A DNA stretch of 64,000 nt, from positions 3,162,001-3,226,000 of the forward strand of contig OY987234.1 in the NCBI GenBank assembly GCA_963920705.1, given 5' to 3'. The notes below the pieces were generated by a model. The model searched no databases. It saw only the letters and a program-made list of their open reading frames with translations, and had not been told where the DNA came from. Each line of letters opens with the position of its first letter. The first letter of the stretch is position 1. Of the stretch, positions 1 to 64,000 are shown one piece after another. The position numbers and the translations under genes were made by a program. Origin of the DNA: Odiellus spinosus. Lineage: Eukaryota; Arthropoda; Arachnida; Opiliones; Phalangiidae.

Positions 1-105
1 TACGATGCTTTCGTATCTTATGTACAAAAAAATTTCCAATATTAAACGAAGACGGTTTTGGATGAGAGATATTTTTAAAAGAAGGCGTGCTCAAGGATTT
101 CAAGA
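1..105 (+). repeat. Dispersed repeat, copy 1 of a direct pair
   Basis: This stretch shares an imperfect block with 776-875. Both contain a 'atgctttc..tatgtacaaa' start and, after a variable gap, 'tatttttaaa-gaaggc'. The stretch that follows (110-290) is rich in short 'ttcggtc' and 'gcagagg' motifs that recur at 1250-1340. No coding potential is seen in the short open frames here. Confidence 0.45.
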
Positions 106-342
106 GAATTATCTTTCGGTCGACTTGTGCGGTAAAAATAGAACACAGATTCTGTCCGACCGAAATCGTTTTCGGTCATCTTGTGCAGAAACTTTTTTAC
201 CGCAGAGGTGTTAACGCAGTGTTTCGGTCGTGTTTTCGGTCAAGTGGGAACTAAGCTTTACGCAGAGCCTCTACGTCAAGATTTTCGTTTGGTTCTCACA
301 TACGACCGAATTCAAACCGAAGAGCGCGGTAGTCAGTTAAGC

Positions 343-447
343 CGGATTCACACAGACCTATTTTCACGCGTTTTACGCTCGTGCGCTAATGTTACTTCTA
401 TGAGCGCACGAGCGTGAAACGCGTGAAAATAGGTCTGTGTGCATCCG
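343..447. repeat. Near-perfect inverted repeat (hairpin), 47-bp arms
   Basis: The left arm 343-389 and the right arm 401-447 are reverse complements with about 3 mismatches, separated by an 11-nt loop. The arms are CpG-rich (ACGCTCGTGCGCT) in an AT-rich surrounding. It may be the fold of a small foldback or MITE element. No gene is attached to it. Confidence 0.85.
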
Positions 448-1920
448 CCTTTAGTCACGTAAGAGGCCGCCTCGCGAAAAGAGCGCGAAACTCCGCGGTC
501 AAAGCATAATCGTCTAGCGATTTTATAAGCCTTTGTGTTCTAATTTTTTGTTGTACTGTGTATCCTTCACTTTTCAGTGATATTCACAGTTCCCCTTATG
601 AAAATTCCTTGAGAAAAGAAAGCGACTATATTTTTCAGAACCTGAAAAAATATATATTATTTTTTGTTTTTCTGAATTCCTATTACTATTCCGCCAACTA
701 ATCAATGATATTGACAGTTCAAACCTTTATTAGAAATTATTCTGAAATAATTAGTACCTTATTGGTATTAAATTATACAATGCTTTCATTTATTATATGT
801 ACAAAGCTATTCTAGTATCGAAAGCGAGAGATTTAGGGGGTGAATTATTTTTAAACGAAGGCATGTCCTGGGATTACTACTCCGCTCAGCGGCCTCGGGC
901 CTAGGCAGCGACCTAGGCATGAGCTACGGCGACCGAGGGTAAGCGATATTTTCCACTATTTGACTTATGTAAACCTGTATCAGAAGCTCTTTTTTACTCC
1001 TAATAGTCGTAAAAATGATTTCAGAGGTTGGTTTTATTTTAGCAGCAATTACAAATACATAGCCGAAGAATCAGTCTATTAATTCGACGATTAGCGTATA
1101 ATTATTAAATTTCAATGGCTGACGCCATTTTACGAACGCAGCTAAAAAATATTTTGAGTTCTGACGTCAGAGGGAGAGTCATCGCGAAACAAATTTTCAT
1201 TGGTTCTTCAAATAAATTTACTTCGGCTTACGACGGCCCTTGCGTTACGTCCGACCAAAAGTGGTTCGCGTCGAGTTGCGTGTAAAAAAATCTTACGCAG
1301 AGGGCTTTACGCCGTATTTCGGTCGGATTTACGCCGAGTGGGGACGGACCTAAAGCGTAAAAAATTCTATTAAATTTTCACATTTAATTTAGAGTTTCAC
1401 GTCGGCATGTATTTGAAATTCACTGAAATCTTTACGACACAAATTTGTGTATAACTATTGGTTAATATGTATTCATTAAATAAACTCCAACTCTTTTCTT
1501 TAGTGATACTAGAAGAATTTAAATATATTATAAAAGAGAGAGCGGTTTCCTAGGTAGTCTTTATCTTTTTTTTTTTTTTTTTTTGGAAAATATTTAATCA
1601 TAATAAAATCTTTAGAGTAGTAGACTAAAACCATAAACTATAAGTTAAAAACTCTTTTTTAGTAAACTTAACAATTAATTTGTGATCCTTCACGGGTTTG
1701 ATTCGAATAAGATAAAGAGCCTTTTCTAAGGGTGCGAAGTAACCTCTTTTTGTATATTATATTTATTGTTGTAACATTTATTGTAATTGAATCCAATTTG
1801 TAGGAAAAATTCAAGTAACCTTCTCTTTAACATTTTAAAATTTTTTAGAAAACTTTATTTTTTTCCCCAAAAATACGATTTGGGTCGAAATGATCGAATT
1901 TCAAATGATCGATTGAGTTA
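448..1920. other. Non-coding interval
   Basis: No credible gene. It holds the second copy of the edge repeat (776-875), a GC-rich patch at 880-940 with short internal palindromes such as cctaggcagcgacctagg, and a diffuse 'ttcggtc / gcagaggcttacgc' repeat at 1250-1340 that resembles 110-290. A T-rich run lies at 1567-1584. Confidence 0.5.
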
Positions 1921-1928
1921 AAAAACTA

Positions 1929-1954
1929 ACCTAACCTAACCTAACCTAACCTAA
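1929..1954. repeat. Telomere-type (CCTAA)n tract
   Basis: Five consecutive CCTAA units (TTAGG on the other strand), the arthropod telomere unit. It is short and embedded in 'gatcga' motifs that recur at 44.1 and 47.8 kb, so it is interstitial and not a chromosome end. Confidence 0.8.
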
Positions 1955-2028
1955 ATATTTCGATCATTTAATCCAAAAAACTGGTTTCGATCACTTAAAA
2001 GTCGATCAATTGGGACGATACCCAAAAA

Positions 2029-2104
2029 TACCGGCTCGTTTTCCCTCCTCCATCTACTTTATCTTCCAAGATAAAGTAGATGGAGGAGGGAAAACGAGCC
2101 GGTA
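2029..2104. repeat. Perfect 37-bp palindrome with 2-nt centre
   Basis: 2029-2065 is the exact reverse complement of 2068-2104; only two bases separate the arms. The arm runs from TACCGGCTCG to GATAAAGTAG-type sequence (as read inward and out again). Such a tight perfect palindrome would extrude as a cruciform or fold back in single strands. Flanking 'gatcgatt' motifs on both sides suggest it belongs to a larger dispersed repeat. Confidence 0.95.
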
Positions 2105-2760
2105 CGTGCGTTCAACGGAGGCGCTTATTTTTCACAATGGCAGGTGATCAGTCTATTGAAAGGGTTAATATGGGCCCTTTGTTTCAATTTCAATTCAACG
2201 AGTTCACTTTATTTATTTCTACTAAAACACTTACGGTGATTTTTCAGTCGGTCTCCCAAAGGTAAAGACTCACCCAAACTCGCGCAACCTTCTATCTCGA
2301 CGATAGTAACTAACAAGGCTGACACACAGGCCAGTTTGATGGAGCTAAAGCATAACTCGCAGCATTGATATGAAGATATGATAAATAGTATTAGTCATGC
2401 TAATTAAAGATTGTTCAAATTAGGGGTATGTTCATATTAGCGCAGTTCCTTTTAGCTCAGTTCCCATTAGCGGAGTTCCTATTAGCGCAGTTTCCCATTA
2501 GCGCCATTCCCATTTGTGCCGTTCCTATTAGCGCAGTTTCCCATTAGCACGGATCCCATTTGCGCCGTCCCCATCTGCCCAGTTTCCCATTAGCGCAGTT
2601 TCCCATTAGCGTAATTCCCATTAGCGCCGTTTCCCACTAGCGCCGTTTCCCATTTGCGCAGTTTCCCTTTTGCACATTTCCCATTGGCGCAATTCCCATA
2701 AGCGCCGTTTCCCTCTTGCGCCGTTTCCCATATGGAGATAAATGTTTTTTTACTTAAGTT

Positions 2761-2833
2761 GCCCTGGTTCGGTAGCGGAATGGTTAGCATATACGGCTTC
2801 TAACCAGAAGGTAGTGAGTTCGAGCCTACATAA
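2761..2833 (+). repeat. tRNA-derived sequence (Arg-TCT-like), probable SINE head
   Basis: The order is an A-box-like 'ggtagcggaatggttagca', then an anticodon-loop-like CTTCTAA (TCT at the anticodon place), then a B-box 'gagttcgagcc'. The anticodon stem is mispaired in the middle and no closing acceptor stem is seen, so a working tRNA is unlikely. A close relative at 44373-44447 has GTT at the same place, which points to a tRNA-derived SINE family and not to two tRNA genes. Confidence 0.5.
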
Positions 2834-2959
2834 GGAAAATGATATGTTATAGTTTACGATTTTATTTGGTTCATGTAAATTTTAATAATAATTGTGGTTC
2901 ATTTCAGTTTTAATTTTTGTTAGCAGTATCATATAATGTAGGAAAAATTGGAAAAAAAC

Positions 2960-3216
2960 GAAATAGATTGTGTGGTCATTTTTGCGTACGTGTTTCTGTT
3001 AAGTTTTGCATGATTTTGCTGTTTTCCGTGTTGTGGGTAAGTTTTGTAAATTTTACGTCGGGTTTAATTACAGATTTAATTTTAATAGCGGTCAAGTTAT
3101 TTTTTATTCTAAAATAAAAGACAAAATGGTACTACTAAACTTCAAATTTTTCATTAAGGTAATGCTCATTTGTTAATTCTCTTTTAGAAAACATCGTTTT
3201 TGAACGTGATCCAGTG
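2960..3216 (+). repeat. Dispersed repeat, copy A
   Basis: The segment from 'ttttgcgtacgtgtttctg' through 'aatgctcatttgttaa..tctttagaaaac' matches 47170-47435 in the same orientation with scattered differences and small gaps. It lies in the centre of the foldback-like element. No coding frame is conserved between the copies, so it looks like a non-coding repeat. Confidence 0.65.
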
Positions 3217-3724
3217 GGTTAGATTATGTTAGTTTAGTTTTTCTGGTACAATAAATGCTGAAAAAGGAAATCCTTTAGAAGGTAGGGTTAAAAAAAGTTT
3301 TAGGAAAGAGTGGATTGCGGCGCGTCTAGGACATTGCGGTTATTGGGAAACGGCGCTAATGGGAAACGGCGCAAATGGGAAACGGCGCAAATGGGAAACT
3401 GGCGCAAATGGGAAACGGCGCGAATGGGAAACGGCGCAAATGGGAAACGGCGCAAATGGGAAACGGCGCAAATGGGAAAAGGCGCTAACGGGAACGGCGC
3501 TAATGGGAAACTGCGCTAATGGGAAACTGCGCTAACGCGAAACTGCGCTAATGGGATCGGCGCTAATGGGAAAATGCGCTAATGGAAAACTGCGCTAATG
3601 GGAGCGGCGCTAATAGGAACTGCGCTAATGGACATAATTCAAATTAGGTACGATTTTGAAAATCACATTTTATTGCGATAGTTCATCATCTACGATGATG
3701 TGAAAAAATACATTTTAAATAAAA

Positions 3725-3925
3725 TTAACATTTCTCCATTTCCATAGGATTTTCAATAGAAATAATATTTTCGTTGTTAAAGTCTTCTAGTTTATTCATA
3801 TTGTTTTCCTTTATATTAGCCCAAGTCTGCATCTCTGAAGAGCCTAACCAACTGAAAACTATGACACCTAAAATGTTTAAACCGGCAGATATGTAAAACA
3901 CCTTATGCCATTGATCCATGGTTTG
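3725..3925 (-). CDS. Last coding exon of an SLC17-like MFS transporter
   Basis: SLC17 proteins are twelve-helix major facilitator carriers that move phosphate, glutamate, sialic acid or other organic anions across plasma, lysosomal or vesicular membranes. This exon follows a good acceptor (tatttcag, AG at 3927-3926). It encodes the family's last region, beginning QTMDQWHKVFYISAG, then a hydrophobic helix (LNILGVIVFSW), GSSEMQTWAN, and a hydrophilic cytosolic tail of about 25 residues before the stop. The pattern 'W..VFYI.A...I.G......GS.E.Q.WA' is typical of the SLC17 C-terminus. The open frame extends upstream to 4102, but that part is low-complexity AT DNA before the acceptor and is read as intron. 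It joins in phase with the exon at 9336-9251 (..GVLTENN + QTMDQW). The substrate cannot be told from this exon. Confidence 0.85.
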   Translation of the reverse strand, partial: QTMDQWHKVFYISAGLNILGVIVFSWLGSSEMQTWANIKENNMNKLEDFNNENIISIENPMEMEKC

Positions 3926-4388
3926 CTGAAATAATATAATAATAATAATATTAATAATATTAATAATATAAATAATAAAAAATCTTGCTCGGAGAGAAGG
4001 GGATACGAGCCAGTCAAATGTATTTTTATTCCAATGTACCAGCGGCAAACCCCAAAAAGGTGGTGCCACATTTCTCTTAGAAATCGAAATCAATTGTAGC
4101 AAAAGTATTCAGCAACGGTGGTGCCATATTACATTAAACATAAGATTTTCGATTTTCCCAAAGACAAATAATGATTGGCTGGTGTCTCCTTTTGGACATG
4201 GAACAAGATGGTGGATGTTTTAAGTAAGTCGGGGAGAGGGGATAAAAAGCTAACTTCAAACCTTAAATTTGGAGTTATTAAGTGTAGAAATACATATTTG
4301 AGAGGAGGAAGAGACGTTTTTCCAATATAACTGTATTATCAACAAAACATGACTTTTGCTTGTTGGGTTTGAATATGTCAGTAATGAA

Positions 4389-4520
4389 AAACATGATTTG
4401 AAAAACGTGATTTGGACAACAGCATGATTTGGACAAAAGCATGATTTGGATTACAGCATGATTTGGATCACAGCATGATTTGGATCACAGCATGATTAGG
4501 ACAGCAGCATGATTTGGACA
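4389..4520 (+). repeat. 17-bp tandem repeat
   Basis: About eight units of 'cagcatgatttggat/cac/a' run head to tail, with the first two units shorter and diverged. No coding or regulatory role is visible. Its core (catgatttg) resembles the 14-bp satellite unit at 27.4 kb only loosely. Confidence 0.85.
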
Positions 4521-4632
4521 GCCGGTTAGCTTCGCGATTATTTTTCCATTTTTTTTAAACTATTTATCCACGCTGCGTCTGCTATAAGTATACGTCTCTC
4601 TCATGACAAATAATTTTAGTTTACCCCGAATA

Positions 4633-7600
4633 TGTTAGTAAAGACAGACACATATACAAAACATAGAATGCCGAATAGATCGTTCAATATTAAAGTAATA
4701 ATATAGATGGCAATAATGTTTGTTCCTTTTACTGTAAACCCTGCGTTATAAATAAAATTCAGTTCTCGTCTTTGATCTTATAAGAGTATCTGCGTAGTTT
4801 TTTTGTCTCCTGTAAATAAACAACAGCCTATGGGTCCAGATCGCGCGAGCTCCACAGCTTGAAGGTTGAAGTAAATCTAACGACGCATAAATAAAACGTG
4901 TTGTCCGTGGAAGCGACGAACATTAACTAAATAGAAGACGAATTTAATTTGAAGACAAGGGCACAAATCGTTTTACAAATATGGCGGTGGCATCGGACGA
5001 ATTTAGAATCCCCAAGCTTTCAGACGCCAATTATCACTCTGGTCTATCAGAGCGAAGTCAGCACTCATTCAAAAGAATATTTGGGAAGCGATAGGTCCTG
5101 GCCATGGACCAGCTGTAAGCGACGCGGAGAGACGAAATAATGATAAAGCTATAAGTCTAATATTTCTGATTTTCGAAGACAGCTATCTAGACAACATCGG
5201 TGAGTGTATATTAGCTTTAACAGCATGGGAAACACTACGTGACCTACATACTAAGCACGGCCTGTCACACATTCTTCGTATAATGCAAGAATTTCTAATC
5301 GTGAGATTAAAGAAGGGAGAACTCATGAAAGACTATTTAGGACGTATCATGGATTTCCATAGAAAGCTTGAGGCGTGTGGCTATGGCTTTAACGATAAAG
5401 AACTGGCCATGATAATGCTCTTGGACTTACCTAAGTCGTATGAAGCCTTAATTCAAAGTATCGAGCTTGATCCAGCTGCTCTAACAACGACGCTATTGAA
5501 ATCCAAGCTATTAGTCGAAGAGAAAAGAAAGAATTACCAAGCTAAATGTAAAGTAGAAGACTCGACTAGAGAGAGCCAACAAGCATTATTTATCAAAAAT
5601 CAGAAGGCGACGTTAAGACCAAAACAATATCAAAATGCTATTCTTGCGGCAAATTGGGACACATCGCGAATGAATGCGCAACTGTTGAAGAACTTAAGAA
5701 AGAAGAGAAAAATCGAAAAGAAAGTGAATGTGAACCCAAAGCGAAAGTTGCTCAAGAAAGTCAACTGGTTACGGTAAATCGAGCTTTATTGGCCAAGAAA
5801 TATAAAAAGGAAGGATATTTTATTATTTTACATGGGTCTTGGACAGTGACGCGAAAGATCATATGACTCCGTATAAAGATAAATTGAGAGAATTAACATA
5901 AATTTCATCATTGGTCGAAACAGCGAATAAGGCGCAGATGAAAGCTATCGGCAAGGGGAAAGCAGAATTCAAAGTTCATGAAGAGAACGGAGGAACGAAT
6001 ATCATCCTAGGGCGAGTTTTACCCGTACCCGAGTTATACTGTAATCTCTTGTCAGTATGCCGAATACTAGAGAAAGGCCTTATCGTAACCTTTGGCGATG
6101 ACAAGGCGAAGGTGTTCGACAAACACGCCTCCCACCCGTTTCTAATAGCTAAACGACGAGACAAAATTTTTACGATCGAGGAGGGTCAATTTGTAAGCAA
6201 CGGCACCGACTCAAACCCGAAGGCTATGAAAGCGAAACAAGACGCAACATCACTATGGCACAAAAGACTGGGCCACCTCCATTTAACAGCTATAAAAGAA
6301 TTAGAAAACCAGAAGAAACTCTTTTATGAAGACAGACGACGAAGAAGATGAGAACCGTGTATCAGCCGATGAAGTATGCTCCACCAGTATTCGTGGAAAA
6401 ATGAAACGCAAACCTTTTCCAACGATAAGCTTGAAGAAAACAGAAAAAAGTCTTGAATTAATCATTCTGACGTAGCGGGTCCCATAAACACTACGTCATA
6501 AGGAGGGTCAAGATATTTCGTGACTTTGTGGACGAATCTATCCGATGAAACGCAAAAGTGAAACTTTCAATAAATCTATAGAATATAAAGTAGAGAGCTT
6601 TCACGAAGGAAAAATAAAATCATTGAGAAGCGATAATGGAGGAGAATTTTGCAGTAGTGAATTTGACTAATATTTTATTCAAACCGGAATCAAACATCAG
6701 CTAACCGTCCGAAGAACCCCGCAACCAAACGGTGTGGCTGAACGATTGAATCAATCGTTGCTTGATATGACAAGGTGTCTATTCATTGGGTCTGGGTTTC
6801 CGAATACTTTATGGGCTGACGAGGTGGCAACTGCAGCGTACTTACGAAACAAATGCTCATCCAAAGGAGCTAATGGAGCAATTCCGGGAGAAATTTGGAC
6901 CGGAAACCTCTTAATGTTGAACACTTAAGAATTTTCGGTTGTCGAGTATGGGCTAGAGTAAACGATGCCTTAAGAACCAAATTAGAGCACAAAGCTATTG
7001 AATGCATCTTTATTGGCTATCCTCCTGGAGTAAAAGGATTCAAACTTTGGAATAAAGAAGGCAATAAATTCCTCTCAAATCGAGAGGTAAAATTTGAAGA
7101 AAATACAGTTCCTCTCTAGAGTAAGGCGAAAAACGAAGAGATTGATGCGGCACCTGAAGATCCCAAAAATATTACCTTTAATACGACTGAAAATGAAGAA
7201 CGAATCAATATACAGCATGAAGTAGCTGAAGATATGATAAATTGGACGAGAATAATACACGCTATGTCGAGGATCGAACATTACTTCCACTTCCACAAGT
7301 AATGCAAAATGAGACTTCCAGAAGATCCGATAGACAAGACGAGAAACGAGAATATAGATTACCAAATTGTAAAGTCGCTTATTCTCACGGTAACGCGGAA
7401 CCGCAAACCGTAACAGAAGCTCTCGCTATGCCAGACGCCGCCTATGGAAGAAAGCTATGATAGAAGTAGACAATCTCAAACGAAACGACACGTGGGATAT
7501 TGTCGAAAAACCAGATGGAACAAATATTGCCGGAAATAGATGAATCTTTAAACGAAAATTTTATAAAAATGGACATTTAAGTAGATACCGAGCTCGCCTA

Positions 7601-7735
7601 GTTGCACGGGGCTATATACAAACACCAGGAATATATTATGAAGATACCTTTAGTTCCGTACTCAAGGTGAAATCAGTACGAATCCTTCTTGCACTGAAAG
7701 TAGTTCTAGGATGGAAAGATAGACACTACGATGAG
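4633..7735 (+). mobile_element. Old, broken Ty1/Copia-type LTR retrotransposon
   Basis: A fossil Copia-family element. Parts seen in order: a possible 5' LTR (4633-4825, TGTTA...AACA ends, TATA-like box inside); gag-like region (about 4950-5570); a CCHC zinc knuckle (about 5630-5680); a protease-like trace near 5850; the pre-integrase HLGH-type region (about 6240-6300); integrase core (about 6460-6930); and the beginning of reverse transcriptase (about 7420-7720). No second LTR is seen. The coding region is broken, with something like ten breaks, so the copy looks old. Without an LTR pair it cannot be dated from its ends. Confidence 0.85.
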
Positions 7736-7959
7736 AGAGAAATCAATGCCTCGATTGCGGTTTATAGCCAGTAGCGCAGTTTCCCCATATCATTTCTCAA
7801 CCAGCGAAGCTAGTCCACGAAATATTCGTATACTTCCACCTAATATCTTGAACATAAGACAAGATCTTTCATTGTTAATTTTTAAGTTAATTTTAAATCT
7901 TTTTTTAAAAGAGTTTGTTACATAATGTCGAAAATCATAATCTCGAATGACAGATTAAA

Positions 7960-8045
7960 TAACCTAAACTAACCTAACCTAACCTAGCCTCGCCTCGCCT
8001 CGCCTCACCGACACTACCGTAACTTAACCTAACCTTACCTATGCT
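7960..8045. repeat. CCTAA / CCTCG short tandem tract
   Basis: Telomere-like CCTAA units drift into CCTCG units (cctagcctcgcctcgcctcg) and back. It is one of several interstitial TTAGG-related tracts in the window. Confidence 0.75.
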
Positions 8046-8129
8046 ATTTAACCTTACCTAAAATATTTTTGTAAATTTTCAGCATGAGACGTCCAAAAAC
8101 TGATCCCGCAATTACAAGAAAGTGAGTTT

Positions 8130-8285
8130 ATACGAAAACACCCTTTTGGAAGTGCGCAAATGAGAACTGTTCTTTTGGCAACCGCGCTTTTGGAAAACTG
8201 CTCTTTGAGAAACCGCTCTTATGGGAGTGCGCAAATGGGAACTGCTCTTTTGGCAACTGCGCTTATGGCTACATACCCTAGGTTG
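8130..8285 (+). repeat. Degenerate tandem repeat related to the 2.4-3.6 kb arms
   Basis: Units of about 16-18 bp such as 'cttttggcaaccgcg' and 'cttatgggagtgcgcaaatg' run in a row and share the 'gcgca..tggga' core with the arms of the element at 2425-3637. The string 'acataccct' at the right edge is the reverse complement of the 'aggggtatgt' at that element's left end. Probably a decayed arm of a related element. Confidence 0.6.
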
Positions 8286-8704
8286 CATGTTCTTATTCGT
8301 AGAGCGCGTCTCCACATTTGCATACCGGACTCGTGATAGAAGCCACCTAATTCTCAGGGGCTGTTTTTTATTGCATACTTTATAAAGTAGATGTTATCAA
8401 AACGTTCATTGGTAAACAAGTTAGCTCGAATAAGTTTACCCGCGTAATTCATCAAGGTGGTAGTTGAAATATTTTAAAAATGTCCTAAAAACTGACTGAC
8501 TATTTTTCGAGCAAAAAACGAAAACGGATTTAACGGAAGGTAGATAATTAATAAGAGGGAAAGAGAGAAACCTAACAGCACACACCATTTGCCGAAGGTT
8601 TCCTCTTACGGGTTCGACTTTTTAAACACCAAAAATATTAAACAAAAATTGATTTTCACGTACAAACCAAGGGGCAAACCACTCTTGGAATCAGGTGTAC
8701 AAAC

Positions 8705-9092
8705 TAAATGGAATCAATTCCGAATCACTGTGAATCACGCGAATGATTCGGAATCACGCGAATAAATGTTAATCACGCGAATCAATGTTAATCACGCGAA
8801 TCAATGTTAATCACGCGAATCGATTCGGAATGAGGAGAATTGATTCGGAATCATAAGAATTGATTCGGAATCACGCGAATTGATTCGGAATCACGCGAAT
8901 CAATGAATCGCGAATCGATTCCGAAATAGGAGAATTGATTCGGAATCACGAGAATCGATTCGGAATCACGAATCAATTCGGAATCACGAGAATCAATTGA
9001 GAATCGCGAATTGATTCGGAATCACGCGAATCGATTCGGAATCACGAGAATCAATGTGAATCACGAATCAATTCGGAATCACGCGAACTTGA
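8705..9092 (+). repeat. Minisatellite, 19-24 bp unit (gaatcacgcgaatcgattcg)
   Basis: About twenty imperfect units alternate 'gaatcacgcgaatc' and 'gattcggaatcacgagaat'. Because GATTCG/CGAATC are reverse complements, each unit can pair with its neighbours. No open frame of interest. Confidence 0.85.
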
Positions 9093-9250
9093 AAATCTCA
9101 AAAAAATTTAGATGAGAAAGGAAATCCATAATACGTTCTTAGTAAGTCTACGTTATCCCTAAGCTACTTAACATTTTGAAGAAATTCGTTTTTTCTGTGG
9201 GAGGAAAAGGTGGCACAATAACACTTTAAAATTAACGTAATTAAACCTAC

Positions 9251-9336
9251 ATTATTTTCGGTTAATACTCCCAATAGTGTTGGGGCGATTATTCCCTGCA
9301 AACAAAACACACTGTTGTATATTCCAGATAGAGTAC
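9251..9336 (-). CDS. Internal exon of the SLC17-like MFS transporter
   Basis: An 86-bp exon between an acceptor (atttctag, AG at 9338-9337) and a donor (GTAGGT, 9250-9245). It encodes G-TLSGIYNSVFCLQGIIAP then TLLGVLTENN. This matches the SLC17 segment normally written 'G TL.G..N......GI.AP...G.LT.N', i.e. transmembrane helix 11 and the loop before helix 12. The exon begins in phase 1 (the split glycine) and ends in phase 0, and it joins cleanly to the terminal exon at 3925. It is too short to stand out as an open frame; the call rests on the family pattern plus both splice sites. The preceding exon, which should end in phase 1 after a 'NH.D..P..A' motif, was not found. Confidence 0.75.
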
Positions 9337-9399
9337 CTAGAAATATTAATTTTAAAATTTAAAGATCCAACGCGTCTCATATTATTAAAGAAGCATGAT

Positions 9400-10305
9400 A
9401 CCAATACGAAAATTTAAAATATATGGACACCCATTTAGGCATCGTCATTTGGGTGCTGCCGTTTGGACGCCGTCACAATTTCCTCGCCGTGACATTTGGA
9501 TGCCGTGTCAATTCTTGGCTCGTAAATTTTGGGTGGCTTCGACAATTCGCCTCTCGATCTTTTGCATGTGTCACAAGTTTAATAAATTTTCGATTTTTCG
9601 TTGAAAAAAGTATATAGATCCTACAAGCGACATAATATATATGATTTATATATATTACTAGTCTTTATTTTTTCAGCTGGTTAAGCAATTTTAAGAAATC
9701 AATAAACGTATATCGCGTTTGGTGCATGATTGAAGGATTTCTTCGACAACCATTTAACGTTGTAAAGTAAGATTAGGCTAGGTTTCATGAAAGGAAATTA
9801 CTCGCTTCTTGAGGAATGTATAAAAAATTTCAGATCTAAAATTTTTATACTTGGAGCCGAAATGGCACAGGCGTTGAAATGCTGGGGCGCAGAACAGTGT
9901 CAGGGCGTCTAAATGAACCAACACCCATAAGTCACGGCTCAGAAGTGACCTAGAGCACTTGGTGAAGTGGCGGCGCCTATATGTTTAGTACCGTTAAATA
10001 CTGACCCGAAAAATTTGGAGCCATATCTAACAAAGCCAGACCAGGACCGACCATTGTCAAACCATCAAAACCTTTCGATAGAACAATAAGTGTCGAAGTT
10101 AAAATCAAGTTGCATCCGGAAGGAATTATGCTTAGAACGCATATGGCGGGCAAAATTGAACCTGCAGAAAAGTTTCTTTAATCGTTATCAGATAATAAAA
10201 CAGCTTTAGGAGGAGCGGATCACTAGTAGTTTCCACCTGGCAACTTTCCGAACTCCAGATCCGCCAAGAAATACGTAAATTTGCGCTTCCGAAATTATTT
10301 CCCTG
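9400..10305. other. Non-coding interval with short degenerate repeats
   Basis: At 9420-9530 short units like 'atttgg-tgccgt' and at 9860-9930 units like 'ggcgt-gaaatg' suggest decayed tandem repeats. No gene was recognised. The small open frames on both strands show no domain. Confidence 0.4.
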
Positions 10306-10308
10306 AAT

Positions 10309-11100
10309 GACAAAGTATTTTTGCTTCACGTGACAGTTCACGCGGTACTATTTCTCCGCCCCTTCTTCTTCATTGGTCATTTTTTTGGCTCAAATTTTTG
10401 AAAAGGCGATTCTTTTATGTTTTTTTTTTCACAAAAGACAAAAACAAAATTTACAGGGATTATTTTCATTCTTCCATTTTTATTGTATTTGGAAATCTTT
10501 TTTCTTTACCTCGTTCTCGTGTTTCGTTTCAAGTATAGGCAAATATTAGGCTTAAATATTAATTTGTGTTTGATTCTATTAATAATTTTTATTGAATTTT
10601 AATTATAAAATTCAATAATAATTATAAATTAGTCACAAACAAGTAAATTTTCATTTCATTATAAAATTGGTCACAAACAAGTAAATATTATTCATTATAA
10701 AATTAGTCACAAACAAGTAAATATTATTGATTATAAAATTAGTCAAAAACAAGTAAATATTATTGATTATAAAATTAGTCACAAACAAGTAAATATTCAT
10801 TCTAAAAAATAAATATTCCTCAAGAGGGAACAAATAATCTTTACGAGGGAACAAATATTTGGTTACAATGAAATAAATATTGCATACGAAGAATTAAAAA
10901 TCAGTTCTGAATAACAAACATTGCTTGCGAAGAAATAAAAATTAGTTCCGAGCTAATTTATATTGCTTGTAAAGAAATAAAAATTTGTTCCGAGCTAAGA
11001 AATATTGCTTATGATTGTTCTCGAGGGAATAAATATTGACTCCGAGCAAATTTAAATAACAGCTGAACTACTTTTTAGCAAAGAATAAATTTAAATATTT
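10309..11100 (+). repeat. Dispersed repeat, short copy (copy A) of the element at 26.9-34.4 kb
   Basis: The block 10309-10483 ('cacgtgacagttcacgcgg' to 'attattttcattct') matches 34447-34280 in reverse complement. The block 10520-11050 ('ggcaaatattaggcttaaa' onward) matches 27295-26890 in reverse complement. In this copy the two blocks are almost adjacent; in the other they are separated by about 7 kb of satellite units. Inside, 10620-10800 is a 37-bp tandem repeat (ttagtcacaaacaagtaaat), and 10860-11050 is a looser one ending 'gttccgagc'. Confidence 0.75.
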
Positions 11101-11440
11101 GAAAGTGTGTACATTTCGGCCTTGATGTTCAAGTTTTTGACCATTGCCACGAGAAGTCAACGGACTCCGCACATGTTACGATATTATTCTATTTACGAGA
11201 TTCAAGCGTCATTAGACAGTAATATCCCTCTGAAATTTGACGTTATCTCAATTAGAATCATCTCCTTGTCACAAGGTATCCGTCGTTTAAATCTTCATGC
11301 GTGACCATGTGATTATCTAATCAAGAACTACTATTCTCCACACCCTTTGGCCGAGAGGACTCCAATTTACATTTCGTTGAGCAGCGATAACAGGGTGGAG
11401 TCGGATCTCCTCTTTAAACCTCAATTTCACAGCAGTTTTA

Positions 11441-11472
11441 CCTCTCCGAGTGAACTTTAGTTCACGGAGAGG
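11441..11472 (+). repeat. Dispersed hairpin motif, copy 1
   Basis: An imperfect palindrome, CTCTCCGAGTGAAC-TTTA-GTTCACGGAGAG with a single bulge, followed by 'ggctctgtc' and a GT-dinucleotide run (11488-11502). The same motif occurs at 30163, 30241, 32082, 34140 and 55499. Confidence 0.85.
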
Positions 11473-11559
11473 CTCTGTCCTGATCGCCTGTGTGTGTGTG
11501 TGTCCGTCGTTCGCGGTGTTCGCAATTACGTCATCGCAAGAAAATTCTAATATTTTAGT

Positions 11560-12636
11560 TCACTACTCTTCTCATAGGTGGCGGTACAATTTCTAAATTT
11601 GGAAATTTCCTATTTAAATAAAACATCTAGCAGGTGGTCTCCCTCCCAGTTATTGTCCGCACTCGACGCTGCTCGCTTTTGAGATAGCCATGCGAACGCT
11701 CTAACGACTTTGCTATAAGCACTTGTAGGAATCTTAGATAAAAACCTCTTAAATCTGGAAGGGTGCACTACCGAAGCCAGGCCGTGTTATAGTAGCGCCG
11801 CGAATAATGCTTTATATGTACCCAATTAAATAAAAAATTTAAAAGCTTATTACTCGTATTTTAAATTATAAAATAAAATATTACTAGTCTTCCACGATCA
11901 TAATATAATATTTAAATTTAATTATATTTATTAAATGGATTTGCTATTAACTTTTTGACACTAGGTCACGCTAGATTAATAGGAAGTAGGACTACAGCTA
12001 CATTACGAAATAAAGGCGTACGATTTTTTTAAAAACTTTAATTATGCTTGATTTAAATCCTATAATTATTAGTTCTAGTCCTCTCTCAAAAAATCATATT
12101 TCAATTTAATTATATTTTGTAAATTAACTTTCTATCTGTAGGCATGGAATAATTAGTAGCTTATGCTGTAGGTGACATTCATTTATTCATTTTCTATAAT
12201 TTGTTTAATAACATCATTCTATTTAATTCAGTCTTAGGTTTAAATTAATTAATAATAAATAATCTAGCAATTCAGTTGTGTTTATTCTTGTAAAATCCTT
12301 TTCAACTACAATTTGTTTAATCATAGTTAATTTGATTCTATCATCATTACGTTTAATTTAGTCCTATAGCTTGAAAATAATTTAATTATGGTTTTATTGT
12401 TTTAATTTTGGTTAGAATAATTTTTAATTTAAGATAAACTTCAACTATTATGTATCTGTAAAATAACAGAGGCTCGAAAATTAAGGTAGTGGTATGACGC
12501 GTCCGTGCTTGCATGGTGCGTGGGGTCTCTTCGTAGAATATTCGAGTCTTTCGAGAGAGTGAAATTAAAACTAAACATGTAGCTGAATACGTCGCTCTCG
12601 GGACGCTCCTATTTTTAATTGTCATTAGAATTTGAC
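11560..12636. other. AT-rich non-coding interval
   Basis: No gene seen. It holds diverged relatives of the 278-bp unit that follows (near 11870-11990 and 12060-12170, sharing 'agtcttc..atcataat..atatttaaattt'). Confidence 0.4.
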
Positions 12637-13192
12637 TAGTTATTTTTAATACGATTTTTTCGTATCATATATGATTAATAAAATAGTATTAGTCTTCTAT
12701 CATAATATCATATTTAAATTTCATTTTATTTTGTAAATAAATATGCTGTAAACGTTCTACCAGCAGGTGACACTAGTTTCATCGTGTAAATAGTGTAGCG
12801 GCAAAAGTAACCTTATAGCAAGAAGTGTGCCACTCCTCTTTCTTATTTTAACCCAAAAATTATAAAATACATTTTTAACATCGTCTACTTGGTTTCATTA
12901 GTTTTCTTGTTTAGCATTGTTATTTTAATACAATTTTTCGTATGAATTATGCTTAATAAAATAGTACTAGTCTTCTGCTATCATAATATCATATTTAAAT
13001 TTAATTTTATTTTGTAAATAAATATGATGTAAACCTTCTACCAGCAGGTGACACTAGTTTCATCGTAGAAACCGTGTAGCGGCAAAAGTAACCCTATAGC
13101 ATGAAGTGTGCCACTGCTTTCTTATTTTAAGCAAAGTATAAAATCTATTTTTAACATCGTCTACCTGGTTTCATTAGTTTTCTTGTTTAGAA
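12637..13192 (+). repeat. 278-bp tandem duplication
   Basis: Two adjacent units (12637-12914 and 12915-13192) both run from 'ttttaatacaatttttcgta' to 'cattagttttcttgtttag'. They share a conserved middle, 'ctaccagcaggtgacactag' and 'agtgtagcggcaaaagtaac'. The second copy differs by substitutions and small indels. Confidence 0.85.
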
Positions 13193-14421
13193 TTAGACTT
13201 GGGACCAGAAGAGGTAATATTTTGGTTTCGCAACTTGTTTGAATCTCCACGATTGGAAAATTTATATTCAACGGAACTAATGTTTGATTAATAGAGTTCG
13301 TAACTAGACTGGCAAACTATGAGAAAATGCATTTTGAGCTACGTCTAGTTGGTAAGACCCTAAAATAAGATGATTTTGCTATCATAATATTAAAATACGA
13401 ATATAGGTTTATAGTAGGAATCTATAACTTTTAAATCCACGGTCAAAGAAGTTTTTCTAATGGCATGAAGTCCCTCAGTGTATCACAAAGGCCTAACAAC
13501 ATATCTCGCATTAAACGAAAATTCTTGCGAAATCTAAGATCAATTAGATCATCAGCCCTTTTACTTCATTGTCTTCTAAATACTCTTTGAATCCGCAAAT
13601 CACGACGCGCAACTCGATTACGATCCTCAAATAGTAAACGATGTAATTCTAGTTTAAGAAAAGGGAAGTCATTTTCAAGGTATGGGGCTATATCGAAGTG
13701 GGAACAGCACTCCACTGGAAGGAAAATTCTATTTGACCGGCTCTTCGGCTGGCCAGAAGGTTTGGCTCGAGCTATTTCAATGGATTGGACTGTGTATACG
13801 TGTTTTTGTATTTTTGGCGCCAATAACCAAAATTCCAAACCAGTTGACCAAATCCCAAACAAAATGACCCAAAACAAGTTAGAGAATTGAGTCCTACTCT
13901 CACGTGGTAGAGAGATACAATTTCGGGAAGGGGTGAGATCATGAGCTGTGGCGTAACGGTTTGGTAAAACGAGCTTTTCCATGACCCGGATGGAGGTCCA
14001 TTAAACGTGGCACCAGGTGGAAACTCCTATTAATCAGCTCCTTGCTTTAGTGATTGTATTTTAATTTATTACCTATTGCGTAAAAAAGTTTACTTGTTTT
14101 AGTGACTGATAAAATATTCCTTTTCACAAGTAAATCTGAGGCTAAACCGGCCATTATTGAAGTTAACCCCTCCATAACCGAAGGCACAGTTGAGATGATT
14201 CCATTCTATGAACGGAAAAGTTTTATCTAAATTTTCTTTCTAATTAAAGGGCTAGGATTAAAATAATTTGACCTTATCAATGAATTTTTTATTATTTCGA
14301 AAACTTTTTCAAAAGTCAAAAGTTTACTTGTACATTAAAAACGATATAGGATTCTACATCGTGCATCTTTTTTACGTCGGTTAACATCTCCTCCAACTAT
14401 TCGCATATAAACTGCCATAGG
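13193..14421. other. Non-coding interval
   Basis: No convincing gene. Open frames of 61-138 codons around 13566-13982 overlap on opposite strands and show no domain or codon signal. A Gypsy, LINE or SINE head was not recognised. Confidence 0.4.
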
Positions 14422-14741
14422 ACATCAGGCCAAGAAGGATGAGACAAGGAGAGGAAAAGTGGGGCTGCGTTGAGTTAGAGAGAGAAGAGCCAACCTCCCA
14501 CTCGGGTGGAAAGGGGGGATAGGAAATTCTCGAGGTAAACTGTTGTCACGTGGTCGCTAGCGTCGTCGGCTACTACGCGTCTCATAAATGATCCGTTTTA
14601 CCCACGTGACAACAATTTACCACGAAGCATCTCTACTCCCGACTGTCCCCCGTTCTCCCAGAGTGGGAGTTTAGGCCGACGCAGTAGGAACCGCACCGTT
14701 CTAACTTTTCCTCTCCTTGTTTGATCCTTCTTGATCAGGCT
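14422..14741. mobile_element. MITE-like element with imperfect TIRs
   Basis: The left end 'tcaggccaagaaggatgaga' and the following 'caaggagaggaaaagt' are mirrored at the right end by 'acttttcctctccttg' and 'gatccttcttgatcagg'. A second inner pair, 'ctgttgtcacgtgg' (about 14540) and 'cccacgtgacaacaa' (about 14600), makes the element almost fully self-complementary. No coding capacity; a non-autonomous DNA transposon is the simplest reading. Confidence 0.6.
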
Positions 14742-15212
14742 ATATACCTCGTTTGCTTTTTCAGTCCCATTTCACCGAAATCCCATTCAACCGACGGCAA
14801 TTTTTTAGTGTTCATTCGGCCGTACGCAGCGCAAAAGTGCGGTTTTGATGTGTCCCATTTGACCGAACACCGCGCAAAAGCGCGATTAATTAGAAACTAC
14901 TAGGAAGACCGCAAGAATCCTTTGAAATCTTTAAAAGAATTAGCGTTCTCCCAATTAAGATGCAGTAGCTATGAATTTAGCAATGCCTACTTAATATCTT
15001 TGTAGAGTTTTCTAAAATGTATTAGTTATATTGAAAATAAAATGGAAATTGAATTAATTGTACTTTTATCTTCACTAACCATCTAACCTATCCCAACCTA
15101 ATACAAAATAACCAAAAAACAGACTTTCACCCCACCAAAAGCCCCTTTTTCACCCCTGGTCCCGATTACTTGGTGAAATACAAAACGCATTTTCCCCTAA
15201 AATTACTATTGT

Positions 15213-15243
<31 letters not shown>

Positions 15244-15910
15244 AAACGTACTATTTAACCCTGAAAACATGAAATCTCCATCACAGCAATAACTTCTCCA
15301 CCCAATACTCCTGTTGTTAACCCTGGTCCCGCTGAATTTTTGTAATTAACTCTATCTACCCTGAATTATAAGCAATTCTCAGCAAATTATTAAATTATAT
15401 TTCATAAACTTACCTTTCCTCAAAGACGAATCAACCCAGGGGCTCCCTGGCCCATTCGACCGAAATGTAGCCAAATTGGGCGGTAAGTTATTTAAAGCCA
15501 ATAATTAGGTTAACCTAACCGAACCCAACACAACCTAAGCCAAACAACCATTATTTAACCTAATGTAAAATTTTCTAATCCGTTCTAAATAGTTGGATTT
15601 CCCAAAGAAGAAACTCCACTAAATTGCTCATACCCTTAAACAAATTCTTCCCCACCCAAAACCAAAATTATTAACTGAAGTCCCGCTTAGAGAAACACAA
15701 AAGTTACTAAAAGTAAAATAAACCGATTAAAACACCCAATTTCAAACCATGGTTAGCTTAGATTATTAACCTCGACTTAATACTTTTCTTTGTGGGCTCC
15801 GCAATATTCTTGTATTTTAAAACATCTTCTAAAATCAGGACCTGCAACGAAATTAATTTTGATAATTAAAGCTTTTTCGCAAGATTTATAACGTGATTTT
15901 TGTAAACTAA
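14742..15910. other. Non-coding, AT-rich, with poly-A tract
   Basis: It contains a run of about 31 A at 15216-15246, scattered 'aacctaac' motifs near 15500, and decayed 'cccattcgaccgaaatg' repeats near 14780 and 15455 like those at 43.6 and 51.6 kb. No gene seen. Confidence 0.5.
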
Positions 15911-15914
15911 CCTT

Positions 15915-15988
15915 CCCGAAACGAGACTCGATCCAAGATTTTCTGCGTGGCAGTCCAACGCTTTACCACTAGACCACGGTGAGACGAA
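15915..15988 (-). repeat. tRNA-like sequence (Gly-GCC-like), SINE head or pseudogene
   Basis: On the minus strand an A-box 'gtggtctagtggtaaagcg' is followed by an anticodon region 'gactgccacgc' (GCC) and a B-box 'ggatcgagtctcg'. The anticodon and acceptor stems do not close properly, so it is not called as a functional tRNA. Confidence 0.4.
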
Positions 15989-16244
15989 GACCCCATCGAA
16001 ATCTATTATATTTATTTGAGCTTTTTTGACGGAATTTGACTTTATAATACTAGCTTGAGGTTTCCGGTTGAATGGGAAAATTTTCCCACTTAATAGAAAG
16101 CCGTCATTGGGCTAGATTTTAAAATACTGGCTTGAAATTTTCGGGCGAATGGGATTCGATCCAACGGTATTCGGTTGACGCCACTGTGGCTCGAAAATAC
16201 TCTCAAATCTTATGCATTCGGAAATAGTACGAATAATACAGCAT

Positions 16245-17138
16245 CATGAGTGAATCATATACGCTCCCTATAAGTTACCAACGCCTAATTGAACTAATGT
16301 ATCCAACATTTTCTTCCAAGTCTGGCACGCCGAGGGACGGGTGGAGGGGAAGGGTGTAAAGTATGACTAAAGAGTCGCCGTCTTGCGGCGAAGAATAATT
16401 TCGTCCGCTTAAAGATTTAGGGTTAGAAGAGGCGCGGATTTGTCAGATCCTCGTTTTTAATAATATTTCACAACCAAAGTTGTAGGCGCACACAGCCTAT
16501 TAAACGTATCTTTTATTTTAAGTCATGGCTTTGGTTTATATTTTGCCTAGAAAAAGTGTTTAAAATAATCTTCGCCGTTACTGGGCTTCCCGAGGGACTT
16601 CGCCTATCCGGTATCGCGCGTCTCGCGATCCTCGTTCACGACCTAAAACTACGAACGGGCGATGATTTCAGTCACCGCGGAGCGGCGGAGAGATATTTCC
16701 GCGAACCTCATTTAGTATTCAACGTCGATTTTAACAAATCGGAAGATATTAAGGTCAAACTTACTTTAAATAAAATTTAGTTTATCATCTATGGCGAGAG
16801 ATTTAGTCAGTTATTATAAATGTACCGGTAAACAGTTTGAAATTCCAACCTTTCTCTTAGCATGGACAAAATAATGTGTTAATTTGTCCATGCTCTTAGG
16901 AAGAGAGGAAAACCTAAGCACAGCCCAGGCTCGAAAACTATGTACTGAAAAATACGTTTTATTGGCTCGTAGCAACTTCCGAAGCTTTTACCGGATATAC
17001 GTCAGCAGCGATAGTAGTTTCACCTCTCGTCCGCTATGGGTCGCGTATACCTGACGGAGGGGGGACAGGAAGAAAATGGTGTTCCAACAAATTGTATTAC
17101 CTTGGTAACTTATAGGGAGCGTATATGATTCACTCATG
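16245..17138. mobile_element. Non-autonomous TIR DNA transposon with 7-bp target duplication
   Basis: The first 37 bp (16245-16281, beginning CATGAGTGAATCATATACGC) are the exact reverse complement of the last 37 bp (17102-17138). The heptamer ACAGCAT flanks both ends (16238-16244 and 17139-17145). The element is 894 bp. The largest open frame inside (16556-16780, 74 codons) has no recognisable domain, so it does not encode its own transposase. The perfect TIR suggests a recent insertion. The superfamily is not clear; a 7-8 bp duplication would fit hAT-like or related groups. Confidence 0.9.
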
Positions 17139-17164
17139 ACAGCATTTATCTCAGCTTCTAGGTA

Positions 17165-17337
17165 CGTTCCCTTGTATAAAATTGTTCCTTTGTGTAAAAT
17201 TGTTCCTTTTGTGTAAAATCGTTCCCTTGTATAAAATCGATCCCTTGAATTCAGTCGCTCACTTGTATACAGTCGCTCCCTTGTATAAAGTCGCTCCTTT
17301 GTATAAAGTCGTTCCCTTGTATAAAATGCAGTGTCTC
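17165..17337 (+). repeat. Tandem repeat, about 20-bp unit
   Basis: About eight units of 'cccttgtataaaatcgtt' with variation at the third and last bases. No open frame or promoter role can be supported. Confidence 0.8.
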
Positions 17338-17439
17338 GTTGTGAATTAAATACTTTTTAATGTACTGCCACAATTATATTCCATGAGTCTTCATTGTAAC
17401 CGGTTTTTTCAAACCGGTTTATCCAAACAGGTTTTTCAA

Positions 17440-17732
17440 AACATGTTTTTATTACTAACAGACTAGAACTCAACACGCATAAGTTCCCTTACTATCTCGT
17501 TCAGACGACTTGTTTCTTTTCGTGTTTTATTACTGTCGGGCTAGAACTCAACACGCATAAGCTCCCTTATTATCTCATTCACGACGACTTATTTATTATT
17601 TTCAAGTTTCATTACTGACAGACTAGTGCTCAACAAGCATAAGCTCCCTTACTATCTCGTTCGCGACTACTTGTTCGTTGTTTTCCAGTTTTCATTTCTG
17701 ACAGATTAGAACCGAAACATTTATAAGCTACC
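17440..17732 (+). repeat. Tandem repeat, about 90-bp unit
   Basis: Three to four units share 'tta-ctgacagactagaact' followed by 'caacacgcataagctccctt' and 'actatctcgttc'. The last unit is diverged and runs into unique DNA. Confidence 0.75.
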
Positions 17733-17929
17733 GTTTTATTTCGTAATAAGGCGACAACCCCTTAATAATGACTGTCTGTATTGTATGTCACTGAAAAACC
17801 TGTGGTAACACTCGATCGTACGTTCTGAAGCGCGGGAGGGAGACCACATAAAATGGCAGATATATAAAATACAAATATATTTTTTAAACTGGGCCTGGAC
17901 ATCACGTCGTGACGTCTGGTGGATAAAAG

Positions 17930-18015
17930 ACGAATGTTTTTTCAATCCTATGACGTTTTTCGTCTTCTTGCACAAGGCCGACGCCGACGCCAACTAAAAT
18001 AGGGTCTAGCTAAAA
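17930..18015 (+). repeat. Fragment of the satellite-unit C block
   Basis: The sequence 'tgacgtttttcgtcttcttg', then 'gccgacgccgacgcc' and 'gggtctagctaaaaa', matches the end of the C blocks at 30300, 32145 and 34200. It is an isolated dispersed fragment of that family. Confidence 0.65.
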
Positions 18016-18084
18016 ATCAAAACGGCTCCGTTACAGGGAGAATACAATTAACAGAAAGTGATTTTTAACGATTTCTTTTTGTTT

Positions 18085-18284
18085 AAATAGGCCTAATACA
18101 CCAGTAAAAATAAATTATATGACTCCCCATATAAGGGCCAACGACTTATGTCATTGGCCGCTGGTCCTAATATGGGGAGTTAAGGATCTTCACAAATGCA
18201 GCAAAGCCAGTTTCGATGGTAAGTTTTAAATTTATTTCTAGTTTAATATTTGTTTATTTTTTACTGGTACATTAGGCCTATTTT
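18085..18284. mobile_element. MITE, about 200 bp, with inner palindrome
   Basis: The ends are inverted repeats of about 26 bp (aaataggcctaata.accag left; its mirror at 18255-18284). The centre (18121-18182) is another palindrome, with ACTCCCCATAT on the left mirrored by atatggggagt on the right, and GGCCAACGAC/GTCATTGGCC inside. No coding capacity. Confidence 0.75.
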
Positions 18285-18435
18285 AACGATAAGGAATCGA
18301 TAAAATAATCACTTGTAGATAGAATTTATATAATTAAAGGGAGAATGAATAGTATTCTTTATATTTGACTGAATTTCCTACAACCTAGCCCGTGGGCGCC
18401 CACAGGGGGGCAAACGGGGCAATTGCCGCCTTAGA

Positions 18436-19060
18436 TCATAGCTTCAGCTTGGATGAGTATGTATTATGGATTCCCAACTTCGATATAAATTGGCCACCAA
18501 ATGTCGGTAGTACACTCAGTGCCATCTACAAGCTGTTTTTTGCGAAACACGGATGTGACGTCATCCTAAAATGAGTCGGAAACTGAAGTTGTTGGTTAGA
18601 AGTTCAGACAAAGAAGATACAAAGGCTTAAGAGGATATTAATTTTATAGTTAAGGTAATTTCTAGAATTATTCCTAAGTACAATTTTTTTCCTAGGAGTC
18701 GACATAGTCTTATACTTATTAAATTTAATGATTTATTATACGAAACGAATTACTAAACCGTTAACCGAGACGAATAGCGATGGCGCGATCCATTGATAAC
18801 TCGCTAAGTCGCCGATGGCCTATTCACCAAAAAAAATATATAAATAAATAAAAATTTAACGCACGCGCAGAAATACTTGAGGTTATTTCCGTCTCATTTT
18901 TGGAGGTTTTTCCGTTAGAAGAAGAGAGGGGGAAGAGATTTGGATGATTATCCCCTTATTTTCTCTCCTCAGAGGGAGACCACACCGAGATGCCTCGTAG
19001 AACGTAAAAGTTGGGAATCCATAATACGTAGTATTTATACTCATCCAAGGCTTCAGGTTT
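18436..19060. repeat. Inverted pair, about 40-bp arms
   Basis: The arm at about 18442-18482 (ttggatgagtatgtattatg then gattcccaactt) is mirrored at about 19008-19052. About 530 bp of unique AT-rich DNA separates them. They may be the ends of a small decayed element; no coding frame lies inside. Confidence 0.6.
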
Positions 19061-21028
19061 ACATTTTTGAAATAAAGAATACAAAGTACTAAAGTTATAC
19101 GTTTTTTTGTTAAAGATATATCCTAAATATTTGAAACATTATTTTTAGTGTTTTTGTTTAAAGGAAGGAGGTTCTAATTTTATTTAGTTAAAAAATATTA
19201 AGTAGTATTAGAGGCAGTCCCGAGACATTTCATCAGTAGACTGCAGAGGTAAGGAAGCTGGTCCAAGCTTGGGAATGCTAGGTTTTGATTAATTTTAAAT
19301 TTTCAATGTTATTTTTGCACCAGAGTAAAAAAAACGTGAGAACGGCCGATCTCTTAGTCATACTCTCTGAGTCATGCAGTTTTTGTTAAAAGAAGAAAGA
19401 TATATACCTTTTTGGTTTTAGTTTTCGGTACATTAGTAAGTCTCAGTTAAACGTTAAACAATAGTTTAGGTTTCCAAAAAAATAATTCAGGAGCGGCTGG
19501 GGGCGATGCTCCAAGATCCCATTTTTCCCTTCGGATACACAGAATTAACATTTGCCCCCCCCCCCCTTTATAGTATTTAGCTGCGGGCGCCCATAACCTC
19601 TCATTTTTTGTTCATCATTTCACTCCTGAACAATTCATCTAAACAAGGTTACTTTAGACTCCCCATACATCCAGGTGTTAATTCAACTTGCCATAGTGAT
19701 CTCGAAAGCAAGAAAGCTTGCTTTTACAAGTTTAAAATTTAGAATGGAACTAACAGTAGTCAAAATCATCTTTCATTTCCTTAACGTAGAATTATACCAC
19801 GGAGGGAAACGCGCTTATTACAATCTCCAATAATATGAGGTCGCTGAAAATTCATGGTTTTTCTATATACACAGGTGTGGATGAGTAACCTTGTCACGCC
19901 TCGAAATGGTTTTCCATTATAATAATATTAAAATAATTTCCGAGGCATCTAATGCATGGTTTGAAGAAACAGTTTGTTAAGGTGAAGCTATAGGGTTAAA
20001 CCGAAAAGTAGGGTCTGTTCAATCCTTCATATCTTGACCCCTGGACTAGGTGTCGTAATGCGAGTTTTTGCATTACATAGCTCTATTCTTTATTAGTCTA
20101 CTTGAGAGGTTTCAGATTAATGGGATCAAAACTTAATAAATTAAAATGTAATAAGGGTGGATTTGGTGTTTTTCCCTAATACATGGTTCACCAGAAACAA
20201 CGGTTTATAGGAAAGGCCTATCCGATTCGGTCGAGTAATTTCTTAAAATGAGTATGAACGTATTTCCTATTTTTGCATAGAAACGAAAATTGATAAAAAA
20301 TTTTAATTAAATTACTTAGACGATTAGAAAAGACCTAATTTGGCCAAATTTTGAGCGGTGATGAAAGAATGATGCCATTAGATTTATTTTTTATTTTTTA
20401 AACAGTACTAGAATAAACCTTTCTTATCCCAGAAAAAGTCAAATGGAATTATTTGACCAATTTTTAAGTGAGATATTATAATTTTAAGAGACCTATGTTT
20501 TGTTGTTTAGTCCGCCCTCCGATTTTCGTTGTATAGGGACGAGAAAGAAGAGTTTTTTTTTCCGATTTATAACGGCCGTTGTTTGACGCGCAACATTTTC
20601 GCGCATAGCAAACGATGTAAATTAGCCATTACGTAATTCCTAGTTCACACGTGTTTCGTTTTCGTCTGCTATAGCAAGGTTAAGCAAAGTTAGCACGTAC
20701 TTAAAATGATTAAAAATAAAAATTTAAACAGGCTTTGTTCAGCAATAAAGGGATTTTTTTGTTGGTCGCTGTCAACCCTCAAAATGTAGAAAGCATACAA
20801 AAGTATTTTGATTAATACTATTGATGGTAAACTTATCATCTAGTCTTAAAAGAATGTATCGCAACCCCGTCCCAGCAAAACTGAGGAATTTTCTGAAATG
20901 GCGACATCGGTATAGTAACGTACGAAGTATTTGTAGGCAAAAAGACTAGAACGGATTATTCGTTTATCTATACTTTTTACCAAAAACTGGTTGTAACCAT
21001 CTTAAGGGTTCTTTCCAAAAGAATGAAA
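19061..21028. other. Non-coding interval
   Basis: No gene recognised. The stretch around 19900-19985 (ccgaggcat..atgcatggtttgaagaaac) recurs inverted at about 41660-41730, so it includes a dispersed repeat. A poly-C run of about 13 lies near 19557. Confidence 0.45.
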
Positions 21029-21641
21029 GAAAGAGGGGGGTACGGTTTCTATTCAATTTTGGGTATTTTAATGGGGGAAAAAAAAGATCCACTCACCAAA
21101 ATATTTCGTTGATTTTTCGACGGTGTGGTGCTTATTGCATCGAAATCCGAAAATTTACAGCGAAGCAGTCATTGTACCGAATACTATTAACCTTGGAAGA
21201 AAGGCCCTCAATGTTAAAATATAGGGACGATGTCGAGTTGAGTTGTTGATTTTGATAGCCTTACCCCCCTCAGATCCTAATGAAACTTGGAACAAAGCTT
21301 CTTCAGGATGGCATACAAAAATGAAGAAACTTTGGTTGTGTAGCAACAAGTACTATTTCAGTTATACGACTTAAAATTATTATCTAAAACGAGGCTAAAA
21401 ATAGTCACTATCGCCTGATTGTGGGCTTCACTAAAAGTGGGCCTGTAAGGTAGGGAATATGTATCAAAGGGGCTTGGCAGAATTATTAATACTACATAAA
21501 ACAATCGTGTAGTATGACGTTTTCGCACCTGGTAGCATTTCTCCCAACCAGAGAAAACACGAACACAATATAGTTTAGACGAATACAACATACTTGTGCA
21601 AGATTTAATGAATTTATAAGAACATACCGCTACATAATGTA

Positions 21642-23281
21642 TTATATAACGTCCGGAAAGATTTCATTGTCTGATACTTCTTCGAGGTCCGTCGCGTCTT
21701 TGCATATAACACGCGCCGCAGATCGGGGCCACGAACCTTCTTGTTCGTGCCTACGGAAACCCAAATACCAGATCACACTACACACGTGAGCGCACGTGCC
21801 TATCGTTAATGCTCCGCCCTTGCAGTTACAAAACCATCGCTGAATAGCGTTCATACCGACACCATTAGGAATATACTGGATAAAAGCCTGATGCTCGGTG
21901 GATTTTGAATATTGTCCGGGAACTTTAACCCTAATGAGATTATTTTCCACTTTACTTAGTTCCACTGTAAATGTTCCGGATCGCTCGATTATTAGCCCGA
22001 CATAGGATTCCGCTCTCCTGGTTTTAAATTCGCTCATTACCACATCCCGTACGTCTTCTTCCGTAAGTACTGGGAAATCGTCGAGCTGGATTTCGTTCAG
22101 TTTCAACCATTTCGTGGGTTTCCTAGAAAGGCCATCTCGTTCCACTCTCTCCTTTAGCTCGTTTATTTGTCCTTGTGACGCTTTCATTCTTTGGACCGTG
22201 GCTTCCCAGTTCCCTTTGTGTCTAAGGTCCGGATGGAAGGCGTTTATTAAAGACGCGGCTATCTGAAGAAAGTCGGTGAGGTGCAACAACAAGCCTGATG
22301 GTATGCGATGTTGCAGTAGAGCAAAGACGCTTTGAAGATGTCCATTGCGCACTTCAACCGGCCACCGAAGGTATGTCACCATTCTGGAACGGTTAACTTC
22401 CGAGGTTTCCACTTGCTTAGCGCCCTTGGCGAGGAAAGACGGCATTTGCAGGTTTAAACCCATGTCTTGTAGAAGACCATCTGAGTCCCTAAAACCGCGG
22501 TCTGCTAGCACCACATCGTTCTTTTTGAAAAAGGATTTCAGTTCTGTCTGCTGTCGTAACGCGTGATTGAATATTCGAGCATCGTTGTTTTTACCATTGG
22601 AATAATAAGGTCCAATTACAACGATTATGTAGCCGGTTGTGGTTACCATTAGCATCGGCTTAAGGATGTGCTGTCCTTTGTGGACGCAAAACGACTTTTG
22701 TAGCACCGTGTAGTCTCTGGACTTTTCGACTCGAATGTACGTTCCATCAACAATGACTAATAGACAGTCACCTTGAGCGTTTCCAAAGAGTTGTTCGGCC
22801 GCGGGTGCCTGGTGGTTAACAATAAGGTCGGCCCGGTTAAGATTGGCTGTACCAAGATGTTGTGGGACGAACAAGGTTATCATGGCCGAAGTAACAGATT
22901 TTATAATATCCGTAACGTTCTTTTCCGTAGTAAATTTTTTAGAGAGTGATTACGATACGGATACTTCTTTTCCGTAACGCGCAATATTGACGCTAAGAAG
23001 GGGTTAGATATACTCATTCGTAGTTTCATTAGCAAGATACACGGTGCAGTTTCGGTCGATCGAACGTGACTATTTTTCAATTTTGGAGCAATACAGTCGT
23101 GAACGGTGCCAAAATCTCTCAAATTCACCGACGTCAACACCTTACAGTCATGATCATTTGTAATTAACTGCCTGAATCCCTTTCGTACCTTGTTCTTTGA
23201 CCATGTTGGTAAGTCCAGCAAGAAGTTCCTCTTTTTCAGTAGGGTACAAGTCGGCAGTGTCGGTATATGGCACAATTGCAT
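21642..23281 (-). pseudogene. DDE transposase with SWIM finger, left truncated copy
   Basis: This is the mirror of the gene at 23503-25536. The main frame (22883-21642, 413 codons) keeps all three catalytic residues (VDGTYI, DRGFRD, RWPVE) and the C-terminal SWIM finger. It differs from the right copy by about five residues, for example R for P before IPSG and I for N near the end. Upstream, 23281-22901 carries the preceding domain but in another frame: a one-base length difference lies near 'gtacga-aggg', and an insertion of about 45 bp around 22930-22975, flanked by repeats of acggaaaag, disrupts the join. The first ~144 codons, including the zinc-binding N-terminus, are absent because the arm stops at 23299. 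It should be inactive as a full-length protein. Confidence 0.85.
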
Positions 23282-23502
23282 TGGTAATGTCTTCGGGATG
23301 GTCCCATTTTTTAGACATAAAAAATTACACCTTTTTTAGGCCATTTCTTAGCTACGACGAGCCCTTTTTTTTAGGCCGTGAATAGAAATATGCCCAATTT
23401 TAAACGACGTCTTAACCCTTAACAAGAACCGGTTTGTAAAACGGCATTGGAGTGTTACAGAAACAGCGTTGTCGTGTCGTCGTCCAAGCGGTGTTTTGAA
23501 AC

Positions 23503-25536
23503 ATGCCGTCTCAAAAATGCTATTCTTGCAATAGTAAGATAAATAACAGTACTAGTCGGAAAATATTGCGATGTCGCTTAGCGGCGTACCTTTGTCGACG
23601 GAGGCAAGAAAACGGATATCCTCCTCTAGTTGGGAATGCACTTGGAAAGCGAGCTTGCGTAACGTGCACTTTGTCTTTCAATAAGTCACGTGCAGCTGGT
23701 CAAAGATCAGATACAGGTAGTGAAAGCGAGGAACTGGACGTCGCAACAGGATATGTTAAACTGAAGGTCAAGACCGCGAGAAGGAACAATAAAAAATGCA
23801 TGGTGTGAGACTCTCCTACTCGTAATCGGGCGAAGTTCAACGTGCGATTAGACATTTGGCTGAAGCGCCGTATATTTGTTCCCAAAGAATGCCGTCTTTG
23901 TCCGAACCACCTTGAAGATAATCTTTCGCTTCCCGAAGACATTACCAATGCAATTGTGCCATATACCGACACTGCCGACTTGTACCCTACTGAAATAGAG
24001 GAACTTCTTGCTGGACTTACCGACATGGTCAAAGAACAAGGTACGAGGGGATTCAGGCAGTTAATTACAAATGATCATGACTGTAAGGTGTTGACGTCGG
24101 TGAATTTGAGAGATTTTGGCACCGTTCACGACTGTATTGCTCCAAAATTGAAAAATAGTCACGTTCGATCGACCGAAACTGCACCGTGTATCTTGCTAAT
24201 GAAACTACGAATGAGTATATCTAACCCCTTAGCGTCAATATTGCGCGTTACGGAAAAGAACGTTACGGATATTATAAAATCTGTTACTTCGGCCATGATA
24301 ACCTTGTTCGTCCCACAACAACTTGGTACAGCCAATCTTAACCGGGCCGACCTTATTGTTAACCACCAGGCACCCGCGGCCGAACAACTCTTTGGAAACG
24401 CGCAAGGTGACTGTCTATTAGTCATTGTTGATGGAACGTACATTCGAGTCGAAAAGTCCAGAGACTACACGGTGCTACAAAAGTCGTTTTGCGTCCACAA
24501 AGGACAGCACATCCTTAAGCCGATGCTAATGGTAACCACAACCGGCTACATAATCGTTGTAATTGGACCTTATTATTCCAATGGTAAAAACAACGATGCT
24601 CAAATATTCAATCACGCGTTACGACAGCAGACAGAACTGAAATCCTTTTTCAAAAAGAACGATGTGGTGCTAGCAGACCGCGGTTTTAGGGACTCAGATG
24701 GTCTTCTACAAGACATGGGTTTAAACCTGCAAATGCCGTCTTTCCTCGCCAGGGGCGCTAAGCAAGTGGAAACCTCGGAAGTTAACCGTTCCAGAATGGT
24801 GACATACCTTCGGTGGCCGGTTGAAGTGCGCAATGGACATCTTCAAAGCGTCTTTGCTCTACTGCAACATCCCATACCATCAGGCTTGTTGTTGCACCTC
24901 ACCGACTTTCTTCAGATAGCCGCGTCTTTAATAAACGCCTTCCATCCGGACCTTAGACACAAAGGGAACTGGGAAGCCACGGTCCAAAGAATGAAAGCGT
25001 CACAAGGACAAATAAACGAGCTAAAGGAGAGAGTGGAACGAGATGGCCTTTCTAGGAAACCCACGAAATGGTTGAAACTGAACGAAATCCAGCTCGACGA
25101 TTTCCCAGTACTTACGGAAGAAGACGTACGGGATGTGGTAATGAGCGAATTTAAAACCAGGAGAGCGGAATCCTATGTCGGGCTAATAATCGAGCGATCC
25201 GGAACATTTACAGTGGAACTAAGTAAAGTTGAAAATAATCTCATTAGGGTTAAAGTTCCCGGACAATATTCAAAATCCACCGAGCATCAGGCTTTTATCC
25301 AGTATATTCCTAATGGTGTCGGTATGAACGCTATTCAGCGATGGTTTTGTAACTGCAAGGGCGGAGCATTAACGATAGGCACGTGCGCTCACGTGTGTAG
25401 TGTGATCTGGTATTTGGGTTTCCGTAGGCACGAACAAGAAGGTTCGTGGCCCCGATCTGCGGCGCGTGTTATATGCAAAGACGCGACGGACCTCGAAGAA
25501 GTATCAGACAATGAAAACTTTCCGGACGTTATATAA
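23503..25536 (+). CDS. DDE transposase (DDE_Tnp_4 / Harbinger-like clade) with SWIM zinc finger
   Basis: The frame is open from the ATG at 23503 to the stop at 25536 except for one in-frame TGA at 23806-23808. The N-terminus has CYSC and CVTC pairs. Just before the TGA stands CMV, and 30-odd residues later CRLCPNH, so the TGA appears to replace a cysteine of a CxxC pair. Counting from the ATG at 23842 (564 codons), the likely catalytic residues are D197 (VDGTYI), D279 (ADRGFRD) and E328 (RWPVE), with the DRGF and NGHLQ context of this transposase group. A SWIM finger follows: C503-x-C505-x9-C515-x-H517. SWIM modules bind DNA or protein. Transposases of this type cut and paste DNA in the nucleus. 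The gene lies in the right half of a large palindrome. Family placement (PIF/Harbinger, ISL2EU-like) is inference from motifs. With the TGA it would be made only as a shorter protein from 23842. Confidence 0.85.
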
Positions 25537-26148
25537 TACATTATGTAGCGGTATGTTCTTATAAATTCATTAAATCTTGCACAAGTATGTTGTATTCGTC
25601 TAAACTATATTGTGTTCGTGTTTTCTCTGGTTGGGAGAAATGCTACCAGGTGCGAAAACGTCATACTACACGGTTGTTTTATGTAGTATTAATAATTCTG
25701 CCAAGCCAATTTGATACATATTCCCTACCTTACAGGCCCACTTTTAGTGAAGCCCACAATCAGGCGATAGTGACTATTTTTAGCCTCGTTTTAGATAATA
25801 ATTTTAAGTCGTATAACTGAAATAGTACTTGTTGCTACACAACCAAAGTTTCTTCATTTTTGTATGCCATCCTGAAGAAGCTTTGTTCCAAGTTTCATTA
25901 GGATCTGAGGGGGTAAGGCTATCAAAATCAACATCTCAACTCGACATCGTCCCTATATTTTAACATTGAGGGCCTTTCTTCCAAGGTTAATAGTATTCGG
26001 TACAATGATTGCTTCGCTGTAAATTTTCCGATTTCGATGCAATAAGCACCACACCGTCGAAAAATCAACGAAATATTTTGGTGAGTGGATCTTTTTTTTC
26101 CCCCATTAAAATACCCAAAATTGAATAGAAACCGTACCCCCCTCTTTC

Positions 26149-26879
26149 GTGAATCTTGAAGTGGGGTAGCCTGCTTTTACTTTTTTCTTTTATATTTCTG
26201 TATAAGTGGAATTTACTTCAAGGCCACAACTGAGGCGGCTTCATTCACAATGTTAAAACACATAGTGAAAAAGTTATTCGTTTTTTTTTGTACTTTCCTC
26301 TAGCACAAGTATGGTCAGTCCTCCTAAATCTGAACGCTTCTATTTCTGAAAAATGTATAACTTAACTTTAGTTGGGTCTGTTTAAAGATAGGGCTCATTT
26401 TGTAGGTAAAGAATTGGGCTATTCGCGGAGCACAGATTCAACACTCTAGGAAAAGACCGGGAAACACGACCCTAATTAGCCAACCGCGATAATTAGACTA
26501 ATTAATTAGACCGTTTTTAAGGAATGTTTCCCATTAGGGTCCGGGAAATAAGGTTTTTTCGAGCAGGCTTACGTGCTCGATTTCGTTATCGTTTGATTTT
26601 CCCGCTTCAAAATAAATTTCTCAAACCAAGAATTTGGCCCCAAACTCTTCGCGAAAACGTAATTTCAAAATATGTCCAAGTATTTCTAATTCAGAGCGGT
26701 GCGAAATAAAACTTGGGAACACGCGTTAAAATATATGAAAAACTCTCAAAATTTGCAAAAGGAACCATTTGCGCATCTCGAATCGAGAAATGAGTGACAC
26801 CAATGGATTCCTTTGGCCGAATTTAACGAGGTGGAATTAGCACTCTCGAACCAATACTTGCGAAGTTACCGACGATTTC
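26149..26879. other. Non-coding interval
   Basis: No gene. The open frames are short and without domains. The sequence becomes the dispersed-repeat copy B from about 26880. Confidence 0.45.
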
Positions 26880-27431
26880 CTTCGAAATGAGCTCGGAACT
26901 AATTTTAAATTCTTCGTATGCAATATTTATTAGCTCGGAACTAATTTTTATTTCTTCCTATGGAATATTTATTAGCTCGGAACTAATTTTTATTTCTTCA
27001 TATGCAATATTTATATCATTGTAACCAATGTTCCCGTGTAAAGATTACTTGTTCCCTCTTAAGGAATATTTACTTGCTTGTGACTAATTTTATAATGAAA
27101 TTAATATATTTGTTTATGTTTAATTTTATAATTAAATGAAAAATTTTTTTTCTGACTAATTCTATAATCAATAATATTTTTTGCCGATACTTAAGCACCA
27201 CCCATTGTATAAGTAAAATTCAATAAAAAATATTAAAAGAATCAAATAAAATTAATATTTAAGCCTAATATTTGCCTCCACTTGGAACGAACAAGATGGT
27301 CAAGCCCATAGGACATTGTAAAAGAGGCTGAAAAGAATTATGCTTTAGCAGGGGCTTGTTATGCATGCATAAACCTCTTTGAACAATTTGAATGGCGTTT
27401 CGAGATTCCTTTAAACACGAAGTTGCGTAAA

Positions 27432-29270
27432 GTTTTTCAAATCATGTTTTTCAAGTCATGTTTTTCTAGTCATGTTTTTCAAATCATGTTTTTCAAATCA
27501 TGTTTTTCAAATCATGTTTTTCAAATCATGTTTTTCAAGTCATGTTTTTCAAGTCATGTTTTTCTAGTCATGTTTTTCAAGTCACGTTTTTCTAGTCACG
27601 TTTTTCAAATCACGTTTTTCAAATCACGTTTTTCAAATCACGTTTTTCAAATCACGTTTTTCAAATCACGTTTTTCAAATCACGTTTTTCAAATCACGTT
27701 TTTCAAATCACGTTTTTCAAATCACGTTTTTCAAATCACGTTTTTCAAATCACGTTTTTCAAATCACGTTTTTCAAATCACGTTTTTCAAATCACGTTTT
27801 TCAAATCACGTTTTTCAAATCACGTTTTTCAAATCACGTTTTTCAAATCACGTTTTTCAAATCACCTTTTTCAAATCACCTTTTTCAAATCACCTTTTTC
27901 AAATCACCTTTTTCAAATCACCTTTTTCAAATCACCTTTTTCAAATCACCTTTTTCAAATCACCTTTTTCAAATCACCTTTTTCAAATCACCTTTTTCAA
28001 ATCACCTTTTTCAAATCACCTTTTTCAAATCACCTTTTTCAAATCACCTTTTTCAAATCACCTTTTTCAAATCACCTTTTTCAAATCACCTTTTTCAAAT
28101 CACCTTTTTCAAATCACCTTTTTCAAATCACCTTTTTCAAATCACCTTTTTCAAATCACCTTTTTCAAATCACCTTTTTCAAATCACCTTTTTCAAATCA
28201 CCTTTTTCAAATCACCTTTTTCAAATCACCTTTTTCAAATCACCTTTTTCAAATCACCTTTTTCAAATCACCTTTTTCAAATCACCTTTTTCAAATCACC
28301 TTTTTCAAATCACCTTTTTCAAATCACCTTTTTCAAATCACCTTTTTCAAATCACCTTTTTCAAATCACCTTTTTCAAATCACCTTTTTCAAATCACCTT
28401 TTTCAAATCACCTTGTTCAAATCACCTTGTTCAAATCACGTTGTTCAAATCACGTTGTTCAAATCACGTTGTTCAAATCACGTTGTTCAAATCACGTTGT
28501 TCAAATCACGTTGTTCAAATCACGTTGTTCAAATCACGTTGTTTCAAATCACGTTGTTTCAAATCACGTGTTTCAAATCACGTGTTTCAAATCACGTGTT
28601 TCAAATCACGTGTTTCAAATCACGTGTTTCAAATCACGTGTTTCAAATCACGTGTTTCAAATCACGTGTTTCAAATCACGTGTTTCAAATCACGTGTTTC
28701 AAATCACGTGTTTCAAATCACGTGTTTCAAATCACGTGTTTCAAATCACGTGTTTCAAATCACGTGTTTCAAATCACGTGTTTCAAATCACGTGCTTCAA
28801 ATCACGTGCTTCAAATCACGTGCTTCAAATCACGTGCTTCAAATCACGTGCTTCAAATCACGTGCTTCAAATCACGTGCTTCAAATCACGTGCTTCAAAT
28901 CACGTGCTTCAAATCACGTGCTTCAAATCACGTGCTTCAAATCACGTGCTTCAAATCACGTGCTTCAAATCACGTTTCTCAAATCACGTTTCTCAAATCA
29001 CGTTTCTCAAATCACGTTTCTCAAATCACGTTTCTCAAATCACGTTTCTCAAATCACGTTTCTCAAATCATGTTTCTCAAATCATGTTTTTCAAATCGTG
29101 TTTTTCAAATCGTGTTTCTCAAATCGTGTTTCTCAAATCGTGTTTCTCAAATCATGTTTCTCAAATCGTGTTTCTCAAATCGTGTTTTTCAAATCGTGTT
29201 TCTCAAATCATGTTTCTCAAATCGTGTTTCTCAAATCATGTTTTTCAAATCATGTTTTTCAACTTGGCTA
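27432..29270 (+). repeat. 14-bp minisatellite array, about 131 copies, in variant blocks
   Basis: Unit g-ttttt-caaatcac/t (14 bp). Variants lie in consecutive blocks and are not mixed: TGTTTTT at the start, CGTTTTT to about 27860, CCTTTTT to about 28405, CGTTGTT to about 28545, CGTGTTT to about 28790, CGTGCTT to about 28970, CGTTTCT to about 29065, then a mixed TGTTTCT/CGTGTTTCT tail. All three forward frames are open across most of it because the unit has no stop and 14 is not a multiple of 3. The predicted peptides (period 14, FFKSxFSNHVFQI) are an artefact of this. Confidence 0.97.
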
Positions 29271-29800
29271 CCTGTGAACGCGTCTTCATATCTAATCTTT
29301 ATTAATTTATCTTGGATACCCGTGTGAACGCGTTTATATCTAGTCCGTTTTATTTATCTTGGATACCCGTGTGAAAGCGACTTTATATCTAATCGTTATT
29401 AATTTATCTTGGATACCCGTGTGTACGCGGCTTCATATCTAATCTTAATTTTTCTTTGATACCAGTCTGAACGCGGATTTATAGCTAATCTTTATTAATT
29501 TATCTGGGAACGCGGCTTTATATCTTATATTTATTCATTTTTAATTTAGATACCCGTGCGAACGGGCATTAGTATATTATCTTTGTCATTTTAACTTGGA
29601 TGCTCGTGCGAACGAGCCTTCACATCTATTCTATATTAAGTCATTTTATCTTGGATACCCTGTGAACACGCCTTTATATCTAATCTTTATTAATTTTTAA
29701 CTTGGACACTCGTGAAAACTCACCTTAATATCTAAAATTTATTAATTCATTTTATCTTGAACACCCGTGAAAACACGCCTTTATCTAATCTACCTATGAG
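29271..29800 (+). repeat. Degenerate 50-bp tandem repeat (B block 1)
   Basis: About ten units run 'atctaatctttattaattta' followed by 'tcttggatacccgtgtgaa' and 'gcg-ctttat', increasingly diverged toward the right. Sister blocks are at 31138-31711 and 33070-33774. Their order of variants is shared, so the blocks were duplicated as wholes. Confidence 0.85.
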
Positions 29801-29980
29801 AAAATATTGAATATCTTCGGAAATATCTTTTATATTAAATTTAAGTTTCAGCAACATTGGTTTTTAGATTAAGTTAAATCATTAAATCAGTTTTAATTTT
29901 AATTTAATGGAATATTACGCTTCAATTCAGTAAAAGCTATAACCTCAGAAGGCTAAAATAGACTCGAATCCAAAAGATAC

Positions 29981-29990
29981 TATATAAGGC
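29981..29990 (+). promoter_or_regulatory. TATA-like box conserved in the C blocks
   Basis: TATATAAGGC, with matching boxes at 31900-31907 and 33989-33996. Each is followed about 35-45 bp downstream by 'gaagcgagtaacggttgct'. A diverged relative with tatatata and 'cgagtaac' lies on the minus strand at about 56047-56092. Conservation suggests a promoter, but no gene follows, so function is not shown. Confidence 0.4.
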
Positions 29991-30162
29991 GTTCGTTTAT
30001 CATTATAAACTTAGAAGCGAGTAACGGTTGCTGCTCATCAATGAGCTATAGTGGATATACGTTTACAGCAAGGTAGAAGCTAAAAACTGTATATTCTAAT
30101 TTTATTGGAGAATTAAGCGCCGGGGTTGATGACGTCTTCTTCCGTCGTCACACACAGACAGA

Positions 30163-30275
30163 ACCTCTCCGCGAACTAAAAGTTAGGTCGGAGAGGTAAG
30201 AAGACGAAAGTTTTTCCGATTCGATGACGTAACAGACAGAACCTCTCCGTGAACTAAAAGTTCACTCGGAGAGGT
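30163..30275 (-). repeat. Dispersed hairpin motif, copies 2 and 3
   Basis: Two tandem copies (30163-30197 and 30241-30275) of the palindrome acctctccg..gaact-aaaagttca..cggagaggt. The first copy has lost part of its right arm match; the second is nearly perfect. Confidence 0.85.
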
Positions 30276-30457
30276 AAGAGGACGAAAGATTTTTCTATTA
30301 GAGGACGAAAGATTTTTCTATTCGATGACGTATTTCGTCTTCTTGTACAACGCCAACGCCAACGCGAACGCGAACGCCGACGCCGCAGTGAATACAGTAC
30401 CTAGACCCCACTAGGGTTGGGTCTAGCTAAAAACGAGGACAAGGTAAACAAGATTGT

Positions 30458-32257
30458 CAAGCCCATAGGAATAGCTAGACCCATGACATTGTAAAAGAGG
30501 CTGAAAAGAACCTCTTTGAACAATTTGAATGGCGTTTCGAGATTCCTTTAAACACGAAGTTTTTCAAATCATGTTTTTCAAGTCATGTTTTTCAAGTCAT
30601 GTTTTTCAAATCATATTTTTCAAATCATATTTTTCAAATCATGTTTTTCAAATCATGTTTTTCAAATCATGTTTTTCAAATCATGTTTTTCAAATCATGT
30701 TTTTCAAATCATGTTTTTCAAATCATGTTTTTCAAATCATGTTTTTCAAATCATGTTTTTCAAATCATGTTTTTCAAATCATGTTTTTCAAATCATGTTT
30801 TTCAAATCATGTTTTTCAAATCATGTTTTTCAAATCATGTTTTTCAAATCTTGTTTTTCAAATCATGTTTTTCAAATCATGTTTTTCAAATCTTGTTTTT
30901 CAAATCTTGTTTTTCAAATCTTGTTTTTCAAATCTTGTTTTTCAAATCTTGTTTTTCAAATCTTGTTTTTCAAATCATGTTTTTCAAATCATGTTTTTCA
31001 AATCATGTTTTTCAAATCATGTTTTTCATATCATGTTTTTCAAATCATGTTTTTCAAATCATGTTTTTCATATCATGTTTTTCAAATCATGTTTTTCAAA
31101 TCATGTTTTTCAAATCATGTTTTTCAAATCATGTTTTTACCTGTGAACGCGTCTTCATATCTAATCTTTACTAATTTATCTTGGATACCCGTGTGAACGC
31201 GTTTATATCTAGTCCGTTTTATTTATCTTGGATACCCGTGTGAAAGCGACTTTATATCTTATCGTTATTAATTTATCTTGGATACCCGTGTGAAAGCGAC
31301 TTTATATCTTATCGTTATTAATTTATCTTGGATACCCGTGTGTACGCGGCTTCATATCTAATCTTAATTTTTCTTTGATACCAGTCTGAACGCGGATTTA
31401 TAGCTAATCTTTATTAATTTATCTGGGAACGCGGCTTTATATCTTATATTTATTCATTTTTAATTTAGATACCCGTGCGAACGGGCATTTTTGTATTATC
31501 TTTGTCATTTTAACTTGGATGCTCGTGCGAACGAGCCTTCACATCTATTCTATATTAAGTCATTTTATCTTGGATACCCTGTGAACACGACTTTATATCT
31601 AATCTTTATTAATTTTTAACTTGGATACTCGTGAAAACTCACCTTAATATCCAAAATTTATTAATTCATTTTATCTTGGACACCCGTGAAAACACGCCTT
31701 TATCTAATCAACCTATCAGAAAATATTGAATATCTTCGAAAATATCTTTTATATTAAATTTAAGTTTCAGCAACATTGGTTTTTAGATTAAGTTAAATCA
31801 TTTAATCAGTTTTAATTTTAATTTAATGGAATATTACGCTTCAATTCAGTAAAAGCTATAACCTCAGAAGGCTAAAATAGACTCGAATCCAAAAGATACT
31901 ATATAAGGCGTTCGTTTATCATTATAAACTAAGAAGCGAGTAACGGTTGCTGCTCTTCAATGAGCTATAGTGGATATACGTTTACAGCAAGGTAGAAGCT
32001 AATAACTGTATATTCTAATTTTATTGGAGAATTAAGCGCCGGGGTTGATGACGTCTTCTTCCGTCGTCACACACAGACAGAACCTCTCCGTGAACTAAAA
32101 GTTCACTCGGAGAGGTAAGAGGACGAAAGATTTTTCTATTCGATGACGTAATTCGTCTTCTTGTACAACGCCAACGCCGACGCCGCAGTGAATACAGTAC
32201 CTAGACCCCACTAGGGTTGGGTCTAGCTAAAAACGAGGACAAGGTAAACAAGATGGT
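30458..32257 (+). repeat. Higher-order satellite unit 2 (1,800 bp)
   Basis: Same order as unit 1: leader, 14-bp array (30559-31138), B block (31138-31711), C block (31712-32257) with TATA at 31900 and one hairpin copy (32082-32116). The C block is almost identical to that of unit 1, differing by few bases and lacking the extra hairpin. Confidence 0.85.
30559..31138 (+). repeat. 14-bp minisatellite array, about 41 copies
   Basis: Nearly all units are the TGTTTTTCAAATCA form. A block of CTTGTTTTT units lies at about 30845-30975 and a few 'catatcatg' units near the end. No CG or CC variants as in array 1, so arrays evolve separately. Confidence 0.95.
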
Positions 32258-34275
32258 TAAGCCCATAGGAATAGCTAGACCCATGACATTGTAAAAGAGG
32301 CTGAAAAGAACCTCTTTGAATAATCTGAATGGCGTTTCGAGATTCCTTTAAACACGAAGTTTTTCAAATCACGTTTTTCAAATCACGTTTTTCAAATCAC
32401 GTTTTTCAAATCACGTTTTTCAAATCACGTTTTTCAAATCACGTTTTTCAAATCACGTTTTTCAAATCACGTTTTTCAAATCACGTTTTTCAAATCACGT
32501 TTTTCAAATCACGTTTTTCAAATCACGTTTTTCAAATCACGTTTTTCAAATCACGTTTTTCAAATCACGTTTCTCAAATCACGTTTCTCAAATCACGTTT
32601 CTCAAATCACGTTTCTCAAATCACGTTTCTCAAATCACGTTTCTCAAATCACGTTTTTCAAATCACGTTTTTCAAATCACGTTTTTCAAATCACGTTTTT
32701 CAAATCACGTTTTTCAAATCACGTTTTTCAAATCACGTTTTTCAAATCACGTTTTTCAAATCACTTTTTTCAAATCACTTTTTTCAAATCACTTTTTTCA
32801 AATCACGTTTTTCAAATCACGTTTTTCAAATCACGTTTTTCAAATCACGTTTTTCAAATCACGTTTTTCAAATCACGTTTTTCAAATCACGTTTTTCAAA
32901 TCACGTTTTTCAAATCACGTTTTTCAAATCACGTTTTTCAAATCACGTTTTTTCAAATCACGTTTTTCAAATCACGTTTTTCAAATCACGTTTTTCAAAT
33001 CACGTTTTTCAAATCACGTTTTTCAAATCACGTTTTTCAAATCACGTTTTTCAAACCACGTTTTTCAACTTGGCTACCTGTGAACGCGTCTTTATATCTA
33101 ATCTTTATTAATTTATCTTGGATACCCGTGTGAAAGCGTCCTTATATCTAATCTTTATTAATTTATCTTGAATACCCGTGTGAAAGCGTCTTTATATCTA
33201 ATCTTTATTAATTTATATTGGATACCCGTGTGAAAGCGACTTTATATCTAATCTTTATTAATTTATATTGGATACCCGTGTGAAAGCGGCTTTATATCTA
33301 ATCTCAATTTTTCTTTGATACGTCTGAACGCGGATTTATATCTAATCTTTATTAATTTATCTTGGATACCCGTGTGAACGTGGCTTTATATCGAATATTT
33401 ATTAATTTTTAACTTTGATACCCGTGCGAACAGGCATTTATATATTATCTTTGTCATTTTATCTTGGATACTCGTGCAACGGGACTTAATATCTATTCTT
33501 TATTAAGTCATTTTTATTTTGGAAACGCGTCTTTATATCTATTCTTTATTAAGTCATTTTATCTTATTAAGTCATGTATCTTGGATACCCTAGGAACACG
33601 CTTTTATATCTAATCTTTATTAATTTTTACCTTGGATACCCTTGTGAAGGCACCTTTACATCTAATCTTTATTGTCTTATCTTGGATACCCGTGAAAACG
33701 CACCACAATATCTAAAATTTATTAATTCATTTTATCTTGAACACACGTGAAAACACGCTTTTATCTAATCAACCTATAAGAAAATCTTGAATATCTTCGA
33801 AAATATCTTTTATATTAAATTTAAGTTTCAGCAACATTGGTTTTTAGATTAAGTTTCAGCAACATTGGTTTTTAGATTAAGTTAAATCATTCAATCTGTT
33901 TTAATTTTAATTTAAATGAATATTACGTTTCAATTCAGTTAAAGCTATAACCTCAGAAGGCTAAAATAGACGCGAATCCAAAAGATACTATATAAGGCGC
34001 TCGTTTATCATTATAAACTAAGAAGCGAGTAAGGGTTGCTACTCTTCATGTACGTTTACAGCAAGGTAGAGGCTAATAACTGTATATTCGAATTTTACTG
34101 GAGAATCAAGCGCCGTCTTCTTTCGACGTCACAGACAAAACCTCTCCGCGAACTAAAAGTTCAGTCGGAGAGGTAAGAGGACGATAGATTTTTCTATTCG
34201 ATGACGTATTTCGTCTTCTTGTACAACGCGAACGCCAACGCGAACGCCGCAGTGAATACAGTACCTAGACCCCAC
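32258..34275 (+). repeat. Higher-order satellite unit 3
   Basis: Leader, 14-bp array (32359-33069), B block (33070-33774, the most expanded), C block (33775-34275) with TATA at 33989 and a hairpin copy (34140-34173). This unit is the most diverged of the three: it has an internal duplication near 33820-33880 and a shorter C-block middle. It ends at 'cctagaccccact', where the dispersed repeat resumes. Confidence 0.85.
32359..33069 (+). repeat. 14-bp minisatellite array, about 51 copies
   Basis: Nearly all units are CGTTTTTCAAATCA, with one block of CGTTTCT units (about 32572-32650), three CTTTTTT units near 32765-32810, and one 15-bp unit near 32950. Confidence 0.95.
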
Positions 34276-34447
34276 TTTACTAAGAGAATGAAAATAATTC
34301 TTGTAAATTTTTTTTTTAAACTTTCGTGAAAAACCCCATAAAAGAATCGGCTTTTCAAAAATTCGAGCCAAAAAAATGACCAATGAAGAAAAAGGGGCCG
34401 AGAAATAGTACCGCGTGACAGTTCACGTGAGGCATAAAATACTTCTT

Positions 34448-35289
34448 CATTCTTTAGTAAATGGATTTCTAACTTTCCAAATCACCATTTGGATTTGGGC
34501 TTTAGAATGAAGGCCATCCAAACCCTCCATGGTTTGGAATCTTCCAAATGGTTTGGATTTTTAGAAAATTGAGTCCAGATCCTAAATTCGAAGTGAAGTT
34601 TTAACTTCATTCATTATAATAGAAAAGTGTAGCTTTTTTTTATGACATATGGAATGTGTAGAAGTGGGTTCGAAAGAAGCGGTGCCATGGATTCTAGGGG
34701 GTCTTAAAGTTTGAAAACCATTAAGCTATTTCAGCATATGGTTCTTATTTAGTTTTATCGCGCCTTCCAGATATATTTTTTAGTTAAAATAGGAATAGAA
34801 AATCACGAAACAAGTGCCGCCAAGTAATAGTAAAATCGAGGGGTGAAGCCTCCAACAATGCAGGATAAGTTCAATAAAATTCTCTCGGGCTTTCAACATT
34901 TTGCGCTGTTAAAATATTTCTCTTTCTTGGCAAAAGGATTCCCCGTGGCTACCCTTCTTTCGTCCTTATTGGAGGGCTGAGTAACTATCTCTAGTCATTA
35001 GCGTGGCCATCCGACTTTCGAACCTTCGTCTTTACAACATGTGGGGGACATTTTCTTCACTATAGAATTGAACGAAAATGTTTGAAACTCATTTTAAGTT
35101 AAATAGAAACATACAATCAATTATATTCAGAATTTCAAAACAAGATGGCTAAGCCTACAATATCCTAAAATATTCTACACTGACCAAGTAAATTTTGGAA
35201 GTTGGTCTCCTCTCCCGCTTGGCCCTTCGAGGTCTCGTGCTTTTTCCGTTATTCGTGTTTACCCGGACTTAGAATCTTCTACGCCGCAT
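34448..35289. other. Non-coding interval
   Basis: No gene seen. Short 'ccaaa..tttgg' inverted motifs cluster at 34480-34560. The rest looks unique. Confidence 0.4.
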
Positions 35290-35766
35290 AAATTAAAGGG
35301 TAAACGAAAACTGATATATCTCTTTATTGATTTTACGTTATTCTGAATCTACGTTATCGAAAACCTAACAAAAATATCAATTCTTATTTTTAAGCATCTC
35401 ATAAATATGATACGATTTAAAGGGTAAATGAAAACTGCTATATCACTTTCTTGATTTTACGTTTTTCTGAATCTACGTTATCGAAAACCTAAGAAAAATA
35501 TCAACTCTTATTTTTAAGCATCTCCTTAATATCTTAGCAGTTATTTAGCATGATGATATATATGGTTTCTCTGGGGTCATGTTGTTGAAACGGCCCCTAT
35601 TGGTCGGGTAACTACCTCGGAAATTCAAACACAGAGGCTCCATGCTTTTTTGTAGCAGACAACTAAGTCCGATCTTTAAAACCTTTTCTATCATATTTAG
35701 GAGATGCTTAAAAATAAGAGTTGATATTTTTCTTAGGTTTTCGATAACGTAGATTCAGAAAAACGT
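35290..35766. repeat. Tandem duplication plus perfect 67-bp inverted repeat
   Basis: A unit of about 120 bp is present twice in tandem (about 35295-35400 and 35421-35525). The second copy's end, 35459-35525, is the exact reverse complement of 35700-35766. The enclosed 174 bp is unique. The exact match of the inverted pair against the diverged tandem copy shows the inverted copy is the more recent. Confidence 0.9.
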
Positions 35767-35982
35767 ACACCGGCAGAGATCTTCCCTCGGAAGCTCACAA
35801 CGGCAGATAAGAAATCGGGAATATCGGGGGTGGCAGATTTTGGCATTGGGTGCTATGGGGTGCTAATGTTAATTTGACTTCGATGGATAAGAGCCATGAT
35901 TTGACACCGGCTAGGGAAGAGCGCTCTCTTTTAAGAGTACACGCGACGACTGATAAGAAATATCGCTCGTTCCAAAAGCCAG

Positions 35983-37840
35983 ATTAGATTTTCTTTTAAA
36001 ACGAAATTAAAATGTAATTAGATTTTCTTTTAAAACGAAATTAAAATGTAATTAGATTTTCTTTTAAAACGAAGTTTAAATATAATCACTATCTGGTGCG
36101 ATTTTGAGTTTCAAATTTCAAAACAACTGATTTTATTCACTCGGAAATATTTAAGAAAAAATATAACAGACGATTTTCTCCCATTGACGCTTAACATTTA
36201 ATTTCGCTTAATTATTTTTCAGGGAAAACGTGTATTGAACTGTTATTTTTCGGTATAACGCGAGTCCACTTTTTGTTTTCTTAATTTAACCCGAATTTCC
36301 ACGACTCGCAATTGAACGGAGGGTTAAAAATACTCGCTGGTTTATTGGAATGGGTATATGATCAAGGGAAATGTGTTTTTTAAAGCCCGTTTAAAGTAAC
36401 CTTCTTTTCTAACTTAGCAGACGACGCAAACCATAACAATTTGTACTTTCAAAGCTATATTGTGTGCGCAAGGGAAGAGAATTTCAAAGCGACGAATTTT
36501 AGAGCGGATAAGGTTTTTAGATAAATTTTAATACTTTCATTTTTCTTTTCATTAAAACCGTACAATGTAAATGATGATTTCCATAAGGGACCACTAATTA
36601 GTTATTAGGAGTTATAATAAAACATTATCCATGAATTAGGTTTGTTCGCTTGCAACCTAAATTAAAAATTAAAATATAAGGCATTTTTATTAACTTTAAA
36701 TACCTTGTATAAGCTAACAACATGAACGAATTGCCTCGACTAAAGTCGAGGAGTTGTAATAAAACATTATCCATGGATTAGGTTTGTTCGTTTGCAACCT
36801 AGATTAAAAATTAAAATATGGGGAATTTTTTCCCTTTAAATTCCTTGTATAAGCATTCATAAGCTAACATGAACGAATTGCCTCGACTAAAGACGAGGAG
36901 TTATAACATGGATTAGGTTTGTTCGTTTGCAACCTAAATTAAAAATTAAAATATGGGGATTTTTTATTCCCTTTAAATTCCTTGTATAAGCATTCATAAG
37001 CTAACATGAACGAATTGCCACGACTAAAGTCGAGGAGTTGCAATAAAACATTATCCATGGATTAGGTTTGTTCGTTTGCAACCTAGATTAAAAATTAAAA
37101 TATGGGGAATTTTTTCCCTTTAAATTCCTTGTATAAGCATTCATAAGCGAACATGAACGAATTGCCTTGACTAAAGTCGAGGAGTTGTAATAAAACATTA
37201 TCCGTGGATTATGTTTGTTCGTATCCATGGATTAGGTTTGTTCGTTTGCAACCTAGATTAAAAAATTAAATACGACGAATTTTTTCCCTTTAAATTCCTT
37301 GTATAAGCATTCATAAGCTAACATGAACGAATTGCCTCGACTAAAGTCGAGGAGTTACAATAAAACATTATCCATGGATTAGGTTTTTTCGTTTGCAACC
37401 TAAATTAAAAATTAAAATATGGTGAATTCCTTGTATAAGCATTCATAAGCTAACATGAACGAATTGCCTCGACTAAAGTCGAGGAGTTATAATAAAACAT
37501 TATCCATAGAAAATATTATCCAATTAAGGTATGAGATCAGATCATAGAACTTTGATTCTATGCCTAAAGCCAAAGCTAAATTAAGTAAATTTTTCTAACG
37601 AACGAAAAGTTTCGTTTTGTTTGACACGTAATCCCTGAAAAATAATTAAGCGAAATTTAATGTTAAGCGTCAATGGGAGAAAATCGTCTGTTGTTTTTTC
37701 TTAAATATATCCGAGTGAATAAAATCAGTTGTTTTGAAATTTGAAACTCTAAATCGTGCCAGATTGTGATTATATTTAAATTTCGTTTTAAAAGAAAATT
37801 TAATTGTATTTAAATTTAATGTTTTAAAAGAAAATTTAAT
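35983..37840. mobile_element. Foldback-like element with 34-bp subrepeats in the arms
   Basis: The left arm (35983-36235) and the right arm (about 37627-37840) are inverted copies. The outer part of each is made of tandem 'ttttcttttaaaacgaaatt' units (three left, two right). The inner part is a shared 'caaaacaactgattttattc' and 'gcttaacattt-aatttcgc' stretch. The middle carries a tandem array (36608-37500). No protein is encoded. Architecture is like the foldback class; the mobility is inferred. Confidence 0.65.
36608..37500 (+). repeat. Tandem array, about 130-170 bp unit, with a hairpin per unit
   Basis: Six to seven units begin 'gaggagttgtaataaaacat' (36608, 36750, 36896, 37032, 37181, 37351, 37481). 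Each ends in the palindrome CCTCGACTAAAGTCGAGG; three units carry one-base changes in it without a compensating change. Unit 5 contains an internal duplication of 'ggattaggtttgttcg'. Confidence 0.9.
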
Positions 37841-37981
37841 ATATGTCACTTTAGACATTCAAGGCCATAACATGTTTTTCTGGGTCTTTGTTCGGAAAGA
37901 CATTTTTGATATAATATCTGTCACTTCAGTCTAACACGAAAGTGTTAACTTCTATATTAAAAGACTAGCCCTTTAAAAAGT

Positions 37982-40900
37982 TGTTATACATTGGAGACGC
38001 GGATAAAAAACATAGTAATGAAAAGAAGGTTTTTTATGTAACAAAAGAGAGGAGGTCGAAGTGCAAGGGGCGATCTAGATTAAGGTATAAATATAAGAAA
38101 CAAACGCCTCGGAGAGTTAGTCTTTTTATCATATGTACAATGACAGATTAATAAACGTCAGCGCTTTTATACCTCGCCAAGTCTCCTGTCTCGTATCTCT
38201 CCCGACCCCCCCCCCCCCCCAGTTATAATATGGTGTCAGAAGTCATCCGAATTCACTAGACCTTCGGAACTCACAACAACAACAACGGATCAATAACCAT
38301 GACGGCCACAACGTTCACGGGACCACCGCCATTTCAACCAGGGAGCAGTAACCCGGTATCCGCATGGCAGGAATATAGAGAGAGTTTTAAAATCTACGCC
38401 TTAGCCGCAAAACTATCAGCAGAAGATCCGGAGGTACAAATCGCGACATTTCTACACATTCTAGGAGCACCAGGCCGGCGAATCTATACCACCTTTGATA
38501 TAGACGTACCAGACGACGAACAGCTAACCCTAGAGCGCGTGTACCACGCATTCGATCAGTACTATGCACAATTCAACAACTTAATTGCGTTCAGATACGT
38601 ATTCTTCACGACATTTCAAGGCAGTCATCAATCATTTGCAGACTTCTTAACAGACTTAAAAACGAAAGCCCGTGACTGCGAATTTGGGGAGCTAACCTCT
38701 TCACTAATCTGCACGCAAATAGTATGCGGTATCAAAAAAGAAGAAGTGAGAAAACAACTACTGGCAGAACGCAACCTCACATTAGCACATGCAACATCAG
38801 TATGCCTCGCGGACGAAACTTCCACACACCACGTGACAACCATAGCAACCCAGCACGACAAATCCGCACCAACCAACGCATCCCTAGATGACATACAAGC
38901 CATACCGCAGCCACAAGACAGAGCAGCGTTACAAAGATTCTTGGGAATGGTAAACTTCGTCGCAAAATTTTTACCCCAACACTCTACGGAAGCGGCACCA
39001 CTAAGAAATTTACTGAAGAAACACACGGCATTCGTGTGGGACGCAAACGCGGAAGAAACGTTTAAAAAACTAAAACAACTCATCACCTCGGCCCCGGTTC
39101 TCACGTTTTTCAACCCAACTCAACCAATCACGATTTCGGTGGACAGCAGTAAAATCGGGGTCGGAACTGTATTACTGCAAGAGCAGAGACCGGTAGAATA
39201 CGCTTCCACGTCATTTACGCAGACCCAGCAGAATTACGCACCAATCGAGAGGGAGCTACTGGGCATCGTGTACGCTTGCGAACGGTTCCATTACTATGTC
39301 ACGGGAACGAAGTTTACGGTTAATACAGATCACCGACCGCTGGTGTCAATAACACAAAAACCACTGCACCTGCTCTCGCCAAGACTTCAACGCTTGGTCT
39401 TAAGGCTCACAAGATACAATCCAAAAGTCGTATACGTTCCGGGCTCACAACTCTACGTGGCCGACACGTTATCACGAGCACCCAGGACAGAAAAAGACAT
39501 CGACACAGAATACTTGGAGGGACCATGCGTAGTGGTACATGCAACGACAGCTTTACCGAAAGACAAAGAACTACTATTCCAAAAGATCACGGCCAGAAAC
39601 TCTACATGCCAGACGTTGATGACGTACATAAAGCAAGGCTGGCCCAGCACAATAAATAAGCTACATATGGCAATAAAACCCTTCTGGCCCATACAAGAAG
39701 AACTACACATAAGGGATAACCTCATATATAGAGGCGAACAATTATATGTACCAGAAGAACTGCGCAAGGAAATACTCCAACAAATACATATAGCACATCA
39801 AGGCGTAACGGCATGCCTAGCGAGGGCGAAACAGCACGTATATTGGCCACAGATGACAGCGAATATAACAGAATACATCCAGGAATGTCAACGATGTCAA
39901 CAAAGACAACGCGCCAATGTACACCCACCGTTACACCCGCATAAAATACCACAGAGGCCATGGGAAGTACTCGGAGCAGACTTATTTCACATGGGAAGCA
40001 GATCTTTCATAATAATAGTGGACTACTTCTCGAAATTCGTGGAGTCACAAGAAGTGCGTACCACCACGGCGGAATCTGTAATCCAGTTCTTAAATCCCCA
40101 CTTCGCCCGACATGGCGCCCCACAGAATCTGATTTCAGACAACGGCCCTCCCTTCAATTCAAGTACATTCCACGAATTTCTACAACAATGGGGCGTCCAA
40201 CATTCAACATCAAGCCCGCATCACCCACAAGCTAACGGAATGGTTGAACGGACTATCCAGACGATAAAAAGCATGGCAATCAAGGCATATGAAGAGGGTC
40301 ACGATATACAAAGGGTATTAATGGAGTATCGATCGACGCCCATAGGCCATCTACCATCACCAGCGGAAATGCTAATGGACAGAAGGATACGAACACCTCT
40401 AACAACATCAACGACAATGCTAAAACCGCATTTCCCGACGAAACACATCAGAGACACGCTACAAGAAAGGCAAAATAACATGCTACGCAACCGGCGACCC
40501 ACGCGCGTGCCAGCACCAATGAACTTCGCAGAAGGCACCCAAATCTACCATCATATGGGTCCAAGGAAATGGGGCAAAGGAACAATCATCGACAAGGCGG
40601 AAGAACCACAATCATACAGAATACGAGTAGAAAACGGCAACATACTACGAAGGACTCGACAGCAGTTACGACCCATGCATCAACCGGGATTCAGCGCGCA
40701 ATCAGGAATAAGAAGCAAACAAACAGAAAACACCAGACCACAAAACGACCCGGTTGTAAGAACGCAACAGCAGTGGGGAATAACACCATACAAATCCGCA
40801 ACAGCCCAAACTACGAAACGCCTCACATGGGAAGGTGCGACTACGAAACGCGTCACACGGGAAGGCGCGATAAAACCTAAACTACCACCTCCGTTCCCCA

Positions 40901-41317
40901 GGGAAATACAGCCATCGGCAATTCCAGGAGCAATACCGCCATTTGCTTCAACCCAACAGAATCACAGCACCCGACCTCAACGAACAAGGAAATCCCCGCA
41001 GCGCTTACAGTATTACCACAATTTCTCAACTTTGTAAAATTATTATTTATTAGTAATTAATGGAAAAGAATGATGTTATATATTGGAGACGCGGATAAAA
41101 AACATAGTAATGAAAAGAAGGTTTTTTATGTAACAAAAGAGAGGAGGTCGAAGTGCAAGGGGCGATCTAGATTAAGGTATAAATATAAGAAACAAACGCC
41201 TCGGAGAGTTAGTCTTTTTATCATATGTACAATGACAGATTAATAAACGTCAGCGCTTTTATACCTCGCCAAGTCTCCTGTCTCGTATCTCTCCCGACCC
41301 CCCCCCCAGTTATAATA
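37982..41317 (+). mobile_element. Young Gypsy-type LTR retrotransposon
   Basis: LTRs at 37982-38230 and 41074-41317 differ by one substitution and by poly-C length. A 5-bp target duplication AAAGT flanks the element (37977-37981 and 41318-41322). The near-identical LTRs mean a recent insertion. After the 5' LTR comes a primer-binding-like TGGTGTCAGAAG. One long frame of 912 codons (38299-41037) carries, in order, a gag-like part, RNase H (NTDHRPL) and integrase with its zinc-binding and catalytic-core motifs. The set of pol domains is not complete, so I read it as a broken, non-autonomous copy with about one break, even though its ends look whole. Confidence 0.92.
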
Positions 41318-41322
41318 AAAGT

Positions 41323-42370
41323 GATTCAGTCAAATCTGTACATTTTTACCAGTGCCCTTTAAACCCAATTAAAATGATTTTTTTCATCATTTTTGATGTT
41401 AATAGCTACTGCAGCCGCACTTGATTCAGTCAAATCTCTACATTTTTACCATTGGCCTTTAAACCCAATTAAAATTAATTTATTCATCTTGAAAGAAAAA
41501 AAAGAAAACGAAGAGAAAAGGAGTTACGGCTATGGCCAGTGTGTCGTGGTTTGTTCAAGGTTGTTTCGACTTCTCGTGGAGAACCCTGTATTTTGTTATT
41601 ATTTTTGTAGTTTAGAGGTGGATTGAAAAGGGACTAGTACGTCCGAATGCTCTCCGAAAAAGTTTAGTTAATAAACTGTTTCTTCAAACCATGCAGTAGC
41701 TGCCTCGAAAATGATTTTAGTATTATTATAAATAATTCATCATGGTCAACAAATTTTGTGTGAAGGTTTTTTCATTATTTACCTTATCCAGATTATCAAA
41801 TGAACTAAGCCTATTTTCTTTTCTTTGTGAGTTTACATTGTGTACCACTCCGCCTAAATTCTTTTCCAGTCAAGCCTATCACTCAAAAATACTATAACAA
41901 TGAATTCAGTCTGAATCTAATCTAAAATATTCTCCATTTTCGAATTTTTCTTGCTTAGACATAAGCTGACATCTCCTGGCCCTAAAAACAAGTAACTTTT
42001 CAGTCTAAAAACACTTTCACTTTCCTCCCTTGGTGGCGCAACGATCTGGAGTTTAGAAAACCAGCGCAAAAGGGTAATTTTCACAAAAACATGACGCGGT
42101 AAAACCTAAGAGGATATAGGGCTGAAGGAGACTTGGACTGCCTGTTTTCCCATTGAAATGCACTTACCGCTTTCTGGCCTCTAGCTAATACCTTCACCCT
42201 CGTTTTCCCCTTCGTTCTGGACTCGTGGTACTTTCACGCACCCATACTTTGGTGCATGTCGTACACTCGTCATTATAGGCAAGAGCGGAGAATTCGTGAT
42301 AATTTTGATTTTCTTTTATCAAAGGTTTAAGGCGGTCTCGTTACTCTATTCGCATTATAGCCGAATGTTA
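41323..42370. other. Non-coding interval with short direct repeats
   Basis: A block 'ttcagtcaaatct-tacattt' with 'aaacccaattaaaat' occurs twice (41326-41375 and 41425-41480). 41660-41730 is the inverted relative of 19900-19985. No gene recognised. Confidence 0.5.
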
Positions 42371-42374
42371 TAGT

Positions 42375-42665
42375 AACGCTCCCTTCATTTCTAAGTAAAC
42401 TATTCTTAGAGATAAAGAAAAGAGTAGGTTTATACGCGCTGCCAAATTAAGGAGAACTACGGAGAGTGAACCAGCTGCGGGCAAAAGGTCGCCAAACGTG
42501 ATGGTCAGTGCGCGTAAAGCAAGGCCCTCAATATCCCTATAAATTAACAATAAATAAGGATAACGGCTATAGTAAGTTTGTACGCGCTGCTAACTGTGGC
42601 GGAAAGACGGCAGGCTACCTAGAATCGAAACCTTCTTGTAAATTAACACCCCCTGCTGAGAGAAT
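42375..42665 (+). repeat. Dispersed repeat with a copy at 52640-52910
   Basis: From 'atttctaagtaaactattct' through 'gtgaaccagctgcgggc' and 'accccctgctgagagaatc'. The second copy, same strand, differs by scattered substitutions and a short gap. No open frame is conserved in both. Confidence 0.8.
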
Positions 42666-42699
42666 CACCGAAAATACTCAGAAATTACGCGGATCACGT

Positions 42700-43550
42700 G
42701 GTATACCACTTTGATGAAGGTGGAAAACGACCTTGTACTACCATTTTTCTCGCGCTTTACGGACCCGATGTCATGAGAAGGATATTTTGTAGCGAATTTC
42801 GTCCTGTATATAAACGGTCCGTGGGTCGCGTGAGTGTCTCACCAAGCACTGGCCCAAACTTGGGATCTAAGAGAAGGCGGTCGAAATCTCCTTCACCTCT
42901 ATATCCTCCTGTGTAAAACGCTCATTACTCCGTAAAAAATGAACTAAGAAACATAATTTAAATTTCATTCGATTTCTGAATGTGTGTTCTACACTTATAA
43001 TGAGATCAAAAAAACTTCCCGAGCCGAAATTTCTAGTGAGAAATCCAGTCAAACCTAGGCTACAATCGGAGCTTAATTTCAAATACCAAGTTAATTAAAA
43101 AAATTAAAGTTTCTTGAACAGAAGTTCCGATAATCTTTAAAGAAGAAAATAAAAGCTACATTATCAAAATATATCCAGCCGTTCTCTAAAAAAACCGACA
43201 TTAAGCACCCCACTTTTCGGCTTTTCACGCATCTTCAAATTTAAAATTAAATATAAAGATTGATTAAAAGTTTCCTTGAACAAATCTTGCGCATTTAGAT
43301 TAAGATCAATAAGGAAAAGAACGAAATGGTCTGACGTACCTAAAAGCTGTGATAAATGCTACTAAATTGCCTGATTTATCTATTATTCGTACAGTTTCCC
43401 CATAACTTGACGAGCACTATAAATATAACAATGATAAAACTGCTTATATATTTAGGAAAAAGTCCCTATGAACAGAATAACGCGTACTATAAATATAATA
43501 ACATAAATTTTCTTTTAAAATCCCAATAAACCGAATACCGCCAATTGGGC
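42700..43550. other. Non-coding interval
   Basis: Small open frames on both strands but no domain, splice pattern or repeat family recognised. Confidence 0.4.
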
Positions 43551-43554
43551 TACA

Positions 43555-43870
43555 TTTTAAAATTCTTTCGCCTGAATGGGATTCGGTCGAATAGTATTGT
43601 GGTCGAATGGGAAATGACTCGTTTGCAAGCCATACCATAGTTACTATCTTATACTTGGGGAAATATCTGTCTTTAGGATTCTTTGCTTTGGGATCTCTTA
43701 AATTTCTGTGCGTAGGGATCCTATCGAATGGGATATTTCGGTTCATTGTAATTCAGTCTATTGAAATTCTGTTGAATGGGAAATTTCGGTCCATTAAGAT
43801 TCTGTTGAATGCTAAATTTCACCCCATAGTGATTCTGTCTAAGGGTATATTTTGGTCCATTGTCCAATGG
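43555..43870 (+). repeat. Degenerate tandem repeat (gaatgggaaatttcggtcca)
   Basis: About ten units of 25-32 bp built on 'gaatgggatatttcggtcca' and 'ttctgttgaatg'. Similar decayed units are at 15455 and 51560-51730, so this is a family of short-unit repeats scattered in the genome. Confidence 0.7.
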
Positions 43871-43910
43871 AGCATTCCGGACGGTTTATTTCCATTAGGT
43901 CGAAAAATAT

Positions 43911-44070
43911 GTGATCGAATTCGATCAAATTTATTTTCAAATGATCGAATTCGATCAAATTTATTTTAAAATGATCGAATTCGATCAAATTTATTTTAAA
44001 ATGATCGAATCGAATTCGATCAAATTTATTTTAAAATGATCGAATCGAATTCGATCAAATTTATTTTATA
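43911..44070 (+). repeat. 30-35 bp tandem repeat around GATCGAATTCGATC
   Basis: Five units of atgatcgaattcgatcaaat then ttattttaaa; the last two have an extra 'cgaat'. The core GATCGAATTCGATC is a perfect palindrome. Related 'gatcga' strings occur at 1880-2010, 44160-44210 and 47770-47890. Confidence 0.9.
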
Positions 44071-44372
44071 CTCGTTTTAACTTTTGGTCCATTTGATCGA
44101 ATTTCAATTGATCGAGGTTATAGTATTTAAAATACTATTGTAGTAGAATTACCATCTTTAAGGTTTGTTCGCATTTGATCGAACCTAAAATGATCGAACG
44201 CCGTTTAAAAAGGGTGGGGTCCAAAAATCCCCCTAGACATATTACCCCAAAAGTATTTGTCGGATAAAATACCCAATCAAAAGAAAAAAAATCCCCCATC
44301 AAAAGAAAAAATCCCCATCGCCATTAACAAATATTTAAAAGATAAAGGTTAAGTTAAAGGTTTTTGTGTTAA

Positions 44373-44447
44373 CCGCCGTGATCCGGTAGCAGAATGGTAA
44401 GCATAGACGGCTGTTAACCAGAAGATAGGGAGTTAAAGCCTACTTTC
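44373..44447 (+). repeat. tRNA-derived sequence (Asn-GTT-like), probable SINE head
   Basis: 'ggtagcagaatggtaagcat', then CTGTTAA at the anticodon-loop place (GTT), then 'gggagttaaagcct' as a decayed B-box. It matches 2761-2833 over most of its length but has a different anticodon triplet. Stems are mispaired in the same positions, so both descend from one tRNA-derived repeat. Confidence 0.5.
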
Positions 44448-44475
44448 TCATAATTATGGTACTAATTATTGAATT

Positions 44476-45079
44476 TGTTGATATTGTCAGTATAACCCAA
44501 TATTACACAATCAGTATAAACCAATATTGCACAATAATTCACAAGCCTATGGAAAACTCGCGGTTTCGCCATCACCCCTAAAAACCCAGGAGAAACCGAG
44601 GATTGCACTATCAAGCTCCAACCCTATGAACTGTAAAATAGCCACGGGAAGGAACCAGGATTGCGCCACGAAACTCAATACCGGACAGCGGCTTCCCCCC
44701 CGATTGCGACACGAAACACAATGCCGGACAGCGGCTTCTCTCCCGATTGCACCACGAAAGACAAGACGAGGAAGCCCCAAAGAAGGACCGCTCGCGGGAT
44801 ATAAAAAGGCAGATCGCTGACTAGAAGGGACAACTTTCGCTTCCGCTCTCAGCTTGGTAGGAACTAGGTTGAAATACCAGCCCTACCAATAAGGAGTTTA
44901 GTATAAGCTGTAAAAGCTGTTAGTTAGAGATAATTCTCTATAGTCAGTCGGGCCGTATTCCCGAGTAGAGGTATCGCTTTAAATATAATTAATAATTGAG
45001 TTGTGTTCACTTTATATTCGAACCATAATAAAACTACTGAAAGTCTGATTTAATCTCGTCGTAAATCGCACGCCTGACA
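44476..45079 (+). mobile_element. Solo or 5' LTR-like segment, family undecided
   Basis: A stretch with the parts of an LTR: near 44650-44760 direct repeats of about 45 bp sharing 'gccggacagcggcttc', a TATA box (atataaaaaggc, about 44800), an AATAAAA signal near 45030, and an end 'cctgaca' followed by 'actggtggaggcgctgg', which could be a primer-binding region. The left limit (TGTTGATATTG) is a guess. No gag or pol follows directly, so it is a broken remnant. Age cannot be judged from one LTR. Confidence 0.45.
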
Positions 45080-45257
45080 ACTGGTGGAGGCGCTGGTCTC
45101 GTTCGTACCGCGCTCTTTGCACTACTTGCCGATGAATGTCGCCTCTGTCGCTGTAGAAAACACCCTCGATATCCCTCTCTCGTCAGGCTCTTCTTCCAAC
45201 TTTTTTAAGAATCATTAAGCATACGATATCCTATCATTTGATGTGTCATAGATTAAA

Positions 45258-46641
45258 ATGACTTCAGCTACGCATGGCGTGCATATATGCACCATCGGTC
45301 GTAGGGCAGAAAATTGAAATCCAGCGCCACTTTTTAAACGGATAATTTTACCAACACATCTACAGACGAACTAAAAGAATATTTTGAATACGAGCTGGCT
45401 TCATAAATTCAATCGATATTCTCAAATGGATTCTTGCGTAAAACAGCTAAGTCAAACCTTTTAAAGGAACTGGACAAAATCGAATCACCAATTAACAAAG
45501 TTACCGTGAACTTCAAAGATCGAATTCGTAATTGATGGTGTACATTTATTGTACAAAGTTATATGGCACCGACCTTCCACTTATTCAAATATTTTTGATC
45601 AACATGTACCGCACCTGAAATATCACTATGGATCGAATACGATCATCATTGTTGTATTGGACGAATACGATCAAGAATACACAAGAACTAAGTCGGAAGA
45701 GCATTTTAAGAGAGCTAAAAATATTCCAGATATAGTTATACAATTTCCTCAAAGCGATTTTCTATCTAATTTAAAAAACAAAAGGTCAATCATGAAGGAA
45801 CTCTCCAAAGTATTGAAGATGGCCAATTTACGTGTTGTCCATGATCCCTCTGACGGTATTGAGCACTAGTCTGAAAATTTAATGAAAGAAAAACTTCGTA
45901 TTTGTCGTTGCAGATAACACCGACATAATTGTTTTGCTAATTTACCATTGTAAACAAGAAGGCATTTCATGGTTCGACTCGGGAAAGGTTCCTCGTATGA
46001 CAAATTCAAAGATATATCTTCTTTGAAGAAAAAAGGGATCGGGCTAAAATATTGCCTTTTATCCATGCCTTTGAGGTTGTGACACTACGGCATCTTACCA
46101 CAAGAAAGGGAAGAACAACTCCTTAAAGCTTTTCATTGCTCATCCAGATTTGATTGAAACAGCAATGATATTCAACGAATGTAAATCTGATCGTCAAGGG
46201 CTTATTAAAGCTGGGAAAATAATAACACTTTTATGGTGCAAATTCACGAACCAAATCATTTAATGAGCACCGATATTTTATGTACAACAAATTCGTTTCG
46301 AAACAACTTCTGTAAAACTCATTTGAACGCTTCACTTCCTCCAACATCGCAAGCCTCAAAACGTCATATTGAAAGGGTATACTAACAAACGCAAGATTGG
46401 CTAGGAAATCACTTAGTTGTGGGGTTGGAAAAGGAGCGGACAAATATTGCAACCAAAAGAGCCTGCTCCTTTGAGGATTTTGATCTAATATTCTGTTGAT
46501 ACAAAGCCTAATTTTGTACATATCGTAAATATGGCGAATTGTTCGACCATGTGCAGTGAATGTAACGGAATTGCTTGTCACAATGCCTTCAAAGAAAACG
46601 ATGAAGGAAATGAAGATGGGTCAGATTACGATGAAATGTGA
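45258..46641 (+). pseudogene. Degenerate gene of an unnamed invertebrate family with PIN/FEN-like motifs
   Basis: Recognisable blocks in order: FVIDGVHLLYKVIW (45525-45575), a 106-codon open stretch (45549-45869) with VVLDEYD, TRTKSEEHFKRA and FLSNLKNKRS; then VVADNTDIIVLLIYH (about 45898-45945); an HAF.gCDTT-like region (about 46060-46100); DLIETAMIFNECKSD; LPPTSQASKRHIERVY (about 46340-46380) followed by QTQDWLG; and a Cys-rich end CSECNGIACHN before an acidic tail. This block order recurs in uncharacterised multicopy proteins of arthropods and cnidarians. The spaced aspartates (DG, DEYD, DNTD, GCD) look like a PIN/FEN nuclease fold, which is my inference. The frame changes several times and stops interrupt it, for example in the LPPTS part, so it is not functional here. 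The upstream start (ATG 45258) is uncertain. Confidence 0.6.
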
Positions 46642-47169
46642 ATAACTATGCATAATAATTACCATTGTTAGTGAAAATAATTAAAATAGTGAATTTATAT
46701 ATTAAAACTACAATATATTTGTCATTTGTTAACATAAATTACGTGTATTTATTATTTAGAATAAGAAAATTATCGCATATTAAGCATATTAAGTAATAAT
46801 AAGATATATGTTCTGTCCAGACGTGAGGTCCGTCTATGTCCACTAAATGGCATTAACGCAATTATATCATATGAAACACCAAATGACAGGAAATCATCAG
46901 CCACACAATCTTCCAATTGTAAGTATACTCCAAATTTGCACAGTTTTACGTAAAAAACCAAAAAGTGAAAATAGATAAAATGGCGGCCATTATTAGACAT
47001 GTTGCCTTTCGCAAAAAGTGGCAAACTTTTTTTACTCATTCAGTACCCCTATCAGACCCCAAAACCGTTGAGAGTTGCTTGTACCTAATTAGTTCCGAGT
47101 CACACGCTATTTTGATTGGCCTATACTAGGATAAAGTAATAAAAATGTAGTAAATTAAAAAAAAAAAAA
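46642..47169. other. Non-coding interval
   Basis: AT-rich; an A run of 14 at about 47158-47171. The minus-strand frame at 46770-47039 shows no domain. Confidence 0.4.
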
Positions 47170-47435
47170 AACTAAATAGGTTTTCGGTCAATTTTGCGTG
47201 TTTCTGGTCAGTTTTGCATGTTTTTGCTCTGTTTCCCGTGCTGTGAGTCAGTTATGAATATTTTAGGTCAGGTTTAATTACAGATTTATTTTTAAATAAT
47301 GGTCAAGCTATTTTATATGCTAAAATAAAGGACAAATGTGGTGTGGTGTACGGACACTACTAAATTATAAACTTTCCATTTAAGTAATGCTCATTTGTTA
47401 ACTCTTCTTTAGAAAACTTCGCTTTTGAACGCGAA
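47170..47435 (+). repeat. Dispersed repeat, copy B of 2960-3216
   Basis: Same order of blocks as the copy inside the foldback-like element ('ttttgcgtgtttctggtcag' to 'aatgctcatttgttaactct'). Here it is followed at once by TTAGG-rich DNA (47450-47560: 'caggttaggttttgttag' units). Confidence 0.65.
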
Positions 47436-47444
47436 TAAGTGCTT

Positions 47445-47560
47445 TATTTTAGGTAAGTTGCAGGGTAGGCTAGGTTAGTTTTCAGGTTAGGTTTTGTTAG
47501 TTTCCAGGTTAAGTTAATATAGTTTTCAGGTTAGGACAGGTTAGGTTACTTCTATGAAGT
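47445..47560 (+). repeat. TTAGG-rich tandem tract
   Basis: Four to five units of 'ttagttttcaggttagg' with drift. Interstitial telomere-like repeat. Confidence 0.75.
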
Positions 47561-48007
47561 ACAAATATATTTTATATTTTATTTTTCGTTTTTTACATCG
47601 AATTTTTTTGAATGAGATAATAGACCAAGTAGACATTACACCAGATATGAGGTTATGTATGGTTAAATGTTTCTGTCGATATTTTTATATATAATAGTTT
47701 TTAAATACAACGTATCAGGGGCAGGGCTAATAACTCTTAGAGGTTTCCTCCTAAATGTGATTTCGATCAGGAAGCCTTCGATCAAATGATACTTCGATCA
47801 AATGAGACTACCTTAAAAACCAAATAATTTCATCATATGATATTCGATCATTTGAGACATCGTTCGATCATTTGGGTTTCGATCAAATCGACCCAAATCA
47901 TTTCGGACGAATGAAAATTCTTTCGAAGGGGAGTTTAACCCTTTTTTGAAGTGAAAATATTTTTATCGTGAACTTTAAAATGAATATGATTCAGAAAGTA
48001 AACATAC

Positions 48008-48157
48008 CGTTACAACGTCAAAACCAAGAATATTTCCCACAAAAGTAGGAATGTCTACTAAAAGAAGCATGGTGGAAAATCCATTGAAAAGAGCTGAAAT
48101 CAAAACTGCCCAGTATGCTTTGCTTAGAAATACTCTCCGCCACGGAATTTTTACATT
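48008..48157 (-). CDS. Internal exon of an SLC17-like MFS transporter
   Basis: A 150-bp exon of exactly 50 codons, phase 0 at both ends, between an acceptor (tttttcag) and a donor GTATGTT (48007-48001). It encodes NVKIPWRRVFLSKAYWAV, a hydrophobic stretch, then LVDIPTFVGNILGFDVVT. This is the SLC17 segment that starts the second half of the carrier: the 'IPW..i..s...WA' linker, helix 7, and 'lP...  .vlGFD...'. On the same strand and in the right order, exons for helix 11 and helix 12 lie at 9336 and 3925. If all three are one gene, the intervening ~39 kb is intron plus at least one exon (helices 8-10) that I did not find. Upstream exons should lie beyond the right edge or are hidden. Confidence 0.85.
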
Positions 48158-48389
48158 CTGAAAAAAGTAGATCAGATGTCAGTTTTACAGAGACACGCAG
48201 TACTTCATAATCAATCGATATTTAAATTCAAGCTCACGCCTGTGATATATTTCTCAACACAAATGGCTACAAATTCTCAGTACGAGGTTGAAACATTCCT
48301 ACAGATCTGCCACCCAAAATACATGTTATTGTACTTGAATTCTTTGTATTGACGTCTCGGACGTGTCCGAACAGGAATGTATGTAAAAG

Positions 48390-48790
48390 AACAATCCTGA
48401 AAATAGCGGTTGTCAATTCAGCGGTGACCAAAACCGCAGTTTGGCACAAGAGCAACTCCCAATTGGTCTTTTCCTAATACAGCGGATTAACAATTAAGCA
48501 GTTTTCTTACTTCAGCGATTCCCAATTCGATTTGTATGTAAAAGAGCAATCCTCAATTTAGCGGTGACCCCAAACAGCAATTTCGCATAAAAGCAACTTT
48601 CCTAATATGGCGGATTATCAGTTAAGCAGTTTTTACTTCAGCCCAAACAGCCGTTTCCCAGTTGGGAGTGTTTGTGATAGAGCAAATCTAAAAATAGCGG
48701 TCGCAAAAACCGCAGTTCCCAATTGGGATTTTCCTTATACGACGGATAGTCAGTTTAGCGGTTTCTAAATCGGCAGTTCCTCTAAACCGT
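48390..48790 (-). repeat. Degenerate short-unit repeat (aatagcggt / ccgcagttcccaattggg)
   Basis: Loosely repeated units such as 'aatttagcggtgacc', 'cagcggattaacaattaagc' and 'ccgcagttcccaattggga' recall the 'gcgcagttcccatta' units at 2.4-3.6 kb, but unit length is irregular. Confidence 0.5.
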
Positions 48791-48925
48791 AATGTATTTT
48801 CCAATGGACCCGCGGCGCTTGATAACTGATATCGTTTCCGTATTCCTCTTCCCACTGTCCACTGAATTCGAATTAATACAGACAAAGGTACTTTTGAAAA
48901 AATTGATGACTTCTTTCGGGTACAA
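48785..48925 (+). repeat. Dispersed 140-bp repeat with copy at 50680-50815
   Basis: 'aaccgtaatgtattttccaa' followed by 'tggacccgcggcgcttg' and 'gacaaaggtacttttga', near-identical in both copies and in the same orientation. Each copy is preceded by different DNA. The sequence extends into short 'tgatgac..tttcgggtacaa' ends. Confidence 0.85.
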
Positions 48926-48929
48926 GAGT

Positions 48930-49800
48930 ATCTCTAGTTAAACACAGATTTCAATAATGGAATATTGATAAAGTATATGAAGTAATAGAACGTAAAGTGC
49001 CTGAATGGGTTACAAAAGGGTGAAATCATAAGCTTAGCCGAGCTTTATTAATTGCTTCAAAACGGTGAACTAAAATTTTATTTCTTAAACAGTAGAATGA
49101 TAAGGAGTATCCATCGAATTTGAGTAAATAGAGAGAAAGGTGCCTGAATGGGTTAGGATAGGGTAAAACATAAACCTAGCCGAGCTTTATTAACTGGTTC
49201 TAAATTGATAAACAAAAATTTTATTTATTAAACAGTAGATTAGCTTTTTTAATGGCATTTTTATTGTTAACTGAAAACTGCATTCACTGGGTTCTTTTAC
49301 TAGGGTAGCTCTCTTTAGCCGTCTTATTTTGAATTTTATAATTTTACTATTATAATTTATTATAATTATAAATGAGTATCCCATAAAATTCACCCTAATT
49401 CACCGTAATTAAAAAGTTGGCAAGATTTTCTTATCATTTGGTTTTTTAACTTTAAAAATATATCCTTTCTCGGCCTATATAAGCGAGATTTAACGATTCG
49501 GTACTCATAGATGCACCACACCAATGGGTGGTTTAAGTTCGCGTTTAGAATTGTGGCGAACCCTCTCGCTTGCGCGATGGTGTCGTCTTCGATTGTTTCT
49601 GCAATCGTTTCTCACCTATATTTAGGTTATAAGAGACGATCTTTGGGTAGAGTACTCGAATAAACCAAGGCGATTGAATTTAAATTGCATTAACTAAAAA
49701 TGTGGCTAATTTATTATGTGTGTGCAATGAAAGGCTCAGGGAATAAATATCACTTGAGTTGGATTTCATATCATGGCAAGTTCTCAATTACACATGAAAT
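48930..49800. other. Non-coding interval
   Basis: Two diverged copies of a 125-bp block ('ttagccgagctttattaa' preceded by 'gtgcctgaatgggtta') at about 48995-49060 and 49140-49210. No gene seen. Confidence 0.5.
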
Positions 49801-50049
49801 TTAAAGTTTAATGTTATCAATCTCTACTTTATTTTTTAATATTTATTTATTTTTTTATTTCGTGAAAATTAATGATACATACACCCCACATAAGAGACAT
49901 AGATTCAGACTTTTCTGGTCTCCTGAAATATGTTCTCCTGCTTTAAGGAATTGTTTCGTCTTCCTTGCCAATTTTTTGTCGATGCCATTCAATATTATAA
50001 AATTTAAGATTAGATTATGTAATTACTCGGGCTCGCCCGTCCCTCTTCA

Positions 50050-50565
50050 AACTTTTTAGGTACCGTTAGGTTAGTTAATCGCACGAACTAACCCGTCACT
50101 CTAACAACTAAATCCTTAGCTGGGGCTAACCCGTCTCTCTTGTATTATTTTAGGTTAGGTTAGTTAATAGCACAAACTAACCCGTTACTTTAACAAGTAA
50201 ATATTTAGCTGGGGCTAACCCGTCTCTCTTGTATTATTTTAGGTTAGGTTATTTAATCCCTCGAATTAGCCCATCCATCCTAGTAGCTAATCCCTCGGCC
50301 TAACTCGTCCATTTATGTTAGGTTAGTTAATACCTAGAATTAGCCCATCCCTTCTAGTAGCTAATCCCTCGGGCTACCTCGTCCATCTTGTAATCTTTAA
50401 GGTAAGGTTAGTTAGTCCCTGGAAGTAGCCCATCCCTTCAACTATTTAATAACTAGCTCGGACTAACCCGTCGCTCTTGTAATATTTTAGGTAAGGTTAC
50501 GTCAGTTAATCCCTCGAATTAGCCCACACCTCCAACTAGTTAATCCCTCGGGCTATGCCATCCAT
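50050..50565 (+). repeat. TTAGG-linked tandem repeat, about 85-90 bp unit
   Basis: Five to six units each begin 'ttaggttaggttagttaat', then 'aactaacccgt-ac', then 'gggctaacccgtctctcttg'. Later units change to 'ctcggactaacccg' and 'gggctacctcgtccat'. The TTAGG core is kept better than the rest. Confidence 0.85.
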
Positions 50566-50679
50566 CTGGTCCGTACGATAGAGTAATCATGTATTTACAC
50601 CCGCAGATGAACCAATATCAAATTAGTACACCCACTACAGTGGGTGGACCTTTATCTAAACTCTAATTTCATCAGAAAC

Positions 50680-50815
50680 CGTAATGTATTTTCCAATGGA
50701 CCCGCGGCGCTTGGTAACTGAAATCGTTTACCTCTTCCCACCGTCCACTGAATTCGAATAAAAACAGACAAAGGTACTTTTGACAAAATTTGATGACTTT
50801 CGGGTACAACAAAAA
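50680..50815 (+). repeat. Dispersed repeat, second copy of 48785-48925
   Basis: See the partner copy. It lacks about 8 bp present there near 'cgtttccgtattcctc' and is otherwise closely similar. Confidence 0.85.
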
Positions 50816-51289
50816 TCTAAAAACATTATAGGAAAACAGGAAATTTTCCATAGATACCATCATCTTCTATATTTTATAGTGAACCCTATAGTATCTTTAT
50901 TATACGAATATTTTTGAAAAATAGGAGGGAGAAAACACGGCAGATCACCCCAACCATATATTTAAGGCTAATCTAAAAATGTTATTTCGTGTTGGGGCTG
51001 GGCTAGGTTAGGTTAGTTTAAGTATATGGGGGTCGGTCTGCCTTTTGCCTATAGGAGAAATACTGAAACTATATGTAATTATAGGTTTAAGGGTGTTAAC
51101 CGCCTAATATCTTATTCCAAAACTAAACTGATGGAAGAAGATGGCACTTGCTTGACCCTAGTTTCTAAAACGTTTTTACTTAATGTTTATAGTTTTGAGC
51201 ACCAACCCCAGTAAAATATTCATTTAACTTTTGTTGTTTTTAATTACCACATATATATTAAAAATATACAGTCGAGAATTTTTCGGAAA

Positions 51290-51465
51290 CAGCCCTTTTG
51301 AGACAATGCTATTTTGGGAGGCGCTATGTTGAGACGCCGCTGTTTTGGGAGGCGCTATGTTGAGACGCCGCTGTTTTGGGATGCGCTATGTTGAGACGCC
51401 GCTGTTTTGGGATGCTGCTGTTTTGAGAACCGCTAATTTGAGGCGCCGCTATTTTGTTGATTAAG
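51290..51465 (+). repeat. Tandem repeat, about 22-36 bp unit (gccgctgttttgggaggcgc)
   Basis: Units of 'tatgttgagacgccgctgtt' and 'ttgggatgcgc' in a row, about seven. This is the same style of short, GC-containing repeat as at 8.1 and 48.4 kb. Confidence 0.85.
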
Positions 51466-51469
51466 ACCT

Positions 51470-52635
51470 TTTCGGTTTTAAGGCTATTGGGCTTGATTTA
51501 AGCGTCGAAATAAAGCGTATTTCGAACAATTGGGATTCTCTTAATTGGGACTTTTTCTCTAGAACAGAACCTGTCCTGTTGAATGGGAAGATTTCCAGCG
51601 AGTTAAATTCCATTTCTATTTATTGGGAAACTTTTTTTATTAATTCGGTCGAATGGGAATTAAATTTCTGCTCAATGGGTTAGGTTGTTTTTTTACTTTG
51701 GTTTTATGGGATTTCTGTCCAATGGGTTTTGGTCCAGTGGGAGGTGAGCAGGGAAAACACATCTGAGGATCGTTAAAAGATTCACGCGGTAATGAAAGCT
51801 TACAAACATGTCCAGTTCCAATCGTGTCTTTGATTTAAGAAGTCAAGCTCCTATTTTTAATTTTCCGCTAGACCGTCCATCTTTTTAATTTCTTCTCGTT
51901 GCTCGCAGAAATTACGTGTAGATGGAGTTTATTAATAATAATCAATTTAAATATTACAATTTTATTCTCAGGAGCACTTTTTAAAAAAAAATTCCAACAA
52001 TATCGTTCCTTTTCCCTTTCTTACAAAAGGCGACGAGAGAATCTGGAAAGGGCTCAATACGTAAAAAAAAGGTATATAGAAGACGATAGGAGAATAAGTT
52101 CAGGGGTTTCACCAGAAAAAACTGAGGCCCGAAGGTAAGTAGAGAAATAATAGCATCGTCTAAGAGAAATGGACGACGGAATCTAACACTTTGCGCGAGC
52201 AGCACCTTCTCCACTATAGAAGGTGGGAAATGGAGTAATCTCGCACTTAATTGAATGCAATCGTCTATTTTTAGTCGGCAGTCTTTCTCTGACCTAGGAA
52301 GATGAATGAGAGGAACGGCCACTAGTATAGCACAACCCGTCCGTGAAATGTCTGAAGATGACGTAGTTTTCCTCTCTCGCTTCTGTGTCCAAAGAAGCTA
52401 ACTTCGCTTTTTGGTGCGCACTCACGTGACATACCTACATCATCTCGCATCAAATTACAGCAGGCTATATCCTAGGCGCCTTAGCTGCACCTGAATTATT
52501 TCGGATTTCCCTGGAAGAGTGGGCTTGGGGAGTGTTTTAGTCCGCTCTCTCACGGATTGTAATGGTACAAGGTCATCCTTTTATTCGCGTGTGACAAATT
52601 TCGTACAACATGAAGTTGGGGACCCTCTTTCAATA
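51470..52635. other. Non-coding interval with decayed repeats
   Basis: 51560-51730 carries decayed 'gaatggga' units. 51899-52322 has overlapping opposite-strand open frames without domains. No gene supported. Confidence 0.4.
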
Positions 52636-52639
52636 ACCC

Positions 52640-52910
52640 TCCTTACATTTCTAAGTAAACAATTCTTAGAAATAGAGGAAAGAGTAGGTTTATACGTGCT
52701 GCCAAATTAAGGTGAACCACAGATAGTGAACCAGCTGCGGGCGAATGGTCACCAAACGTGATGATCAGCGCGCGTAAAGCGAGGCGCTCAATATCCCAAT
52801 AAATAAACTATTCGTAAGGATAACGGACAAGGTAAATATTTACGCGGTGCAAACTGTGGTGGAATCGAAACCTTATTGTAAATTGGCACCCCTGCTGAGA
52901 AAATCCATAG
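52640..52910 (+). repeat. Dispersed repeat, second copy of 42375-42665
   Basis: Same orientation as its partner, ending 'acccctgctgagaaaatcc'. It lies 700 bp left of the large foldback/MULE element. Confidence 0.8.
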
Positions 52911-53622
52911 CTCGCTCCTTCTCTAGCAAGGAGTCACGAGTGTTACACGTAGCGTGCGCGAAAAAGGATGCGCATTAGAAAATACGTATCAGCAAAGGGG
53001 GGGGAAAAAAGGGGGAATTGAAAGCAGAAGCTGACTTTGAAACGACGCAAGTTATGACATGAGGTGGCCGTTCCTATCCATTCATCTTCCTAGCTCTGAC
53101 ATAGTCTCATGTTTTCTTTTCATGCAGTTCTATCTCTATCAAAAAAGGCTTAATTTTATGTCTCTTCTGCTGACCTCTCCGCCGGTCTCAAGGGTCAAAT
53201 ACAACGTTTTCGTTATTTAAAGTTACTTTTGGTTGCGTGATTTTTAGGTGATTTAACAGAACTTTTCGACGCTTCACTTTCAATATTATTCGACAAAACC
53301 ACTATCGACTCAAGAGTCAGAGTTTTCCTTTCATGCTGTTTATTAAAAAAGCTTCATTTTTTAAATCTGTCGCTGAACTCTCCGCCGGTCTCAATAATAG
53401 TTTGATTATTCTAGGGCTACTCTTCGTTGCGTGATTTTTCATGGTTTAATAGCTTTTTTCAAATTATATAGAGAAAAGTTAGAAAATTTGGTTGAGCTTG
53501 GTAGCCTGATTAGTATAGTATTTGTGGCAGTTTTAAAGAACGGGGTTGCAATTTCCAAATAGGAATAACATGGGGTTTCGGGTCCGTTGGCTTTTTCAGG
53601 AGCCGTTCATGCCGCAAGACAG
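52911..53622. other. Non-coding interval
   Basis: 53150-53230 and 53340-53460 share a diverged block (ctctccgccggtctcaa..gcgtgatttttaggt), a local duplication. No gene seen. The last nine bases (53614-53622) may be a diverged target duplication. Confidence 0.5.
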
Positions 53623-54535
53623 GGCTCCGTCAACTTGGCCCCGCCTTCCGCTAAAATCCAAATTTGCATAAACAGCCAATTTGCTCCCTTTTTGCTCCAC
53701 AATGCTCCATTAATATTAAAATTCGCTCCGCCGCCGTTAAGTCGTTCATTTGAATTTAATTGGGGGGGGGCAAGATAACATTTCGCCCCCCCACCGTGCT
53801 AAAAGCCCCTCGTGACCGGCCCATCCGATTGACCCCCTATTTCTCTATTATGCTCCACAAAAACCCAATTTTGCTCTCCCCCTGAACAGAGATAATTAAA
53901 TAATAGTCGGGGGGCCACGTTAACGTTTGCCCCCACAGTCCGCTGACCCCCATCGAATTTTAAATAGAGTTTCTCGCTGTAATGCTCTAATAATTCCACC
54001 CATTATACTAATTTGCGCCATACGCGTTAGTGAGTTAATTACGATTTAATTCGGGGGCCAAAGTAACAATTTGCCCCCCCCCCCCACTTGCCACTATTAA
54101 CGCGAAATTCGGTATTCATTAAGTTTATATAATGCTCCGTTGTTTCCACTTATCGAACATATTTGCACCATCCTTAATTAATAATTATTTAACTTTTAAT
54201 TGGCGGAGCCAAAATAACGTTCAGCCCCCGCCAACTTCGGCGTAGCGAAAAACCGAAATGCCCATCATTTAGGCCTCATTTTGCTCCACCAGAATTAATA
54301 AATATTTTAACTTGCTCCATTCGCATTCAAAAATTATTTAACTTTTAATTGGCGGGGCCAAAATAACGTTCAGCCCCCCCCCCCCCCCCCAAACTTCGGC
54401 TTAGCGAAAAACCGAAATGCCCATCATTTAGGCCTCATTTTGCTCCACCAGAAATTATAAGCATTTTAATTTGCTCCATTCTCAATCAATAATTATTTAA
54501 CTTTTAATTGGCGGGGCAAAACAGAAATACCCATG
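53623..54535 (+). repeat. Left terminal inverted repeat of the foldback/MULE element
   Basis: Matches 62263-61411 in reverse complement. The outer 160 bp are nearly unchanged between the arms except one or two bases and the poly-G/C length. The inner part is tandem: 'ggcggggccaaaataacgtt' followed by 'aaacttcggc-tagcgaaaa' and 'catttaggcctcattttgct' occurs about two and a half times. Confidence 0.9.
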
Positions 54536-54578
54536 CATTTACTTCATCCTGTTGGTTTAACGGTCTATGTGAAGGTTA

Positions 54579-54724
54579 CCTGGGAAAATTATGATCCTGC
54601 TCTATGAGATATGCAAATGGCTGAAAATAATTTTTATTTATCTAACTTGAACCTGTGAAAATTATGATCCTGCTATATGAGATATGTAAATGGCTGAAAA
54701 TAATTTTTATTTATCTAACTTGAT
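54579..54724. repeat. 73-bp tandem duplication
   Basis: Units 54579-54651 and 54652-54724, each 'aattatgatcctgct' through 'atttttatttatctaacttg', differing at about five positions. It lies just past the 3' end of the USP-like frame, in the transposon. Confidence 0.9.
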
Positions 54725-54867
54725 AATTTACTAAAAACAGAAGAACGACACAGAAGGTTGTTGGAGACTGTATTTAAAATGCCGTACTGAATTCAAGGGA
54801 TAATAATGTGTAGAGGTTTCGTCATAGTCGGGGTTTCATCGTCGTCGTGGTTTCGTCGTAGTTCGGG

Positions 54868-55460
54868 TTATGGAGATATTGTGTAGAACAAAACGTGAAT
54901 GCAAAACTCTCTTGTTTCTGGACATTCCTCGTACACATCTTTCATATCATTATAAATGACCCATCTGTTCCGGTGTTCCCTGGTCTAAGGGCGCAGCAGA
55001 CGTAATGTCCTAATCCTTTAGGGTTGTTTGCCCCAAGAAAAACCACACCTCCACGCAACTCGAAAGACTTTCCCTCTATTTTAATAGCTTTAGGGATTTG
55101 AGCCAATGGTACAACCATGCGAGTTTCACATTGTAAATCCTCTTCGAAAGATTTGAACTCCAAAAAAACTCCAAACTGGCATCTATGAATGTGTTGTTCT
55201 ATGGATTTTACGCTATCACAATTTTCGTGTAAGCATTCACTATGCCTGGGAAATGACTTGAAATACTCGTCTATTACTTCTTGTAATTTAGAAATTCTTA
55301 CTGGATTGCACTCCAAAGAAATTAAAGGGCGATTAATTGTCTTGGCAGATGATCGGCAATCTGCGGACAAGCACAATGTAGTTTCTGTACAAGAAACAAG
55401 GTCGGCGAACATCTTCGTGATCATCACCGCAACAGACTGTTGGCAAGAAACTTCTTCCAT
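54868..55460 (-). pseudogene. USP-like (ubiquitin-specific protease) C-terminal segment of the transposon protein
   Basis: The open part (55460-54942, 172 codons) shows paired cysteines (CLHENC..., CQF, CETR), a long middle with an 'LISLECNPV..' helix region, PLAQIPKAIKIEGKSFELRG then VVFLGANNPKGLGHYVC and ALRPGN. 'L.G.V......GHYVC..R' is the His box of USP (C19) cysteine proteases, which remove ubiquitin. Just after RPGNT the reading continues in the next frame with RWVIYNDMKDVYEEC and stops at 54868-54870; W..YND is the expected W..YDD end of a USP. So a one-base length change splits the last ~40 residues off. The catalytic Cys box was not found; a repeat inserted at 55499 cuts the upstream side. 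It lies on the same strand as, and downstream of, the transposase exons. Whether it was fused to the transposase is unproven. Confidence 0.65.
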
Positions 55461-55498
55461 ATCTTCTCCTGGAATACTTTTTCTTGTGGATATTTTTT

Positions 55499-56300
55499 AC
55501 CTCCCCGACTGAACTTTAGTTCAGGGGGAGGTTTTACACTGGTCGTGTCTGTGTGTGTGTCACTTCCTGTGTAAGCGGAAATCACGTGACCTAACTCGTG
55601 GAGCAAAAAGTCTAGAGACGTAATCATGCCAGCTTATCGTTCAATTCCGTTTAACGGGAATTACCTCCTTTAAGCGTGGCTGCCACACTGAGTTTCAAGT
55701 GTCGTGCAATTATATACAATAGGACGTCTCCAATTGTATATTATCGCATTCCACCATCCACTTTAGGTCAAACCTCGATGCTGGACAGTTGAAAGCGATT
55801 ATACGCAATGGGACGTCTCCCACTGTTATAATCACCTCCGACCATCCCCACACCAAGGTCCAACCTCTAGTGTCCGATCTCAGCGGGCCATATTAGCGAG
55901 GCGTTCCTCACTAATATAGTCCATATCAACCTTCCACTCCACTCATCTTCTCCCTCTACGGGTCTTTGTGGTGCAGTTACCGAATGCCTAGGGTTACGAT
56001 AAACGTCTAGACGTTGAGAAGGGGGGGTTTTCCCCAACTCTTCTCGGTTACTCGCTCGATGAATAAAGGTTCGCGAAAGCTATATATACCCCTTTTCCAT
56101 GCCCAAACTATTTTGGCCTTATGCCGCGATATCTTTTAGTGAATTGAAGCGTATAATGCATTTAAATTTTAATTTAATATCATAATATTGTTAAAATGAA
56201 TCTAATTAATAACGAAGCTGAAAAATCAATTAAAAATTCGAGATAGTTTAGAATATATTTAAGAAATTGTCCAAATTTTTTGGGAAATTTGACCGTTTAA
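55499..56300 (-). repeat. C-block-like repeat nested in the transposon, with hairpin copy 6
   Basis: It starts with the hairpin motif (55499-55531, acctccccgactgaacttta, mirrored arm following) and a GT run. Further right, 56100-56190, reads as the reverse complement of the satellite C blocks: 'tgaattgaagcgtataat' and a TATA-like 'tatatataccccttt' near 56080, with 'gttactcgctcg' (reverse of cgagcgagtaac). Between, 55700-55900 holds two related 'acgtctcc-a-tgt' segments. It appears to have interrupted the USP-like frame. Confidence 0.6.
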
Positions 56301-56474
56301 TACCATCTTGAGTTGGCAACACGCGCTAAGCTGTTTTCCATATACCATTTAGTCCAAAAAGCAAAGGTATAACGGGCAGTATAGGCTAAGGCTTGCTGCA
56401 AACTTGGGGTGGATTGAAGAATCTAAATAAAGGTGTATTTAATTTTAAGAAAACTGTAATTCCTTTTAGTTGCC

Positions 56475-56605
56475 ATGGCCCGCGCATACAGCGGCATGGT
56501 AGCAATTATATTTTTATTTCTTATCTGGTACCCGAAGGTTGGAATCCCCTGATCCTTTGTGTGTAGTTCTCGTTCGCGAGCCCATTGTGCCACGCGCGCG
56601 AGGCA
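56475..56605 (-). repeat. SINE-like sequence with tRNA-type boxes
   Basis: On the minus strand 'gcgtggcacaatgggctcgc' (A-box-like) is followed about 40 bp on by 'aggggattccaacc' (B-box-like), then an AT-rich tail. The acceptor end does not close. Probably a decayed tRNA-derived SINE. Confidence 0.4.
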
Positions 56606-56856
56606 CACATCTTTAACTATTTTTCACCGGGTTCGCTATCTTTGAAATTCTTCAAGGGATATCGCCCGCGTCCTTTTTCTTAATGGGTCGCTTCCCAGAA
56701 CTCAAGCTTTTAACTAGCTTTATTCGGGGGGGAAGCGAATACCCAAAAACTATATTCTATTTTAACTTCGCCTTGAAAAACTATTTTTAAGGAGGAGAAC
56801 TTTAGGACCCGAGTTTCGGACAGGACGTAGAAAAAGAACTTGGTCGCGAAATGGTG

Positions 56857-56880
56857 CCTCCGTGACATATCACGGAGGTA
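56857..56880. repeat. Short hairpin
   Basis: CCTCCGTGA-CATA-TCACGGAGG, a 9-bp perfect stem with a 4-nt loop, inside the transposon between the two coding regions. Confidence 0.8.
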
Positions 56881-57439
56881 CCGAAATTTCTAAATTATTT
56901 ATTTTTAAACTTATTTTAATTATATGTTTTAATCCGCGATATCGCGATTTAAACGAGGGACATGGTTTTATGTTGGACGTCATTTTTGACGCTTGTGCGC
57001 GTTTTGTGCGCAAAATAATATTTTCGCGCGCTTTCCTAACTCTCCGGTTAAATTCGTGAGTTCTTTAACAATTTATTCTATCAGGGGTACCAGCCTTCAA
57101 ATCTTCCGAATTTAATTTATACATGAGTGCACCATGGTTTTATTGTCTTTATATTATTATTATTATTATTTGTTTAGATTATTGTTTCATATATATATAT
57201 ATGGCCCATAGTGGCTTTAGGGGTTTAATCCCCAGTATAATTTATTAAACAGTATTATATAATCTATTTACCCGAGTCATACCTTTATTTCCTATACTAA
57301 TAATTATTTTTATCTATCTAACCAATGACAACCGCATGCTCCTGCGAAACCCTTTTTATTTAATAAATTTTAATCTTTTAATTTTTACCCCATTTCCCCT
57401 AGACTTGGCATTTTATATCTTTAGTGGGAGCAAAACGTT

Positions 57440-58119
57440 TCAAGCTTCGTATAAGAAAATGTGCCCACTTTGCTCAAATCGCTTAACTAAGCCTCCTGTC
57501 GCGTCGATCGAAAGTTTGGCAGTTTTTTTGTGTCTTCTATGGTAATCCCTATATACGTGTGTTTGAGAGTCCGACCAGTAGTGAACGTGGAATTTATCCA
57601 AAGAGACGTTACGGATAAAGTCGTCGTGTGGTCTCGCTCCCTTCATGGCGTACACTGCCCAAACAGGATCGTCGTCTACACGTCTGGCTTTTCTTTCCTT
57701 ACTAGCTGCAGCACGCATACAACTGGGTTTAGGGAGATTTGGTGGCTCCTAGTCCCCTAAACTCATAGTTTCACTCGCTTGTAGAGTACGAATGAGTTTC
57801 GCGGACATATTTCGTTCTAGCATCTTTTCGAGAACTGCGCTTTTAGCTATACCAGAGAGGGGCCTCTTAGACCCTAGTGGATGATTTGAATGATAATTCC
57901 CATCTAGCGTGCAGTGAATTAGAACTCTGGAAGTTCCTTCTGGCTCATCGTTTATAGTCCCAGAGAACTTGGCCAGGCAGATCTTACAAAATCCGAAAAA
58001 TGTGGCGTATGGGGCGCCATGATTTCTAATTTTTGCGCGCTTGAACGAAATGACGCAATGCAGACCAAGCTCTTTAATATGCGCAAAGAAATGATCATAG
58101 AGAATATGTGACCAGACAC
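57440..58119 (-). CDS. Transposase exon 2 (zinc-finger and start of the DDE domain)
   Basis: The acceptor attttag (AG at 58121-58120) opens the frame in phase 1, matching exon 1. It encodes VWSHILYDHFFAHIKELGLH, a zinc-finger-like CKIC followed ~22 residues later by HC..DGNYHSNH, then GSKRPLSG, a basic helical linker, EPPNLPKPSCMRAAASKE, VHYWSDSQTHVY and LSIDATGG...HIFLYEA. D of SIDATGG is the probable first catalytic aspartate of an RNase H-like transposase. One in-frame TAG interrupts it (57751-57749, after SLGD). The frame stops at 57440 and the rest of the catalytic domain was not found, as AT-rich DNA follows. Position between long TIRs and the zinc finger suggest a MULE/NOF-like transposase. 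The copy is therefore defective. Confidence 0.7.
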
Positions 58120-59226
58120 CTAAAATATTATTTTCATTAAAAACATGATATCGGTAATGTTATTGAAAAAGAATCACTTTTAATGAAAAAACCTACACAC
58201 TGCGGTTTAATTGCTACTCTTATTCCATTATAACACTTCAATTAATGGCAGAGTGAGCACATCCATCAAGTAATAACATTTTATATTTAAGATCCTAACC
58301 TATGAAATCTTAGGCGGGTAATGTGTCAAATGTTACTGCTCTGTTGGAGTGCTCGCTCGTGCTATATCTATGAAGCGGCCGAATAATAGATAGCAGGAAA
58401 GTAAAGGAGAGAACGAGTAAAGGTAGGAGTCTAGTAAAACTAATAATCTAATAAACAAGTCGCTCGTGGCACTATGATTTCAGTTTATCTTAAAAATTGG
58501 CAATATTTTCACTCAATAAATTAAACACATGATCACATGGTTCAATTAAGTTTTCATTAATGTAAACCGCCGAAATATAAATTTATGATAAAAATTTTAA
58601 ATTGTTTCCGGCATGCCTCTCAAATAGACAGGCCCCAATTTCCAGACCCATCTACAATATTATTTCACGTTTTTAGATCTGCAATGAGCAGACTTATGTG
58701 CCCTTCATCGTAGGATGCCAATTAGTGAAACTGAGGAATTCCTAGAAAATTCTCCCTCCCTTTCTTTCTCCCCGTTACTTTCCTTCTTGATGAAAGCATA
58801 AGTTTATAACTTATTTATGTTTTGTAGTTTTTTCGCGATTCATGTTTTACTATTATTTATTTTAAATTGTATTTTTAATAACGACTTATTCAATGCGAAA
58901 ACCCAAAACTGCTCAGAGTCCCTCATTATTATGCAAACGGTTTCTATTGGATGTAATTCAAATTAAGGGGCGAGTTTAAAGACGACACGTGACCCCGAAG
59001 TAGCCAATAAAAATTATTACAAAGAATATTTATTTTTGACTGGATTTTGGCACGTTTTGGCAGTTCATATTCTATGGTCGATCTTGCGACAAGGTGTCAT
59101 CAAGATGTGTAAAACAATAGAAGTGACATACTTATATAAGGTAAGTTATAAACCTATGATGAAAGCTATAGGAAAATGTTTAATCTTCCAAGCAATGAAG
59201 ATAATTTTGCCGGACATTAAACTTAC
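58120..59226 (-). other. Intron of the transposase gene
   Basis: It begins with a perfect donor GTAAGT (59226-59221) and ends attttag at 58120. Both flanking exons are in phase 1, joining as LVFPK-G-VWSHILYD. The interior is AT-rich with no gene on either strand that I can support; the plus-strand frame 59036-59332 overlaps exon 1 and has no domain. Confidence 0.7.
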
Positions 59227-59704
59227 CTTTTGGGAAGACCAGGTACTCTCGCTGAGACTTAATTCTCTCGAATTCTCCGCATTTATATACGGACTTTTGA
59301 GGAGCCATTCTTGCGTACTCTTGTTTAGTTAGTGTCATTGTAAAGCGCATAGTCTTTGCTGAGGCAGAATAATTGTCTTTGATGAAATCGGCATCATCGT
59401 CGTTGGGGCTTTCTTGATCAGACTCAATGTCAGAGGAATCGGACGAAACATCGTCGGCCCTATCTTCGGCATTTTGTTGAAAACCAAGGCTTTTCCAGCA
59501 GTCGTAATAGTTTTTGGAAACGATTGTATAAAGCGCGAGCCCCGTTTTTAGTTGATTCAATTCATTAGAAATTTTCAGCCAAATTGGGGCTGTTTTGCCA
59601 GTCACAGTTCTACTGCTGATGTGATAAATTGCATCTTTATGCGCGGAGAGCGCATCAATTACTGTCTTAATTTCTTTCTTGCTTGCACGCTTTTTCCCAA
59701 CCAT
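59227..59704 (-). CDS. Transposase exon 1 (N-terminal domain)
   Basis: ATG at 59704, 159 codons plus one base up to the donor at 59226. The N-terminus (KKRASKKEIKTVIDALSAHK) through 'APIWLKISNELNQLKTGLAL' and 'VSKNYYDCWKSL' looks like a helical Myb/SANT or MADF-type DNA-binding module, with three predicted helices and conserved W/Y spacing. An acidic serine-rich linker follows (SSDSSDIESDQESPNDDDAD), then a basic-aromatic stretch TLTKQEYARM and KSQREYLVFPK, which leads into exon 2. Without the splice the frame would read on to a stop at 59180. A role in binding the transposon ends is likely by position, but not shown. Confidence 0.7.
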
Positions 59705-59779
59705 ATTCTAGAAAAGTTGGAAATTAATTATTTGTGCTCATGTATGGCGTTTCGAAGAAACCCCCTCCCCCTATAACTC

Positions 59780-60322
59780 ATTTTAAAGGCGTTCAAATTG
59801 AGTGTGAGGGGAAGTCAATAATAATAATCTAAGCTTGTTCTAAGGAATTCATATATACACAGATGTATATTAGTTATCTGCCCCATATTAAAAGGTTACG
59901 TGTAGATTATGTAACACATTTTTATATAGGCTTAACGTTTAAACTACAACTTCTGATTTACTCCTGTCATTAACATTTTTATTTCAAAATAATATTTGAG
60001 AACGTGCTGGCTGGCATTAAACCCTCGCGAATAAGTAACATTAGGAAACGAGCGAAAAAGTAAAAAGGCTCAAAAACACCTGCAAACTCATTCTCCAACC
60101 TCGACTGTTCGACAATTCTGACCAGCGACATTAGGATAGAAACATAAGAGGTTTACCTCACAAACATCTGAAAAATCACTTTTCGGCCCGAACGAAGAAA
60201 GAGGTTCGATCAACATATAATAGATGATAATATAAAATAACTTGTTCCCAACCTTGAAAAAAGGTACATTTCCCCTTAGAAACGGTTTCTATTTTACGGT
60301 TTGCCTTCTTCTAGCTAATCAG
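59780..60322. other. Non-coding interval inside the transposon
   Basis: The region upstream of the transposase start; no promoter box could be called with confidence. No other gene seen. Confidence 0.4.
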
Positions 60323-60519
60323 GGTTTATTTAGGAAGATTACACGGACGAGGGCGGAAACGGATGAAAATGGCGGTGTTTGTGGGCTGACGTCAGTGGAA
60401 AGTATCAGGTGGTTATGTCCTTGGCTGTTAGGGATCACATGACACTTTTTACTGACGTCAGCCCTTAAACGCATTTTCTTCCACTTCCTGTTCGTTTGCA
60501 TAACCTTCCTAAATAAACC
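60323..60519. mobile_element. MITE nested in the foldback/MULE element
   Basis: A 15-bp perfect TIR (GGTTTATTTAGGAAG at 60323; mirror at 60505-60519) with further partial pairing inward, and 'gctgacgtcag' at two mirrored places inside. 197 bp, no coding capacity, no clear target duplication. Confidence 0.75.
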
Positions 60520-61410
60520 ATGTCGCTATTGAGATGTGAAACTCCCACCAATACTTTTCCCTTTAAATGATTCATGCTCAAAGCGAATTGGTTTAGCCTA
60601 GAACACATATGATATAAGAAATATAGGTAGGTTCCGCGCCCGCCATAACGCCATTAGGCTGACACGTAATGCTATCGCGCCATATAGGAGCCTAATGGCC
60701 GCCTACTGGCCATTCTTAATATGTCATTTAAACCGCAAAGTTTGGTTTTACAATCATTGTGGCAATTTCATGTTATAAAACCAAGGATGATCTAACTGTT
60801 AAATGTTTTTGCTAATAATGGCCGATACGTTTTCGGAAAGGTGCCCTTAAAAAGAAACAGGGCTAACCACTGATGAAAAATGTGTACGATTTAGTAGGGA
60901 ATTATAAACTAAAGGGGGTAAAAGCCTTCCTCCCAAAGTTGCCAACCATTTGTGAGTGCAAACTGAAGTAGAGAGAAAGGCTAGCAGTTCTGAAATTTGA
61001 ACTGATCCGTTCTGAACTGCGCTCACAAGCTCCTGGCAACCCTGCAATGAAGGGAAAGCTGGGCCCTTTTAGTGAAAACTATGTATAGCAAACAATTAAG
61101 GATGACGTAACTATATTGGGATTTTCTAATTAAATAATTTAAGTCAATTGTACACCATATTACGAGAGTGGTTAAGCTTTCAAATAATAAAATGTTTACT
61201 CACTTGATTTAATAAATATCCTGTATAATTTTCACTTTCAAATTAAAGCTGGGAAACCAAAAACATACGAATTCGATTGTCTTTCACCACATCTTTGGCA
61301 CCGCGTAACCTCAATTTTCAAAGTAAAGCGCGATCACGAGTATTTTCTTATACCACGTACGCACCGTTAGTATACATGACGAGAAAAGCAAGCGTTTTTC
61401 AAACTGCATA
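60520..61410. other. Non-coding interval inside the transposon
   Basis: Short inverted motifs at 60640-60710 ('gccattaggct' / 'agcctaatggc'). The minus-strand frame 60847-61047 has no domain. Confidence 0.4.
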
Positions 61411-62263
61411 GTGAGTATGGAGCAAATTAAAATACTTATAATTTCTGGTGGAGCAAAATGAGGCCAACATAATGGGCATTTCGGTTTTTCGCTACGCCGA
61501 AGTTTGGGGGGGGGGGGCTGAACCTTATTTAGGCCCCGCCAATTAAAAGTTAAATAATTATTAAATGAGAATGGAGCAAATTAAAATACTCGTTAATTCT
61601 GGTGGAGCAAAATGAGGCCAAAATAATGGGCATTTCGCTTTTTCGCTACGCCGAAGTTTGGGGGGCTGAACGTTATTTTGGCCCCGCCAATTAAAAGTTA
61701 AATAATTATTAATTAAGGATGGTGCAAATATGTTCGATAAGTGGAAACAACGGAGCATTATTTAAACTTAATGGGTACCGAGTTTCGCGTTAATAGTGGC
61801 AAGTGGGGGGCAAATTGTTACTTTGGCCCCCGAATTAAATCGTAGTTAACTCACTAACGCGTATGGCACAAATTAGTATAATGGGTGGAATTATTAGAGC
61901 ATTACAGCGAGAAACTCTATTTAAATTTTGATGGGGGTCAGTGGACTGTGGGGGCAAACGTTAACTTGCCCCCCCCCCCCGACTATTATCTCTGTTCAGG
62001 GGGAGAGCAAAATTGGGTTTTTGTGGAGCATAATAGAGCAATAGGGGGTCAATCGTATGGGCCGGTCACGAGGGGCTTTTAGCACGGTGGGGGGGCGAAA
62101 TGTTATCTTGCCCCCCCCCCCCCCAATTAAAATCAAATAAACGACTTAACGGCGGCGGAGCGAATTTTAATATTATCGGAGCATTGTAGAGCAAAAAGGG
62201 AGCAAATTGGCTGGCTATGCAAATTTGGATTTTAGCGGAAGGCGGGGCCAAGTTGACGGAGCC
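61411..62263 (-). repeat. Right terminal inverted repeat of the foldback/MULE element
   Basis: Mirror of 53623-54535. It contains two tandem units (about 61430-61555 and 61570-61690), each 'tggagcaaattaaaatact', 'ggtggagcaaaatgaggcc' and 'tacgccgaagtttgggggg'. Poly-G/C runs at 61507, 61970 and 62111 differ in length between arms. Confidence 0.9.
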
Positions 62264-63240
62264 GCAAGGGCGGCGAGCCATCGCCGTCGGGACTATATAG
62301 ATTGCCGTCGAATTTCGATAGACGGGCTGGTCCGATACTGCCGGCTAAACACGACGTAGTATAGTTCGGCCGATCAATTTTGGGGGGTGGTTCACTCATT
62401 AACATGGGGTTCTATGAGACGATTGATATTGTCAGCCTGACACTGAGCACGGGCGACCGTCGATTTCAATGGGCTTATCATTTAACGCGGGGGGTCTATG
62501 GGAGAGCGATTTTTGTCGGGCTTCAAACGTGCGGCGATAGGAAGAGCAAAGCGGCTCTCGCTTATCAATATAAATATTCTGGTTTTGGGTTTATTTTTAT
62601 TTGTCGTAGTACGAAATCGCGATTGAAAAGCGGGTGGAAAAATTGACGATTTCAATTGTTTATCACTCCGAAATATATAGTTTTATTTACATACTCCAAA
62701 TCAATCCTCCCCATGTTATTTTGAATGAAAGGCGGCCCAACTTTTTAAAGATAAGCGTTCCTATAACTTGTATGTATTGTGTATATAAAATCCGGAAACT
62801 AATTTGGATGCTGAAAAAGAGTGTAACATATGGTATAGACCTACCTATTCAGAATAACATGGATATCCCTATTCCAAAGAGATGTGTTTTAGAAGCGATT
62901 TAATAGCGAGTATATATTGAAAGAATTGGCGTACTATATTATTGAAACGGGTGAAAGTGGTACGTTCGTTTTCAAACTTCCGTTTCCATATGGCGAACTT
63001 AGCTTCAAGGACCGTCGATTAAATGGTTGGGTTTCTCGTAATATTTTCGCTCTCAATTGGGGGCGGAGCGACGGAGAATACGAATTCAAGGACCTCGCCA
63101 AGACGCCAACATAATAAGTGGGATATCGGGGAAACCGATATTTTCTGGATGAAAGGACTAGAGAAGTCAATATTTCTCTCGAAATTCATCGGTGACGTCG
63201 TGGGAAACGTGGAATCTCTCGGTTGCCCTAAATAAAGTGG
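62264..63240 (+). other. Open frames of unknown nature
   Basis: Three short forward frames (62380-62646, 62634-62903, 62917-63114; 88, 89 and 65 codons) follow one another on the plus strand in different frames. The first contains STGDRRFQWAYHLTRGVYG and the last GELSFKDRRLNGWVSRNIF. I recognise no family. A decayed gene or repeat is possible, and coding is not shown. Confidence 0.25.
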
Positions 63241-63761
63241 CTCAACAAATGAACCACCACCGTCGAACTGTATTTACCAAAGAAATACACAGCATTGTTG
63301 TCTTACTAAAGCTTTCAAATTAAATTTATGGTTGAAAAATAAATGAAGTGTGTACATTTGGAAATAAAAATTGAATTCAAACTTGTGTCTTTTATTAGGT
63401 GGATAAGAATTTAGTATAAAAAGTGTTTTATATTTATGAAAAGTATCATTCCAACTCACCTAGTCTAGAAATATCTGTAGTATCGTCTACACCGCGACGT
63501 TAGGGTAAATAGCCTCTAATTTAGTTCTAACTTTTAAGATATTCGAGACAATTATAAGAAAATATCAATTCTGGCACAATGGGATTTCTCTCGACGGATT
63601 AGAGTTGACCTGCCATACCACGCTAATTTACAAAACATCAGACTTAACTGACTAAAAAAGAGTCGGGAGTTCATTACCGAAAGATAATTTCTCGAGACTA
63701 CCATATATTATTATTATTATTATTATTTTTTATTTGTTTTTCTTAATGTTTCGTTCTTAAG
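63241..63761. other. Non-coding interval
   Basis: AT-rich with an ATT microsatellite at about 63709-63727. The T-rich stretch 63728-63760 leading to 'ttcttaag' could be a splice acceptor for the frame that follows. Confidence 0.5.
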
Positions 63762-64000
63762 GTGGAGAAAATCCTCTTGCCGATGAGCGGTGAGACAGAA
63801 ATGTCGGACATCCTCAATTTTCTAGGGCTCGAAGTTGCTCTCCCGATACCGGACACCACCTTCCAACCGGTCCTTTCAATATCGAGTCTTCCAACATTCC
63901 AACCCATTCCAGACGCTCAATCATCCACTACCGTACGACCTCTAAAACTGAACGTACATTCTCTACCACCTCTCCCAACACACAACCTTTGGGATATCGT
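63762..64000 (+). CDS. Partial exon-like open frame running off the right edge
   Basis: The frame is open from 63747 to the window end without a stop. A T-rich tract and 'taag' at 63758-63761 suggest an exon beginning with VEKILLPMSGETEMSD, followed by ILNFLGLEVALPIPDTTFQP, then a proline/serine-rich stretch (SISSLPTFQPIPDAQSST) and LNVHSLPPLPTHNLWDI. An in-frame ATG (63784) could also be a start. Composition (balanced third positions, no low complexity) looks coding. The family is not recognised. It could be a host gene or an accessory part of a mobile element; the sequence beyond the edge would decide. Confidence 0.4.
   Translation, partial: MEKILLPMSGETEMSDILNFLGLEVALPIPDTTFQPVLSISSLPTFQPIPDAQSSTTVRPLKLNVHSLPPLPTHNLWDI

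Follow-up and report, generated by a model that had tools for sequence, protein, structure and literature searches.

A foldback-type DNA transposon family with a likely driver gene in the genome of Odiellus spinosus (Opiliones)

The window that we analyzed, the whole 64,000-nucleotide stretch C12:3162001-3226000 of the 443 Mb Odiellus spinosus genome, contains an 8.6-kb element in which two long inverted arms enclose the remnants of a spliced minus-strand gene. No tRNA genes were detected in the window. The element consists of the following features:

53614..53622, plus strand: left target-site duplication, GCAAGACAG
53623..54521, plus strand: left foldback arm (TIR), with an inner tandem of ~159 bp x2.2
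~54877..55496, minus strand: exon 4 remnant, the 3' part of a USP-type peptidase
55494..57442, no strand: non-gene sequence in the place where the remainder of exon 2, the whole of exon 3 and the 5' portion of exon 4 would lie
57443..58119, minus strand: exon 2 remnant, with a Zn-type pair and the first putative catalytic D (SIDATGG)
58120..59226, minus strand: intron 1, 1107 nt, phase 1, GTAAGT...ATTTTAG, with a homologous boundary in the C7 copy described below
59227..59704, minus strand: exon 1, starting with MVGKKRAS
61412..62263, minus strand: right foldback arm (TIR), with an inner tandem of ~154 bp x2.1
62264..62272, plus strand: right target-site duplication, decayed, GCAAGGGCG

The arms are inverted repeats with 92.0% identity over 872 aligned columns, and their alignment scores 1258 bits compared with a maximum of 28.3 among 100 shuffles in blocks of two bases. 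Both arms start, read inward, with GGCTCCGTCAACTTGGCCCC, and in the inner part of each, a 154-159-bp unit is repeated in tandem about twice, which agrees with the ~0.9-kb arms with internal tandem units described in the first-pass annotation. The flanking 9-mers agree at 6 of the 9 bases. When the genome was searched with the joined flanks, minus the element and one 9-mer, 35 matches were obtained: the window's own two halves, 13 that span the junction and 20 partial ones. The 13 junction-spanning places are element-free and 69-94% identical to the query (the best, C12:3259736-3260038, at 94%), with gaps of up to ~30 bases in several; a pattern search showed that the element-free paralogue at C6:3903341 has a single 9-mer matching the left duplication at 8 of 9 positions. 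Because the joined flanks match element-free sites, the 8.6-kb unit must have been inserted as one piece. In view of the shuffles, the empty sites and the many copies in the genome, we rejected chance or an assembly artefact as the source of the arms. With its long inverted arms, tandem units in variable number, and mobility accompanied by target duplications, this is, structurally, a foldback element.

Exon 1 of the window gene ends at 59227 (CCAAAAG|GTAAGT), and exon 2 starts at 58119 (ATTTTAG|GTGTCTGG); joined, they read in phase as LVFPK-G-VW, so that the boundary and the reading proposed initially were reproduced. In another subfamily, whose introns are no longer alignable with those of the window copy, the exon 1/2 boundary and its phase can be placed identically. 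The gene in the window is, nevertheless, dead, given the in-frame TAG in exon 2 (57749-57751), the missing second half of the DDE core (exon 2 is cut at 57443, with the loss of the second D, DxxH and E) and the cut peptidase. The exon 4 remnant has the His box GLGHYVCC, the Cys box is gone, and the final ~32 amino acids are shifted to another frame. Part of the intervening non-gene sequence (55494-56434) is an inverted match, at 83%, to a stretch of the C84b copy. The description of a foldback element carrying its own spliced transposase holds for the element type and the transposase-like gene; the copy in the window belongs to the second subfamily, as an old member that is no longer active.

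An intact-looking relative is present in a 10,742-bp copy, C7:12543801-12554542, which is bounded by a perfect 9-bp target duplication, CAGCGCTTG, and has arms that are 98.7% identical over 1,174 bp. Using GT/AG sites, phase and the limits of homology, we inferred four exons:

C7:12551088-12550590, minus strand: exon 1
C7:12548855-12547110, minus strand: exon 2
C7:12546691-12546507, minus strand: exon 3
C7:12546364-12545246, minus strand: exon 4

The four exons are in phase and yield a stop-free predicted protein of 1182 aa. Two exons were described originally; the gene is made up of four or more. In a blastn comparison of the C7 and window copies, the arms (~70%) and the exons are alignable, and the introns are not. 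In codon comparisons that covered exons 1, 2 and 4, with stop codons excluded, dN/dS between C7 and the window was 0.185 for exon 1 (157 codons), 0.053 for exon 2 (225) and 0.034 for exon 4 (174), and between C7 and C84b, 0.173 for exon 1 (156 codons) and 0.065 for exon 2 (564); these ratios are rough because dS is saturated (1.5-4.7). The low values indicate that the protein, including the peptidase part, has long been under constraint.

Exon 2 of the C7 copy encodes a Zn-type pair (CKIC, 211), followed by SIDATGG (D372), VVSDMS (D445), CDIAH (a DxxH motif, D496-H499) and APVESS (E700). We interpret this arrangement as a putative DDE-type catalytic core with DxxH, an assignment made from motifs in few, related sequences, with a long putative D2-E spacing in C7 (254 residues between) and with Q in place of the H of DxxH in the aligned C84 copy. 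Exons 3 and 4 encode a zinc finger (CIAC...HECTVCK...ICNHC). Searches with exon 2 detected no matching transposase family in Pfam, a single chance hit in NCBIfam (E 0.96) and no relative among solved structures; with the exon 2 alignment as the query, no relative was found in viral contigs. AlphaFold models of two window fragments had low mean pLDDT (43.0 and 45.1), and nothing was drawn from either; a fold search with the second fragment gave no match at E <= 0.001.

The C-terminal part of the C7 protein contains, in order, NTCAFDS (from residue 917), GHYV within GLGHYVCC (from 1138) and WVIYDD (from 1151), which we take to be the Cys, His and Asp boxes of a USP (C19) peptidase; the C1 copy retains these USP-type boxes. 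The Pfam UCH profile matches C7 exon 4 with E 7.5e-5 and 22.9 bits, just below the cut-off of 23.9, and a UCH match was found in two of three gene copies at E up to 1. Solved-structure searches with the peptidase and with the peptidase alignment retrieved no USP (the peptidase alone gave one chance hit, E 0.22), and no relative was found in viral contigs searched with the peptidase. In the genome, the peptidase part has 11 matches, all inside the five gene-bearing elements; hence, at the sensitivity of this search, neither a close host USP gene nor a recent capture can be seen. In addition to the transposase-like part noticed at first, the protein has a zinc finger together with a peptidase of USP type.

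Genome-wide searches with the arms yielded at least 88 and at least 48 matching pieces. We examined 19 arm pairs, of which 5 bear the gene (window, C1, C84a, C84b and C7) and 14 do not (L009-L022); about eight more places, mostly single arms or fragments, lie outside this sample. Protein queries from exon 2 and exon 4 located five gene loci in the genome, all of them between arms. Of the two findings that would together have counted against the first-pass annotation, arms without the gene and the gene without arms, these searches produced the first (14 of 19 elements) and not the second. The gene-less pairs are as expected for non-autonomous copies. Across the 19 elements, arm length ranges from ~0.7 to 1.7 kb, and among the 14 elements scanned, the unit copy number in the arms ranges from 2.1 to 9.3, with several elements having unequal numbers in their two arms; C1, C84b and L019 each have one arm for which no tandem of ~149 bp was reported.

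Perfect 9-bp target duplications flank 10 of the 19 elements (L009-L012, L014-L017, L019 and C7), and imperfect ones were found for L021 (8/9), L013 (7/9), and L020 and the window (6/9); L018 has a common 7-mer with an offset of two. No duplication was seen at C84a, C84b or C1, and the right end of L022 is truncated, making it not measurable. C84a and C84b have in common, at 99.75%, a piece that includes 300 bases of flank; this common flank identifies them as one segmental duplication, and we rejected the two as independent insertions.

Elements of the Mutator superfamily make target duplications of 8-11 bp, mostly 9 bp, and have a DDE core with C/DxxH between the second D and E. The 9-bp duplications, the putative DDE-like triad with DxxH and the long TIRs of the Odiellus family fit this superfamily, and the "MULE-like" label given at first is plausible but unproven: the Pfam MULE profile PF10551 matches 72 places in the genome and none of the five gene loci, for which reason we do not file the element as a MULE. 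Pfam scans of the gene pieces found no PF10551, other mutator profile, FLYWCH or SWIM, and the hits listed up to E 10 included no THAP domain. An ordinary Mutator-superfamily (MULE/Phantom) element that grew its arms secondarily could well account for the same duplications, motif and TIRs, the more so as Tm1 and FARE have MULE transposases within foldback arms (PMC3169594). The absence of the PF10551, FLYWCH and SWIM domains from the gene pieces, against the 72 PF10551 places elsewhere, and the USP-type domain, as opposed to the OTU or Ulp1 reported for other transposons (PMC2836005, PMC6446971), keep our estimate for this possibility somewhat short of even.

It is quite improbable that the gene is passenger cargo, that is, a captured host gene in a family moved by other transposases, such as the MULEs of this genome. 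The 72 PF10551 matches would supply such movers, and the gene is absent from 14 of the 19 elements; however, it is present in both arm subfamilies at a saturated synonymous distance, bears the signature of purifying selection, was not found outside the arms and has a DDE/DxxH-like layout. A closer contender is the FB-NOF lineage of Drosophila. FB and FB-NOF resemble the Odiellus family in the tandem units of their foldback arms, in making target duplications of 9 bp and in carrying a single, very large gene, and membership of the Odiellus family in this lineage is a serious possibility that we hold to be a little less probable than its opposite. FB-NOF is reportedly non-autonomous (title of Badal et al. 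2013), in contrast to the uninterrupted gene-bearing copy in Odiellus.

The idea, put forward initially, that arms plus a gene are unusual in themselves is too strong because Tm1, FARE and Galileo are foldback-type elements known to bear transposases (PMC3169594). As described there, Tm1 (Mutator/Foldback, Meloidogyne) is similar to the Odiellus family in that it has composite arms in which motifs are repeated, makes 9-bp duplications, encodes a spliced transposase and comprises one transposase-bearing type accompanied by gene-less types. Tm1-A, however, is 2.6 kb long and encodes 496 aa with the Pfam FLYWCH and MULE domains, compared with 10.7 kb, 1182 aa and no Pfam MULE in the C7 copy, and no two Tm1 copies are identical, unlike the Odiellus family with its identical young copies and added USP-type peptidase. 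Galileo (P superfamily; PMC3688188) also has arms that can exceed 1 kb and tandem repeats with extra transposase-binding sites, but its transposase contains a THAP domain, for which the Odiellus gene has no match. The arms of Tetris of D. virilis likewise consist of a flanking domain and tandem units, and its duplications measure 8-10 bp; unlike the case in Odiellus, no transposase-coding copy was found for Tetris (PMC4079207), an example of the foldback families that are known from gene-less copies alone. Fusion of a transposase with a ubiquitin/SUMO-type cysteine peptidase has precedents in Ginger1 and in a T. vaginalis protein that combines transposase_11 with C19 (PMC2836005), the single pairing of C19 with a transposase in the literature surveyed. 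Ginger1 has an OTU or Ulp1 domain and TIRs of 44-270 bp, and in T. vaginalis, C19 is joined to a different transposase type than in Odiellus. Among the titles and abstract openings surveyed, such a peptidase did not appear in any foldback transposase, and in the sources consulted we have not seen described, for foldback elements, a peptidase fusion, an uninterrupted copy accompanied by gene-less ones that are identical to each other, or a regular ladder of sites in the arms.

The ladder consists, in the window, of the following sites:

53767..54376, plus strand: five near-palindromic sites, GGGSCAANNTAACNNTTNSCCC, in the left arm, at 53767, 53912, 54055, 54206 and 54355
61663..62114, minus strand: four near-palindromic sites in the right arm, at 61663, 61808, 61951 and 62093

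A scan of five elements from both subfamilies (window, C1, C7, L009 and L013) showed that the near-palindrome GGGGSCAANNTAACNNTTGSCCCC repeats along the arms, mostly at intervals of 144-149 bp, and that the element terminus resembles the right half of this motif. The distances from the end agree between C7 (286, 431, 577) and the window (284-287, 431-433, 579). Gaps of 130-159 occur too; in the left arm of the window, the single 301 gap in the five-element scan contains a site that was found by the pattern count, and the last ladder match, at 891, is poor. With up to 2 mismatches, the pattern occurs 9 times in the 64 kb, always in the two arms, against 0.03 expected, a figure that measures confinement, not discovery, because the pattern was chosen from the same arms. 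In the outer 530 bp of both arms of seven elements, the site columns, a chosen set that includes the terminus, show 83% agreement between the subfamilies compared with 62% for the other arm columns. Other conserved arm stretches exist, in C7 at ~217 and ~396-424. By analogy with Galileo, in which the arm repeats contain transposase-binding sites (PMC3688188), the near-palindromes are probably transposase sites. The ~147-bp step, corresponding to ~14 helical turns or the length of a nucleosome, is only suggestive.

Taken together, these observations make it very probable that the family is a DNA transposon that has foldback architecture and moves by cut and paste, with a likely driver gene among its members. 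The gene would encode one protein of ~1180 aa comprising an N-terminal region, the Zn-type pair, the DDE-type core with DxxH, the zinc finger and the USP-type cysteine peptidase. The transposase would bind the terminus and the ladder of near-palindromes (~147 bp spacing) in each arm, pair the two arms, cut, and insert the element into a target staggered by 9 bp. With recognition residing in the arms, gene-less copies could be mobilized in trans, and arm length would drift as ~149-bp units are gained and lost. The peptidase, kept by selection, probably deubiquitinates the transposase or repair factors, or else trims the fusion protein. A regular ladder would be a concrete reason for arms of such length, and through the conserved USP-type domain, a role of ubiquitin in transposition becomes testable. 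A more specific scenario, in which the system is currently active and its autonomous driver already found, a fusion of transposase and deubiquitinase recognizes a palindromic ladder of nucleosome length (~147 bp), arm length tunes the mobilization of gene-less copies, and the USP protects the transposase or recruits repair, appears rather unlikely in its entirety.

Evidence of recent movement comes from the gene-less copies L010, L011 and L012, which are identical over 5,521 bp, with L009 differing from each by one base. These four copies occupy four sites with four different 9-bp duplications, and the identity of L010-L012 at distinct sites with distinct duplications implies very recent transposition. 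A search for the empty site of L012 was negative: apart from the two flanks of L012 itself, it recovered nothing but numerous copies of a repeat that lies at the distal end of the right flank. Because an uninterrupted gene copy, its decayed relatives and identical young gene-less copies are present in one genome, the question of who moves what is directly testable. The C7 copy, or a similar one, may drive the other members of the family. The interiors of the gene-less copies have only ~50-base arm-unit pieces in common with the C7 interior, and the young ones share with C7 the arms alone, at ~98% identity; since this is below 100%, their mover may have been a different copy that we have not seen.

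Three members of the foldback family lie within 144 kb on contig C7 of the same genome (C7:12458973-12602676), in the order gene-less, gene-bearing, gene-less, a clustering that possibly reflects local hopping. On C84, a gene-bearing copy and its flanks are included in an inverted segmental duplication (C84:528643-555858 and C84:1767392-1784269), the long pieces of which are 97-99.8% identical, with one piece at 95.6%. The interior of L009, a young gene-less member, consists of ~0.4-0.9-kb repeats in direct and inverted orientation (1447-4077 from the element start), and the longest stop-to-stop frame in the whole element is 104 aa. Compared with the interior of the gene-bearing C7 copy, its similarity is limited to ~50-base pieces of the tandem arm units.

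The window itself harbors additional inverted structures, including a near-perfect palindrome of ~5.1 kb with the following arm segments:

Window 21029-26148, palindrome arm segments: 1665 nt (99% complementary), 240 nt (99%), 183 nt (100%) and 116 nt (98%)

This palindrome is enclosed by 36-bp and 42-bp tandem arrays that form inverted pairs (10621-11014 and 26890-27168; 77-85% complementary) separated by 16 kb. The arrays and the enclosed palindrome possibly represent a second foldback element, distinct from the main one. A third inverted array pair (35983-37844; 139 nt at 88%, 87 nt at 89%) flanks 137-147-bp tandem units, and the inverted pair of 15-16-bp minisatellites ATTAGCGCAGTTTCCC and TGGGAAACGGCGCTAA (2436-3631; 157 nt, 80% complementary) is a small foldback-like structure. 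The window also contains three blocks of the 14-bp satellite GTTTTTCAAATCAC/T, each followed by ~50-bp tandem units:

Window 27432-29262, block 1, ~131 copies
Window 30559-31138, block 2, ~41 copies
Window 32359-33068, block 3, ~51 copies
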